DNA from: Corbicula japonica | Lineage: Eukaryota; Mollusca; Bivalvia; Venerida; Cyrenidae | Direction: 5' to 3' | DNA: 64,000 nt | Assembly (NCBI GenBank): GCA_038501625.1 | Contig: JAZAYU010000010.1 | Coordinates: forward strand, 8,887,380-8,951,379 | Shown: positions 1 to 64,000 of the stretch, piece by piece | How positions within the stretch are numbered: the first letter of the stretch is position 1 | How the letters are laid out: each line of letters starts with the position of its first letter | Position numbers and translations under genes: made by a program | The notes under the pieces: model-generated | What the model saw: the letters and a program-made list of their open reading frames with translations, nothing else | Told to the model about the DNA's origin: nothing | The model's database searches: none

Positions 1-1238
1 CCTTATTTTGTTCTGTTTCGTATACAAAAATAGGGAGGAACAGTTACCTGTCCATAGTTTTGTTTTGTAGATGATCACATTTAAGTAGTTATGTAATCAT
101 TTCACAGTTGTTGACTTAGAAATATCATATAACAGTCATAATCATTTAAGTTCTTTATTGCATCTTACTCTAATCAGGTGTTACAGTTATTTTAGGGCTG
201 TAGATAGTGAAAAATACGCCAGCAAAGTAAATCAGCAAACTAACTGATAAAATATAGTTGTAATAAAGCTTTTAATGTACTCAAAGTAGAATATTGTTTA
301 CTCATTTAAGAGATTCTTTGAAGTATTTTTGCTGCTTATAGAAAACTTTTATGTTTAGAATGATTTTCTTTTTTCATTAATTAAAGAGAAATATTTATAA
401 GAATTTTCACAACATGGGTACTTTGTACATTACTGCCAGATTTCTCTGTAAATTGTTGATTTTATATAGGTCTAGCCCCACCCCTTCACTTCCTCCTCCA
501 GAAAATTACTTTCATACTTCTTACTTACTGGTAGCATTATAGTAAAATACAGATTTATTTTAGCTTAACTGTCTGGCAAAAAAATTCAGAATGATAGAAA
601 CAAATTATGTTTCTTTAAATATGATTTTTTCAACAAGCTAAATTTCAGCACAGGAACTAAGAATTGGGCTTTTTTTAACTGTTTTGGATTATGGTTATAA
701 AAGGATGCACATTTCTTTTAGTGTTCAAAGGATGTGAGAATCTGGCAGAAAAAAGTCCCATTTTCATCCTTTTTAATACATGTTGGCTTAATAGTTGGTG
801 TAGGGAGCTTGCTGCTCTATTTTAGACCAAAATCACCTATTGTATTATAAAAAGTAACACTGTATCAAATATCTAATTTTTCACATATTCGAAAACTTTT
901 CAGCAGTATTTTTTGTCATTTTCCCATTAGTGGTCTAAGAAAGAGCAATCAGACTCGGGCCTACAAAAGGTTGAAATGGTGTAAATATTTTAATATGGAT
1001 TCAGGGAAATTGGGATAGATTTGTCTAACTAGGCCCATGTTGACAAATCGTAGGACATTGCATTGTATTGTTGACAGACACTGAATATTAAAAACTGATG
1101 GTGATTTAATTGCTGTTGACATTAGATATGACATAGTATTAATGGCTGCCATTGTTGTCATAGTGACATAGAATCTAAAAGATACAATGTTTTGATATTA
1201 GTGTCAGTTGACAATGACGATCAACGCCCAGAAGTTAA
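1..1238. other. Presumed CK1 intron, no feature seen
   Basis: AT-rich unique-looking sequence with no convincing exon on either strand. Preceding CK1 exons must lie left of the window or were missed. Confidence 0.5.
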
Positions 1239-1412
1239 CCCTGTACTCCATGTATTCCATGGGTGACCAATGTAGATCCAGTTTGGTCTGCACATCTGTA
1301 CTGTCTGTTCCGAAGATACACTGTTTGCTTTAAGAGTCATTAAGTAGAAGCAAATAGTGTAGATCTACAGTGTTTGCCTATGAGATAAACATTGTGCCAA
1401 TGAAGTAAAGGG
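1239..1412. repeat. M element, decayed copy
   Basis: Preceded by TTAA. Retains CCCTGTACTCCAT at the left, two GTAGATC(C/T) arm motifs and GTAAAGGG at the right; the hairpins are eroded. Confidence 0.6.
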
Positions 1413-1989
1413 CTAATTTAACAATAGATCAAGGTGTGCATGATGGTAATGGTAGTGTAATGGGGTACACCTGTTTTCAGTGACATTGGGAATGCCCTGA
1501 CCCTATTAGTTGTGTGAACTTTTGTCCTTGCATTTCGCATTACTGCCAAACAAAGCTTGATTGTTCTTTTTGAAAGTTAAATAACAAGGACTACTAAATT
1601 GGATGATTGGGTATTGTGTTGGTATTCATTCATGTATCATCTTTCAAGCTTCTTTTTTCATGGAAGCGTAGACAAAAATTCTTGGGTACAGCCTGTTAAA
1701 TTTGGTGATTGGAGCTTATAAGAATCTTCCATTGTCGGCCAGACTGAGTTGAAGGTCACATAAAACCTAACTTTGAAAGGAGTATGGGTATAAACAATGT
1801 TCTTAAAATTGTGGTGTTGCTATTGTAAAAGTGAAGTTACTCTAGGGAAAAGAGTAAACCAGACTGATACTGAGATACCTTCCAAAAGGAGAAAGCAAGA
1901 TAATGCCAGTTGCCTGGAATAGCACAAAATCTTGGGGAGTGGTGGGGGGTTGGCAAACTTGACAGGTGAACCCACTCTATGCTGAAGAT

Positions 1990-2113
1990 TTGAAACCAGT
2001 CACATATCTCAAGCAACTTATTGATTGGCTGAAATGGTGACTGGTCCTTTAGATCTCAATCAGATCCTCGAGATGTTAGACTTGTCTCCATTCTCAGTTT
2101 TATAAACTTGGGA
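1990..2113. repeat. FB1 foldback MITE, decayed copy
   Basis: Contains AAACCAGTC...ATCTCAAGC, a central GATTGGCTGAAATGG, and the right end CTCAGTTTTATAAACTTGGG. Confidence 0.65.
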
Positions 2114-4323
2114 CTTGATTTCAAAGCTCAACTCTGCTTGAAGATGTCAAAGATAAAAAATGTGATAATGTCCTGTAACCTTTTATATGGTAACTGTATT
2201 TCTAGGTGTGAATGATGATATGGGTAAGGCTAAATCCATTTATCAAGAATCCATGTAAAAATACATGTATGTCGGGGGTATAAAATGTAATTTGCTTCAA
2301 TAACCTGCATATATTTGTAATCAAGCTTCAAGGACTGGTGATTTCACTGTAAGCACATCACTCTGGAGGCTGTTCCATTGGAAAAAGAATATAAAAGAAT
2401 TTTTTTTATCAAGTTGTTTGATTATACATTATTCAATAAAAAGATTTCTAAACGTCTTTTACTGTATAAGTTTAATTTAATGTTGTTTGAAAATCATTTG
2501 CCTTATGGTTTGTTCACTATGTTCATAAAAATATAAGTTAATTTAAAATTGTGGGAATTAAAAATAACAAAATAAACATAAGATATTAAGTTATTTCATG
2601 GAGATTTTGGGAGTCTTAATAAATTCTGTAATAATTATGTTTTCACCTTCACATTTTGTGAAAACAAGTTAAAAATAATGTTAAAATATCAGAGTTGCAA
2701 TATAATGAGGAGCTTGTATGATTTCCGGTAAGAAACTTTTATATATGGTTAAAAATTATAAACAATCACACCTGTTAACACCCTGTAGCAGGTATATGGG
2801 GACCGTGGAAACTAATGGTGATTTTTTATGCAAATTGTGCTATTCAGAGAAGAGCGTGGCGTTGAAAAAGTATCGTGAAGTTTGATGAAGATTTAAGAAG
2901 ATTTTGTCCAGTGAAAACACCGGAACTTTCCTATGGTAATCCTAATTTATATTCTTTTCTTTACCTTTAGGCCATTATAAATTGTTACATTATGTTGCAA
3001 GCCCATCTCAGTATTTATGTCAGTCTGTTAGGTTGTCTCCTTTAAAAAAGTTCATATCACTGTCTTGTTATTATTACAACACCTTCCCAAAACAAATCCC
3101 AGAAATTAATACTTCATGGAAACTGAGAACAGTATAAATATAAAACACAGAAGTTTTTGCATCCTTTTTTTGTGTTGGAAGACGCAGAAATTTTTGGCCA
3201 CTGAAAACTGCCGCTATATGATATTAAGTGAGAAGTCTGCACAAGAATGGACCATTAGTCCTTCAAGTTCAAAGCATACCTTTTGTCCTATTTGCAACCA
3301 GTGTAGACCCATATCAGTCTATGCAATGTTACACTCATCAGGGTCTACACTGTTAGCCACTTAATATTTAGTTGATAAATTTGGTTTAAATTTGTTAAAA
3401 CTTTTCTTAGGAAAATGAATGGACTTGGTTCCAATTAACTAATAGAGTCCATTACATCAATTAAGTAGGTTAAAGGTTAATTCAAAGGTGAAAAATTGCC
3501 AATTGAAAATCTTCAAACCAAAATGGAAACCGAATGTTTTTATGTGGGATTTGTCATTCATATTGTGTTTGTTGTGATTGATATTGCAGAATATGACGAA
3601 TAAGATGCTGAAATCCTGGTAACAATTTATAATGGCCTCCCAATAAACAATAAGGAAAGAAATTCCTTTTTTCAAGATTCCTCAAGCATTATTTTTTTAA
3701 GTATAAGAGTGGTATATCACTATGGTGCCCAGCAGGAGTTCATTAGTCGCTGATATTCCCCTCTCTACAATTTCATACCTGATTGCCCAGCAGAAGTAAA
3801 GTAATTGTACATTAAGGAAAATCATTCCCAAGCAGTCATTTAGCTCACTATATTTCAAGTTAGTATATTGCTAAGTTGTTTTAATGCTTAGAACATTTAT
3901 TCAATGTACACTTCACATAATTGCAAATTATTTTAGTTATGTACATTTTTTCTATCATTATTAACATACATGTATTTCATTAGGCTCGCTTTGACCCCAT
4001 TTTGCATGCTTGAATATTTATGTAGGTTTTCTTTGCTTTCGTATACCTACCCCTAATTTTTGTCACCATTGTTGGCACTGCATGTTGGAAAAGACAGTTT
4101 GCATGATGATTGGTGGCATTTACTGTTAAACTTTATTTTATGGTCAGTGTCGAGGCTTTAAAATCTTTGGAAATATTTGTGAAATAATTAAAATTCTAAT
4201 AACAGTTTGAGATGGCTGTTTGTATTTATATAAATGTTTAGAACCCTTCAAGAAAAACTCATAATTGCCAAGATCATTATACTGAGACAGGGAACAAATT
4301 TTTTACCGAACAAATCTCAAGCT
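2114..4323. other. Presumed CK1 intron, no feature seen
   Basis: AT-rich sequence without recognisable coding or repeat structure. Short open frames here (for example 3116-3364) show no family resemblance. Confidence 0.5.
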
Positions 4324-4750
4324 GTAGTTTTGAGACTGGCCTTCACTCTTCTCAAGATCAGGAAACCAGTCTATCAAAAATTTTGCTTTAAGATTTGCAT
4401 AGAATAGTATTTGAAGACAAGGAACCAGTCTTGTTCTTATCAATCACAAAGGAATGTTTGAGACTGGCCTCTTCTCTTGTTTTTGTATACTGAAAAGACA
4501 AGGAACCAGTCCTTAACTTATCGCAGGCTACTGTCTGCTTTTGCCAAGATCTAGGGAACCAATCACAAAATTAAAGTTTAGTCTGGCCTCCACTCCTGCC
4601 ATGGTCAATATACCAAGACAAGAAACCTCTGTAATCTTGGCAATAGTTTTTACTGTTTTATGGACACAAAACATTCTTGCCTATGATTGATTGAACATGA
4701 TTTGTTTCATATACAATAAAAACATTAAATTGTTCTAAAAGTTTAAGATT
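4324..4750 (+). repeat. 427 bp tandem duplication, copy 1 (intact)
   Basis: Begins GTAGTTTTGAGACTGGCC and ends AAAAGTTTAAGATT. It is followed directly by a second copy with few differences. Internally, TTTGAGACTGGCC and GGAACCAGTC recur every ~100-120 bp, so the unit itself seems built from shorter repeats. Confidence 0.85.
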
Positions 4751-6502
4751 GTAGTTTTGAGACTGGCCTTACTCTTTCGAAGATCAGGAAACCAGTCTAT
4801 CGAAAATTTTGCTTAAGATTTGCTAATAATAGTATTTGAAGACAAGGAACCAGTCTTTTTCTTATCAATCACTTTTATTAGCTCACCTGAGCCATAGGCT
4901 CATGGTGAGCTATTGTGACCCGTCTTTGTCCGGCGTCCGGCGTCCCTTGTCCGTCAACAATTTCCTTTAAACAACATCTCCTCTGAAACCACTTGATGGA
5001 TTTTAACCAAATTTGTCCTGAAGCATCCTGGCACTGATGTCTACAAAAGTTGTTCAAATCATGACCACAGGGTCAAGGTCAAGGTCACTGCTGCTAAAAA
5101 TAGAAATTCAGTCTTTGCTCAATTACTTGAGTTTGCTTAGGGTTATTGACTCCAAACTTGGTGTATGGGTAGCTTATATCAAAAGGCAGCTTGGGGTTGC
5201 TACCCAGGTGTCTGTGATCAAGGTCAAGGTCACTGTTGCTAAAAATAGAAATTTGGTCTTTGCTCAATTACTTGAGTTTGCTTAGGGTTATTGACTCCAA
5301 ACTTGGTGTATGGGTAGCTTATATCAAAAGGCAGCTTGGGGTTGCTACCCAGATGTCTGTGATCAAGGTCAAGGTCACTGTTGCTAAAAATAGAAATTCA
5401 GTTTCTGCTTAATAACTTGAGTTTGCTCTGGCATATTGACTCCAAACTTGGTGTATGGGTAGCTTATATCAAAAGGCAGCTTGGGGTTGCTACCCAGGTG
5501 TCTGTGATTAAGGTCAAGGTCACTGTTACTAAAAATAGAAATGCAGTTTCTACTTAATTACTTGAGATTGCTTTGGCCTATTGACTCCAAACTTGGTATA
5601 TGGATAGCTTATATCTAGAGGCAGCTTTGGGTTGCTACCCAGGTGTCAGTGATTAAGGTCAAGGTCACTGTTACTAAAAATAGAAATTCAGTTTCTACTT
5701 AATTACTTGAGATTGCTTTTGCCTATTGACTCCAAACTTGGTATATGGATAGCTTAAATTAAGAGGCAACTTGGGAAAGCTACCTACGTGTCTGTGATCA
5801 AGGTCAAGGTCACTGTTGCTAAAAATAGAAATTCAGTTTCCACTTAATAACTTGAGTTTGCTTTGGTTTTTTGACTCCACACTTGGTGTATGAGTAGCTT
5901 ATATCAAACGGCAGCTTGGGATTGCTACCCAGGTGTCTCTGATCAAGGTTAAGGTCACAGTTGCTAAAAATAGAAATTCAGTTTCCACTTAATAACTTGA
6001 GTTTGCTTCGGCATATTGACTCCAAACTTGGTATATGGGTAGCTTATAACAAGAGACAAATTGGGATTGCTACCCACGTGTCTGTGATCAAGGTCAAGGT
6101 CACTGTTGCTAAAAATAAAAATTCAGTTTCTGGTTAATAACTTGAGTTTCATACTCAGGTGAGCGATTCAGGGCCATCATGGCCCTCTTGTGTTTGAGAC
6201 TGGCCTCCGTTCTTGTTAAGATTTGTATACAGAAAAGACAAGGAACCAGTCCTTAACTAAACGCAAGCTACAGTCTGCTTTTGACAAGATCAATAAATTG
6301 AAACCAGGGAACCAATCACAAAATTAAAGTTTAGACTGGCCTCCACTCCTGCCATGGTCAATATATCGAGACAAGAAACCTCTGTAATCTTGGCAATGGT
6401 TTTTACTGTTTTATGGATACAAAACATTCTTGCCCACGATTGAATGAACATGATTTGTTATTATATTATAAAAACATTAAGTTGTACTAAAAGTTTAAGA
6501 TT
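4751..6502 (+). repeat. 427 bp tandem duplication, copy 2, split by an HLE
   Basis: The left part (4751-4872) and right part (about 6192-6502) together reproduce copy 1, including the shared end AAAAGTTTAAGATT. The 1.3 kb between them is a helentron-like element. Confidence 0.85.
4873..6191 (+). mobile_element. Helentron-like element, family HLE-1 (AGCTCACC)
   Basis: The left end is a hairpin, AGCTCACC...GGTGAGCT (4880-4911), followed by GTCCGGCGTCC. The core is about eight ~146 bp units, each with AAGGTCAAGGTCACTG. The right end has CTCAGGTGAGC (inverse of the left arm), then hairpin GGGCCatcatGGCCC and CTCTTGT (6185-6191). No coding capacity is seen, so it is non-autonomous. Confidence 0.8.
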
Positions 6503-6787
6503 CTAGGGTAGTTATTTAAATGGACCTTTGCTATGAAATATTTATTCTTAATTTTTCATGCCAGAGTAAAAATGTGTCAGATTTATTCCTTTGCAAGTGC
6601 TTAACTTGATGCACTGAAGGCCTTCACTCCATCAAAATTTAAACTTTAAATCATAGAACCAGAAGAAAATGTATAAAATTGAAAGAAATAATACTAGCAG
6701 CCATCTCGTATTAAACTTTGAAATATGTTTGACAAATAATGAACTTAAGTATTTTTTAAAGTATTTAATGGTTCTTTGACTTGACAG
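6503..6787 (+). other. CK1 intron end before exon A
   Basis: AT-rich sequence leading to the acceptor at 6787; no other feature. Confidence 0.5.
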
Positions 6788-7062
6788 ATCCAGGCCGAAG
6801 TGGTCGGGCCGGGAAAGATAAAGTGCCAACAAGACTTGCGCTTAACATGCGTGGGGCAGAGGGTGGCACAGCAGCCGAGGCACAAGTGGACTCGCGTATC
6901 AGTGAAAGTAGACTGGCAACGCCTTCCTCAGGAGGAAGAATGAGCTTTAAAGGATCAGGGATCCCAGTGCCAGTGGGAGGGGCGGCTAGTGATAATTCCA
7001 AACTTCGTAGACTGGCTCAGGACGGTAGAGGCCACAGTACCTCAAGACAAAGACAGCAATAA
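6788..7062 (+). CDS. CSNK1D: Casein kinase I delta/epsilon, candidate alternative terminal exon A (partial gene)
   Basis: This open exon follows an acceptor (ttgacttgacag) at 6787. It is entered in phase 1 and encodes about 90 residues before TAA at 7060-7062. It begins PGRSGRAGKDKVPTRL. The K-V-P-T-R-L core resembles the K-V-S-M-R-L of the CK1 delta/epsilon regulatory tail. The rest is Gly/Ser/Arg-rich and disordered-looking, with an S-G-I-P tetrapeptide at 6955-6966 and a basic end (STSRQRQQ). There is no catalytic domain here; the kinase exons would lie left of the window. CK1 delta/epsilon are Ser/Thr kinases of clock, Wnt and centrosome pathways, and their tails are autoinhibitory when autophosphorylated. 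The link to CK1 is inferred from the same strand, the same acceptor phase as exon B 10 kb downstream, and the shared motif. It could instead be the last exon of another gene. No AATAAA was found in the next 1 kb. Confidence 0.6.
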
Positions 7063-7133
7063 TGTGTTCTCTTTGCCATTAAGAATGTTGTTTGTTTAGG
7101 GTTATATAACCGTATATAGCAATACACATCTTT

Positions 7134-7335
7134 CCCTTTACTCCTTATATACCGGTACGCCTTTTAAGGCTTGTGCCACCAGTGAAGATCCAGATAAGCC
7201 GGAACATCTGTGCAATCTAATCTGGATCTGCACTGGCCATATCTTGGTAAAAAATAACCAAATGAATCTATAAGCAAGCCGTGTAGATCCAGATCAGATG
7301 GCACAGATGTGCCAGTTTACAGGTCATTACCCTAC
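7134..7335. repeat. M element copy
   Basis: Left end CCCTTTACTCC; both hairpins recognisable (GAAGATCCAGATAAGCCGG; GTGTAGATCCAGATCAGATG). It lies in the presumed 3' UTR after CK1 exon A. Confidence 0.7.
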
Positions 7336-7504
7336 TGACAAATTTGGAGTATGTAATACCCTGAACAAACAACATATCTATGATGGCCCTTTCATGAAAA
7401 TTCTTCCCTCACTACATTTGAAAACGGTGCCGAAATCTGCTCTTAAATGTTGACTTATTCAAAGTTCAGTGCAATTTGGAAAACACATGTAAACTTTTAT
7501 ATAA

Positions 7505-7695
7505 TTTTATGTGGTTGTTATCGAACGTGCAAGGAATGTATATCGAGATCAGCCAGCACATTGATGCCATCTGATCAGGATCTACACTGTAGGCATATTT
7601 TTTCAGAAATAACAATGAATCAAAAAGCGAACTGTTTAAGATCCTGATTTTGAGGCAAAGGTGTGCTGACTGATCTGGATCTGCACTGTTTACCT
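7505..7695. repeat. M element, partial copy
   Basis: Arms AGATCAGCCAGCACATTGAT and CTGATCTGGATCTGCACTG are preserved; the terminal sequences are decayed. Confidence 0.65.
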
Positions 7696-9596
7696 AAGGG
7701 TTACATTTGAATAATAGTTGGTTTCCTTGAAAATTGTCCTGAACTACATGAAGAAAACAAAGCAAACATGTTTCTGTTAATATTTTAATTATTACATATT
7801 TCTCCCAAATGACCTACTGGTGCATTATTATTTCAACATAAAACCTCATTTTGTGTATTATTCATCTTAAATATTGTGATATTTGTATAAAATTGTATAA
7901 TAATTTGTAAATTTGTATAGTATTATTTTATGACATTATTGATAACACATTCAAGATTGTAATATATAGATATTTTTATTGTGAAGCATCACAAGATATA
8001 TACATGTAAATAATTTATCTGGTGTAATATTTGATGTATGTTGCCCCTTACATCATTTTTAGCTCGACTATTCGAAGAATATGTCGAGCTATTCTACTCA
8101 CTTAGGTGTCGGCGTCGCCGTCCCGCTTTGGTTAAAGTTTGCGTGCAACATACCTATATCTTACAAACTACTATAGCTACAGCTTTGAAACTTGGCACAC
8201 TTGTTCATCATCATGTCCCGAGTGTGTGTGCCAAGAACCATAACTCTAACTTTCATTTTGATCAAATTATGGCCCTTTTTTGACTTAGAATTTCAGGTTA
8301 AAGTTTGCGTGCAAGCTACTGTACAAACACATAACTTCAATACTACTTATACTACAGCTTTGAAACTTGGCACACTTGTTCATCATCATGTCCCGAGTGT
8401 GTGTGCCAAGAACCATAACTCTAACTTTCATTTTGATCAAATTATGGCCCTTTTTCGACTTAGAATTCTAGGTTAAAGTTTGCGTGCAAGCTACTGTACA
8501 AACACATAACTTCCATACTCTTTATACTACAGCTTTGAAACTTTCAGCACTTGGTCATTATCATATCCTGAGTGGATCAGCCAAGAACCATTACTCTTAC
8601 TTCTATTTTTTTCAAATTATGGCCCTTTTTCGACTTAGAATTTCAGGTTAAAGTTTGCGTGCAAGCTACTGTACAAACACATAACTTCAATACTACTTAT
8701 ACTACAGCTTTGAAACTTTCAGCACTTGTTCATTATCATATCCCGAGTGGATATGCCAAGAACCATAACTCTTACTTCCATTTTGATCAAATTATGGCCC
8801 TTTTTCGACTTAGAATTTTAGGTTAAAGTTTGCGTGCAAGCTAGTTTCTTTAATACTTCTTGTACTATAGCTTTGAAACTTTCAACACTTGTTTACCATC
8901 ATGACCCCGACTATGTATTCCAAGAACCATAACTCTTTCTTTAATTTTTAATCAAATTATAGCCCTTTTTCAACTTAAAATTTCTGGTTAAAGTTTGCAT
9001 GCAAGCTAGTTACTTTCATTCTTCTTGTACTATAGCTTTGAAACTAAAGACACTTGGTCACCATCATGACCCTGACTATGTATGCCAAGAACCATAACTC
9101 TTTCTTTGATTTTTATTAAATTATTGCCCTTTTTCACTTAGAATTTAAGGTTAAAGTTTGCGTGCAAGCTAGTTACTTTCATACTTCTTTGTACTACAAC
9201 TTTGAAATTTGTTCTTTATCATGACCCTGACTATGTTTGCCAAGAACCATAACTCTTTCTTTGATTTTTATCAAATTATTGCGCTTTTTAGAATTAGAAA
9301 TTAAGGTTTAAGTTTACGTGCAAGATGGTGAAACCTCATAACTTTCATTCTATTAAAACCACAACTTTTAAACTTTGTATACGTTTATTTTATCATACAT
9401 CAGGTTGATGTTCAAAGGCCCATAACTCATCCTTGCTTTTTTTATTTAATTTTTGCCCTTTTTCACTTTGAAATTAGAATTAAGACTTAGAAATTATGGT
9501 TAAAGTTTCAGTGTTAGTGTTTTTCATAGGTAATGCTATAGAAAAGGTTTAAAACAGATTTACTTAACATACTTTGGATGAAAGTGTTGAGTGGTT

Positions 9597-10478
9597 ATAC
9601 TATACTATACTATACTATACTATACTATACTATACTATACTACACCACACCACACCACACCACACCACACAACACAACACAACCACATACCACACCACAC
9701 CACACCACCCCCAGCACACCACACCACCCCAAACCACCACCACCACACCACCACCACACCACACTACCATCACCCCCACCACCACCACATACCACCACTA
9801 CAAACAACACCACCACCACACCACCACCTCCACACCACCACATGCCACCACCACCACTAACAACAACAATACCACCACCACCACCAACAACACCATCACC
9901 AATAACAACACCACCAACAACAACACCACAAACAACAACACCACCAAAAGCAACAACACCAACAACAACAACACAAACAACAGAAGCAACAATAACACAA
10001 ATAACAACAACAACTCTACCAACAACACTGTCAACAACACCACCAACAACACCCCCACCAACAACAACAACACCACTACCACCACCAACAACAACAACAC
10101 CAACAAGACAACCAACAATAACTCAAAGAACAACAACAACACCACCATCAACACCACCACCAACTATACCGTAAACAACACCACAAACAAAAACACCACC
10201 ACCAACAACACCATCACCAACAACACGAACACCACCAACAACAACACCACCACCAACATCAACACCAACAATATTATCAACAACACCAACAACTAACAAC
10301 ACTAACAACAACACCAACATAACAACACTACCACCAACAACACCACCACCACCACCAACAACACCACCACTACCAACACCAACAACAATACCAACAACAG
10401 CAACTACACCAACACCACCAACAACAGCAACCAGCATACCATACCATACTATACTACACCACACCTCACCACATCACT
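9597..10478. repeat. Simple-sequence tract, (TATAC)n then CCACA / ACA / CCA
   Basis: Opens with about ten TATAC pentamers (9597-9641), passes through CCACA repeats and then about 800 bp of interrupted CCA/ACA trinucleotides, closing with TATAC-like repeats again. Strand asymmetry is extreme: almost no G on the + strand. Long Thr/Asn/Pro open frames across it are artefacts of composition. Confidence 0.95.
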
Positions 10479-10582
10479 TTAGGTGGGCAGGGATAGTGGG
10501 TTGATGGGTGTGGGATCAGGGGTGTATGGGCTGGGTTATGTAAACACTCTTAAAAAACTACAATAATAAATTAAGTGTAATT

Positions 10583-12249
10583 TATTATGCTCCCCCCGAA
10601 ATTCGGGGGAGCATATAGTTGTCGCTTTGTCCGTCCGTCCGTCCCGTCCGTCCGTTCGTTCGTTCGTTCGTCCGTCCGTCCGTCATAATATTGTCCGGAC
10701 AATTACACAAAAACTATGAGAGGTATCAACACTAAACTTCATAGGTAGTTAGATCTCGTTGAGGAGCAGTGCAGTGCACAAGAACTATAACTCTTGCTTT
10801 ATTCATTTTTGAGTTATTGCCCTTTGAAATTTCTCATACTTACTTTTTGTCCGGGGCATATCTCCCAAAGTCTAAGAGTTATGAAGTTGAAACTTCATAA
10901 GTAGATAGATCTCAATGAGGAGCAGTGCAGTGCACAAGAACCATAACTCTTGCTTTATTCATTTTTGAGTTATTGCCCTTTGAAATTTCTCATACTTACT
11001 TTTTGTCCGGGGCATATCTCACAAAGTATAAGAGTTATGAAGTTGAAACTTCATAAGTAGATAGATCTCAATGAGGAGCAGTGCAGTGCACAAGAACCAT
11101 AACTCTTGCTTTATTCATTTTTGAGTTATTGCCCTTTGAAATTTCTCATACTTACTTTTTGTCCGGGGCATATTTCACAAAGTATAAGAGTTATGAAGTT
11201 GAAACTTCATAAGTAGATAGATCTCAATGAGGAGCAGTGCAGTGCATAAGAACCATAACTCTTGCTTTATTCATTTTCGAGTTATTGCCCTTTCAAATTT
11301 CTCATACTTACTTTTTGTCTGGGGCATATCTCACAAAGTATAAGAGTTATGAAGTTGAACCTTCATAACTAGATAGATCTCAGGGAGGAGCAGTGCAGTG
11401 CACAAGAACCATAACTCTTGCTTTATTCATTTTTGAGTTATTGCCCTTTGAAATTTTTCATACTTCCTTTTTGTCCGGGGCATATCTCACAAAGTATAAG
11501 AGTTATGAAGTTGAAACTTAAGTAGATAGATCTCAATGATGAGCAGTGCAGTGCATAAGAACCATAACTCTTGCTTTTATTGATTTTTGATTTATTGCCC
11601 TTTGAAATTTCTCTTACTTATTTTTTGTCCAGGGCATATCACACAAAGTATAAGAGTTATGAACGTGAAACTTCATAAGTAGAATGAATTCGTTGAGGAG
11701 CAGTGCAGCACACAAGAACCATAACTCTTGCTTTATTCATTATAGAGTTAATGCCCTTTGAAATTTACCATACTTACTTTTTGTCCGGGGCATATCTCAC
11801 AAAGTATAAGAGTTAGGAAGTTGAAACTTCATAAGTAGATAGATCTCAATGAGGAGCAGTGCAGTGCACAAGAACCATAAATCTTGCTTTATTGATTTTT
11901 TATTTATTTCCCTTTGAAATTTCTCTTACTTAGTTTTATCTGGTGCATATCTCACAAAGTATAAAAGTTTCTGAACTTGAAACTTCATAAGTAGAATGAT
12001 CTCAATGCGGAGCAGTGCAATGCACAAGAACCATAACTCTTGCTTTATTCATTTTTGAGTTAGTGCCCTTTGAAATTTCTCATTTTTTTTTGTCTTATTT
12101 TTGTACAATATTGTAAAATGCTTTCTGTTTGAATCGTAAAGGAAACTTTCAAATACAATATCTTTCTTACAAATTCTTCCTGTTCTAACAAAAAAGTATT
12201 TGTGACAAAGCGGCGTTGGGGAGCATAACCCGTCTCTGACGGCTCTTGT
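10583..12249 (+). mobile_element. Helentron-like element, family HLE-3 (GCTCCCCC), nested in HLE-2
   Basis: Left hairpin GCTCCCCCC...GGGGGAGC (10589-10612), then (GTCC)n/(GTTC)n. The core is nine ~155-163 bp units carrying GCAGTGCAGTGCACAAGAAC and CATAACTCTTGC. Right end GGGGAGCATAA, hairpin CCGTCtctGACGG, and CTCTTGT (12243-12249). The units are very similar to each other, suggesting recent amplification. Confidence 0.85.
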
Positions 12250-12412
12250 TGATTTCCTAACTTAGATTAAGAAACTTTTGTTCATGTGTGTGTGTTGGGT
12301 GTCATAAACTCCTGAATTACTTTCCAGTTTAAATGAAGCCCAGTTTAAAATGTGCTTAAATATGTCTGACTTCGAATAGTCGAGCTTGCAGTCGTTTCCG
12401 ACTGGCTCTTGT

Positions 12413-13010
12413 TAATATACCAAAAGTTCAGATAAAAATTATTTACATTATCATTTTGTCAACATTTGAATAAAAATACGTAATTTAATTAAACTGCAGT
12501 AGTTTATGCAGTTATGTAAGGTTGGCATTTTTAAATTAGATTGAAGTAGATCATTAACTTTCTGATCACCCATTTAGTCGGTGGCATGGAATGACATGGC
12601 TTAAAAAAGACCATAACTTGGACTTATCATGTTTTCAGGAAATTAACTGTAAAGGATTGCCAGATATTACTGTGTATTTTACCAAAATAAAAATATTATG
12701 TTTAAAAAAATTTGGAACAAAAGCGGAAATTGAAAATAATAAATGTCCTCCCCCTAACTTATGAAAATCATTTCTATATTAATGATTGATAAGAGCTGCT
12801 TGTAGACACGTCCGGTGATGCGCCCCATTTTATTTTTATCCAAGATGTTCAACCATTGTATACATGATATCATGATATCATTAATGTATCATTAAAATTT
12901 TTTTATCAATTTGTAAATGCCCATTTTCAACAAGTCACATTGCAGCGAATGAATATAGCAGAAATTATATTTAGTTACTGTAAGAGATGAATGATTGTTG
13001 CTGCACTTAA
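12413..13010. other. CK1 intron between terminal exons, no feature seen
   Basis: AT-rich. An AATAAA at about 12474 could serve transcripts ending in exon A, but only after reading through HLE-2. Confidence 0.4.
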
Positions 13011-13244
13011 CGTTTTGCTCCCTATATAAGGTTGTTTTGCATGTGTGGAAGGTGTAGATCCAGATTAGCCAGAACATACGTGTCACCTGATTGATATCTA
13101 CACTGTTTGCTTCTTGGTCAAAAATAACATAATGAATAAAAAGAGCAAACAGTGTAGATCCTGATCAGATGGCTTCGATTTGTCAGCTGATCTGGATCAA
13201 CACTGTTCGTCCATGGCTAACAGCCTTATTGCATGGAGTAAAGG
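13011..13244. repeat. M element, full length
   Basis: 234 bp between two TTAA tetramers; older subfamily with ends TTTTGCTCC / GGAGTAAAGG. Confidence 0.75.
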
Positions 13245-13413
13245 TTAAGGTCTACTTCTGATATAATTGATGATATAGATGCGTTACTCTGAGCCAAATA
13301 ATCTAAATAGTAAGCAATAATAACCAGTTTTAGACATTTTTACAGAATATTTTTATATAGATTTTAAACATACCAAAGTATTCATTGTGGTAATTGAGGT
13401 GAAAATGCTATTT

Positions 13414-13656
13414 TTCCTTCACTCCATGGATACAACTTTTGTCCCATGTGCATACAGTGTAGATCAAGATAAGTTTCACATGTAGGCAGTCATATCAGGA
13501 TCTACACTAGTTGTTATTAAATTAATAAGATTTTTTTTGTCCAAGAGGTAAACCTTGTAGATTTGAATCAGACTGCAGAGAATTGAACGGTAGGCTGATA
13601 TGGATCTACTCTGTCCGCACATAGGAAATATGCCATATCCTATGGAGTTCACGGTT
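13414..13656. repeat. M element, decayed copy
   Basis: Ends CCTTCACTCCATGG / CCTATGGAGTTCACGG with GTGTAGATC arms between them. Confidence 0.65.
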
Positions 13657-14880
13657 ACAGTGTATGTTAATCAGTCCTAAATATCTTAAAAGCAGTGTGT
13701 GTTCTGTTTTGCCTTACTAGACCGGAATAGAATTACTCTTTCAAGCAATCAATATAGTGTTTCAGGTTGTGAAAAATGTCAACTCGAATCAGTTTGCTCT
13801 CTTCGCCTAGCCTTCACATTATGAAGTACATTGCATTTACCATGTAAAATATTTGTACATAGAAGTATTTTTAAGGCATTATTTTTTAAACAAGATTCTA
13901 TCTTAATTATCTTCATCTTTACGTGACTTTATAATGTGTAAGATATATTTGTTTATTTGTTACCATCATGTTTAAACCCATTATTTCTTTACAAAAGCAT
14001 AATGTTATATTTGGTGTCAGTTTACAGATATCAAAAATGTTATGTTTTTTTTGGAAACTGTTCATTTTCCAATGACGTTTTGGTACAAAATAGAGTTATG
14101 CTGTTTTTATTGCAGAATCAGCATACATTTTTCTAGTAGCATCTTGAATGTGGGTTCTAATTATAAAAAGTAAAGTGGGAGGAAGGAATTGCTTGAAAAG
14201 AATAACACACCGTTTAACCCGATAAGGTGAATGCCGTGGGTAAGCCGACGGCAATTGCTTGTTTACATGAATGTTTTTCGGTGAAACTGAGTATTGGCCT
14301 GATTTTTACATTTTCCCGCAGTATCTACATGTACATATTGATTCGCTGTTTGTTGAGGACTCTACTGACGAAATCTTGACGCACACAGGATATTATTTAC
14401 AGAGAAATTGAAGAAAAAGTGTGCAATTTTTTGACAAAATATGTCATTTTACGAATTGGTTGCAAATATCCTTTTTTATTACCAAATCTGAAATATTTGA
14501 AATATTCCATGATGAAGTTCAATTATTTCCCTGTAATTATTTGAAACCACAGCTTCCAATTCGCTTTGTCTAGAAAGATATTTACTTTTAAACTTGGTAC
14601 GTCGTGGTGATTTTGGTAATGACAACAGCCGTTAACACTAAAACATTGGTACAGTTGAATGCAGTTTTGTAAGTGGATTGGATAATGTTAATGGCCGTCA
14701 AGTGAAATTAGCTTTGTCTCTACAGTGATTAACACTGGTCTTGAGGACATAATAACTCTGATCTCAAGGTTGCAATTAGTTAGTCTGTAAGTGCGCTCAA
14801 TTTCAACCAGTCAGATTGCAGAGTTCTAAGACTGATAGTCAGATTAAGTTTGATAACCGTTCTGGCCAGATTTCACGAAT
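13657..14880. other. CK1 intron, no feature seen
   Basis: AT-rich, no exon or recognised repeat. Confidence 0.5.
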
Positions 14881-15066
14881 TACCGTCATTGTTTGAATAT
14901 AAGCCGCACTCATGTATTAGCCGCACCGCCCCCAAACATGATAGAACAGATGAAAATGGCTTAACAAAGTGTATAAGCAGCCAAACCTGTGTATTAGCCG
15001 CACCCCCAACTTTTTACCTCCAAATTCTGGGGAAAAAGTGCGGCTTATGTTCAAACAATTACGGTA
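14881..15066. mobile_element. Small TIR element (TACCGT...ACGGTA, 186 bp)
   Basis: Inverted ends TACCGTCATTGTTTGAATAT and its near complement ATGTTCAAACAATTACGGTA. Both run into AAGCCGCACT, with a further copy of TATTAGCCGCACC inside. Non-coding MITE. Confidence 0.75.
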
Positions 15067-15149
15067 TTCTTCGTTTTAGTAATTGTAGCCGCACAATAAT
15101 TTGCTGTAAATCCTATTTGGTTCTCAATATCTTGTAGGCATATGCTTAA

Positions 15150-15381
15150 CCCTTTACTCCACATATACGAGTTATCCCATGTGTGAACAGTTTAGATCGA
15201 GATCGGTTGAAACATCTGTACCTTCTGATGAGAATGAAAACTGTTTGAATTTAGATTCTGAATTTATTTTCACAAAGAAGCGAACAGTATAGATCCAGAT
15301 CAGATAGCATGGGAGGGCTGATCCGATTTGGATCTACACTGGTTGTTGATGTGATAAGAGGTATTTTTATGGGTAAAAGGT
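15150..15381. repeat. M element, full length (older subfamily)
   Basis: Preceded by TTAA; CCCTTTACTCC left end and both GATC-rich arms; right end GGTAAAAGG. Confidence 0.75.
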
Positions 15382-15497
15382 TATTGCATGATTTGATTTA
15401 GGGATTTACCTAGCTGGAATACAGATTTCCTCAGTTGTTACATCTATACTGTTTTCTTATGACAGTGCTCATCTTTGTATGTACATGTTACCATTTT

Positions 15498-15554
15498 CAA
15501 ATAAAACATTGACAGTGAATAATGGATTTTGTTCTACTGATTGTCATAAGACTG
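15498..15554 (+). repeat. 57 bp exact direct repeat, copy 1
   Basis: Identical to 16551-16607. It contains an AATAAA. Confidence 0.9.
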
Positions 15555-15631
15555 TTGCGCATCTGAACTCCGCCCCGTGATCTATCCTGCTATAAATCCC
15601 CAGAAGCTATTATTTCTTAAATAAAATCATT

Positions 15632-15836
15632 TGAACTATGGATACCTATTAGTCACATGGGCAACTGTTGCAGATCCAAATCAGTGTGCACATCTATGCG
15701 ATTTGATACGGATCTATACTAAATGCTTAAAGATTTGTTCGATTATATTTGATCAGTAAGAGGCCCTTGTAGATCCAGATTTGACTACACAGACTTGTTG
15801 CCCATGGAATATAAGTCATATCCCATGGAGTAAAAG
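15632..15836. repeat. M element, decayed copy
   Basis: Arms TGCAGATCCAAATCAGTGTG and CTTGTAGATCCAGATTTGAC; the right end is GGAGTAAAAGG. Confidence 0.65.
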
Positions 15837-15896
15837 GTAAATATGGACGACTACCTTAGGTCAGATTTGTGTCCAGTTTTCATTAAAAAATCTTAA

Positions 15897-16049
15897 TTTA
15901 TTTAGTAAAAACCCTCATTTAAGACCAGGAATTTAGACTACTGATATTAAGACCACTTTTATTCTGTCCATGTTTATCAACATAAGACCACCCTAATACT
16001 AAGACCACATGTCCAGTCTCTTTGTTCTGAACAGTTGGGGTTTCACTGT
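15897..16049. repeat. AAGACCAC element (CAGTRAAACCCC ends), copy 1
   Basis: Starts AGTAAAAACCCTCATTTAAG, contains repeated TAAGACCAC, and ends GGGGTTTCACTG, the inverse of the start. Related copies lie at 23205-23305 and 62726-62890. The ends suggest a pogo/Tigger-like MITE. Confidence 0.55.
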
Positions 16050-16305
16050 TGGGGGTTTCAAGGTGTTGCGTTTTTATTCTATTTTACAAATATATGACAC
16101 ACTGACAAAATGGGGCTATCCAGACTAGGCACCCCACTAAATTGTGTAAGTATGCACAGGATCTACACTTAACAGCTACTTATTAATACATGCACAATGT
16201 TGTTCAGTTTTCCCATAGTGTGTCTTGATTACGATATACAAGAAAATAGTTAAAGAAAAATGAACAAACTGGTATGGCAGTCATATAGATGTCATTAGCA
16301 GCTCC

Positions 16306-16386
16306 AAGACCTTGGCCCATGATCCTAAATCTTGAGACCAATCTCAAATCTCAAGCATCTGATTTAGTTTTATGATCTTGGGTCCT
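16306..16386. repeat. FB1 foldback MITE, internally deleted
   Basis: Has both ends (CCATGATCCTAAATCTTGAG and TTAGTTTTATGATCTTGGG) but only one central arm. Confidence 0.65.
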
Positions 16387-16550
16387 TGGGGTGAATGTAT
16401 CACAGTTCTGTCAGTGTAGACAGTAGGGAACAGCTTTGTTGCCAGCATGAGAAGAGTCACACCAATGTACAACTTATCTTTCTAACAAAAAATGTAGTGC
16501 TGTAGTTAGTCAGGTGTTGGGAAACAATTAAATGCTTTCATCTTTTGCTT

Positions 16551-16607
16551 CAAATAAAACATTGACAGTGAATAATGGATTTTGTTCTACTGATTGTCAT
16601 AAGACTG
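16551..16607 (+). repeat. 57 bp exact direct repeat, copy 2
   Basis: Identical to 15498-15554, 1053 bp away. It directly abuts an M element remnant that starts at about 16608. Confidence 0.9.
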
Positions 16608-16790
16608 GAAACAATTATCCGTGCTGGAAACACACATCCATGCCATCTGATCAGGATCTGCACTGTTCGCTTGTTGATTCATTAGGTTATTTCTGACCAA
16701 AATGCGACCAGTGCAGATACTGATCACACAGCAGCGCTGTGCCAGCTGATCTGGATCTACACTGGTCGCACATGCGTAAAAATGTGTAGA
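16608..16790. repeat. M element, partial copy
   Basis: Retains CTGATCAGGATCTGCACTG, TTATTTCTGACCAAAATGCG and CTGATCTGGATCTACACTGG; the left terminus is missing. Confidence 0.7.
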
Positions 16791-17282
16791 TATATTAAAA
16801 ACCTATTGGAATACAGGATTATTATGTGATTTTATAAATTGATAACCTAAACGTTAAGAACCCATGAAAATACCATTGTAGGAATAATTACCATAAAATT
16901 TTGAAGCTTGAGAAATATAAATTTAATCACAGTTAACCAGTTTTGTGTCCATTCCCAAAAGAGGTTTTTAGATTGTGTCAGTATACCACAGGCTTTTGGT
17001 ATTTCAGAAATAAAATATGTATAATGTATGTATAACGTTGACCTCTCTTTTCTCTTGATCAAACATTTGAAGAATTATTGTAGTTTTTGAAAGTGAGCAT
17101 ATTCTGCCACTTATTCCAAACTCCAATAATAAATAATTTAATTTTTACTTCTTTTGAAAGAAAATTACTAAATCCTGACTCTTGTTTTCTGATAGAAAGT
17201 TACTTTATCCGAATTTCTATCAAAAGTTTAATCGGTCTTTCAAAAAAACTTTCAGTGTAAAAAAAAATTTGTTCTGTTTCAG

Positions 17283-17515
17283 CCACCTCTCCTCGCCCCA
17301 TGTCACGGGAACGTGAAAGGCGTACAAGCACTCGTTTACACCGAGGCATTCCAACAGCCGGGCAAGAAGTGCAGCGCGAGGCAACCAGGCTATCGGCAGC
17401 TCAGATGCAGTCCAGCATGATTCCTGGCGTGAACACTGGAGTGCGCCGTGGCAGTGCCTCCAAAGATGGGGATACACCAGCTCGCGCCAGCTCATCCCGA
17501 CATGTACGAAAATGA
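17283..17515 (+). CDS. CSNK1D: Casein kinase I delta/epsilon, terminal exon B (C-terminal tail)
   Basis: This exon follows a clear acceptor (gttctgtttcag) at 17282, is entered in phase 1, and ends at TGA 17513-17515. The reading is xTSPRPMSRERERRTSTRL followed by HRG. It matches the tail of animal CK1 delta/epsilon, where TSPRPVS...ERERKVSMRLHRG precedes the C-terminus. The remaining ~50 residues are Ser/Thr/Arg-rich, carry S-M-I-P at 17414-17425 (aligned with S-Q-I-P of vertebrate CK1 delta), and finish SSRHVRK. The tail is the autophosphorylated regulatory region of the kinase. The catalytic exons are upstream and out of view. Because exon A also has a stop and the same acceptor phase, A and B are probably used as alternative last exons. 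Family assignment is strong from the first 20 residues. The 3' UTR end was not located. Confidence 0.85.
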
Positions 17516-17827
17516 TGTGATTGACCAACTACTGCTGTGATATATAAACTAAATGTTTTAAAAAACTACAAAAATAGGTGCCAAGTTTGTAGTGCAGGGC
17601 CTCTTGATCTAGATTGAAACACTTACTATGTGTGATAAACATTATGCACAAGAAATGAACAGAAGTGGATGTAGTGTCCACTGAAGGGAGTTCTGGTAAA
17701 TTGTAGTAAAAACTGGTATTCAAATAACAGCATGTTTATTGAAATTCATTGAAATTTTGTTTCTCTTGGAATTTGAGGTTACACAAAAATTACTTTTTCC
17801 TGATTTAGTTTGAAAAGTTAATACTTA

Positions 17828-18057
17828 ACTTCATATATACACCTTTATAGCATGGGTAAACAGTGTAGATCCAGATAAGCTGGCACATCTGTGCCATCTG
17901 ATCAGGGTCTGCCTTGTTCGCTTTATAGGTAACTAGGTTATTTCTGACCAAAAAAAGGGATAAAAATGTAGATCCTTTTCAGACGCTATGGATGTGCCGG
18001 CTAATCTGGATCTACACTGTTTGCACATTTGATGAAAAGCTTAAATATGGAGTAAAG
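17828..18057. repeat. M element copy
   Basis: Both hairpins present (GTGTAGATCCAGATAAGCTG; TAATCTGGATCTACACTGTT); the ends are diverged. Confidence 0.7.
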
Positions 18058-18292
18058 AATCAGAGAACCAGTTGGTAATGCCATGGTTTTCCATACAATC
18101 AAATTGAAACCCCATTGTCATTTCTACAACTAGTGATGAAACTGGATTTGTTACTTTAGAATGAAAGGATGTATCAATTTGAAAGAGATTTACATAAGTC
18201 AGTGAATTATTACTTTTCTCAGCATTCTTTCTTTGTCTAGTTTTGTTGCACCTTTTGAGAGAATTTTATGTGTGAACTTTTGTTTCTTTTAA

Positions 18293-18526
18293 CCCTTTCC
18301 TGTATAGATACACCTTTATTGCTAGGGCGAACAGTTTAGATCCAGATCAGCCGGCACATCCGTGCCGTCTGATCAAGATCTAAACTGTTTGCTTTTTGAT
18401 TCATTAGGTTATTTCTGACCAAAATGCGACCAGTGCAGATTCTGATCAGACAGCACGGATGTGCCTGCTGATCTGGATCTACACTGGTCGCACACGCGTA
18501 AAAATGCTTATATATCCAGGAAAGGG
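18293..18526. repeat. M element, full length, 234 bp
   Basis: Flanked by TTAA on both sides; CCCTTTCCTGTATAGATACA / TATATCCAGGAAAGGG ends. GAACAG-type hairpin first, GACCAG-type second. Confidence 0.9.
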
Positions 18527-19056
18527 TTAAACATGGATCAGATGAAGTTATAAATATTTTGCTCACTTATTACCCTAAAGTATTCATTAAAAATGGGAAA
18601 TATTGTGGCTCATTTCAGTAGCATTTGAAAGGTAGAAGAAATGTATCATTTTGATGCATTGAATTCATTGAAGAGTGAACAAAGATGTTTGGTAAATGCC
18701 AACTGTGTCAGATAGTAATGACCCGTCTTTACTTACAAAGACTTTATTGTAGAGAAGTTAGAGGTTCTATACCCTTTTCTTCATGGGATGTGGCATATAT
18801 CCTATGAGGGACCAAAGGGATGCAAGGTTATCCATGGAGTAATTGGTTTAATTGTCAGTTTTTACAAATTATTTACAATTACAAAAGTATTTATGTAATG
18901 CCAAAATTGTAACTTATGAAGAACAAATGTTTTAGTTAAGCATGTCTGAATAACAAAGCAGAAGAATATGGCCGCAGTGTGCAGATCATGCTGTACTACA
19001 TTGTAGCTGTTAAAGGGATTAAGTGATGATATATCTTTTGTTGGAGGCAGACTAGG

Positions 19057-19191
19057 GCCCAAGATCATAAAACTGAGATTGGAGACCAGTCTCAAATCTC
19101 AAGCATCTGATTGAAGACAAGTCTCTATTTCAGCTAATCAGTTGCTCGAGATTTGAGACTGATCTGCAGTTTGAATTTCATGATCTTGGGC
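19057..19191. repeat. FB1 foldback MITE
   Basis: GCCCAAGATCATAAAACTGA at the left and its near complement ending ATGATCTTGGGC at the right; arms CTCAAATCTCAAGCATCTGA / CGAGATTTGAGAC. Confidence 0.85.
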
Positions 19192-19872
19192 AAAGGAATG
19201 ACAAAACAGCACATTTCTTGACCTGAAAGTGCTAGATGGTGTTGCTCCAAATAGTACTTGGACAGTGTGATTGTGCGTGTTGTTGCTGATTGGACGATTG
19301 GTGAATTGATATGTTTAACATTGTTATTACATTTTGTATTATAATCATTTTTAAAACCAAGACAAATAATATTTGGAATGTATTGGAAAACTCTCTCACT
19401 ATGATACTAATATGAATGTGTTTAAATGCTGTTTAGTGTCCGAATTGACGGACCAAGCCCGAAGGTATTGCTTAGCGATCCAGATCACTCATTACTGTTT
19501 AGTATAAATTTTTGAGACAGAAATAATAAAAATGAGGATCCAAGATCATGAAATTTAAATAAGAGGTTAGTCTTAAGTTAATAAGTTGCTTGACTAATAT
19601 GACTCGTAAGCCAACAACACTTGGAAATCTTCACAAAAGAGATAAAATGTGCATCTTAAAATGTTGTGTGAATGACATGTTACAAGTAAAATGATTGAAG
19701 GTTTTTTTTTTAGTTTGCAAAAAGAGCACATAACAACAGTATAAAGAATGTTAATAGAATACATAATTTAAAAAAAAGATTTGATGTTATATTCTCATGA
19801 AAATGAAACTTAAAAAACACTGTAGTGGTATTGCTTGCTAAAATTCTTTTAGTGAAGCACATTAACCTTTAA

Positions 19873-20095
19873 CTCTTTCCCCATATGCATGGTTATTATC
19901 ATAGGTGCAGCCAGTTTAGATCCAGGTCAGGTGGAACATTTGTGCCATCTAAGCTGGTAGCTTCTTGGTAAAAAATAACCTAATGAATCTAAAAGTGAAC
20001 AGTGTACATCCTGATCATATGGCACTTATGTGTCAGCTGATCTGGATCTACACTGTTCACTATGGGATAATAGCCATATAACATGGAGTTGAGGG
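19873..20095. repeat. M element (older type), first of a head-to-tail pair
   Basis: Starts after TTAA with CTCTTTCC and ends GGAGTTGAGGG. The TTAA at 20096-20099 is shared with the next copy. Confidence 0.85.
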
Positions 20096-20099
20096 TTAA

Positions 20100-20334
20100 C
20101 CCTTTCCTCCATAGACACACCTTTATTGCGTGGGCGAACAGTGTAGATCCAGATCAGCTGGCACAACCATGCCGTCTGATCAGGATCTGCACTGTTGGCT
20201 TTTTGATTCATTAGGTTATTTCTGAACAAAATGCGACCAGTGCAGATCCTGGTCAGAGGGCACGGATATTCCGGCTGAATTGGATATACACTGGTCGCAC
20301 ATGTGTAAAAATGCATATATATGGAGGAAAGGGG
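20100..20334. repeat. M element, second of a head-to-tail pair
   Basis: Starts CCCTTTCCTCCATAGACACA right after the shared TTAA and ends ATATGGAGGAAAGG. Confidence 0.9.
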
Positions 20335-20882
20335 TTATGATGTCAATTATGAGGGTTTTATATATGATGCATTGTTAAAAGTGCTAAACACAATTATTGG
20401 TAACTTAAACCTAGTATTTTCTGGAACTGTGGTTGTTTCAAACATAAAATATTATTGGGAAGGAAAGAAAATATCAGATTCTTTGCTTGACAGTTGATTA
20501 TTTAATATAAAAGCTATCATCTCTTAAGTGCACAAATCGTACAAGTACCATGGAAATATGAAGGAGTTAACGGTATTTGCACTAAGGTGATGCTTTGTCA
20601 TTAAGATATTTTTGTACTCAACCACTTTTACTAAGACATTGGTAAAAGGAAATAAATGGTTTAAAGAAAAGCAAAATATGTAAAATTGTACAAGGCAAAA
20701 TTTCAAGAAAATTCTATTACATGTACTGTTAAATTTATGTGTAATTAATTTTAAGTTTATGAAATACAAAATGAGAACTATGTTGGAATTTTTATATGAT
20801 AGATTTTTAGTTGACAAGATTGTTCATTGAAAGAATACTTTAAGGTGTGTTTGGGAAATCTTAAACAAAAAAAATAACATGA

Positions 20883-21256
20883 TTATATAGAGGATGTTTG
20901 TTTGTAATGGTGTAAAATAGAAATAACATCTACCGAGTGAATTAGTATTGTCATGAGTGGCGTTGCCACAAGCGAAACTTCATGTTTCTGGGTTCACTTG
21001 TTTGTGAAATCTTTTTTATCTTTCACTGGTTAAAAAAAATCTGTTTTTTTATGCTTTAAATGCATTATTTGCGCAATTTCAACAGATGAATTGCATGAAG
21101 AAGCGCCATTAAATGATGTTATGTACCCAAAGTTGAACCTGTTCTCTGAACAATCTCATTGGGAATATTATGTGCATGTGGGTACCAATATAAACAGTGC
21201 AATTTCACGATTATTTCACCAAGCAAATTCTATAATTGACTCGAAAGCATAAAATA
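20883..21256 (+). repeat. F element (TATAGAGGAT foldback), copy 1
   Basis: Starts TATAGAGGATGTTTG and has inverted arms around CATGAGTGGCGTTGCCACAA. A second half ends in GAAAGCATAAAATAAA. Other copies lie at 30077 and 40474. Confidence 0.7.
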
Positions 21257-22084
21257 AATATTGTCAGACAATAGATTTCTGGTCAATTATTAATACTAGT
21301 CAAAGATTGCTTTTGAAAGATTGAATAGGGAACTCATGATCCTTATTTTGTTGAATAAGCTAAAACTGAAAAATTAAAGCAACAATAACGAAAAGTTAAT
21401 TTTTTCATAAAAGCATTAAAATTGAAAAAGTAGGATGGAAACAAGAGCTAAAGCCCCTTCTCATAGCACAGCTCAAATTATGTGGGTTTTCACCAAAATA
21501 GTTTACAGAGACATTTTACCCTAAGTTGTCTCCCTTAGAGAAATATTACAAAATTCATCTAACCACTGTTGTTATTCATTGAGAACACCAATAAATAATA
21601 ATTAAACATCTTTAATGTTCTTAGTGGTTGAAATGATATTTTGTCCAATGGAATTTGCAGTATTTTTGAAATTATTGCAGAAATTATTTATATTAATCAG
21701 TACAGTACTGGTGCACCGTTGAATGGTTTACCCAATAAGTGAATTATTTATTAAATATTCAAAGATTTTCTAAATATAATTTCAACCTCTAAGTCACTTA
21801 GTGTTTGTGAATAAGCATTTACAAAGCATAGTGGACACAATGCTGAACTGCACAAGACCCATGTATTTTTGTAAATGCTTATTCATAAACACTAACGTAA
21901 AACCTCGGTAAAATTTTTAAGTGTGTGAGAATGATTGATTGTAAATAGATTTTATATAAGATCTGGATGTGTAAATATATCATATTGTGTCTGAAAACAT
22001 TAAAAAAAATTGTTTAATTTATCTCCTGTGTTCATTGATTCCAACTACACCATTTGCAAGACGCTATGTATACAGCTGATGAGA

Positions 22085-22268
22085 TACAACTTTTATTACA
22101 TGGGCAAACAGTGACGTGTGTCTGATCTGAATCTACACTGATTGGTGATGGGCTATATCTGACATAGAAACAATGCAGACCCAGATCACCATTGAACAAA
22201 TGTGCTAGCTTATCTATTTCTTCACTAGTTGCCTGTGTGATAAAAGGTGTACCCATGGAGTAAAGGGA
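22085..22268. repeat. M element, decayed copy
   Basis: Retains CATGGGCAAACAGTG, CAGACCCAGATCACC and the right end CATGGAGTAAAGGG. Confidence 0.6.
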
Positions 22269-23204
22269 TAAACAAACTTGTTGGAGAAAGCTGATTTTTG
22301 TGTAGCCGGCGATATTATCACCAATGTGACTGGTTGAGCTTAATTTATTATACGAATTTAATTATAATTTGATCTTAAAATGTTTATTTCTTGCAGAAAA
22401 TGTATGAAAATTGCTACTGATTGACTGATTGTAATAGCAAACATCCCCTTTGAAAGTTAAAACATACCCTAATGTAATCGTTTTGTTCCTTTTTTTACTC
22501 CGTTAAAATTATAATGAGTATGTTATTAAGTTTTAACAACATTATATGGAATCAAAATATTTAACTGATGTAGTTATGTAGCATTTAATGTAGAAATTTT
22601 GTTTCTTCGTTGAGGTAGACTCGGTGTATTAAACATAATTGTTATCTTTAAACTAAACAAAAAGTCGATCTGTCCACCGTTCAACCTACCTCTAGCAGGA
22701 CAAGTTTATTGATGGAGTCCGGACAATAAGGTAATAATTTGAGATGACAAAAATTGTTCTTTGACTTTTGCCCTGTCGTCTTTATATACACGCCCGGGAA
22801 TCATTATACCCAAAAAACAAATACATATAGGCCGTCAATAGAAAGTTACCACTTTTACTGTAGCTTTTAAATTGATGAAAATTGAAACCATTCGGTATGG
22901 CAAAAAAGCTCTAGTATATTCTTTCAATTTTGGATAACTTACCGTCTTATACGGCTATTTCTGCTGCCAAAATTTGAAAGATCAATATTTGATTGAAACA
23001 ATAAAATCAAAGGAACAAAATTGCATAATTGCCAATGGGAAAACATGTTAATAAATGTCTTTTTTCATTGCTTCACGGAAAATTTTCCAAGAAATCTAAA
23101 GTTTTCAATGATTTCTTTAAAGACACTACTGTTTTGTTGGTCAACGTTTGAGAATGTTTTAACAGACTACATTCGGGAAATATGCTGAAACCCTGAAATA
23201 GGCT

Positions 23205-23305
23205 TAATGGTGGCAAATACTGAGAGCGTGTTCCTGATCTAAATTGAAATAGTGGTCTTAATCAAGTTAGGGATGGGGGTCCTTTATGAGGGGTTTTACT
23301 GTAAT
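23205..23305 (-). repeat. AAGACCAC element, fragment
   Basis: Reverse complement reads TACAGTAAAACCCCTCAT followed by AAGACCACTATTTC, as at 62726. Confidence 0.5.
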
Positions 23306-23553
23306 ATAGTATTCGACTATACTTGTGTTTTTTTAAAGATTTTCCTTAGTTCATATACATTATGTTCATGATTATTATTATGTTCATTTGGTATTGCTCA
23401 CCTTAATTATGAAATCCCTATGCCATAATTGTTACCACAATTGTGTTCTGGATTAGAAAGCTGTGTCGCTTTGGGAAAGTTGACACACAGTGTAAGATCA
23501 TCAGATCAATGCCAGGATAGGAAAATACAACTTCATTTAAAAAAAAGTTAAAA

Positions 23554-23820
23554 CCAGAATGTGTCCTCGGACACTGATACCACTGCTACAACAATATTAG
23601 TAACAAAGGGCCTTAACTGGTAAAAATGGTCGCTGGAATAAATCTTTTCTAAAGAACCATTTACCAGATCTGCCATCTACATATCCTGCTTGACCATCTG
23701 GGCAAGTTTGAAAGAAATCCACCTGATAGTTTAGAAGGATGATGCTACAAGATTTGCGGGACAGACGGACGTACGGACGAGTGCAACTCTATATGCCTCC
23801 CACTTTGTGGGTGCATACAA
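23554..23820 (-). mobile_element. Helentron-like element, family HLE-5 (CCCCCAC), short copy
   Basis: On the minus strand it starts with hairpin CACCCACAAAGTGGGAGG and GCATATAGAGTTGCACTCGT, has a single core unit, and ends with hairpin GTGTCCgaGGACAC followed by CTGG. Confidence 0.75.
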
Positions 23821-24329
23821 AAAAAATGGAATTCTTCAAGATGTCAAATTGATATTCGAGAATCAATGTACTTAAAGCTAGAGAAACGGTCAATCAAGCC
23901 GTATAGAAGAAAATTGCACAGATTGTGAATAATCTGAACACCGTTTAAAAGTTCAATTTCAGGTGAGCAAAGATACCAGTAAGAATAGCAAATAAAGATA
24001 CTTGAAACTGTCAGGAACCGATTTGCATTTGTCATTTTCATGAATTTGATATAAGTATGCACACAATCTGAATTGACAACGCTGTAATCACGCTTTCAAT
24101 AAGTGAAGTATATTTCGGATAGTTACAGTATCCGGTTTTACATTTGGTTTTAAAGCTGTTTCAATAAAATGAAGTTGTCATTTAAAAAATATCACGTTAT
24201 CAATAAAATGTAGTTGTTATTTTAATGGAAAATACACATTTTTATTCAATAACTTTGAGGTAACATGTGCATGGTTTTTCTTTTCATTGAATCATTCAGA
24301 CTCGGAGCCAATATCTATTGGCAGGACTG

Positions 24330-24402
24330 GTCGCCATTTCAGTCAGTCAGATGCTTGAGATTTGAGACTGGTTTCCAATCTCAGTTTTATAACTTCCATC
24401 CA
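24330..24402. repeat. FB1 foldback MITE, half copy
   Basis: Only the right arm is present: ACTGGTCGCCATTTCAGTCA through GAGATTTGAGACTGG to CTCAGTTTTATAA. Confidence 0.65.
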
Positions 24403-24499
24403 TGTTTTTTCCATTTGAATAGAAGATAATTTGCATGTATATGAGGACTAGATCAGAAATAAGCAAAGTGTGTGTGTACCATTTTCGTTTCTTCCTTCT

Positions 24500-24580
24500 T
24501 TAAATCTTTACTCAATGGGAAGCAGACTATCACAATGTGTGACCATTGTAGATCCAAATCAGCCTGCACATCTTTGCATG
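24500..24580. repeat. M element fragment
   Basis: Contains CATTGTAGATCCAAATCAGC with degenerate flanks. Confidence 0.45.
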
Positions 24581-24907
24581 CAGACAAAAATTTCTGACAT
24601 AAAACCCATGTTATCTGTGTTTTTTAATTTATAAAATATTATAGATTGTTGGTTAATTAGGCCACTTTTGTTCCTTAAATCCAGATATTATTTTTAAATC
24701 TGTGTAAAACTTTTTTTTCCCCAATTGATGTAAACAAATTCCCAATTTCTGGCAAAACATTGCAATATTTCCCAATTCAAGGGGTATAGGTCATATGGTG
24801 AAAAAAAGCCCTGTGTAATCAGATTTTGTACCAGTTATAGTGGAAGAATTGTTTTCTGTTAAAGGTTTAACTAATTACTTGACACCTAAGTTGCTTTCAC
24901 CAATTGG

Positions 24908-24943
24908 ATGATGAACTATGAGACAGATTCTAAGGAGCAGTAA
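24908..24943 (+). promoter_or_regulatory. Short uORF overlapping the ACSM start codon
   Basis: ATGATG at 24908 opens an 11-codon frame ([11 protein letters not shown]) that ends at TAA 24941-24943, past the main ATG at 24918 in another frame. The main frame has an in-frame TGA at 24912, so 24918 is its first possible Met. If the transcript starts upstream, this overlap could lower translation. The transcription start is not identified. Confidence 0.45.
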
Positions 24944-25118
24944 CCTTGCCCTGTTTACAACATCAGTAAACCAGAAGTTATTTCCCTTGCCACACATCAG
25001 CTGCAAGGGAGTTTCAACTTGGAATTATGAAACTGAGAAGAAGAACTTTAGACTGAAAGCTCCTCCTTATTACAACTTTGCGAGAGATGTCATTGATAAA
25101 TGGGCAGAACAAGAGAAA
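24918..25118 (+). CDS. ACSM: ACSM exon 1 (presequence and N-terminus)
   Basis: Encodes residues 1-67 and ends ...WAEQEK before donor AAA|gtaagt (phase 0). The first ~30 residues ([20 protein letters not shown]...) are rich in Arg/Lys/Ser/Thr/Leu and lack acids, which fits mitochondrial import. The following [17 protein letters not shown] matches the family's NF-A-x-DV-x-D-x-WA start of the adenylation domain. The start is fixed by an in-frame stop six bases upstream. Confidence 0.9.
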
Positions 25119-28100
25119 GTAAGTCAGACAACATGTGATGTCTTCTTGTATTATAATGCATTGGTTTTTAGCTCGACTATTCAAAGAATAGGGGAGCTAT
25201 CCTACTCGCCCCAGTGTCGGCGTCCGTTAAACAAAAAATGCACTTTGGTCCATAACTTGAAAGCTACTTATGATATCAACTTGAAACTTGAAATATATGT
25301 TCACCATCAAATTCTACATCAATACCAACAACACCCATAACTCTGCTACAAATATTTTTCAAGTTATGCCCCTTTTTCACTTAAATTTTGTGTTAAGGAA
25401 AATATGCACTTTGGTCCATAACTTATAAACTACTTGAGATATCAACTTGAAACTTGGAATATATATTCACCATCAAATTCTACATCATTACCAACAAGAC
25501 CCCTAACTCTGCTGTCAATATATTTCAAGTTATGCCCCTTTTTTCATTGATTTTGTGTTAAGCCAAATATGCATTTTGCCCATAACTTTAAAACTACTTG
25601 AGATATTGCCTTGAAACTTGAAATATATTTTCACCATCAAAATCTACATCACAACCAACAAGACCTATAACCCTGCTTCCAATATTTTTCAAATTATGCC
25701 CCTTTTTCACTTAACTTTTGTGTTAAGCAAAATATACACTTGGCCCTTAACTTTAAAACTACTTGAGCTATCACCTTGAAACCTGGAAAATATATTCACC
25801 ATCTAAATCTAGGTCATTATCAACAACACCCATAACTCTGCTACCAATATTTTTCAAGTTATGCCCCTTTTTCACCTAAGCAATTGTCCCGTAATTTTGA
25901 AACAACAGGATATATTACTTTGAAACTTTATATATGTTTGCCATCAGTTTCTAAATCATTATCAACAAGATCCATAAATCTATTGGAAATATTTCTGTAA
26001 GTTATGCCCCTTTTGCATTTACTTTTTACCTCGACTATTCGATATTTCATTGAAACTTTGAATATTTTTTCACCATCAAAATCTACATCATTACTAACAA
26101 GACCCATAACTGTAATACAATTACTCTACAAGTTATGCCCCTTTTTCCACTGTTCCTTTTTTTCACTTATATTTTCACTTAAGTGCGCTTCATCGATAAC
26201 TTTGCAAATACTTTAGGTGTCAACTTCAAACTTCCATTATATTTTCATTTCAGTTCTTTTTCTGTAACATTACTGAAGTGATTGATATTGAACTAAAAGT
26301 AAATGTCTCTTATAAAAAAATACTAACAAGTTTTCTAACAAATCCAGAAATATTTCATAGTTATTCCCCTATTCAGTTTAATATTTATGGTACGCTAAGG
26401 AATTATATCTGTTATTTGAAATGAATTTCTCCCTTACCATTCACTTGTTAATATTTTTCCTGATTGCACATGAATGTATGGTCATAGTTGTTATTGTTTT
26501 AATCTTCAAATTGCATTTGTTTCAAATGATTCGAATAGTCGAGCGTGCTGTCTCCTCTGACAGCTCTTGTGTAACTAGAAGTAGCATGTTTATCTGTTAT
26601 CACATGTTCGTAACTCCTGTTTAAATTATTATGCATGCACGTGTATAAAGACAAAGAACTGTATGATTTAAATTGTAACAGGGCTCTCAATAGACTTGTA
26701 AATCAGGGAGAAGTTTTGTCATATAATATAACTGAATTATGGAGAAGTTTGTCGTCAACAACATTCTTTTCTTATATAGTCTATACAAAATGACTTCTCC
26801 CATAGCTCAAAGAAGGGAGAAGTCCGGTCACTTTTAGGAGACCACTTCTCCCAAGTCTCCCTCTGAGAGCCTGTGTAAATGTCCTTCATCTGGTTTATAA
26901 AATTAGAATTCCATTTGTTTGTGTAAAAGAGGATACCAAAACATTACAAAATACATTTCAGTTTAGTGTGTTTTTAGTACATAACTTAAGTCTTAAGTTC
27001 CATTATGAGAACTTTGAAAGTCACGAAGTGAAAGCTAATAATTAAAATAGACAGAAAATATCTATATTAAATTAACAGTAAATATCTCTGCAATAGATAA
27101 ATGATAAATGACTAAATTAAAAATATGTATTAAGCCTTAATTTAAGGTAACTTCTATGAAATTAAGTCTGTCTTCCAAAATCTGGGATCTTTAATTAGTT
27201 TGCTCTGGTTTGCTTAAAGGAAATTGGAAACTTTAATTCTGCGGACACATCATAGTTAATTATAGGTGGTTTGTATAATTTCTAAGTTGTTACCTTGTAA
27301 CATCTCATAATAACAGGCCTAAATCTATAAAATTTTATAATTATATACTTACTGTAAACGTAAGAATACCCTAGTTTTTTGTTGGGTATTTTGAATTAAT
27401 AAATTTTCATGTCTGTTTGCTTTACATTTTATAACCTGCCTTGATAGTATTATTTACATAAAATTTGTACAGTGAAAATACTTTAGGAACTGGACAGAGG
27501 TGGTTTTGATGGTAGGGTAGTCTTTATTCCAGGGAGAAACTAGTTCAAAAGTGTTAAAAGCATTGGGCTTATTATCAAATGATATTGCCTCTACCTGGGA
27601 GCAAACCCACGCCTAGCCCTGCAATTCTGACAGTGCAACCAATTGAGCTAACTGTGACAACCCCAAAAAAAGGTTGATCAGTTAGCCCTGATAGACGTTA
27701 CCATTACTGCATGACAATGGTGACGGGTTAATTTTTCTTATAACAGTACTGACTATATGTACGGGGAGACTTTTTACCGCTGCCACACTTCACTAACAGG
27801 GCTACTGTGAAGTAGCACTACTATCAGGTTGATCTGTTGTTTTTGTTGTTTTTTCCCAGTTGTAAGTCCCTCATGCTTCAATCCTTTCCTCCATATATAC
27901 GCATTTTTACGCATGTGGGACCAGTGTAGATTCAGATCAGCTGGCACATCCGTGCCATCTGATCAGGATCTGCACTGGTCGCATTTTGGTCAGAAATAAA
28001 CTTAACAAATCATAAAGCGAATAGTGCAGATACTGATCAGACGGCATGGATGTGCCGGCTGATCTGGATCTACACTGTTCGCCCACGCAATAAAGGTGTG

Positions 28101-31100
28101 TCTATGGAGGAAAGGGTTATGAGGACATTATGATGTAGACATACTAACTGGAGGGAGACCCCATGTGCACCTGCAGGCAATTTTCAGGCTCGAGTAGGCA
28201 CCTGGGTAGAACCACCTACTCGTGCAAGCTAGCTGCTTAGCTTCCTCACATAAAAGATCTTGACCCTGGTAGGTCTCAACCTGAAGGGCTAGTGGTTCTC
28301 AGTCGGAAACCTTAACCACTCGGCCACAGACATTCCCCATCAGGTTGATCTTATTTCGGGAGTTGTTTTTATGATGAGTTTTACTGTAAATGTTTTTAGC
28401 TTGATTATTAAATTTGAAGAAAGGGGCTGCTATCCTACTCGCCCAAGTAAATGTGGTGGCATTGGCTTCAAGGTCTGTTTAACCCTTTCCTCCATATATA
28501 CGCATTTTTACGCATGTGCGACCAGTGTAGATCCTGATCAGCCGGCACATCCGTGCCGTCTGATCAGGATCTGCACTGGTTGCATTTTTGTCAGAAATAA
28601 CCTTATGAATAAAAAAGCCAACAGTTTAGATTCTGATCAACAGCATGGATGTGCTGGCTGATCTGGATCTACACTGTTTGCCCACGCAATGAAGGTATGT
28701 CTATGGGGGAAAGGGTTAAGTTTTTATGCACTTGTTCTGTAACTAGTATAGATAGCAATTTGAAACTTCACCATTATATTCTGCATAATTATCAACTCTT
28801 CTTCAAACATTTTTAAGTTACGACCCTTTTGAAACATAAGGTTTTTGTTTTAATGTTTTGATGCACTTGTTTAATAATTTAAATCTGCTAGAGATATCAG
28901 CTTCCAGCTTGAATGTTTTTTCATCATAATAATTCATCTTCAGCGATTCCTATAAGAAACATTTCTCTACTTTAGAAATTTTTCTTTAAGTTACAACACA
29001 GATGAGCTTGCACCTCTATGCAGTCAATTCAGCATCTTGATCTACGCTGAGCCCAAGATCATAAAACTAAGTTTTGAGAGATCAGTCTCAAATCTCAAGG
29101 ATCTGATTGGCTGAAATGGCGACTGGTCGCCATTTCAGCCAATCAGATGCTTGAGATTTGAGACTGATCTCCAGATTTAGTTTTATGATCTTGGGCACTG
29201 GTTGCATTTGCATGTAGATTAATTAGGCAGAGCTTTTTCCCCAATGGGGAAAGGTTACCCTTCCCCTACAATTGGGAAATTTGTGTGTCGTAAAATCTTG
29301 AAATTGGGAAAAAAATTAGTAGCACAATAAGCTTTTAGTGATGTAAATGTTATGCCAGAATTAAGTTACTGCAAATCCAATGACTGCCTTTCTATACACA
29401 TGTCTGTACTTATTTACTGATAATGACTGAGTAAGAGTCTAACGGGATCGATGATAAGAGTTACTCCCATTTGTACAGTACGGTTTGTTTATGCTGTAAG
29501 ATATTTCTTGCAAAAAAACTCTCTTGTCAATAGGGAAATGGCACTGTTTGTTGTTGGGAACAGTAGTTTTGGGATTGGGAAAGGTCCGGTGATTGAATTG
29601 GGAAGTTTCCTGTCAGGTTTGGGAATGGTACCCTTTTGGGGAGGTAGTTAAAGAAGGAAAAAAAACTCTGTTAGGTTATTTCTGCTAAAGATGCTTACAG
29701 AATAGATCCTTATCAGACTCCTTTTGATCTGCACTTAGTACCCATGGGATATCAGCGATAACTCACAGAGTACAGGATGTTAAATCAATACATTGTATTA
29801 TTACGTAAAATGCTGTTACACAGTTATGGGGTTATTAATTTCATGGATCAGTTTAATCATGAAATTCACATCAGTAAGCACCCTGCTGACAGAATGCATA
29901 TTATGTGTATTTTCAGAGGGGTGAACGAGGCAGTAACCCAGCTTTCTGGTGGATTGATGAATCGGGACGTGAACTGAAGTGGTCATTCCAGGATGTTTCA
30001 TATCAATCCAAGCTGTAAACTTTCAATATTTCTGTTTGGCTGCTTGGGACATGTTGATCCAAATTTAATGAATGATATAGAGGATATTTGTTTTTACCAG
30101 TGTAAGATAGAAATATATTTCACCGAGTGAGCTCCGGAATTCATATTTTCATGAGTGGCGAAGCCACGAGTATAAATACTTAATTCTGGAGTTCACGAGT
30201 GAAATATATTTCTATCTTTCGCTGGTTAAAGTAAATTTTCTTTTTATTTTATGCTTTTACAGCACAATTTACATGAATTTGACAGAAAAGTTGCATGAAA
30301 TGACACCAAAACGTTTGTACCAAAATCGGAGCCCGTTTTCAAAACGTTCTCATTAGGAATGTTCTGTACGTTTGGGTACCAACGTGAAAAAACAGTGAAA
30401 TACCACTTTTATTTCACCGGGAAAATTCTATACTTCACTGGAAAGCATAAAATAAAAAAACTTTTTATTTCCATTTACGTTTCCATGCAAAAAATTAAGT
30501 ATTGTTGTAAATATACCATGAGAAAATGGACTAAATTTTTATTTATAATGAAAATGATTTCTCTAATTTTGATGTTGTTAATGTTTAACCTTTTTCGGCA
30601 AGTTGGATATTACCCAATTTCTACATATTAGAGCATTGGCATGAAAGTTTACACACTAACTTAATAGTTCACAGGCCATGACCCTGACAAGTTACATAAC
30701 TCTTGGTACCTTATTTCTGGGGTTGTCTCCCCATTTTATACTTAGAGAAATGGTTAACCTGTTTTGTCAAGTTGGATATTTCTCAATTTCTACAAAGAAC
30801 AGTAGCATGAAAGTTTACACACTAACTTAACAAAACATTGGTCTTAACCCTGACAAGTTACATAACACTGGCTATCTTATTTCTGGGGTTATCTCCCCAT
30901 TTTGTACTCAGAGATAAATGGTTAACCTGTTTCGGAAAGTTGGATATTTCTCAATTTCTGCAAAGAGCATTGGCATGAAAGTTTACACGCTTACTTTACA
31001 CACTTACCGTTCTTAACAGTGCACAGGTCATGACCCTGACAAATAACATAACTCTAGAAACCTTATTTCTTGGGTTATTTCCCCATTTTGTACTAAGAGA

Positions 31101-34100
31101 AATGGTTAACCTCTTTCAGCAAGTTGGATATTTCTCTATTTCGATGATACTTGCATCACCAGTGTTTCTACAAAATGTCTAGGCATTACATTAAATACTG
31201 TAAATGTAGCAGTTTTGTCTTGAATAATCTGTACTAAATAATCTTAGATTATAGGTTACATTACTTGAGTTTTATGTTAAATTCTTTTTATGTACAGGAA
31301 GTATTTTCATTTTTTAGAACTAAACTTGTGATTTCAGTTGCTGTTTTAACAGTGTGTTAACATTTTCAATTTGTAGTGTGACAAACTTTGCTACCGGGGA
31401 CATAATGTGTTTTCCAAACACAACTTCTTGTTAAATGTATAGGTATTCAAAGATTATAGTCCAGTAATTGTTCTTTAAGTGACACAGGAGTACATGAGTG
31501 CACATGTTCTATTCTTTTCTATTTCAGTGTTGCCAATGTACTTAAGGTGGCCTGTAAACTTCAGCCTAATGATGTCATGATCGTGATATTACCCAGAATT
31601 CCCCAGTGGTGGGCAATCAATGTAGCGGCCATAAGAGCAGGCAAGTTTCCTAATGAGGCATCTGCCCTTTGGCAAAATTTCATGCTGAAATTTTGCTTCA
31701 TTCCACCCTAAATAAATTGCATATTTGAGTGTTAAAGCAAACCATATTAACACTGTAATCTGATCAGGAACTACACAGTTGGCTTTGAGATTTATTTCTG
31801 ACCAAGATATGACCAGTGCAGATCCAGATATTCTTGCATACCAGATCAGGTCATCCGGTGTTTTCACCTGTGTAGGAAATTTCAATCCTACACCCCCCAT
31901 GTAGAATGAGTCACGTGAGTGACGTCACGTCTTCAAGTATCTAATATATTCAAGTTAGTGATGTCATTTATAAAAAAAGGTTTGTGTTAACGTCAATATT
32001 TCAGCATAAGGAAAATAAGTTAAATTATATATTTCTACAGAAATGTTATACATAATAAAAGGTATGCAAGAAAAAGTATCTTGCATGAGACATTCGGTAA
32101 AGATAGAAAAATCTGTCACCTCGGGTGAACTGTTTTGGCGGGAACTCGGCAGAGTCTTGTTCCCGCAAAACAGTTAACCCTCGGTCACAGATTTTTTCAT
32201 CTTCACCTCACACTCATGCATGATACTTATAAGATGGCATGGATGTGCCGGCTGATTTGGATCTACAATTGTCGCACACACGTAAAAAGGCATACATATG
32301 AATTAAAGGGTTAATCAGGTCTACTGAAGCTCTTGCATTATTTATATTTTTTATGATTTATTTCAGGAATAATTTTAAGCCCAGGAACAACTTTGTTAAG
32401 ACCCTATGATATAAAGTACAGGATAAATGCAGCAAATGCTAAGTGCATCATTACCAATCCGGAGTGTGCCGATAACGTGGATGAGGTATGCAAATTATCT
32501 TTCTTATGTACAGTCGAGTCGCGATTTTACGAATCGCGATTTTACGAAATAACGGTATACTACGAATAAGGCGGTCGGTCCCGTCCGTATTCCTTCTTTA
32601 TTCAATGCAAAAAAGATGCGATCGAACGAAACGCGATTTAACGAAAACTGCGATTTAGCGAATAATTTTGACAGTCCCTTAAGCTTATTTACAATGTAAT
32701 AAAGACGCAATTTTACGAATTTCGGTCAGGCAGGTGATTTTCACACCTTTTCGAGCGATAACCGTTTTTTGTATCGTTAAGCAATTATCGACCCAAGCAG
32801 TTGTGACACAAAATGCTCTGTAAACAACTATCGGGCGTGTGTGGTTGTAACAAACAGTTTGAGTGATTAAATGTCAAATGTTTAAAGAGTGATTAAATGT
32901 CAAATGTTTAAAATTGTATAAAATCTGAAACACGCGAATTACTTGTCATTCTACTTCTGCCATTTAATTCTGCATAATCTTATTACTACGGCGAGTATTA
33001 ATTCAGTAAATTGAAATCGGCATTCTGAGAAATTTCGCGAAGGGCCCGGTTTTTTTCAGGGGAGGATAGCTGAATTTTAATTGATTAATGATAACATGTA
33101 ATTTTACAATAAAATAACTAATGCGAATATATTCTTTGTCACTTTATTTATTGACCTTGACATATCACAACAATAACACATTATGTCATATAACGACCAT
33201 GACGATTTGCGGCGGTAAACAACCAAAACTATCAAAAATGCGATACTACGAAAAATGCTATACTACGAATAATCGGCTTGGTCCGATGCCTATTCGTAAA
33301 ATCGCGACTGGACTGTATGTGATAAATAAGGCTTTGTAAATTAGAAATAACTGTATGTTTTTACAGTTTTTATTGTGATCAATTATGTCATATTTAGTTG
33401 AAAATGTTTTATTTAATATAATGAAAGAAAATACTGAGTTGAGCATGAAAAAAGATTTATGATCACCGGGCCAGGAGATTGGTCTCAAATTTAAAGCAAA
33501 TGATTGGTTGAAATGGAGACTAGTAAAATGCTGGAGATTTGAGATTAAGTTTCAGTTTTATAATTATTATGGGTGTTGAGTACGTAACAAAGTGGGGATT
33601 CAATAGAAAAAAGTGCTTTGAATAACATAACCAAGGTGTTAGCATTGAACTGTAGCAAATATTATCTTGAATACAGCTTTTAGATGAATATGTGTCCCTT
33701 AAAAGTTTTTTAAATTTTACATTATTGATTATTCCTTATCAAATGCTCAAAGGAATGGTTTGCACATACTGTAAACCAATAAATATTCACATGTCAAATG
33801 TTTGCATTTGGCAAGGTTGGACATATTTTACAATATTCATTTTTACATTTTTTTGCCCCCACAAAGTGGGAGGCATATAGAGTTGCACTCGTCCGTACAA
33901 CTGTCCGTACGTCCCAAATCTTGTGGCATCAACTCCTCATAAACTATCAAGCAGATTTCTTTCAAACTTGCACAGAGTATCAAGCAGGATTTGTAGATGA
34001 TCATAAAGATTTTTTCCTGCGTCCATTTTTACCAGAGTTATAGCCCTTTGTTAATTTCGGTAATTAAATCTTGTGGCATTCACTCCTCATGAACTATCAA

Positions 34101-37100
34101 GTGGACTTCTTTCAAACTAGCACATGATCAAGCAGGATGTGTACATGATAGGAAAGAAAATATTTTTTTCCTTCGACCATTTTTACATTTTTTTGCCCCC
34201 ACGAAGTGGGAGGCATATAGAGTTGCACTCGTCCGTATGACTGTCCGTACGTCCCAAATCTTGTGGCATCAACTCCTCATAAACTATCAGGCAGATTTCT
34301 TTCAAACTTGCACAGATTATCAAGCAGGATTTGTAGATGATCGTAAAGATTTTTTCCTGCGTCCATTTTTACCAGAGTTATGGCCCTTTGTTAATTTCGG
34401 TAATTAAATCTTGTGGCATAAACTCCTCATTAGCTATCAGGTGGATTTCTTTCAAACTAGCACAGATGATCAAGCAGGATGTGTAGATGATTGTAATGAA
34501 ACGATTTTTTTCTGTGACTATTTTTACCAGAGTTATTGCCCTTTGTTAATTTTACTTATAAAAATTTGCAGCATCAACTCCACATTTTAATATTTGGCTG
34601 ATTTCTTTCAAACTTGCACAGATGATTAGACATGATGTGTAGATTGTTGTAAAGGTCATTGTCTTGCAATGATTTTCACCAGAGTTATGGCCCTTGTTAA
34701 AGTTAGTCATAAAATTGTGTGGCACTTTCTCCTCATTTACTAGTCATGATCACCACATGTTGTTAATACCTGATTCACAATTGTGTTACAAATGTTGTTC
34801 CAGCAGTGGGGGCATCAGTGTCCTGAGGACACAGTCTAGTTGTATTTTTTTTTTAATAATACATAATCCTGCAGAAAATTTTTTTTGCATTTCAGTGCCA
34901 TCCATGAATATACTGAAAATTAGTTAGTTGCAAATATTTGTTGGTTTACAGTAAGGGAGGGACAATGGAAAAGCCTGAAATTTTGCCAGATACATAAATT
35001 CAATTTTGTTATCCATAATCAAAATTTAAATGAAATTAATTATTCAAATTTTACAGATCTAATCTATGTTTTGAATTGTTTTTTTTACAGGTTGTGGAAG
35101 CCTGCCCTTCATTAGAGACAAAAATTTTGGTTGGGGAAGGCAAAACCAGGTGACTTAGCATTGTTTGTATTTTGATTTATAGTCTGTACCTAACTTGAAC
35201 CTGTAGCCAAGACAAGTCTTCATTTCAGCCAATCAGATGCTTGAGATTTGAGACTGGTCTCTAAACTCAGTTTATGATCTGGTACTCAGTTTATTATCTT
35301 GGGCTTAGATCTGTTACTGAAACTCAGTGAAGAGATTCTCCAAAGATGGCTTGTAAAAAGCACACGTTATCAGAAAATCAGAAATTTTTCCTGTTAGTAA
35401 TAACAGCCTTAATCATACAAATGAAATTATATGTTGGTTTTTCAAGGCAGTCCTTGAATTGTCACGTAGCTTTGAAGGTTTTATATGTTATAATTAGGGA
35501 TGTAAATGAAGGTTCGAAAATTAGAATGTTCAGGTAAGATTATGAATATTGGAATGCATTGTAAGCATTTGAATGTTCCTGAAAAGTCAATAATAACTAT
35601 GATAGAGTGAAAATTCTTGTTTCTTTTTTAACCCTTTCCTCCATATATACGCAATTTCATGCATGTGAGACCAGTGAAGATCCAGATCAGCCGGCACATC
35701 TGTGTGGTCTGATCAGGATCTGCACTGGTCGCAATTTGGTCAGAAATAATCTAATGAATAAAAAAGCGAACAGTTTAGATCCTGATCAGACAGCTGATCT
35801 GGATCTAAACTGTTCATCCACGCAATAAAGGTGTATCTATGGAGGAAAGGGTTAAAGCTAAGTATCAATATCAAAAAAGGTCAATCAAGAAGGTTTGATA
35901 TTAATTTGACATACATACTGTAATGTAGATAACATGTCTGTATATTGACTGTATATTGACTTCTATGCGCGAGAGCATTCTAATATAATAAAAAAAGAAA
36001 GTATGTTTAAAAAATATTGTATTATTTACTGCATATTGTAATGCTGATTCAAATTAGGAAATCAATCAAGCCATTCATTAATGAAAATAAAAAAAATAAA
36101 GTTATTTACGATTCTTTTAATATCAATTACTCTTTGAAACTCATGTGCAAAATAACGATTAGGGGTGCCCGAAAAGTGACAATATTTAGACTGCCTTGTT
36201 CATTTAACACATGTCTACCAGAGATTTTTCTTTGATAGTATATTAAATACTTCTAAAAAAGTTATAGAGGTAGATCTGTAGACAGACTCATGCTCCGATA
36301 AATAAACCAACCTTTAAAATTTTGGAACACTTGGACAGTTTGTATGACAGTTTCATTGCATTGGGGAACTTAAAGGTTTTCTGAAAAATACAGTCATCGT
36401 CAGTATGGAAAATTACATTCTTTAGAATTATCCAGTTCCAACTTTCCATTATTAAACAAAACTTTTCCATTCATTTTATAAACTTTTCCATTAATTATAT
36501 TTTGTTCTTTACTGTCCAGAAAATGAACTAATATATTCTGACATGATTTAAAAACTGTGCATAGGAAACATACATGGTAAAATGTTAGAAATAAGATTTG
36601 TTAATCATTTAAGCCTTTCCTCCATAGATACACCTTTTTTGCGAGGGCGAAAAGTTTAGATCCAGATCAGCGGGCACATCCGTGCCATCTGATCAGGATC
36701 TTAACTGTTCGCCTTTTTGATTAGTTAGGTTATGTCTGACCAAAATGCGGCCAGTGCAGATTCTGATCGGACGGCTGATCTGGATCTACACTGGTCGCAT
36801 TATGCGTAAAAAGCCGTATATATGGAGTAAAGGGTTAATACAAAAATCATGAAGAATTTATTGAGAAAATCATTTTGACATCTAACAGAAGCAAGAACAG
36901 TTGTAAATACATGTTTTCAGGGGATTTAACTCTTTCCTCCATATATACACATTTTTACGCATATGCGACCAGTGTTGATTCAGATCAGCCGGGAAATCTG
37001 TGTTGGCTGATCACATTCTGCACTGGTTGCCTTTTGGTCAGAAATAACCTAATGAATAAAAAAGCAAACAGTTAAGATCCTGATTAGACGGCACGGTTGT

Positions 37101-37746
37101 GCCGGCTGATCTGGATCTAAACAGTTCGCCCACACAATAAAGGTGTGTCTATGGAGGAAAGGGTTAACATGCATAAATCACAATAAGTAGAATATAATTC
37201 ATATGTGTACTGCATCAGTATTTGAAACAACATTTTAAACATTAAACAGGGGTTCCATTTGACCCGGTAGTTGACACTTTGACTTGAAATTTTCAAAAAG
37301 CCTCATTTTGACCCCTTTGATTTTAATTTAAGGGTCATTTTGCCTGATATTAGGGTTATTTTGGCAATTATTTGGCAGAAACCACTGAAATTCATCATTG
37401 ACCCTAGAGATTCTGTAGCTTGTAAAACCTCTGATAAAATATGAAATAAAAACAATATATATATGAAAATAAAAAGCATTCTATTTCTTCATAACATTAA
37501 CTATTTAGCTTTCACGCAAATGTCAAAGTTATGCTTTGTTACATGGCAAGCATGTGATTAAGTCATGTTTTATGACATTTTCAAAACAACTGATAAAAAT
37601 GCATGTTGTCTGCTTGCATTTAATGACAGCTTATTTGTTAAAAATAGGTTGTTAATAACTTTGTTAAAATTATATCAATGACGTTTGGGTTAAAACAGGT
37701 ACTCAATCCTCATTTAATTTAGGAAATTTCAGGAATTTAATAATGA

Positions 37747-37788
<42 letters not shown>

Positions 37789-40700
37789 AAAAATGCAATA
37801 ATCATAATTATAATAATAATAATAGCTTTATTTATAGAGTGATACAGTGGAGGAAATTGCAGGGATTTAATAATAATAATAATAGTAATAATAATAATAA
37901 TAATAATAATAGCTTTATTTATAGAGTGATACAGTGGAGATATAGAAGCTGAAGATTTCATGAAACTGTTTGGATCCAGAAGTAATTTACATTGCTTTTG
38001 TTTTGTTTGCAATTAGAACCTTTACATTTCTTTGGCACCAATTTGTTGAATAATTTTGAAGCCATAGTTAAGTGCGCTAGGAATCTCTTAATTGAGTACC
38101 TAGAGTTGAGAGTTACATCATCTTAACCCTTTCCTCCATAAATATGCATTTTTACGCATGTGCGACCAGTGTAGATCCAGATCAGCTGGCACATCTGTGC
38201 CATCTGATCAGGATCTGCACTGGTCGCATTTTGGCCAGAAATAGCCTAATGAATAAAAAAGTTAACAGTTAAGATCCTGATCAGACGGCACGGATGTGCA
38301 AGCTAATCTGGATCTAAACTGTTCGCCCTTGCAATTAAGGTGTATCTATGGAGGAAAGAGTTAAGCCTTTACTCCGTGGGATATGGCTGTTATCCATGGG
38401 CAAACAGTGTAGATCCAGATCAGCTGGCACATCACAACCTTGTGAACAAATCACTACAGATTCTTGCCTACAAAATCGCAAACATACTTGAATGTTATTG
38501 GGGAAGCATTTTATACTGTTCTGGTATACAGCCCCAGTGCGTCCCAGTTTGGACACTGGGGCAAACCAGGACCACAAACTGAACCAACAACCATGTATAA
38601 CAGGACAATGTGAACTAGGTTTCATGAATCTTTGCAGTTCATTCCACCAGTCCAGCGGCTACAAACTACTAAGACGCACCAGAGCATACACCGGGAATAT
38701 GTGAAGCAGGTTTATGACAGCATCATTGTATAACAATATTTGTAAATAAATGTATTCCCTATAAAAATTAAATTGATAATTTAGTATAAATAAACTTTTT
38801 ATTATAGGCCTGGATGGTTAAATTATGAAGAGATGGTCAGGAAAAGCTCTGATGGTTTTCAGGTAAACATTTCTTTGTTCTTATTTATAGGCTGGGATAG
38901 AAAATAACTTTTAACCTTTTCCTCCATTTATATGCCTTACACCACATGTGCACAGTGTAGATCCAGATCAGCCAGCACATCCATGCCATCTGATCAGGAT
39001 CCGCACAGTCCACTTTTTGGTCAGAAATAACCTTACAAATCAAAAAGTGAACAGTACAGATCCTGATCAGACGGAACAGAAATGCTTGCTGATCTGGGCC
39101 AACACTGTTAGCCCATGCCATTAAGGTGTATTTATGGAGGAAAGGGTTAAAGTGGAGATTTTTCCAGCTTAGCATTTCATTGTTCTAAAGCTGAATTTAG
39201 ATAAAAAAGGACTATCTTTGGATATCCAAATATTTGTTCAGATCAGCTGATATCCTGATCAAAGTTTGTATCCAGATATTTGTTTACAACTTAAGTTTTA
39301 TAAAAATTGGCCTTTTTGATAAATTATCTTTCTACTGTCAGTGTGCATTCAAGCACAAAGACGTGAAATGGAATATCGAAAGGTGATGACTGGCAGTATT
39401 GGGTTTCATATTAGAAATGTGCTAAATTTGGTATCAGTTGACATACCTAGAAAAAAGTATTTCAGTTATTGCATAATAATAATTAATTATAATAATTTAT
39501 TGACGCTCTTCAAATAAATTTGTTCAAAATAAGCTTTACTCCAAGTTTTACTTTATATGCAAACATTGTAGATCCAGATCAGCAGGCAAGCTGGTGCCAT
39601 CTGATCAGGATCTATGATGTTTTCCTTTTGGTCAGAAATAATGTTGTGAATATAAAAGTGAACAGTGCAGATCCTAATTAGATGGCACAGATGTATCGGC
39701 TGATCTGGATTTACACTGTTCGCCCATGGGTAATATCCATATCATGGCGTAAAGGGTTTATATAATACCCTTTTCCAAATGCGACCGGTGCAGATCCTGA
39801 TCAGACGGCATGGATGTGCCGGCTGATCTGGATCTACACTGGTCACACATTCGTAAAAATCCGTATATATCAAGGAAAGGGTTAATTTAATTTAAATTTA
39901 CAGTTCTGAACCTATTTCATTACATTTGTGGGGAAATGTTTTTGTTTGATATAAATAGGCGCGTTTAAACACAGGTTATTTAACCCTTTCCCCCATAATT
40001 CGCATTTTTACGCATGTGCGACCAGTGTAGATCCAGATCAGCCGGCACATCTGTGCCGTCTGATCAGGATCAGTACTGGTGGCATTTTGGTCAGAAATAT
40101 CCTAATGAATCTAAAAGCGAACATTTAAGATCCTGATCAGACAGCATGGATGTGCCAGCTGAGCTGGATCTAAACTGTTCGCCCATGCAATAAATGTGTA
40201 TCTTTTGAAGAAAGGGTTAAAACTTGTTTAACCCTTCATTCCATGGATGCCGCTTATATACCTTGTTCCAGTAACTCTTATTCATGATTGGAAAATGGAC
40301 TCAAGTTAAACAAATCAGATGCCTTAAATTCAAATATTAAATTTTTCCAGTGTATTAACTCCAGAGCCACAGATCCAATGACCGTGTTTTTTACGAGCGG
40401 GACCACAGGGGCACCCAAGATGACTGAGCACTCTCACAGTAGTTATGGACTAGGCCATCTTATTACTGCAAGGTATAGAGGATATTTGTTTTTACCAGTG
40501 TAAGACAGAAATATATTTTGCTGAGTGAGCTCCTGAATTCATATTTTCACTAGTGAAATATATTTTATCTTTCACTGGTAAAGTTTTATTTTATGCTTTT
40601 AGTGCAAAATTTATGTGAATTTGACAGAAAAATTGCAAGAAATGGCGCCAAAACTGCTTGTGTATGATGTGATGTCATGACGTCAAATATACAAATTTGA

Positions 40701-43700
40701 TCGTGTTTTCTAAACGTTCTGATTTGGTATGTTATGTGCGTATGGGTACCGATGTGAAAAAATTAGTGAAAATAAAAATGATATTCTACTGTTTGAAAAC
40801 AGTGAAATACCAGCATTATTTCACTGGGAAAATTCTATAATTCACTGAAAAGCATAAAAAAAATTGTAACAGCTGTTCAGCAGTTGTAGGCCGCATTTAG
40901 ATTATTATGTTTTTCACGATTGGCCCTCGAGAGCACCTGATGTATGGTTATAGATTTGATCATCTCATTGTTGCATGGTAAATTCTTACCACTGTTCAGC
41001 AGTTGTAGGCTGCATTTAGGTTATTGGCACCAATGTCAATTGGGATTTTGAAATTTTGGGAGCATGGAAAGAACCTTAACCCTTTCCTCCATAGATAAAC
41101 CTTTATTGCATGGGCAAACAGTTTAGATCCAGATCAGCTGGCACATCCTCGCCATCTGATCAGGATCTAAACAGTTCCTATTTTGATTTGTTAGGTTGTT
41201 TCTATCCAAAATGCAAACAGTACAGATCCAGATCAGACAGCAGGGATGTGCTGGGTGATCTGGATCTACACTGGTTGCACATGCATAAAAAGACGTATAT
41301 ATGGAGGAAAAGGTTAAAGAATAATAAAATATAGATAGAGCCTTGGTTCATTCACATCACTTATATAAACAACTGAGTACAAATATTTCTATTCTCAGGT
41401 ATTTCTTGGACCTGTCGCCGGATGATATTTTCTGGAATCTGTCTGATACTGGCTGGGCTAAGTGTGCCTGGAGTAGCTTGTTTGCACCCTGGATTGCTGG
41501 GGCTTGTGTTTTTACTCAGGACTCACCCAAATTTGATCCCCAACTGACTGTGCAGGTGAGTTTATTTTATTTATATTTTAATACACTTCATATTCCATTT
41601 TAACCCTTGACTCTAGAGATATGGCTTTTATTGCATGGGGGAACAGTTTAGATCCAGATCAGCTGGCACATCCATGTCATCTGATCAGGATCTTAAGTGG
41701 TCACTTTTAGATTCATTAGGTTATATCTGACCATGAAGCGAAGATTGTAGATCCAGATCATACGACACAGAAGTAGCAGCTGATCTTCATTTAAACTGGT
41801 CACCCATGACATAAAATGTGTATATATGGAAGAAAGGGTTAAGAAAGAATCAACTGGCAAATTCTAGACTAAATCTACACTTTACACGCTGAGAATAATA
41901 CAACTGAGCAAATTTATGTCTGTGTGAAAATGTCATTTATGTTTTATGCATTTAAACTGATCCCTGAAAAATTTAAATAATACCAAAATAAGGGGCTTTG
42001 GTAGGATAAATTTGGTCCCGTTATATAATACTGTATCATTATATGTAGAACATAATAATAAAATTAGAATGGCTAATCTTCACAAGATCTTTCAGGAAGC
42101 AACACGCCTGTATATATTTAATTCAGAAAAGTCTGTCTCGTGCCTAGAAACATGGTTGAAAAATTCCAGACATAGATATTAAAAAGAAATTAAAACCGTC
42201 TGTGAACTCAGAGTTTTGTAATTATAAGTCACTGTTTTTGAATTAAGGTCAGTTAATTCATAGTTCATATGAAATTCTTGCAGGGTTTATTGACTGCATA
42301 GTGAACAGTGTATAAAACAAGTGAAAGTATTACATGTAACCCTGCTGTATGGGGTATGATGCATATCCTATGGGCAAAGTTTATAGATCCAGATCAACAG
42401 GCACATCTGTCGAATCAGGATCTACACTGTTCACTTTAAGATTAATTAGTTTATTTCTGATAAGAAATGAACAGTGTAGATCCAAATCAGATGGCATGGA
42501 TGCCAGTTGATCACGATCTACATTGATAATACATGTATCCATGGAGTAAAGCTTAAACAGTTTTACATGATAATGAATAATAATAAAGCATAGGACCTTG
42601 TTCTGCAGGATGTTTATGACCCCACGAAGTGTAAGGCATATAGAGTTGCACTCATCGGTACGTCTGTCCGCCTCTCTGTACATCCATCTGACCCTATGTC
42701 CCCCGAATCTTGTGGCATCAACTCCTCATTAACTATCAGGCTGAATTCTTTCAAACTTGCACAGATGATCAAACAGGATGTATAGATGATTGTAAAAAAA
42801 GATTTTTTCTTGCAACCACTTTTACCAGAGTTATGGCCCTTTGTTACAAATGTTGTTGTAGCATTGGGGGCATCAGTGTCGCTAGGCGACCAATGCAGAT
42901 TCAGATCAGGTGGCACATCCATACCATCTGATCTGGGTCTACACTGGTTGCCATCCGAGAAATAACACAATAAATAAAAGGAAACACTGTAGATCCTGAT
43001 CAGATGGCAAAAATGTGTTGGCTGATCTGGATCTACACATTTGTCCCATGGTATAAAGGTGAACATTTGGAGAATAGGGTTAATGAACTATTAAAATAAA
43101 GTTATAGCCTGGAACACTGTATTATTGACGTACTTGTTAAATTTATCAATGATTCTTATGCAGTTCAATATGAGTTCATTACTTTTGTATTTTGGTGAAA
43201 ATAATTAACATATCAATTAAATAATTACAGCAAAATGACACAGTCCGGCATATCTAGGTCAAAACTATCAGATATGAAAACACATGACTACATAACTAAT
43301 TTTTGATAATAGAAATGCGTCGATAATACAGAGTTCGCTGGTAATTATTTTTGCACAAAGGTGACACGATGATGTTTTGTTTTATAAAGACATTAAGCAG
43401 ATATCCCATTAGCCATTTCTGTGCCGCACCTACAGCGATGCGATTTATAGACAAGATGAACCTGAGGGATTACAGATTTGCCTCCCTTAGACACACTCTT
43501 AGTGCAGGAGAACCTGTGGTATACATGTGAATATACATGTGAAAATCCTCAATGTGTATGGCACATTAATCAGTTTGTAAAAACACTGGTTGCTTTCCTT
43601 AAAACATAGTGATCCTTTACTCCATAGCATATGACTGATATTCCATGAGCGAACAGTGTTGTCTCGTCAGGATCTGCACTGTTTGCTTTTGAATTCATTG

Positions 43701-46700
43701 GGTTATTTCTGACCAAGAAACTACCAGTATAGATCCAGATCAGAAAGCATGGAGGTACTGGCTGATCTTGATCTAGCATGTATGTACTGGCTGATCTTGA
43801 TCTACACCGGTCACAAACACGATAAAACCCATTATCTATGGAGAAAAGGGTTAAATTTTATCTTGTAGATTACATATTAGATGTTTTCATGACTCACACC
43901 TCACTCTTCCTCTTATCAACCCACAAAAAGTTGGAATGAACAGAATTTGTTTGTGGTTTTAACAGTTAGTTTTATAATTCCATTCAGTTCACACTAACAG
44001 ATGTTTTATTTTGATTGCAAAATTGGTTGCTTTTCATTTCTCTATTAGGAACCTTCTCTAACATATACTAGCACATTGGTATTTAACCCTTTCCTCCATT
44101 GACACACCTTAATTGCGTGGGCGAACAGTGTAGATCCAGATGAGCCCGCACATCCTTGCCGTCTGATCAGGATCTGCACTGTTCGCTTAATGATCAGTTA
44201 GGTTATTTCTGACCAAAATGCGACCAGTGAAGATCCTGATCAGACGGCATGGATGTGCCGGCTGATCTGGATCTACACTAGTTGCACATGCATTAAAAAG
44301 CGTATATATGGAGGAAAGGGTTAAACTTTAACTCTAACAAGCAATCCCACATTTCATTCCAGCTTTCACCTGGTGTTGTTTTTATGTTGTACAGATAATC
44401 TGCTTGCTTCCTGTCTTTGTGTATGGTTTAAATGCTCTAACTTCTGTCTGAAACTAGATTGGATATTTGAGCATCACTTTAAATTCTGGCTCCAAGAATA
44501 AACTTTTGTATTGCAGGTTCTGGTTGAAAAACCTATCACAAAATTCTGTGCACCTCCTACTGCGGCTCGACTAATGCAAGTTACCAATATATTTTCTCAG
44601 CTTCGGAAAAGCAGCCATCTTAAATTGAGTGTTTCAGGGGGTGAGCCTGTGGTGAGATACAAAAAACACAGCATGATACTCATAGGATTGAGCTTTCCAC
44701 TGTATGTAGCCAGCATGTGTGCATGATGCATGATTTGATTGTTTTTAAGTCCTACCCCGCCTTGCCCTGCCCTGCCTCCTATGTGATTCATGTCCTGCCC
44801 TGCCCTGCCTTGCATCCTATGTGACTCAAGTTCTGCCCTGCCTCATATGAGTGCATATTTGGGTGTTTACTTTCATCTTTTTTTCTTGTGGAAGAAGACC
44901 CCAGATGCCTCTCCTGGCATTATTTTAGGCGCAGGATGGAACCTTGGTAAAACAACCGATCTTCTGTAAGGTAGCTTCCTTTCATGAAAGATTTTGATTT
45001 AAGGCATGCTCAAAGGGCCTGTGATTGTGAGCCAATGACCTAAACCACTCAGGCACAGAGACCCGTCATTTAGTCAGCAATTAAAAGTTATCTGTAGTAT
45101 GAGTAGAGACGGTTTTCAAACCTTGATTCTGAGAACAACTTTAGTGAAAGGCATTTTTTACAAAATTAAAAAAAATTCACAGTGCTTGTTTATTGTCAGT
45201 CTTGTAGAAATAAGCCTTTTTAGCTGATCAAAACTGCATTGTGAAGTAGCATGTTTACGTTTTCATGTGTAAAATTTTATCTGGCACAGTTATGAAACAT
45301 TACAGGTATGTTGACCATCATGTGTAGTTGTGCACCTGGAGTTTTATTTTGGGCCATGTCTAATGAGACAAGAGTTTTGGCACCTTATGCATTTCAATAT
45401 AATGCATTCACCATGTAATCTTGTGTCATGGCTAACTCTACAAATATATTCATCGTTTTCTTGTAATTCTGAGGTTAAGTGTACTGTGACCACTATATTG
45501 GCTTTTCTGACAATTACAACTAATAGTGGGGTCGTCTCTAGTTCTGTTCTATTCTTTTCCATTTTTTGAATATTTCTGCTTATCATTTTAATGGAAAAAT
45601 TAAAAAGCAATTTTATGACTAGAATAGCCTCATTTAAAGTTTCAATTTGAAAAAAAGGATGTTGCCCAATGAAATATTAACAGCCATAGTTTAATTTAAA
45701 AATTCACATATTTTTAATTAATGTTTACTTCTTGCATATTCTCTTTTCAGTCATAACAGTATAATTAAAAATAAGATATGCTGTTTGACAATTTGATATT
45801 TCTTTGAACAAGCAGAGATCAAGGTATAAAATTGATACAGGAAACCAGTCTAAAATCTAGCTTGTGATTGATTCATTTAGAGCACGGTCTGAATTTCAGC
45901 CAGAAAATGCTTGGGATTTCACACTTGTCTCCAGTCTCAATTTTATGGGCTGAAGATTGTCAAATTGAGATTAGAAACCAGTCTCAAATCTCAAGCGTCT
46001 GATTGGCTGAAATGGCAACAAGTCGCCATTTCAGCCAATCAGATGCTTGAGATTTGAGACTGGTTTCTCTTCTCAGTTTTATTACCTTGGGACATGACCT
46101 TGGATGCAGGTGATGAAAATTTATGCTGCTTAACACTTGTGAATACTGTTGTAGAATCCAGAGATGCTAGAAGCATGGGAGGAAGGGACAGGACTCAAGC
46201 TGTATGAAGGTTATGGCCAGACAGAAACCGTAAGAAGCTTTACATCAATTATTTTGCTAAAGCAACTCCTGTAGACCACCTCATTTACTATCATACTTTT
46301 TAAAAACTTGCACTGGTGATCACGCAAGATATACAGATTTTCAAGAAAAAACGGTGTCTTCCTGCAACCGTTTTACCATAATTGTTACACTTCGTTAATA
46401 TCAGTTATAAAATTTTGTGTAATGACCTCTTCATCTACTGACTGGCAATTTCTTGTAACCCTTTCCTCCAGTGACACACTCTTTAGTGCGTGGGCAAACA
46501 GTGTAGATCAAGATCAGCCGGCACATCAATGCCGTCTGATAAGGATCTGCACTGTTGGCTTTTTGATTCATAAGGTTACTTTGTATTTCTGACCAAAATG
46601 CGACCAGTGCAGATCCTGATCAGATGATCAGACGGCACATATGTGCCCGCTTATCTGGATCTACACTGGTCACACATGCTTAATATGAGTATTTATGGAG

Positions 46701-49700
46701 GAAAGGGTTAAACTTACACAGATTGTCAGCCTGTGTAGAAGGTTTTAAAGAAAGTATTTATTATGTGCAGCCATTTAAAAAGTATTATGGTGGCCTTTAA
46801 AATACAAAGCATATTCATGAGTAAAAGGTTCAATTAAACACAGCCTTAAATATTTTTATCCCCCTGCCAAAGGCGTGGGGGATATTAGTAATGCCCTTCG
46901 TCCGTGCGTCCATCCGAAACAATTTTGTGCGGAGCATAAGTCCAAAACTACTGGAAGGATTTTATTCAAACTTCATACACTGACAGAGCACATTGGTAGG
47001 TAGTGCAGTGTGCAAGAACCATAACTCTACCTTGCCTATTTTTAGAGTTATTCCCCTTTATCATATTTACTGGATAAATTTTGTCTGGAGCAAAACTCCA
47101 AAACTACTGGAGGGATTTTATTCAAACTTCATACACTGACAGAGCACATTGGTAGGTAGTGCAGTGTGCAAGTGCAATAACTCTACCTTGCCTATTTGTA
47201 GAGTTATTCCCCTTTATCATATTTACTTCATAAATTTTGTCCGGAGCATAACTCCAAAACTAATGGAGGGATTTTATTTAAACTTCATACACTGACAGAG
47301 CACATTGGTAGGTAGTGCAGAGTGTAAGAACAGTAACTCTACCTTGCCTATTGTTAGAGTTATCCCTTTATCATATTTACTTGATAAATTTTGTCCCAAC
47401 CATAACTCCAAAACTACTGGAGGGATTTTATTCAAACTTCATACACTGACAGAGCACATTGGTAGGTAGTGCAGTGTGCAAGAACCATAACTCTACCATG
47501 CCTATTTTAAGAGTTATTCCCCTTTATCATATTTACTTGATAAATTTTGTCTGGAGCATAACTCAAAAACTACTGGAGGGACTTTATTCAAACTTCATAC
47601 ACTGACAGAGCACATTGGTAGGTAGTGCAGTGTGCAAGAACAATAACTCTACCTTGCCTATTTTTAGAGTTATTCCCCTTTATCATATTTTCTGGATAAA
47701 TTTTGTCAGGAGCAAAACTCCAAAACTACCGGAGGGATTTTATTCAAACTTCATACACTGACAGAGCACATTGGTAGGTAGTGCTATGTGCAAGAACCAT
47801 AACTCTACCTTGCCTATTTTTAGAGTTATTCCCCATTATCATATTTACTTAATAAATTTTGTCCGGAGCATAACTCCAAAACTACTGGAGGGATTTTATT
47901 CAAACTTCATACACTGACAGATCACATTGGTAGGTAGTGCAGTGTGCAAGAACCATAACTCTTCCTTGCCTATTTTTAGAGTTATTCCCCTTTATCATAT
48001 TTACTTCATAAATTTTGTCCGGAGCATAACTCCAAAACTAATGGAGGGATTTTATTCAAACTTCATACACTGACAGAGCACATTGGTAGGTAGTGCAGAG
48101 TGCAAGAACAGTAACTCTACCTTGCCTATTTTTAGTGTTATTCCCCTTTATCATATATACTTGATAAATTGGATCTCCCGACCATAACTCCAAAACTACT
48201 GGATGGATTTTATTCAAACTTCATACACTGACAGAGCACATTGGTTTGAAGTGCAGTGTGCAAGTGCAATAACTCTACCTTGCCTTTTTTTAGAGTTATT
48301 CCCGTTTATCACATTTACTTGATACATTTTTTCCAGAGCATAAATCAAAAACTACTTGAGGGATTTTATTCAAACTTTTTACACTGACAGAGCACATTGG
48401 TAGGTAGTACATTGTGCAAGTCCAAAAACTCTACCTTGCCTTTTTTTAGAGTTTTTCCTCGTTATCAGATTTACTTGATAAATTTTGTCAGGAGCATAAC
48501 TCCAAAACAACTTGAGGGATTTTATTCAAATTTCATATACTGACAGAGCACATTGGTAGGTAGCGCAGTGTGCAAGAACAATAACTCTATCTTGCCTATT
48601 TTTAGAGTTATTCCTCTTCATCATATTTACTTGATAAATTTTGTCCGGAGTATAACTATTTACTCCAAAACTACTGGAGGGATTTTATTAAAACTTCATA
48701 CACTGACAGAGCACATTGGTAGGTAGTGCAGTGTGCAAGAACAATAACTCTACCTTGCCTATTTTTAGAGTTATTCCACTTTATTAGAATTACTTGATAA
48801 ATTTTGTCTGAAGCTTAACCTCAAAACTTAAAAGGATTTCCTCTTGAGGTAAAATATACGAAAGAACAACCTTCAGGTAACTTTTTTCCGGCGGGGGAAT
48901 TGACCATGTGTAACATGGCTCTTGTCATATTTGTCATGTTTGGTGGCTTTCAAAGTTCCCATTTTCATCAATTATAATGAGTTTAGAAAATTGGCTTTCC
49001 ATCCCACCTAGCCCCAGCCTTAATTATGGATTGAAAACATTGCTTCCTCTATAAATCTTAGCCGAAGTAAATGATTGGGACACTAATCATTGTTTAATTT
49101 GAGATTACAGAATTTATTTAGTATTACAGATAGTTGGCATGACAGCCTTCTCAGGAAAATTGATTACTTTTTCCAGAAATAACTATTGGCACTATTTCTA
49201 ACATGGCTTTAAGCCATCCTCATTCACTGATGGCACCATTTAATTAACAGGTTTACAGATTTTCCCAAATTTAGATATTTTTTGTTCTACTATTTGAAGA
49301 AAATAACAAGCTTTTCTATTAAGTTAAATTTCTTTTTCAATTGGCTGTCAGAATCCAACCCACATATAACTGTAAAACCCCTCTTTTAATTTTACTCATA
49401 ACAATTCTTTATTTGAAATGATTTCTACATTCACCTCTTACTAAAAAAGTTTGGTTACCTTACAAATACAATGTACTACAGGAAAAGCTTAGAGTATTGG
49501 AATAAACAATTGCTAGGTAGTGTTCTTAAGCACAGCAGGTGGATTAGGCACTGGTAATTTTATAGCACTAACATGTCAGTTATTTTCAGGAGGCTCAAAC
49601 ACAGTACCAGTCTGAAAATACAGTCATCTCTCTAAATGCTGTAGGATTGAAAATAGACTGGCTTCACTAAACATTTTATTATGATGCTTAAAAATACAAA

Positions 49701-52700
49701 AAAATACTTATTAAACTTTTTATCAGACTAGTGGCTAGTGTAATCTGAATATAGCACAAAGTATAAATGAGGCAATAAACCACTTAACACCTTGCGGTTA
49801 AAATTTGACAGTGATTGATAACCAACCTAAAATCAGGTTGGTACTCAAACGCTTTAGCTCTGGCCCCAGTATCACAAACATAAGAAGTGAGTTCAAATTA
49901 ATACTCAAACTATGAGTTCAACTCAACTGAGTTGATTGACTTAAGTGGTGTTCACGAAAATATTGATACTGGGGCTAGGTGATGAAGTTCAGAGAGGGAT
50001 GTAGACTAGCTAAACAAACCTTTTCCTCCATAGACACATTTTTTATTGTGTGGGCGAACAGATTGGATCCAGATCAGCCAGCACATCCATGCCGTCTAAT
50101 CAGGATCTAAACTGTTTGCTTTTTGATTTGTTAGTTTATTTCTGACCAAAATGTGCCGGCTGATTTGGATCTTCACTTTTCGCACATACATTTAAATGCA
50201 TATATATGGAGGAAAGCGTTAAGATTAAAAGTTGGAAATTGAAGAAAACTAAATATTTCATCGCCTGGAATTGAGGCTAGAAAACTACCTATATGGTAAA
50301 TATTTGGAATGTAAGAAGTGAATTCAAACAAATTTTTCTACCCTCTTCTTATTACAGACAAAATAGACACATGATGGGTATGAAGGGTTTCATTTATTGT
50401 TACTATTATTTGTTTATTTTGTTTAACCCTTACCCTAACAGTACAACTTTAATCATATGGGCAACCAGTGTAGATCCAGATCAGCCTGCAGTCAACCTGG
50501 ATCTTTATTATTGACTTCTTGGTCAGAAATAATCAGACAAATCTAAACGTGAACAGCATAAATCCTGATGAGACTGCCTTAGTTTAACCCTTTCCTGTAT
50601 AGATACGCATTTTTACGCATGTGCGACCAGTGTAGATCCAGATCACCCGGCACATCCGTGCCGTCTGATCAGGATCTGCACTGGTCTCATTTTGTTCAGA
50701 AATAACCTAATGAATCAAGACTGTTAGCCCTAGCAATAAGGTGTGTCTGTACAGGAAAGGGTTAAAAAACAATGCCTTAATTTATTGAAATACAGCCATT
50801 TATAAGTGTATGCCTCACAGTCAATGTAAGGTGTAAAATATAGGCTGTTGTTAATTAAAACAACTGTCTGACAGAAAGAGGAAAATGTCTCCAATATTGA
50901 AAAATCAGTAATTACCATTATTGTTAAAACAGAAATCATTGTTATTTTCCAATGGATAATTAACATTATTTGTTTGGCCAAATTTTCCTTAATTAATATT
51001 ATTTATTTACAAATAAATATGACTGCCTTGATTTATTTTAACACAGTTTTAATGTAATTATGTCTCTGCACCTACTGATAGAGACAAATTGTTTTTGACC
51101 TGTCCGTCTGTCTGTCTGTAAGCAAAAGACTGTAGTATCATTTAATTTCGCGGTGATGAATTTTTGAGGAAAAACCGCAAATAAATAATTCGTGGGGCAT
51201 GTATTTGCACGATTGTATATGGTTTGTTTATATGATTATGTTTTATAACGGTGTGTTTAATTTGATTGATATGTTTTATTATCTCTTAATACGACATAAG
51301 CGTCCTCAATCAACGAGAACATAGCATATTCCATTTAGACTCACTGTTAAAATTTGAAAGGGCTAAAGTTTCGCTCAAATGGCATAGCTCAAAATTCGCA
51401 AAAAATTAAATCAGCATGAAATAAAATGATACCACAGTAGAGAATATTAACAATAATTTATTCATACAGTATTTCCATTCCTATAATTTTCTCTTACATG
51501 GATTAAAAAAACAACAGAAAACAAAATGGTAGCCACATACATAAAAATCCATTAGCATTTCCGTCAATCTGACCTTTTGTCTGTCTGTCACATTTTGCTT
51601 TCTGCTCAATAACAAGAGTTTTATATAAGAGGATTCTATAAAATAAATCTTACACGATTACTCCCCCTGAATACTCGCTACGTCCGCCATTACACCACTG
51701 CAGATCTGAGAAAACATTTCTTCAATAATATGCCTAGTTACAATTAATCCTTTATCAATATATTCATTAAAATGATTGAAGGATCAGCTAAGTGTTGCTG
51801 AATTAATAGACACAGGAGAGTTAGTAATAAGAAATTTAAAATCACTAATTTTTTTTACAGACTGAACGTTATTTGTCTTTAAAATAAACCGAAAATATAG
51901 CTATTAAGTAAACCATGTTTTAGTTCTTTTTTAAAAAAAAAAGGTAATGTTAATACTGGATTTCGGGCATTTTTCTGCATATATTAAACGGGGACAAGTG
52001 TATGTGATAAATAAAATATTAACTTGTTAAAAATTATGCTGATTCAGCGGTAATTATTATGCTTTCAAACAAACAACAACAACAGACTTTATTGTAAAGT
52101 AACAACAGACAAGTAAAATATAACAGCATATTCTACAATTTTCTGAATAGAGAAATGCGAACAGTTTTTTTTCCAAATGCAGCATACACAACTTTCTGTT
52201 GGAATAGAGTAAAGAGTGAATGCAAACATGAAACCTCATAATTATGTAGTTTTACGCTCATAATTATAAATAACAACAACAACAAAACAGTGATCAAAAG
52301 ATCATTTTGTGCTGTTTTTTTTGCGCAAAATTAACTGTTTTCTGGCAATTTTTCTCCGATTATTTCAGAAGATAGAAAATACGTGTTTTTACATAAATTT
52401 AAATTAAATATAACGGCAGTTTCTCGGCTTTGTCAAAAGTAAACAAATTCATACGCAAATTAATGAAATAATTAAACTTCCACATGAATCCTCATTACAA
52501 AAATATAATATTCAGCAAGATAACTTAGATAAAGAAAAGCAAACAATGCAAATTATAGTTTTCAGAGAAATTTATTTGATTCTGTCTATCAGCGGGGATT
52601 TTTTTGAGAATCAAGCTATGTTGATACGATATATCAAAATACAGAGATTATAAAACATAATTAAATACTCACATTTAAAACAATTTTCTACCGTTTTTGG

Positions 52701-55700
52701 TAAATAAATATATCGAGAGCTGAGTGCAATACTGTTCTATTCTATTTAGAAATATGAAGTAGATAGAATAATTTTGCACTCAGCCCTCAATATATCATAC
52801 TGCCTCTATCATCGGAAGATGAAAATCTATCATAAATCATACATAATTAGTTCTGTTACATATAATATATTTATATAATGAATATTTGTAATTGGAATTT
52901 CTTAAATTTCACACTTTAACATATTTTCTGTCAAAATTATAAGAATATAGGTTGCCGTTATCATTGCATGGTTTTCGGCAGATATAAATTAAATATTCGT
53001 ACGTTGTCGCTATCGTTCATAATTACAATAGAGATAAATTAGCCTAATTATTTGATAAAAAACAACAACAATTTGTTATTAAATATCAAAAATATAATAT
53101 AATATAATAACAAGTTATAACAGCATTATTTATATATGTAGTTTGAGCTTTTCAGAGTTTAGATACAAAACTACATAGCGTTTTCTAGATAAGACTTTCT
53201 AGGAAATCTGCAGTGGTGTAATGGCGGACAGATCACCTGACCAACAAGATGGCGGCGGTCTAATTATTAGAAATAGAATTGTCTATAACACAGAGTATTT
53301 AAACTTCACAGGATGATTTGACTCTGTGAGGTGATGACCTCATATTTCAGGGGTCATTGGGTCAAAGTTCAAGGTCACATATCCAAACATACCCCATTGT
53401 TGATATTTCACCTAATATTATGCAGTGGTGTAGAAAAGTAATTTCTGATTTTGTTTTTTATACTTATTTTCAGACATTTTTGTGTGGTACATACCCCAGT
53501 ATAGAGCAGAGACCTGGATCAATGGGTAAGCCTGCTCCTGGAGTTGAAATTCAGGTAAATATTTTAACCCTAAATGGGCGAAATTAATGTAATAATTAAT
53601 GGCATGGACTAGACTTTCTATTAATATGATACAGTCCATTGTTCATCAAGGTGTTTAACAGAAATGCATCAACTGAAGAGTGGGTTAGATATGAAGATGA
53701 GATTTAGGTACCTATCCATCTCCCCTCCTCTCCCCCATCTCCAAAAAATGTTTCTTTGTTCCTTTTTTTTTTATTTTACTCGCACCAATAAATTATTTTG
53801 ATGGAGGGTATGAAGAAGGATCAGATCAAACTCTTAACTCTCTCTCCTCACTTGTAATGATGTCCCGTTATAAATATTCTTTGATACATCTGCTTGCTTT
53901 ATTCCAACTCTCCTGATAGTCAATCATGCTGTTGTTTATGACTGATTCTTGTGTTTTAATCTCAGAGGTCAGGGATTTCAATAGCTTTTGAAAACCAGGG
54001 GTCATCTGACACCTATTGAGAATTTTTAAGGGGTCATAATCTGATCTTCACGAGTCATATCTTGTATTCATTGAGCTTTACTGGTTACAAAAGTGCTTTA
54101 ACTTCATTATAATAATAATATTTTCAAGGGTCAAATAAGTATTTACTTGATGTTTAAAATCTTTATTCTTTTAGAATTTGACCTCATTTCCTAAATTCTC
54201 CTGCATCAAAATGACTCCAAGCTCAAAATCAGGAGGGTCAAATTGTGGAAAAATTCAAATTTGCTTGCATCAAAATGCAAGAATCTGCATCTATTGGCAT
54301 CACTGAGAGGTATTTGGTATATTTTGCAGGTTGTGGACGACCATGGCCAAGTTGTTCCTAGAGGTACAGAGGGAAATATAGGAATTCTCTGTAAACCAGA
54401 GAAGCCCATTGGTCTGTTTTCAAGATACATTGTAGGTTTCAGATTTGTTTATCATCAGATAACCCCTTAGGAATGTGCCTGTTATCCATGGATGAAAAGA
54501 GTAGATCAAGATCAATTAGGATATTCCTGCCATCAGTGCCCAAGGTTATAAAAATGAGCATGGAAACCAGTCTCAAATCTCAAGCATCTGATTGGCTGAA
54601 ATGGCGACTGGTTGCTGAAATGGCAACCAGTCGCCATTTCAGCCAATCAGATACTTGAAATTTGGGACTGGTTTCCATGCTCAGCTTTATAACCTTGGGC
54701 ACTGATGCTTGAGATTTGAGACAGGTCTCCATTCTCAGTTTTATAACCTTGGGTCATGGTGGCCATTTCCTTATAAGTGACTGGAGCTCTGACAAAATAA
54801 TAAAACAATGATTACAAGCATCAAATTTCAATAGAGGTTAAATGAAACTAATTAAATCAAGTTAATAACATAATAAGGTCAGATGATCGGTTAGAGTTTC
54901 TTATCATCCTTTGAAAACACAGAATTTTGCAAAAAAAAGTTGGTGTTGTTTGAATACTTCAAAAAGGATAAAAAGAGCCTTGTTAAAAACAACAATAATA
55001 GTTTGGATTTGAACATGCAAGCAGAAACAATGAGATGGCTTTCTGTTTGATGTTCCAGATTAAAGCATTGCAAGCAACAACAATATTTAGTTTCACTAAA
55101 AGACTCGCGATGATTTAATATTTCCACAGGCGTTCAAAGTTTCATCAATTAGCGCTTACTTTCACTTTTTCGGTAAAGCGTCATATGCAATATCTTCAAT
55201 ATTACTTATAAAAGTATAATGAATGTGAAAGTAGAACTAAAGTAGATCAAAATTTTAAACGCCTGTGATATTTTAGTGAACTCAAAAAAATTTTTAAGTA
55301 AAATTTAACCCTTTCCTCCATAGATACACCTTTATTGCCAGGGCGAACAGTTTAGATCCAGATAAGCCAACACATCCATGCCATCTGATCAGGATCTAAA
55401 CTGTTCGCATTTTGATTTATTAGGTTATTTCTGACCAAAATGCAACCAGTGCAGATCCTAATCAGACGGCACAGATGTGCCAGCTGATCTGGATCTACAC
55501 TGATCGCATATGCGTAAATATGCATATCTATGGAGGAAAGGGTTAATGCTGATTAAGTTCGTACACAAATAAACCTTTTAACTCCAAAAGTATAACTGAT
55601 ATACATGTACCATGTGTGACAGGTGTAGGTCCTAATTAGATCTGCATTGAGCACACACAGGATATACATGCAAGTCAAATCCATGGTGTAAAGTGTAAAT

Positions 55701-58700
55701 AAACATGTTTATTGTCCAACTGCATTGAATTAGCATTGAGAGCATTGAAATGATATTTTTTACTGCAATAACCATGTAAAAAATTCTGTAAAACACTTAC
55801 AAATAAAGAATTGACTGGTACAGATTGATAAAAAAAAGCTTTGCCGAAGATTATAAAACTAAATCTGGATACCAGTCTCTAATCTCGAGCATCTGATTGG
55901 CTGAAATGACAACCAGTCTCTATTTCAGCTAATCAGATGCTCGAGATTTGAGACTAGTCTACAGTCTCAGTTTTATGATCTTGGGCTCTGATTCCATTAC
56001 ATTAATTCAGAGGGTAAAAGGTTAAATAAGTACACCCTAGAGTTGTTGTTTTATGATGTTAATTGTTAATGAATAGAGTTTTTAAAAAAGTTCACCTTTG
56101 TTTTAGATTGTTGTTGTTGTTATTTTAGGACGATGACGAGAGAATGCGCAGTGTGTTTGTTGGGGATTATTACCTTACTGGAGACCGTGCAATAATGGAC
56201 GAGGATAACTACGTTTGGTTTGTTGGCCGTGCTGATGATGTCATCATTACCTCTGGGTAAATCCGATATTGTTGTTAGTTCAGAAAAAACATACTTAAGC
56301 CTTTCCTCTATAGACAAACCCGGGTCGAATGGAACCCCTGAATTTATATGAAATGAAGTTCAAGGTCAGCGTCACCAAACATAAAAAACATAGAAAAAAT
56401 ATTTTCCATTTAAGAAGCAGACATTTTGCACATATTGTTCAAAGTTTTTTGCTGCAAACAAGTGTATTGGCATGTTTTGCACTCATTAATGTTTCTAGAC
56501 TGGATCATTTGCCATATGCGAGTGACATTGTCTGGTTAATGATAAAAAGAACTCTGGTATTATTCAACTTTTAAATTTTGACGCACAACATTTTAATGTT
56601 TGGAACCAGTATAGACCCAGGTCCAGGGATTGGCCTAGGCTGTGAGAAAATGGGAGACATTTTTCTAATTTAGGGAGATGTTTTGGAAGTTTTCAGATTT
56701 CTGTTAGGAACATATTAGGAACAACTTCTCCCTTGGCACAGTAAAGGGAAAAGTTTCAGATATTTGGGAGACTATTTCTCCCAAGTCCCGAGCTAAGCCA
56801 TTCCCTGATATCGCTGTGTATGATGGTAATCCTGATCCATGCAGGCTGTGTCCAAGGTTATAAAACTGAGCATGGAAACCAGTCTCAAATCACAAGCATC
56901 TGATTGGCTGAAATGGCGACTGGTCGCCATTTCAGCCAATCAGATTCTTGAGATTTGAGACTGGTTTCCATGCTCAGTTTTATAACCTTGAGCACTGATC
57001 TGGGTCTAAACTGGTGCAAATGTTGTACTTTGCATTTAAAAGCTTTGCCCTTTACTCCATATATGGATTTTATCAAATGTGGGATCATAGATCCTGATCA
57101 GCCAGCACGTCTGTGTTCTACACTGGTTGCCTATTGGTTGGAAATAACCCAATAAATCTAAAAGTGAACAGTGTAGATCCAGATCAGACAGCACATCTGT
57201 GTTCTACACTGGTTGCCTATTGGTTGGAAATAACCCAATAAATCTAAAAGTGAACAGTGTAGATCCAGATCAGACAGCACATCTGTGTTCTACACTGGTT
57301 GCCTATTGGTTGGAAATAACCCAATAAATCTAAAAGTGAACAGTGAAGATCCAGATCAGACAACACATCTGTGTTCTACACTGGTTGCCTATTGGTTGGA
57401 AATAACCCAATAAATCTAGAAGTGAACAGTGTAGATCCAGATCAGCCAGCACATCTGTGTTCTACACTGGTTGCCTATTGGTTGGAAATAACCCAATAAA
57501 TCTAAAAGTGAACAGTGTAGATCCAGATCAGACAGCACATCTGTGTTCTACACTGGTTGCCTATTGGTTGGAAATAACCCAATAAATCTAAAAGTGAACA
57601 GTGTAGATCCAGATCAGACAGCACATCTATGCCATCTGATCTGGATCTACACTATTTGCCATATACAATGGAGTGAAGGGATTACACAAATGCAACATGA
57701 ATTTATTCTAATATTTAATTAACTCACAGGTACAGAATAGGACCCTTTGAAGTGGAGAGTGCTTTAATAGAACATCCAGCAGTCCTAGAATCGGCAGTTG
57801 TCAGCAGCCCTGATACAGCCAGAGGCGAGGTTTGAAACTCAAAATTACTGTTTCTTGACCATAAGACAGATAATTCTGCCAATTCATTTTTATTTGTAGA
57901 TTACTAACTGTGTAGATTTTGTGCATCAGTTCATTCACCAATTAAAAAGTTTTAGAAATATAGATTTGTACATAAATAATGTTTTAGAAAATTAAAATCC
58001 ATAAATTTAAGATTTCTGAAAAATTTGGATTTTTTTCTAAAAGAAAATCATCAAATTCTTTACCCATAACTTAAAATGAATATATGGAATGTGATATCTT
58101 ACTTTATGTTAGTATAAATAATTATTGTTACTGCTTTGTTAGGTTGTGAAAGCCTTTGTCACTCTGACTGAAGGATATAAAGACACAGACAGGGACCAGC
58201 TAGTGAAGGAATTACAGGATCACACCAAGCGGATTACTGCTCCTTACAAATATCCTAGAAAGGTAACAACAGATCTGAAGGTCATGTGATCATGTTGTAG
58301 GCCTAATATCAAAACCTCGTGTAGACAAAATTTGACTTTTGACAACGTGGGAATACAGATAAAGAAGCGCGAAATTCGTCAAAATCTTATGCCATTGGGA
58401 AAGGTTCAAGTTAGTTATGTGTTGAAATAACATATTCTGATTGGTGGCTATTTCATAAATTCAGAACTTTGTACGAGGTTTTGATATTAGGCCGACGATT
58501 AGCAAAACGTTGGCAGTCAAGCATGGACAACTCTTTAGCTAACCTGGTACCAAGGTTATAAAACTTGAGTTTGAACTTGGTGCTTAAAACACAAATTTTT
58601 TTCTTTCTTTACATGAAAAAGAAACTTAGGTTGTTAATCCTTTCCTCCATAGACACGTGGCCGAACAGTAGATCCAGATCAGCCGGCACATCCGTGCCGT

Positions 58701-59946
58701 CTGATCAGGATCTGCACTGTTCACTTTTTGATTCTTAGGGTTATTTCCGACCAAAATGTGACCAGTGCAGATCCTGATCAGACGGCGTGCATGTGCCGTC
58801 TGATCTGGATCTACACTGGTAGCACATGCATAAAAATGCATATTTATGTAGGAAAGGGTTATAAATTGCCTTGGTACAACATTGTTATGTCATTGTGAAA
58901 TTCAAATAAAGCAATTAAAGCACTCTCAGGCTTTGAGAATGAAACTGAATTTTGAGCATGGAGTTCTATCTCAAATTTTATAATCTTAGATCCAGATCCA
59001 ATCTTATTGTGACTAGTCTTCTGTCCATTGTCTGGTGTCAGTTGTTCAGCATCTGTCAAAAATTTGCTTCAAACCTTGTCTCCCCTAGAAGGTTTTAACA
59101 AAAGCATGCTGGTAATGACCTCTTCTAAAGTTTTTCCAATCACAGCCCAGAAGTCAACAGATCTCATTTCTTTTTGCATCATATTAACAACAATTTCAGA
59201 ACAACTTTGACATTTTTCTGACTTAAGTTTTCTCTGTGTAAAAATCTATGGAGTTTAATTTTCAGTATCAGTGATATTGAAAATCCTTTGTCAGAACTGA
59301 AATTTACTGTTGGTCAACAATGGAAATCAATGTCAGTTAGTATTGGGATAATGGGGCTAGGCCTTCACAAAAAATGGGCACTTCTGATCTAAACATAGTA
59401 TATGGCAGGGCAGGATCTTTGACCTTAAAAACTTAATATGTCTTATTCAGTTCCAAAGTCCTTAATTAAATAAATCAGTTTGTGAATATTGAAAAGTAAC
59501 GGTTGGGGAATTCAAACGAAGATCATGGCTGTTAACTTTTTACTCCGTGGAATGTGGCTGTTATGCAATAAGCCAACAGTGTAGATCCAGATCTGCTGGC
59601 ATATCCATGCCATCTGATCAAGATCTACACTCATTACTGTTACAATCATCAGGTTATTTCTGACGAAAATGCGAACACTATAGATCCTGATTAGACAGCA
59701 TGGATAGCACAACTGATCTGGATCGAGACTGGTTGCACACTCTATAAAACCCTTATGTATGGAGTTAAGGGTTAAGAACTGGTTGGTGAACTGTAAAGCA
59801 AACTTTGAGCAATTAAATAATGCTTTAACATTTTGCATTTGTTTTTCTTTCAGATTGAATTTGTTGAAACTCTTCCTAAAACTGTGAGTGGTAAAATTCG
59901 CCGTGTTGAACTACGCAATAAAGAGTGGGGAAGAAAGACAGATTAA
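24918..59946 (+). CDS. ACSM: Acyl-CoA synthetase, medium-chain (ACSM family), whole gene span, 16 exon positions
   Basis: The spliced product is 583 aa (exon 9a) or 585 aa (exon 9b), the usual ACSM length. ACSM enzymes activate medium-chain fatty or aromatic acids to acyl-CoA via acyl-AMP in the mitochondrial matrix. Motifs seen: P-loop TSGTTGAPK (residues 230-238, exon 7), DTGW (exon 8), adenine wall GEP (end of exon 9), YGQTE (371-375, exon 10), ribose-binding Asp in TGDR (D456, exon 13), hinge GRADD with [11 protein letters not shown] (470-489), and the C-terminal catalytic Lys in TVSGKIRR (K567, exon 16). The N-terminus is basic and hydroxylated without acidic residues for ~30 positions, as in a mitochondrial presequence. 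All exon phases agree. Introns total about 33 kb and are full of repeats. Family assignment is firm; the orthologue within ACSM1-6 is not resolvable by eye. Confidence 0.93.
25170..26570 (+). mobile_element. Helentron-like element, family HLE-2, second copy (ACSM intron 1)
   Basis: Begins AGCTCGACTATTCAAAGAAT; the core is about six ~165 bp units with CATAACTCTGCT and CAAGTTATGCCCCTTTTTCA. The right end is TTCGAATAGTCGAGC, hairpin CTGTCtcctctGACAG and CTCTTGT (26564-26570). The ends match the 8.06-12.41 kb element but the core units differ. The donor of exon 1 is only 50 bp upstream. Confidence 0.8.
26681..26872. repeat. Inverted-end element (GGGCTCTC...GAGAGCC), copy 1
   Basis: Starts GGGCTCTCAATAGAC, carries several GGGAGAAGT / ACTTCTCCC inverted motifs, and ends CTCCCTCTGAGAGCC. 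A decayed relative is at 56625-56815. Confidence 0.65.
26873..27504. other. ACSM intron 1, no feature seen
   Basis: AT-rich unique-looking sequence. Confidence 0.5.
27505..27670 (-). mobile_element. tRNA-related SINE, family 1
   Basis: The minus strand reads GTTAGCTCAATTGGTTGCAC (A-box-like) and, about 40 bp on, GTGGGTTTGCTCCCAGG (B-box-like), the spacing of a tRNA-derived Pol III promoter. The body continues toward 27505. It is not a functional tRNA gene because the acceptor and anticodon stems do not form. Confidence 0.6.
27882..28116. repeat. M element, full length, 235 bp
   Basis: CCTTTCCTCCATATATACGC to TCTATGGAGGAAAGGG; left TTAA mutated to TCAA. GACCAG-type hairpin first; both hairpins nearly complete. 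Confidence 0.9.
28139..28336 (-). mobile_element. tRNA-Ser/Leu-related SINE, family 2
   Basis: The minus strand begins GTCTGTGGCCGAGTGGTTAA (A box of class II tRNAs) and then has CAGGTTGAGACCTACCAGG (B box) with a variable-arm-sized spacer. A ~110 bp non-tRNA body contains AGTAGGTGGTTCTACCC. A diverged copy is at 44890-45064. Confidence 0.75.
28400..29000 (+). mobile_element. HLE-2-related fragment interrupted by an M element
   Basis: AGCTTGATTATTAAATTTGA then CTATCCTACTCGCCCAAGT resembles the HLE-2 left end at 25170. After the M insertion (28483-28715) the tail continues with core-unit phrases (GCACTTGTTCTGTAACTA, TTTTTAAGTTACGACCC). Confidence 0.55.
28483..28715. repeat. M element, full length, 233 bp, inserted in an HLE fragment
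   Basis: Flanked by TTAA on both sides. CCCTTTCCTCCATATATACG to ATGGGGGAAAGGG. Confidence 0.9.
29051..29196. repeat. FB1 foldback MITE, near-perfect palindrome, 146 bp
   Basis: GCCCAAGATCATAAAACTAA to TTAGTTTTATGATCTTGGGC. The centre, GCTGAAATGGCGACtggTCGCCATTTCAGC, is almost perfectly self-complementary. Confidence 0.9.
29225..29655. repeat. TTGGGAAA-rich repeat
   Basis: Recurring (A/T)TTGGGAAA motifs, from CCCCAATGGGGAAAGG at the left to TTTTGGGGAGG at the right. Related sequence in opposite orientation (ATTTCCCAATTC) is at about 24650-24795. The open frame at 29451-29651 comes from this repeat. Confidence 0.4.
29670..29780. repeat. M element fragment
   Basis: Contains GGTTATTTCTGCTAAAGATG and AGATCCTTATCAGACTCC, with CCCATGGGATAT at the right. 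Confidence 0.45.
29917..30014 (+). CDS. ACSM: ACSM exon 2
   Basis: Acceptor tgtattttcag; reading [20 protein letters not shown]..., matching the family's PALWWVN-GKELxW segment. It is entered in phase 0 and leaves in phase 2 at CT|gtaaac; the split codon with exon 3 gives Leu (SKLVANVL). A foldback repeat begins about 60 bp after the donor. Confidence 0.9.
30077..30462 (+). repeat. F element, copy 2 (ACSM intron 2)
   Basis: TATAGAGGATATTTGTTTTT, then a long inverted repeat: GATAGAAATATATTTCACCG on one arm and GTGAAATATATTTCTATC on the other, around ATGAGTGGCGAAGCCACGAG. The second half is bounded by TTTATTTTATGCTTTT and GAAAGCATAAAATAAA, also inverse to each other. Confidence 0.8.
30589..31150 (+). 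repeat. Tandem ~160-184 bp units, HLE-like core without clear ends
   Basis: AAGTTGGATATT(T) recurs at about 30600, 30762, 30940 and 31124. Units include TTACATAACTCT and GGGGTTATCTCCCCATTTTG, the same CATAACTCT...GTTAT...CCC layout as the HLE cores. Confidence 0.7.
31528..31640 (+). CDS. ACSM: ACSM exon 3, with a GC splice donor
   Basis: Acceptor ctatttcag. Reads [20 protein letters not shown] then [18 protein letters not shown], the conserved LPR-P-WW-...-RAG block of ACSM. The exon ends GCAG|gcaagt: the donor is GC rather than GT, in the AG|GCAAGT context typical of GC-AG introns. The next GT (gtttcc) would break the frame, so the GC donor is required for the protein to continue. Confidence 0.88.
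31725..31860. repeat. M element fragment
   Basis: AATCTGATCAGGAACTACAC and GACCAGTGCAGATCCAGAT with TTATTTCTGACCAAGA between them. A further half-copy is at about 32230-32312. Confidence 0.55.
32367..32485 (+). CDS. ACSM: ACSM exon 4
   Basis: Acceptor gatttatttcag; the split Gly codon is followed by [20 protein letters not shown], the family's GT-x-L-x-x-x-DI-YR motif. Ends at VDE|gtatgc in phase 0. A pogo-like MITE starts 25 bp after the donor. Confidence 0.9.
32511..33315. mobile_element. Pogo/Tigger-like MITE, 805 bp
   Basis: Ends CAGTCGAGTCGCGATTTTAC and, inverted, CAGTCCAGTCGCGATTTTAC, each next to a TA (32509-32510 and 33316-33317). Internal copies of CGATTTTACGAAT-like motifs occur, with no transposase frame. 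It lies 25 bp after the exon 4 donor. Confidence 0.85.
33468..33578. repeat. FB1 foldback MITE, decayed
   Basis: GGAGATTGGTCTCAAATTT, GATTGGTTGAAATGG and TTTCAGTTTTATAA mark a shortened copy. Confidence 0.55.
33855..34843 (+). mobile_element. Helentron-like element, family HLE-5, dimeric
   Basis: Two heads with CCCCCAC(A/G)AAGTGGGAGG and GCATATAGAGTTGCACTCGT, at 33855 and 34195. Units have ~170 bp spacing with TTACCAGAGTTATGGCCCTT. A single tail has hairpin GTGTCCtgaGGACAC (34818-34832) and CTAGTTGT. The two heads show either a tandem insertion or an end-skipping product. Confidence 0.8.
35091..35149 (+). CDS. ACSM: ACSM exon 5
   Basis: A 59 nt exon after a long T tract (ttttttacag). Reads [19 protein letters not shown] and leaves in phase 2 at CCAG|gtgact. 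It matches the ASECPSL-x-x-K-LLV segment of the family. Confidence 0.88.
35199..35306. repeat. FB1 foldback MITE, right half
   Basis: AAGTCTTCATTTCAGCCAAT then CAGATGCTTGAGATTTGAGA; the terminal CTCAGTTTATGATC is duplicated. Confidence 0.65.
35632..35851. repeat. M element with a shortened second hairpin, 220 bp
   Basis: TTAA on both sides. The second hairpin has lost its tip (CAGACAGCTGATCTGG), making a shorter perfect stem. Confidence 0.9.
36613..36834. repeat. M element, 222 bp
   Basis: TTAA at both ends. The second hairpin lacks its tip, as in the 35632 copy (CGGACGGCTGATCTGG). Confidence 0.9.
36930..37163. repeat. M element, full length, 234 bp
   Basis: TTAA at both ends; GACCAG-type hairpin first. 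Only ~95 bp after the previous copy and in the opposite orientation. Confidence 0.9.
37735..37945. repeat. (AAT)n microsatellite with duplicated flank
   Basis: Two AAT runs, each followed by TAGCTTTATTTATAGAGTGA and TACAGTGGA, so a microsatellite plus its flank has been duplicated in tandem. The poly-Ile/Asn open frames here are artefacts. Confidence 0.9.
38127..38360. repeat. M element, full length, 234 bp
   Basis: TTAA at both ends; GACCAG-type hairpin first. A truncated older-type copy follows directly (38365-38440). Confidence 0.9.
38365..38440. repeat. M element, left half only (older type)
   Basis: GCCTTTACTCCGTGGGATAT to CAGATCAGCTGGCACATC, adjoining the preceding copy through a shared TTAA. 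Confidence 0.7.
38808..38862 (+). CDS. ACSM: ACSM exon 6
   Basis: A 55 nt exon after acceptor attatag. The Arg codon split with exon 5 is followed by [18 protein letters not shown], then donor CAG|gtaaac (phase 0). It matches the family's D-GWLNF-x-x-L segment before the P-loop. Confidence 0.88.
38915..39146. repeat. M element, full length, 232 bp
   Basis: TTAA at both ends, 52 bp downstream of ACSM exon 6. Confidence 0.85.
39531..39758. repeat. M element, older subfamily
   Basis: CTTTACTCCAAG / CATGGCGTAAAGGG ends with both hairpins recognisable. Confidence 0.75.
39772..39880. repeat. M element, right half
   Basis: AATGCGACCGGTGCAGATCC through the hairpin to CAAGGAAAGGG and TTAA. Confidence 0.75.
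39984..40216. repeat. M element, full length, 233 bp
   Basis: TTAA at both ends; CCCTTTCCCCCATAATTCGC left end. Confidence 0.9.
40351..40472 (+). CDS. ACSM: ACSM exon 7 (ATP P-loop)
   Basis: Acceptor atttttccag. Reads [20 protein letters not shown] then [17 protein letters not shown]..., the A3 phosphate-binding loop of the ANL adenylate-forming superfamily, in the ACSM form PKM-x-EHS. Leaves in phase 2 at CAAG|gtatag. The donor from its second base onward coincides with the left end of a repeat also found at 20.9 and 30.1 kb. Confidence 0.93.
40474..40863 (+). repeat. F element, copy 3, flush with the exon 7 donor
   Basis: TATAGAGGATATTTGTTTTT begins at the second base of the intron. The first inverted half is shortened; the second half ends GAAAAGCATAAAA. 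Confidence 0.8.
41080..41313. repeat. M element, full length, 234 bp
   Basis: TTAA at both ends; GAACAG-type hairpin first; 85 bp upstream of ACSM exon 8. Confidence 0.9.
41399..41555 (+). CDS. ACSM: ACSM exon 8
   Basis: Acceptor attctcag. Reads [20 protein letters not shown] then [18 protein letters not shown]..., with the SDTGW motif and the W-x-x-GA-x-VF strand that lines the acyl tunnel in this family. Ends KFDPQLTVQ|gtgagt in phase 0, feeding exon 9a or 9b. Confidence 0.93.
41604..41838. repeat. M element, full length, 235 bp
   Basis: TTAA at both ends; 48 bp downstream of ACSM exon 8. Confidence 0.85.
42339..42553. repeat. M element, older subfamily
   Basis: CCTATGGGCAAAGTTTATAG then AGATCCAGATCAACAGG; ends CATGGAGTAAAG. 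Confidence 0.7.
42618..42890 (+). mobile_element. HLE-5 fragment joined to an M element
   Basis: GACCCCACGAAGTGTAAGGC and ATATAGAGTTGCACTC, one core unit with TTACCAGAGTTATGGCCCTT, then GGGGGCATCAGTGTCGC, where the 3' hairpin is replaced by M sequence. Confidence 0.7.
42886..43080. repeat. M element, left end lost
   Basis: GGCGACCAATGCAGATTCAG to GGAGAATAGGG and TTAA. It lies 310 bp upstream of ACSM exon 9a. Confidence 0.75.
43390..43518 (+). CDS. ACSM: ACSM exon 9a (first of two alternative versions)
   Basis: Acceptor gttttataaag; 43 codons, phase 0 in and out, donor GTG|gtatac. Reads [20 protein letters not shown] then [23 protein letters not shown]. It follows the canonical ACSM pattern (TLS-x-YPI, F-C-x-APT, SLRH-x-x-SAGEP) very closely. 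The segment runs from the acyl-pocket strand to the GEP that forms the adenine-binding wall. It joins exon 8 and exon 10 in frame. Exon 9b 1 kb downstream codes for the same segment. Confidence 0.9.
43610..43850. repeat. M element, full length, 92 bp after exon 9a
   Basis: ATCCTTTACTCCATAGCATA to CTATGGAGAAAAGGG, then TTAA. A short internal duplication (TACTGGCTGATCTTGATCTA twice) lengthens the second hairpin. Confidence 0.8.
44087..44320. repeat. M element, full length, 234 bp, between exons 9a and 9b
   Basis: TTAA at both ends; GAACAG-type hairpin first. It ends 196 bp before exon 9b. Confidence 0.9.
44517..44651 (+). CDS. ACSM: ACSM exon 9b (second alternative version, diverged)
   Basis: Acceptor ttttgtattgcag; 45 codons, phase 0 in and out, donor GTG|gtgaga. 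Reads [20 protein letters not shown] then [25 protein letters not shown]. It aligns end to end with exon 9a at about 17 identities over 43 positions plus a two-residue insertion. It keeps KPI-x-x-FCA-x-PTA-x-R and GGEPV, but not the YPI aromatic or the SLRH stretch. It has no stop, and both splice sites are good. Including both exons would stay in frame but duplicate a core strand, so alternative use is more likely. An abandoned exon is possible but would be expected to have decayed. Confidence 0.85.
44750..44850. repeat. Minisatellite (CCTGCC-rich)
   Basis: Three imperfect ~40 bp units of the form TGCCCTGCCT...CCTATGTGA(T/C)TCA. Confidence 0.7.
44890..45064 (-). mobile_element. tRNA-Ser/Leu-related SINE, diverged copy of family 2
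   Basis: The minus strand reads CTCTGTGCCTGAGTGGTTTA (A box), a class II-like spacer and then GGAAGCTACCTTACAG..., paralleling the 28139-28336 copy. Confidence 0.6.
45813..45950. repeat. FB1 foldback MITE, old copy
   Basis: AGATCAAGGTATAAAATTGA then ACCAGTCTAAAATCTAGC; right end CCAGTCTCAATTTTATGGGC. Confidence 0.6.
45951..46091. repeat. FB1 foldback MITE, near-perfect, just before exon 10
   Basis: Arms ACCAGTCTCAAATCTCAAGC and GCTTGAGATTTGAGACTGGT flank GATTGGCTGAAATGGCaacaagtcGCCATTTCAGCC. It is a strong potential hairpin ending 63 bp before the acceptor. Confidence 0.9.
46155..46229 (+). CDS. ACSM: ACSM exon 10 (A5 motif)
   Basis: Acceptor tactgttgtag; 25 codons. Reads [20 protein letters not shown] then GQTET, with donor ACC|gtaaga (phase 0). 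YGQTE is the A5 nucleotide-binding motif. A long FB1 hairpin ends about 60 bp upstream of the acceptor. Confidence 0.92.
46459..46707. repeat. M element, 249 bp
   Basis: GTAA / TTAA flanks. It contains two small duplications (GGTTACTTTGTATTTCTG; CAGATGATCAGACGG). Confidence 0.85.
46858..48925 (+). mobile_element. Helentron-like element, family HLE-6 (ATCCCCCTGCC)
   Basis: Left hairpin ATCCCCCTGCC...GGGGGAT (46858-46883), then CCTTCGTCCGTGCGTCC. The core is twelve ~155 bp units, each with CTTCATACACTGACAGAGCA and CATTGGTAGGTAGTGC. The right end is GGCGGGGGAAT, hairpin CCATGtgtaaCATGG and CTCTTGT (48919-48925). The units are very alike. No coding capacity; intron 10. Confidence 0.85.
48926..50017. 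other. ACSM intron 10, no feature seen
   Basis: AT-rich; no exon or strong repeat recognised. Confidence 0.5.
50018..50218. repeat. M element with internal deletion
   Basis: CCTTTTCCTCCATAGACACA to ATATGGAGGAAAGCG. The second hairpin lost its left arm. Confidence 0.8.
50427..50583. repeat. M element, right part missing
   Basis: Starts after TTAA with CCCTTACCCTAACAG. It stops in the second hairpin, next to the following copy. Confidence 0.7.
50588..50761. repeat. M element lacking the second hairpin, 174 bp
   Basis: TTAA at both ends. First hairpin complete; the second is reduced to GACTGTTAGCCC. Confidence 0.85.
51060..51127 (+). mobile_element. HLE-like left end without core
   Basis: TGTCTCTgcacctactgatAGAGACA hairpin followed by GACCTGTCCGTCTGTCTGTC, the head layout of the HLE families; no tandem units follow. 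Confidence 0.5.
51128..51437. mobile_element. TIR element (CTGTAGTATCATTTAATTTC)
   Basis: Left CTGTAGTATCATTTAATTTC; right end inverted CTGTGGTATCATTTTATTTC; ~310 bp, no frame. Confidence 0.65.
51682..53229. mobile_element. 1.55 kb AT-rich element with 24 bp perfect inverted ends
   Basis: GTCCGCCATTACACCACTGC(AGAT) at 51682 and its exact complement ending at 53229. The interior is very AT-rich with no long frame. It contains a nested hairpin at 52711-52795 (ATATCGAGAGCTGAGTGCAA against TTGCACTCAGCCCTCAATAT). No target duplication was evident. Confidence 0.75.
53474..53554 (+). CDS. ACSM: ACSM exon 11
   Basis: Acceptor acttattttcag; 27 codons reading [20 protein letters not shown] then APGVEIQ, donor CAG|gtaaat (phase 0). 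It matches the family's KPG-x-MG-x-x-x-P-x-x-V-x-I segment. The preceding intron is about 7.2 kb. Confidence 0.9.
54330..54431 (+). CDS. ACSM: ACSM exon 12
   Basis: Acceptor tatattttgcag; 34 codons reading [20 protein letters not shown] then [14 protein letters not shown], donor ATT|gtaggt (phase 0). It matches the DD-G-x-x-x-PPGTEGDI-GI and RP-GIFSGY segments of ACSM. Confidence 0.92.
54537..54700. repeat. FB1 foldback MITE with lengthened centre
   Basis: GCCCAAGGTTATAAAAATGA to TTATAACCTTGGGC. The centre repeats ATGGC(G/A)ACTGGT twice. A further right arm follows at 54703-54757. Confidence 0.85.
55309..55542. repeat. M element, full length, 234 bp
   Basis: TTAA at both ends; GAACAG-type hairpin first. 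Confidence 0.9.
55578..55698. repeat. M element remnant
   Basis: TTTTAACTCCAAAAGTATAA, GTGTAGGTCCTAATTAGATC and CCATGGTGTAAAG remain. Confidence 0.55.
55843..55985. repeat. FB1 foldback MITE
   Basis: CGAAGATTATAAAACTAAAT to CTCAGTTTTATGATCTTGGG; arms ATCTCGAGCATCTGATTGGC / ATCAGATGCTCGAGATTTGA. Confidence 0.85.
56129..56256 (+). CDS. ACSM: ACSM exon 13 (A7 motif and hinge)
   Basis: Acceptor gttattttag. Reads [20 protein letters not shown] then [27 protein letters not shown] carries the ribose-binding Asp, and GRADD is the hinge about which the C-terminal domain rotates between half-reactions. Leaves in phase 2 at TCTGG|gtaaat. Confidence 0.93.
56625..56815. repeat. Inverted-end GGGAGAAGT element, copy 2 (decayed)
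   Basis: ACAACTTCTCCCTTGGCACA and GGGAGACTATTTCTCCCAAG parallel the 26681-26872 element. Confidence 0.55.
56851..56991. repeat. FB1 foldback MITE, near-perfect, 141 bp
   Basis: CCAAGGTTATAAAACTGAGC to GCTCAGTTTTATAACCTTG, with centre GCTGAAATGGCGACtggTCGCCATTTCAGC. Confidence 0.9.
57046..57678. repeat. M element expanded into a six-copy 86 bp satellite
   Basis: The marker ATTGGTTGGAAATAACCCAA occurs at 57133, 57219, 57305, 57391, 57477 and 57563, exactly 86 bp apart. Each unit is the centre of an M element (one right arm, spacer and left arm: CTACACTGGTTGCC, AAATAACCCAATAAATC, GTGTAGATCCAGATCAG). Outer M sequences (CTTTACTCCATATATGG; CAATGGAGTGAAGGG) remain at the ends. Units are almost identical. 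Confidence 0.92.
57730..57829 (+). CDS. ACSM: ACSM exon 14 (A8 motif)
   Basis: Acceptor taactcacag. Completes [11 protein letters not shown], then [20 protein letters not shown] and TARGE. The donor GAG|gtttga is weak (gttt) but is the only one that fits the frame and the family break before VVKAF. An 86 bp satellite lies just upstream, ending about 90 bp before the exon. Confidence 0.9.
58143..58262 (+). CDS. ACSM: ACSM exon 15
   Basis: Acceptor ctgctttgttag; 40 codons reading [20 protein letters not shown] then [20 protein letters not shown], donor AAG|gtaaca (phase 0). It matches the family's VVKAFV and TAPYKYPRK signature. Confidence 0.93.
58300..58493. mobile_element. 194 bp element with 21 bp perfect inverted ends
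   Basis: GGCCTAATATCAAAACCTCG(T) and its exact complement. It starts 37 bp after ACSM exon 15. The interior is non-coding. Confidence 0.85.
58638..58858. repeat. M element, 221 bp
   Basis: Starts after TTAA with TCCTTTCCTCCATAGACACG and ends TTATGTAGGAAAGGG; a few bases are lost from the left outer arm. Confidence 0.85.
59536..59771. repeat. M element, older subfamily, 236 bp
   Basis: TTAA at both ends; CTTTTTACTCCGTGGAATGT / TATGGAGTTAAGGG. It lies 82 bp before ACSM exon 16. Confidence 0.85.
59854..59946 (+). CDS. ACSM: ACSM exon 16 (catalytic Lys, stop)
   Basis: Acceptor gtttttctttcag. Reads [20 protein letters not shown] then [10 protein letters not shown] and TAA at 59944-59946. SGKIRR holds the invariant A10 lysine needed for adenylation. 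The 3' UTR continues to about 61.53 kb. Confidence 0.94.
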
Positions 59947-60068
59947 ACATGTGGTCAAATTAGGAGAGACAGATGTCTTTCCAGACAATATCTGTCGCTG
60001 TATTGTAAAAATGGTGCTACTGTCTTGCCTTGAATTTACTTTTTACATTTGGATCAATTTTATTATGA

Positions 60069-60560
60069 CCCCCTTCAAATAAGCAGGAGTAAATTGCTTT
60101 GCGCATGTTGGTCGGTGTGTCAGCATAAAAACCTTGTCAAACCAATAACTTGATTATGGTTTTCACTATGGTCCTCATATTTATTAGGAAGGTATGTCAT
60201 CATATGAAGTGACTTTTAACCAAAAAAATTGCCTGTAGATGACTCCTGTTGATTTAAAGGTCAAAAGTCAAGGTCACAGAGACCTTTAACACAAAAACCT
60301 TGTCTGACCAATAACTAGATAATGATTTTGCCTATGATCCTCAGATTTTTTACGAAGCTATGACAATACTACTACATCACATGTAGATTACCCCTATTGA
60401 TTATGGGGTCAGTAGGTTAAGGGCAAAGGTCAAGTTCACAGTGACCATTAAATCTTGATGTAAAATCCCTGTGATCAGTAACAGCAAATTAATAATCAGT
60501 TGTGTTTTTTTTTTGTTGGAAGGGGGGGCGGGGTGGAAGGGGGATTATGTGCATACAATA
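60069..60560 (+). repeat. HLE-like tandem units in the ACSM 3' UTR
   Basis: Head GACCCCCTTCAAATAAGCAG; two to three ~165 bp units with AACCTTGTC(A/T)(A/G)ACCAATAACT and GTCAAGGTCACAG; a G-rich stretch near 60520. Its ends are not sharply defined. Confidence 0.55.
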
Positions 60561-60839
60561 TCATGTTTATGACACATCTCTTTTTATGATTTCTTGTAAA
60601 CTTTTAATTTTTTGTTAGCAATCAAAGTGATAATCAGATGTTTAGAACTGGCAAAAGTCATTTTTCATTTTTTTACTGTTTATTTAATTTTCATAAACCT
60701 ATTGGGCATTTAATACTATATAATTATTATGAGAACCTTTAGAAAATCGATTTATATTTGATTATATACATGTACATGTAATTTTGTAATATGCTATAAA
60801 CAATTTTGGCACAATTTAATGTTGTTGTTTTTTAGCCCC

Positions 60840-61350
60840 TGATCAAGGGCGTCTTGTACATACAGTGATCACCTTGTTCATTTGTCCGGATGTCTGTCAG
60901 GAATCTGGTTTCCTGAGTATATCTTAGCAAACTCTCGAGGGATTTCAACCAAACACACAGGTGTTCACATTAATAAGACAGCATGTTAGGTCAGAACCAT
61001 GGTTGTATCACAAAGGTCAAGGTCACGCCAAGGCTTTAAAGAGCAGAATATGCTAAAACATAGTATATGGTGCATAACTCGGCAACTAATGTAGCTAATT
61101 AAGCCAAACTGCACAAAATGGTTACTTTCAATGAGACAGATTCTGATCCATATAATTTTTATGTACCTAACTCAGTATTTTAAAGGTCAAGGTCACACAT
61201 GTGGTTTAGAGGTCAAAATGTGTGTAAATTGCTAGTTTCGAAGGCATAATTGCAACAGAAGTAGAGATTTCATACAAACTTTAAAAAAAGTGTTCACCTT
61301 AATGTACCTGGATGTTAACAGGTGTCCTACTACTGCCCATCCACTTAGGG
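60840..61350 (+). repeat. HLE-like sequence in the ACSM 3' UTR
   Basis: TTTTTAGCCCCTGATCAAGG and TTTGTCCGGATGTCTGTC resemble an HLE head; AAAGGTCAAGGTCAC recurs three times. No 3' hairpin or CTCTTGT was found. Confidence 0.5.
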
Positions 61351-61512
61351 TTTCCAACCTGGGAGATTCTTATCTGGGAAAAACTTATAATCCATGTACA
61401 TTGTATATTACCTTCGTTATAATATTATTTTATTTGATGCTTTTTGTAACTGTATAATCATGGTAGTGGAAACATGTATTTAATGGTTATCCAGATAAGA
61501 TATAATCTGTTT

Positions 61513-61518
61513 AATAAA
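61513..61518 (+). terminator. Poly(A) signal of the ACSM gene
   Basis: AATAAA followed within about 20 bp by a T/GT-rich stretch (gttttttttgttgtttg). It is the first canonical hexamer I see after the stop at 59946, implying a 3' UTR of about 1.6 kb. Confidence 0.6.
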
Positions 61519-61530
61519 TAACTAAAAACT

Positions 61531-64000
61531 TCTCTTGTTTTTTTTGTTGTTTGTTCTCCAACCTTCAAGACCTGTAACTGTAAAAAGTTCCCCTGTACAT
61601 TCAAGTAGTGTTGATATCAGTAACGTCCTTTAAAGGTCGTTGAACACCATACTTGTGTACTATTGTAAAGGTACTTATAAAAATACTTGTGTTTCAATAT
61701 TTCGGCTAGTTTTAAAACCGGTGGTTTTAATATCCCAGCCAATGTAGATTTGGATATTGCTGACTTAATCCAAGGACGTATTCCCTGCTTTTTAAATTTT
61801 GCCTTTGCCTTTCTATGTGATAGGCAGGATTTGTATTCTCGGATCCCCTGCCAGTTTCTATGCTGTTTAGTTCCGTCAATTGTTTTCACGTTAAGGGCAA
61901 AACAATTCTTTTATCTGAGGACCATACCCTGCTTAACATGGAATGGTATTCGTCATAACATAAGCATTGAAGGTTCCATGTACACCGCGATATGCACATC
62001 ATTGTTTGGGATGGCTCGAAATTGTGCTGTTTATTGGTGTAAAAGTTGCTCTTAACCCGGAGCTAGGCGTTGGCAGTAATACGATTTTCATTACTGCCTA
62101 TGAACGAGCTCAATTAAAACGAGCATGAAATATTTCCATATTTGTTGTGTTCTGTAGCTTTCAAAGTTCCATTTTCATCTATTTATAACAGTTAATGATA
62201 TCCATTTAAAAGGTATTTCCAATACTGTAAACTTATTTTCAAGAAATTTAGTATGAATAAAAAACTAATTATAGTTCCTTTACTTGGTTTTATTCGTCAG
62301 TGCAAAACAGTTTATTATCCAGGTTAAAAAAATGGAATCCAGCTGTACATTTCTACTATCCATTGTTAATATGGCAATAAGAGTTTATTTATTACTTTTA
62401 TGGCTATACATGTATATTTAGCAGAAGAAGCTAAAAGCTTTCGATCATTGTACTCTTTCTTTGAATTGGAAATAGAAATTTCATGTTGAATGATCAATTT
62501 ACTGCAAACTGTTTTGCGTTTATAGATTCTTGACCTATAACTTTTTATTCGATGAATATAAATATATATGAATAAAAATAGCTTCACTTTAGTTAAATAA
62601 TATTATATCGCTGTTGGATATATTCCAATATTTCCTTTTCCACCCCCAAGTGCTTTGGTTTTTGTTGTTCTTACTATGGTAAGCGGTTTGCACAATTAAT
62701 ATGTAATCGGACTGAAATCTATATACAGTAAAACCCCTCATTAATTAAGACCACCCCGAAATTAAGAACATGTCGCTAATAAGACCTCTATTCTGATGTC
62801 CCATTTTGCAGTTATGCACTATTTTATACCCCTATATAAAGACCACATCACTATTAAAACCACTTTTTCCGGGGTAGTAATTTTAGATATCGGATTGATT
62901 GTTCAAACCGCTTGCCATTATCTTACTAATGAGAGCACGTTATGTAATGTGCAGCAGAAATTCATAACTTGGAAATATAGTCCTAAATGGAAAATAAAAT
63001 ATTACTTTTAATATTAATCTATTTTAAGTGTTTCTAATTTAATATCTTGAGAATAAATTAACAGGAAAAATAAAAGGAAGTCAATGAAATCCATAAAAAT
63101 AGGATTAGGATTAAAAAGGTAACTAATTTGAATAATATTCAATAAAAATGTCAATCTGCAGAGATAAAAACACATTAAGCAAGAAAGATATGGTTAACAC
63201 TGTTATCTCAGTAATGGTATGCTGCCCCAACTTTTATAACACTGTGACTTCCTATTATAGATGAATAAAAGTTAAACGTACAACGTGTAAAAATTATATG
63301 TAGTGTATACAGTTAGGCTATATTAAATAGTTAACCCATGAGTAATCGTTAGGTGAAAGTGTAACTTTTTTCCCATTTTCTAACGTGGCTTTCCACTGCC
63401 GATACGGTTTGAATCAATAGCTTTCCAGTTGATACACCAAACAATAGATCATCGAGTTTTGACTCCAGACAAAGTCATTAAAATGTCCTTTCTTTATATC
63501 CTGTTTTTGACGAAGGTACGGTCTCGTACATTTACGACAATTTTCCTCTGGGTGGATGTTGCTCTGTGACGTGAGGTGTCAATAAAATTTGACTTCGTAG
63601 AACAACAAACACATTCTCTGTCCAACAAAAACTGCCTAAATGGTGGTACTACGCGTATAATTATCATATCACAGCATTAAAAAACTAAATTAGTACTTTA
63701 ATCAGTATTTTTCTTTTAAAGTCAGTATTCAGATGACTAAGTTTTCAGACATTATCATATTTAAAGAATTGAGTATAACAACAAGAGGCTTTAGTTTATG
63801 TAAAAACCAACAACAACAACATTTACCATAATACAACTGCCGTTGGATCTCTATGACGAGTAAACAAGTCCAAGAAATAAACGAAAATTCATCCAACACG
63901 TGATCAACATCGTCTTTCCTCGAAGCAATGTAAACATGCTTTCATTGAAAACCAAGACGTACTGTCGTTTCGGAACACTTTTCGTTACTCTCGTCAGTCC
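61531..64000. other. Intergenic sequence downstream of ACSM
   Basis: No gene I can support. Open frames at 61687-62055 (+) and 61617-61889 (-) overlap each other and match nothing I recognise. An AAGACCAC repeat (CAGTAAAACCCCTCATTAAT) sits at 62726-62890. The last 650 bp could be the upstream region of a neighbouring gene, but nothing shows it. Confidence 0.5.

Follow-up and report, generated by a model that had tools for sequence, protein, structure and literature searches.

Within the superfamily of acyl-CoA synthetases, human ACSL1 and ACSL6 contain mutually exclusive exons for the gate domain, as described in PMC1543647, which defines the gate motif as D-x6-D-x-G-W. Exons 4a/4b of OGDH form an old duplicated pair in a gene for a mitochondrial metabolic enzyme, where, according to PMC7969005, exclusion is enforced by a short intron whose branch points are distant. 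The mutually exclusive pairs treated in the main text of PMC5740500 are adjoining, homologous, in-frame exons of similar length that are conserved, and neither ACSL nor ACSM occurs in that main text. No exon switch in the ACSM family, and no bivalve or mollusc exon pair of this kind, was found among the papers listed by the literature searches. Here we describe exons 9a and 9b of an ACSM3-type gene of a bivalve, Corbicula japonica, which very probably represent a tandem exon duplication, itself probably old, that selection has kept as a mutually exclusive pair.

Two homologous exons between exons 8 and 10

The gene lies on the forward strand of the window, by which we mean the whole 64,000-nucleotide stretch analysed. 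Its coding span of about 35 kb begins with the first coding exon (24918..25118, ATG at 24918), continues through exons 29917-30014, 31528-31640 (with a GC donor), 32367-32485, 35091-35149, 38808-38862 and 40351-40472 to exon 8 (41399..41555), and from exon 10 (46155..46229, NPEMLEAW...YGQTET) through 53474-53554, 54330-54431, 56129-56256, 57730-57829 and 58143-58262 to exon 59854-59946, which ends in the stop codon; the six exons between the first exon and exon 8 and the six after exon 10 were all matched by tblastn. Full-length similarity to human ACSM2A (E 2e-169) and the domains PF00501 and PF13193, both precomputed for the related proteins P0003 and P0004, indicate a medium-chain-type (ACSM) acyl-CoA synthetase, and its N-terminus, judged by eye, looks like a mitochondrial presequence.

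Between exons 8 and 10, exon 9a (43390..43518, 129 nt, 43 codons, ending SAGEPV) and exon 9b (44517..44651, 135 nt, 45 codons, ending SGGEPV) stand in tandem, both open, in phase 0/0 and with AG/GT borders. The introns are 1834 nt (8-9a, 41556..43389), 998 nt (9a-9b, 43519..44516) and 1503 nt (9b-10, 44652..46154) long. With 9a the reading frame encodes 583 residues (isoform A) and with 9b 585 residues (isoform B), each open from the ATG to the stop at 59946. The two are adjoining internal exons that agree in frame and phase, are close in length, carry GT-AG sites and are homologous to each other.

Homology is evident at several levels. In an alignment with two codons gapped, 18 of 43 residues are identical between 9a and 9b, and their codons agree at 21, 25 and 14 of 43 first, second and third positions, the last value implying near saturation. 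In tblastn searches of the window, isoform A matched 9b (E 1.5e-4) and isoform B matched 9a (E 2e-4). When the other exons were masked, all ten relatives tried still matched 9b (E 1e-18 to 0.002), and 9b is therefore not a chance similarity. The same ten relatives, searched with all exons masked at E of at most 0.1, revealed no other duplicated exon in the gene; the sole match was an antisense stretch, 31243-31121 (E 0.024), which isoform A matched at E 0.009 in the unmasked window. Searches of the clam's own genome, in which loose first-look candidates (44 in one search) were scored, detected no close paralogue and no second gene copy or haplotig, only this one locus. Elsewhere, identity to the enzyme reached at most 48% (over 71 residues), the best-scoring match was 29% identical, and at E up to 10 each exon matched only itself and its partner.

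The acceptor of 9a, TTTTATAAAG, ends in AAAG and is rather weak, 13% of the AG sites in the gene span scoring as high, compared with 1.6% for the 9b acceptor (TTGCAG). Such weakness is not unusual in this gene, since two other exons, 40351 and 46155, have acceptors that are equally weak (13% and 14%). The donors are ordinary (9a, GTG/GTATAC, 5.9% of sites scoring as high; 9b, GTG/GTGAGA, 4.1%). Codon usage supports 9a, with 9 of 2367 open intronic stretches scoring as high, and supports 9b weakly (116 of 2102), so that as proof of coding it is weak for 9b. An earlier note on this DNA had placed the two exons at the same coordinates, in the same phases and with the same open frames, and had made 9b two residues longer, all of which was recovered here; its estimate of about 17 shared residues becomes 18 by count, and its description of the splice sites as good is correct only in part, given the rather weak 9a acceptor and the ordinary donors.

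Exon use in relatives and the age of the duplication

Two relatives carry one exon each. The ORF of P0004 is intron-free in a 2808-bp contig and contains 9a alone, joined directly to the counterparts of exons 8 and 10, and the whole ORF of P0003, in a 2947-bp contig, contains 9b alone between the same neighbours. Given the 35-kb coding span in the window, ORFs that are whole in contigs of this size point to spliced messages (or retrocopies). P0004 agrees with the window at 40/43 residues of 9a, 17/43 of 9b and 519/540 (96%) of the rest; P0003 agrees at 38/45 of 9b (84%), 18/43 of 9a and 439/520 (84%) of the rest. Among annotated proteins, Mercenaria, Ruditapes, Mya (P0008) and Dreissena have 43-residue exons of the 9a type, and Mactra antiquata (P0007) has a 45-residue exon, whose assignment to the 9b type rests on length and tree, as it is only slightly nearer to 9b (24/45) than to 9a (20/43). 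Each of these named species showed a single exon type among the proteins examined. Judged by their sequences, clam relatives use one exon version or the other between the same neighbours, which agrees with the proposal that each exon alone completes the enzyme (P0004 for 9a; P0003 and Mactra P0007 for 9b). Database labels of “isoform X2” on the Mercenaria and Ruditapes entries imply further isoforms; we did not count them as evidence.

A profile recount of the 120 relatives listed among 7385 past the cut-off found the segment in 119, the remaining one being Mya P0012, which skips exon 9 entirely. No mollusc protein among the 120 contained the segment twice, within a set clustered at 90% identity in which a second isoform of a species may hide inside a cluster; two matched stretches occurred in five vertebrate proteins, P0010, P0011, P0013 and P0015 (all >850 aa) and P0104.

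Since the conservation of 9b towards P0003 equals that of the remaining enzyme, this exon shows no decay in the lineage of the window. In neutral simulations, an open exon at 38/45 identity was almost never obtained beyond about 0.2 substitutions per site. Of the non-gap columns, 9 are conserved in 90% or more of 38 relatives (taken from the 120 listed), and P0003 and P0004 keep every one of them. Together with the use of 9a in P0004, the conservation of 9b points to selection on both exons near the window lineage, as the earlier note had supposed. Exon 9 is less conserved in more distant clams, with 29/43 for Mercenaria 9a against 80% for the rest of the protein, and 24/45 for Mactra against 78%.

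Trees were built from 25 hand-picked proteins of the 120 listed plus the window, P0012 entering only the tree of the rest of the protein. In the exon tree, window 9b, P0003 and Mactra form a clade (99/97), and in the tree of the rest of the protein P0003 groups with the window and P0004 (95). A private sister pair of window 9a and 9b was rejected (p 0.001); a duplication confined to the lineage of the window, P0003 and P0004 was unrejected at p 0.079, the exon tree having 43 columns. The exon tree also groups the 9b sequences with two scallops (95/91), which may reflect either a very old duplication or an artefact of few columns. Taken together, the trees suggest that the exon duplication is old.

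The proposed choice between the exons and competing explanations

In the arrangement we propose, the spliceosome would join exon 8 to either 9a or 9b and then to exon 10, yielding synthetases of 583 and 585 residues that differ only in one segment, which has the GEP adenine loop at its end. Corbicula japonica would include the two exons exclusively and make both forms, so that one gene probably builds two enzymes differing beside the active site. None of the standard splicing locks (short intron, U2/U12 clash, distant branch point) was found at the pair. The intron between the exons is too long for steric exclusion, and the AG-free zones are 27 and 18 nt, the latter upstream of 9b, unlike OGDH with its short intron and distant branch points. 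U12-type splicing was considered and rejected: the 9a donor has two mismatches to the U12 consensus, as does the donor of exon 29917-30014, and across the gene span 74 of 1876 GT sites come as close or closer. Looping by intron repeats was likewise set aside; exon 9a lies between complementary copies of a repeat, but ends of this repeat also occur both upstream and downstream of exons 38808, 40351, 41399 and 56129 and are therefore not specific to 9a, and exon 9b has no such copies downstream. No Rfam family reached gathering scores at 41000-46500. Known exclusion devices are not required of every mutually exclusive pair, according to the main text of PMC5740500. As no built-in lock was found, regulation by trans-acting factors would be the default guess. 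Exon 9b may be the likelier default exon, because its acceptor is the stronger; this argument is weak, because the 9a acceptor is no weaker than those of some other exons in the gene.

The lengths of 9a and 9b are divisible by three and both exons are in phase 0, so each of the four inclusion combinations stays in frame and nothing forces exclusivity. If 9a and 9b were simply cassettes, messages with both or neither would be common, a reading that draws on this frame compatibility, on the ordinary 998-nt intron and on Mya P0012; we regard it as very improbable, since the doubled segment is absent from every mollusc protein among the 120 relatives listed, although the length limits of the searches would have admitted a double form of 628 residues, and since the fold would presumably be broken by a doubled or missing segment. 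It is somewhat easier, yet still unlikely, to suppose an exon turnover, in which both exons were present in an ancestor, every lineage has come to use a single one, and the other exon survives in the window as a recent relic. The single type in each named species (9a in four of them, the 9b type in Mactra) and the rather weak 9a acceptor would fit such a history, but both exons are intact here, 9b has kept pace with the rest of the enzyme towards P0003, and so close a relative as P0004 uses 9a. That the P0003 and Mactra sequences belong to a second gene, a paralogue, with 9b being a chance or captured copy of its exon, might be argued from the 16% by which P0003 differs from the window outside exon 9. 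The search of the clam's own genome showed no second such gene among the candidates scored, however, 9b sits in phase in the matching intron with splice-site sequences of working type, and P0003 joins the window and P0004 in the tree of the rest of the protein, which makes this the least credible account, with hardly any chance of being correct. A selectively kept, mutually exclusive pair, probably old, is the reading we retain.

The segment covered by the pair and known exon switches

The residue immediately before GEP is Ala in 9a (codon 43504-43506) and Gly in 9b (codon 44637..44639), and it aligns with V386 of acetyl-CoA synthetase, an acyl-pocket residue (PMC8511477). Of the 31 other rows of the alignment, 3 likewise have Gly at this site, and the nearest solved relative, human ACSM2A (PDB 2wd9, 2vze; aligned over 535 residues), has V before GES and lacks the two-residue insertion. 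Because of the alignment with the acyl-pocket Val, it is reasonable to link the pair to the acyl/nucleotide pocket, in keeping with the original suggestion. A Gly for Ala before GEP and a loop two residues longer could plausibly alter acid preference in the 9b form, and these differences, with the change in PTAxR, may shift acid preference or kinetics. More tentatively, the pair might be an old clam switch of the acid preference of a mitochondrial medium-chain synthetase, working through an exon that rebuilds the acyl-pocket/adenine wall under tissue or dietary control; we consider this possible, though rather less than an even bet.

Compared with ACSL1/ACSL6, as described in PMC1543647, the clam gene belongs to the same superfamily and similarly has adjoining homologous exons that would exchange a short segment near the fatty-acid site. 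The ACSL genes, however, belong to the long-chain family and their pair covers the gate motif, whereas the clam pair encodes the stretch leading to the GEP adenine loop; the medium-chain counterpart of the gate motif (41424-41456) lies in exon 8, one exon upstream, and not in the clam pair. The claim that no such switch is described in the ACSM family stands for the papers listed, with the qualification that the sister family has one at another segment. To judge from those papers, no exon switch in the ACSM family seems to have been recorded before the clam pair, whose place in the fold differs from that of the gate switch in ACSL. If exons were duplicated independently in two families of acyl-CoA synthetases, this would point to the exchange of a single secondary-structure segment as a repeatable way of retuning these enzymes, and a natural enzyme pair differing only in 43-45 residues would be well suited to testing the role of the pre-GEP segment in substrate choice.

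Gene structure and coding character of the exon pair

One complete ACSM3-type acyl-CoA synthetase gene lies on the + strand of the window, from an ATG at 24918 to a stop at 59946, with 16 coding exons when 9a or 9b is counted singly; human ACSM2A is its closest solved relative (E 2e-169). Among the 16 donors scored in this gene, the only one without GT is a GC donor (CAG|GCAAGT) at 31640-31641. Exons 9a (43390-43518) and 9b (44517-44651), both on the + strand, lie between exon 8 (41399-41555), which ends in phase 0, and exon 10 (46155-46229), which starts in phase 0. As claimed earlier, each exon alone completes an open enzyme, of 583 residues with 9a (isoform A) and 585 with 9b (isoform B).

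The two exons share 18 of 43 residues and agree at 14 of 43 third codon positions, a pattern of two coding exons long diverged. With the other exons masked, 9b was recovered by tblastn with all ten relatives tried. The earlier note had described good acceptors and donors, which held for the 9b acceptor; the donors are ordinary and the 9a acceptor is rather weak, though exons 40351 and 46155 of this gene have acceptors at least as weak. Codon usage scores as high as that of 9a were found in 9 of 2367 open intronic stretches, and as high as that of 9b in 116 of 2102; codon usage by itself is insufficient proof for 9b. In the species' own genome (1.07 Gb, 1630 contigs), searches with either exon at E up to 10 returned only the exon itself and its partner. 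The related full-length protein P0004 matched the locus itself and otherwise distant relatives only, with a highest off-locus identity of 48% over 71 residues and 29% for the best-scoring match. The earlier observation of two alternative exons 9 was confirmed; both exons are very probably genuine and in use.

Use of each exon in related proteins

The 9b part of isoform B retrieved one protein from seven candidates, P0003 (565 aa, 2947-bp contig), and the 9a part of isoform A retrieved one from one, P0004 (583 aa, 2808-bp contig). A full reading frame in so short a contig, against a coding span of 35 kb here, indicates either a spliced message or a retrocopy. P0003 is identical to 9b at 38/45 residues, to 9a at 18/43 and to the remainder at 439/520, while P0004 matches 9a at 40/43, 9b at 17/43 and the remainder at 519/540, so that identities cross over inside and outside exon 9. 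In a neutral-drift control, 38/45 identity with an open frame arose in 2.6 of 1000 runs at 0.2 substitutions per site and in 1 of 20000 at 0.3, such identity under drift being very unlikely beyond about 0.2 substitutions per site. A small neutral divergence between the window and P0003 would itself be unlikely, judging from 16% protein divergence in the rest of the enzyme, P0003 being available as protein only.

A further protein search retrieved sequences from named clams, with the 43-residue 9a type in Mercenaria, Ruditapes, Mya (P0008) and Dreissena. In Mactra antiquata, a 45-residue segment ending in CGGEPV directly joins the counterparts of exons 8 and 10; it is barely closer to 9b (24/45) than to 9a (20/43), and its probable assignment to the 9b type rests on length and tree. 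Among the 120 matches listed, a profile of the segment was present in 119 and occurred as two stretches in five vertebrate proteins, four of them longer than 850 residues; no mollusc protein among them carried it twice. These results support the earlier reading of alternative, probably mutually exclusive exons, with exclusivity predicted for Corbicula japonica.

Two of the clam proteins have further peculiarities. One of two Mya arenaria proteins, P0012, has neither exon type, the segment being wholly absent in frame; it would be without the GEP (adenine-loop) motif, and represents an inactive protein or else a faulty gene model. In the annotated Mactra antiquata protein, P0007, a segment like FQCCETNAQDPMTIFSL occurs seven times immediately ahead of the TSGTTG loop, which reflects tandem duplication or else an error of annotation.

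Age of the duplication and residues exchanged

In a quick-method tree of the enzyme body without exon 9, the window pairs with P0004 (99), P0003 follows (95), and all three cluster with Mercenaria, Ruditapes and Mactra (96). The exon-9 tree instead unites window 9b with P0003 and Mactra (99/97), and places window 9a and P0004 with Mya, Mercenaria and Ruditapes (81/79), a conflict expected from a duplication predating the split of these lineages. The 9b rows also grouped there with two scallops, Pecten and Ylistrum (95/91); this may reflect a still older duplication or, on 43 columns, an artefact. Tree tests rejected window 9a and 9b as a private sister pair (p 0.001). A duplication limited to the window/P0003/P0004 lineage was disfavoured by 28 log units and not rejected (p 0.079), nor were duplications inside wider clam clades (p 0.168 and 0.141). 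Over longer distances, exon 9 of both types is less conserved than the rest (for example, Mercenaria 9a 67% versus 80%; Mactra 53% versus 78%).

Nine non-gap columns reach 90% conservation or more across 38 relatives (L, P, C, P, T, R, G, E, P), and all nine are retained in P0003, P0004 and both window exons; both forms should accordingly fold and bind ATP, to judge from these residues. The two inserted columns are filled in just the two 9b rows among the 38 aligned relatives; a few other relatives are longer by one residue. Comparison of the 9b rows P0003 and Mactra with five 9a rows gave the following fixed differences: in 9b the first Pro is preceded by K instead of Y/F/N, PTAxR has A where the 9a rows have M/V/F, Q replaces a residue that is mostly hydrophobic, the loop carries F rather than L/M, the insertion contains a Pro, and GEP is preceded by G in place of A. 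Window 9b has identical letters at these sites, bar Asn in place of the insertion Pro.

The residue preceding GEP is Val in the solved acetyl-CoA synthetase 9g79, in agreement with the V386-G387-E388 that PMC8511477 lists for the Salmonella enzyme. There, V386 lies within 4 Å of the acetyl group, and earlier work is said to have altered substrate range by mutating V310, T311, V386 or W414; the V386 changes made in that paper itself brought no improvement with formate. According to PMC6298115, substrate efficiency was shifted by a five-mutation design that includes V386T. Given this role of V386, the Ala/Gly swap here could widen or reshape the acyl pocket; however, Gly occupies this site in 3 of 31 other relatives, all without the insertion.

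Possible exclusion mechanisms and comparison with known switches

No simple exclusion lock is visible at 9a/9b. The intron between them is 998 nt and the AG-free zones measure 27 and 18 nt. Since the length of each exon is divisible by three, frame-based quality control is absent. U12-type splicing via the 9a donor was rejected, its U12 likeness not exceeding background, as was looping by pairing repeats across 9a, since such repeats also flank four other exons on both sides. In a catalogue of human exon pairs (PMC5740500), only some of the pairs are put down to such devices. As a guess from its stronger acceptor, 9b might be the default and 9a be used upon activation.

Several repeats were also observed. 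An element of about 240 bp with inverted ends TTAACCCTTTCCTCCA...TGGAGGAAAGGGTTAA occurs across the window at 42 sites (among them 44083-44324, 41076-41317 and 46455-46711), mainly in the gene's introns; its ends gave 42 matches with up to two mismatches (0.03 expected). At 57088-57628, a unit of 86 bp is present in 6.3 copies of 97% identity, and by eye it derives from the central part of the TGGAGGAAAGGGTTAA element. Tandem arrays with differing units and similar periods of about 145-175 bp lie at 5073-6149, 8167-9324, 10734-12083, 25226-25879, 30580-31142 and 46921-48828, the last also having a 466-bp period of three units.

No exon switch in an ACSM gene appeared among the literature matches listed, in which subscription journals are sparsely covered. 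Among known switches, the paired gate-domain exons of ACSL6 and ACSL1 (PMC1543647) come nearest. By the motif given there (D-x6-D-x-G-W), the medium-chain gate falls in exon 8 here, and the 9a/9b pair would therefore swap a part other than the ACSL gate. The pair appears similar in working to the ACSL6/ACSL1 gate switch, yet a distinct switch.
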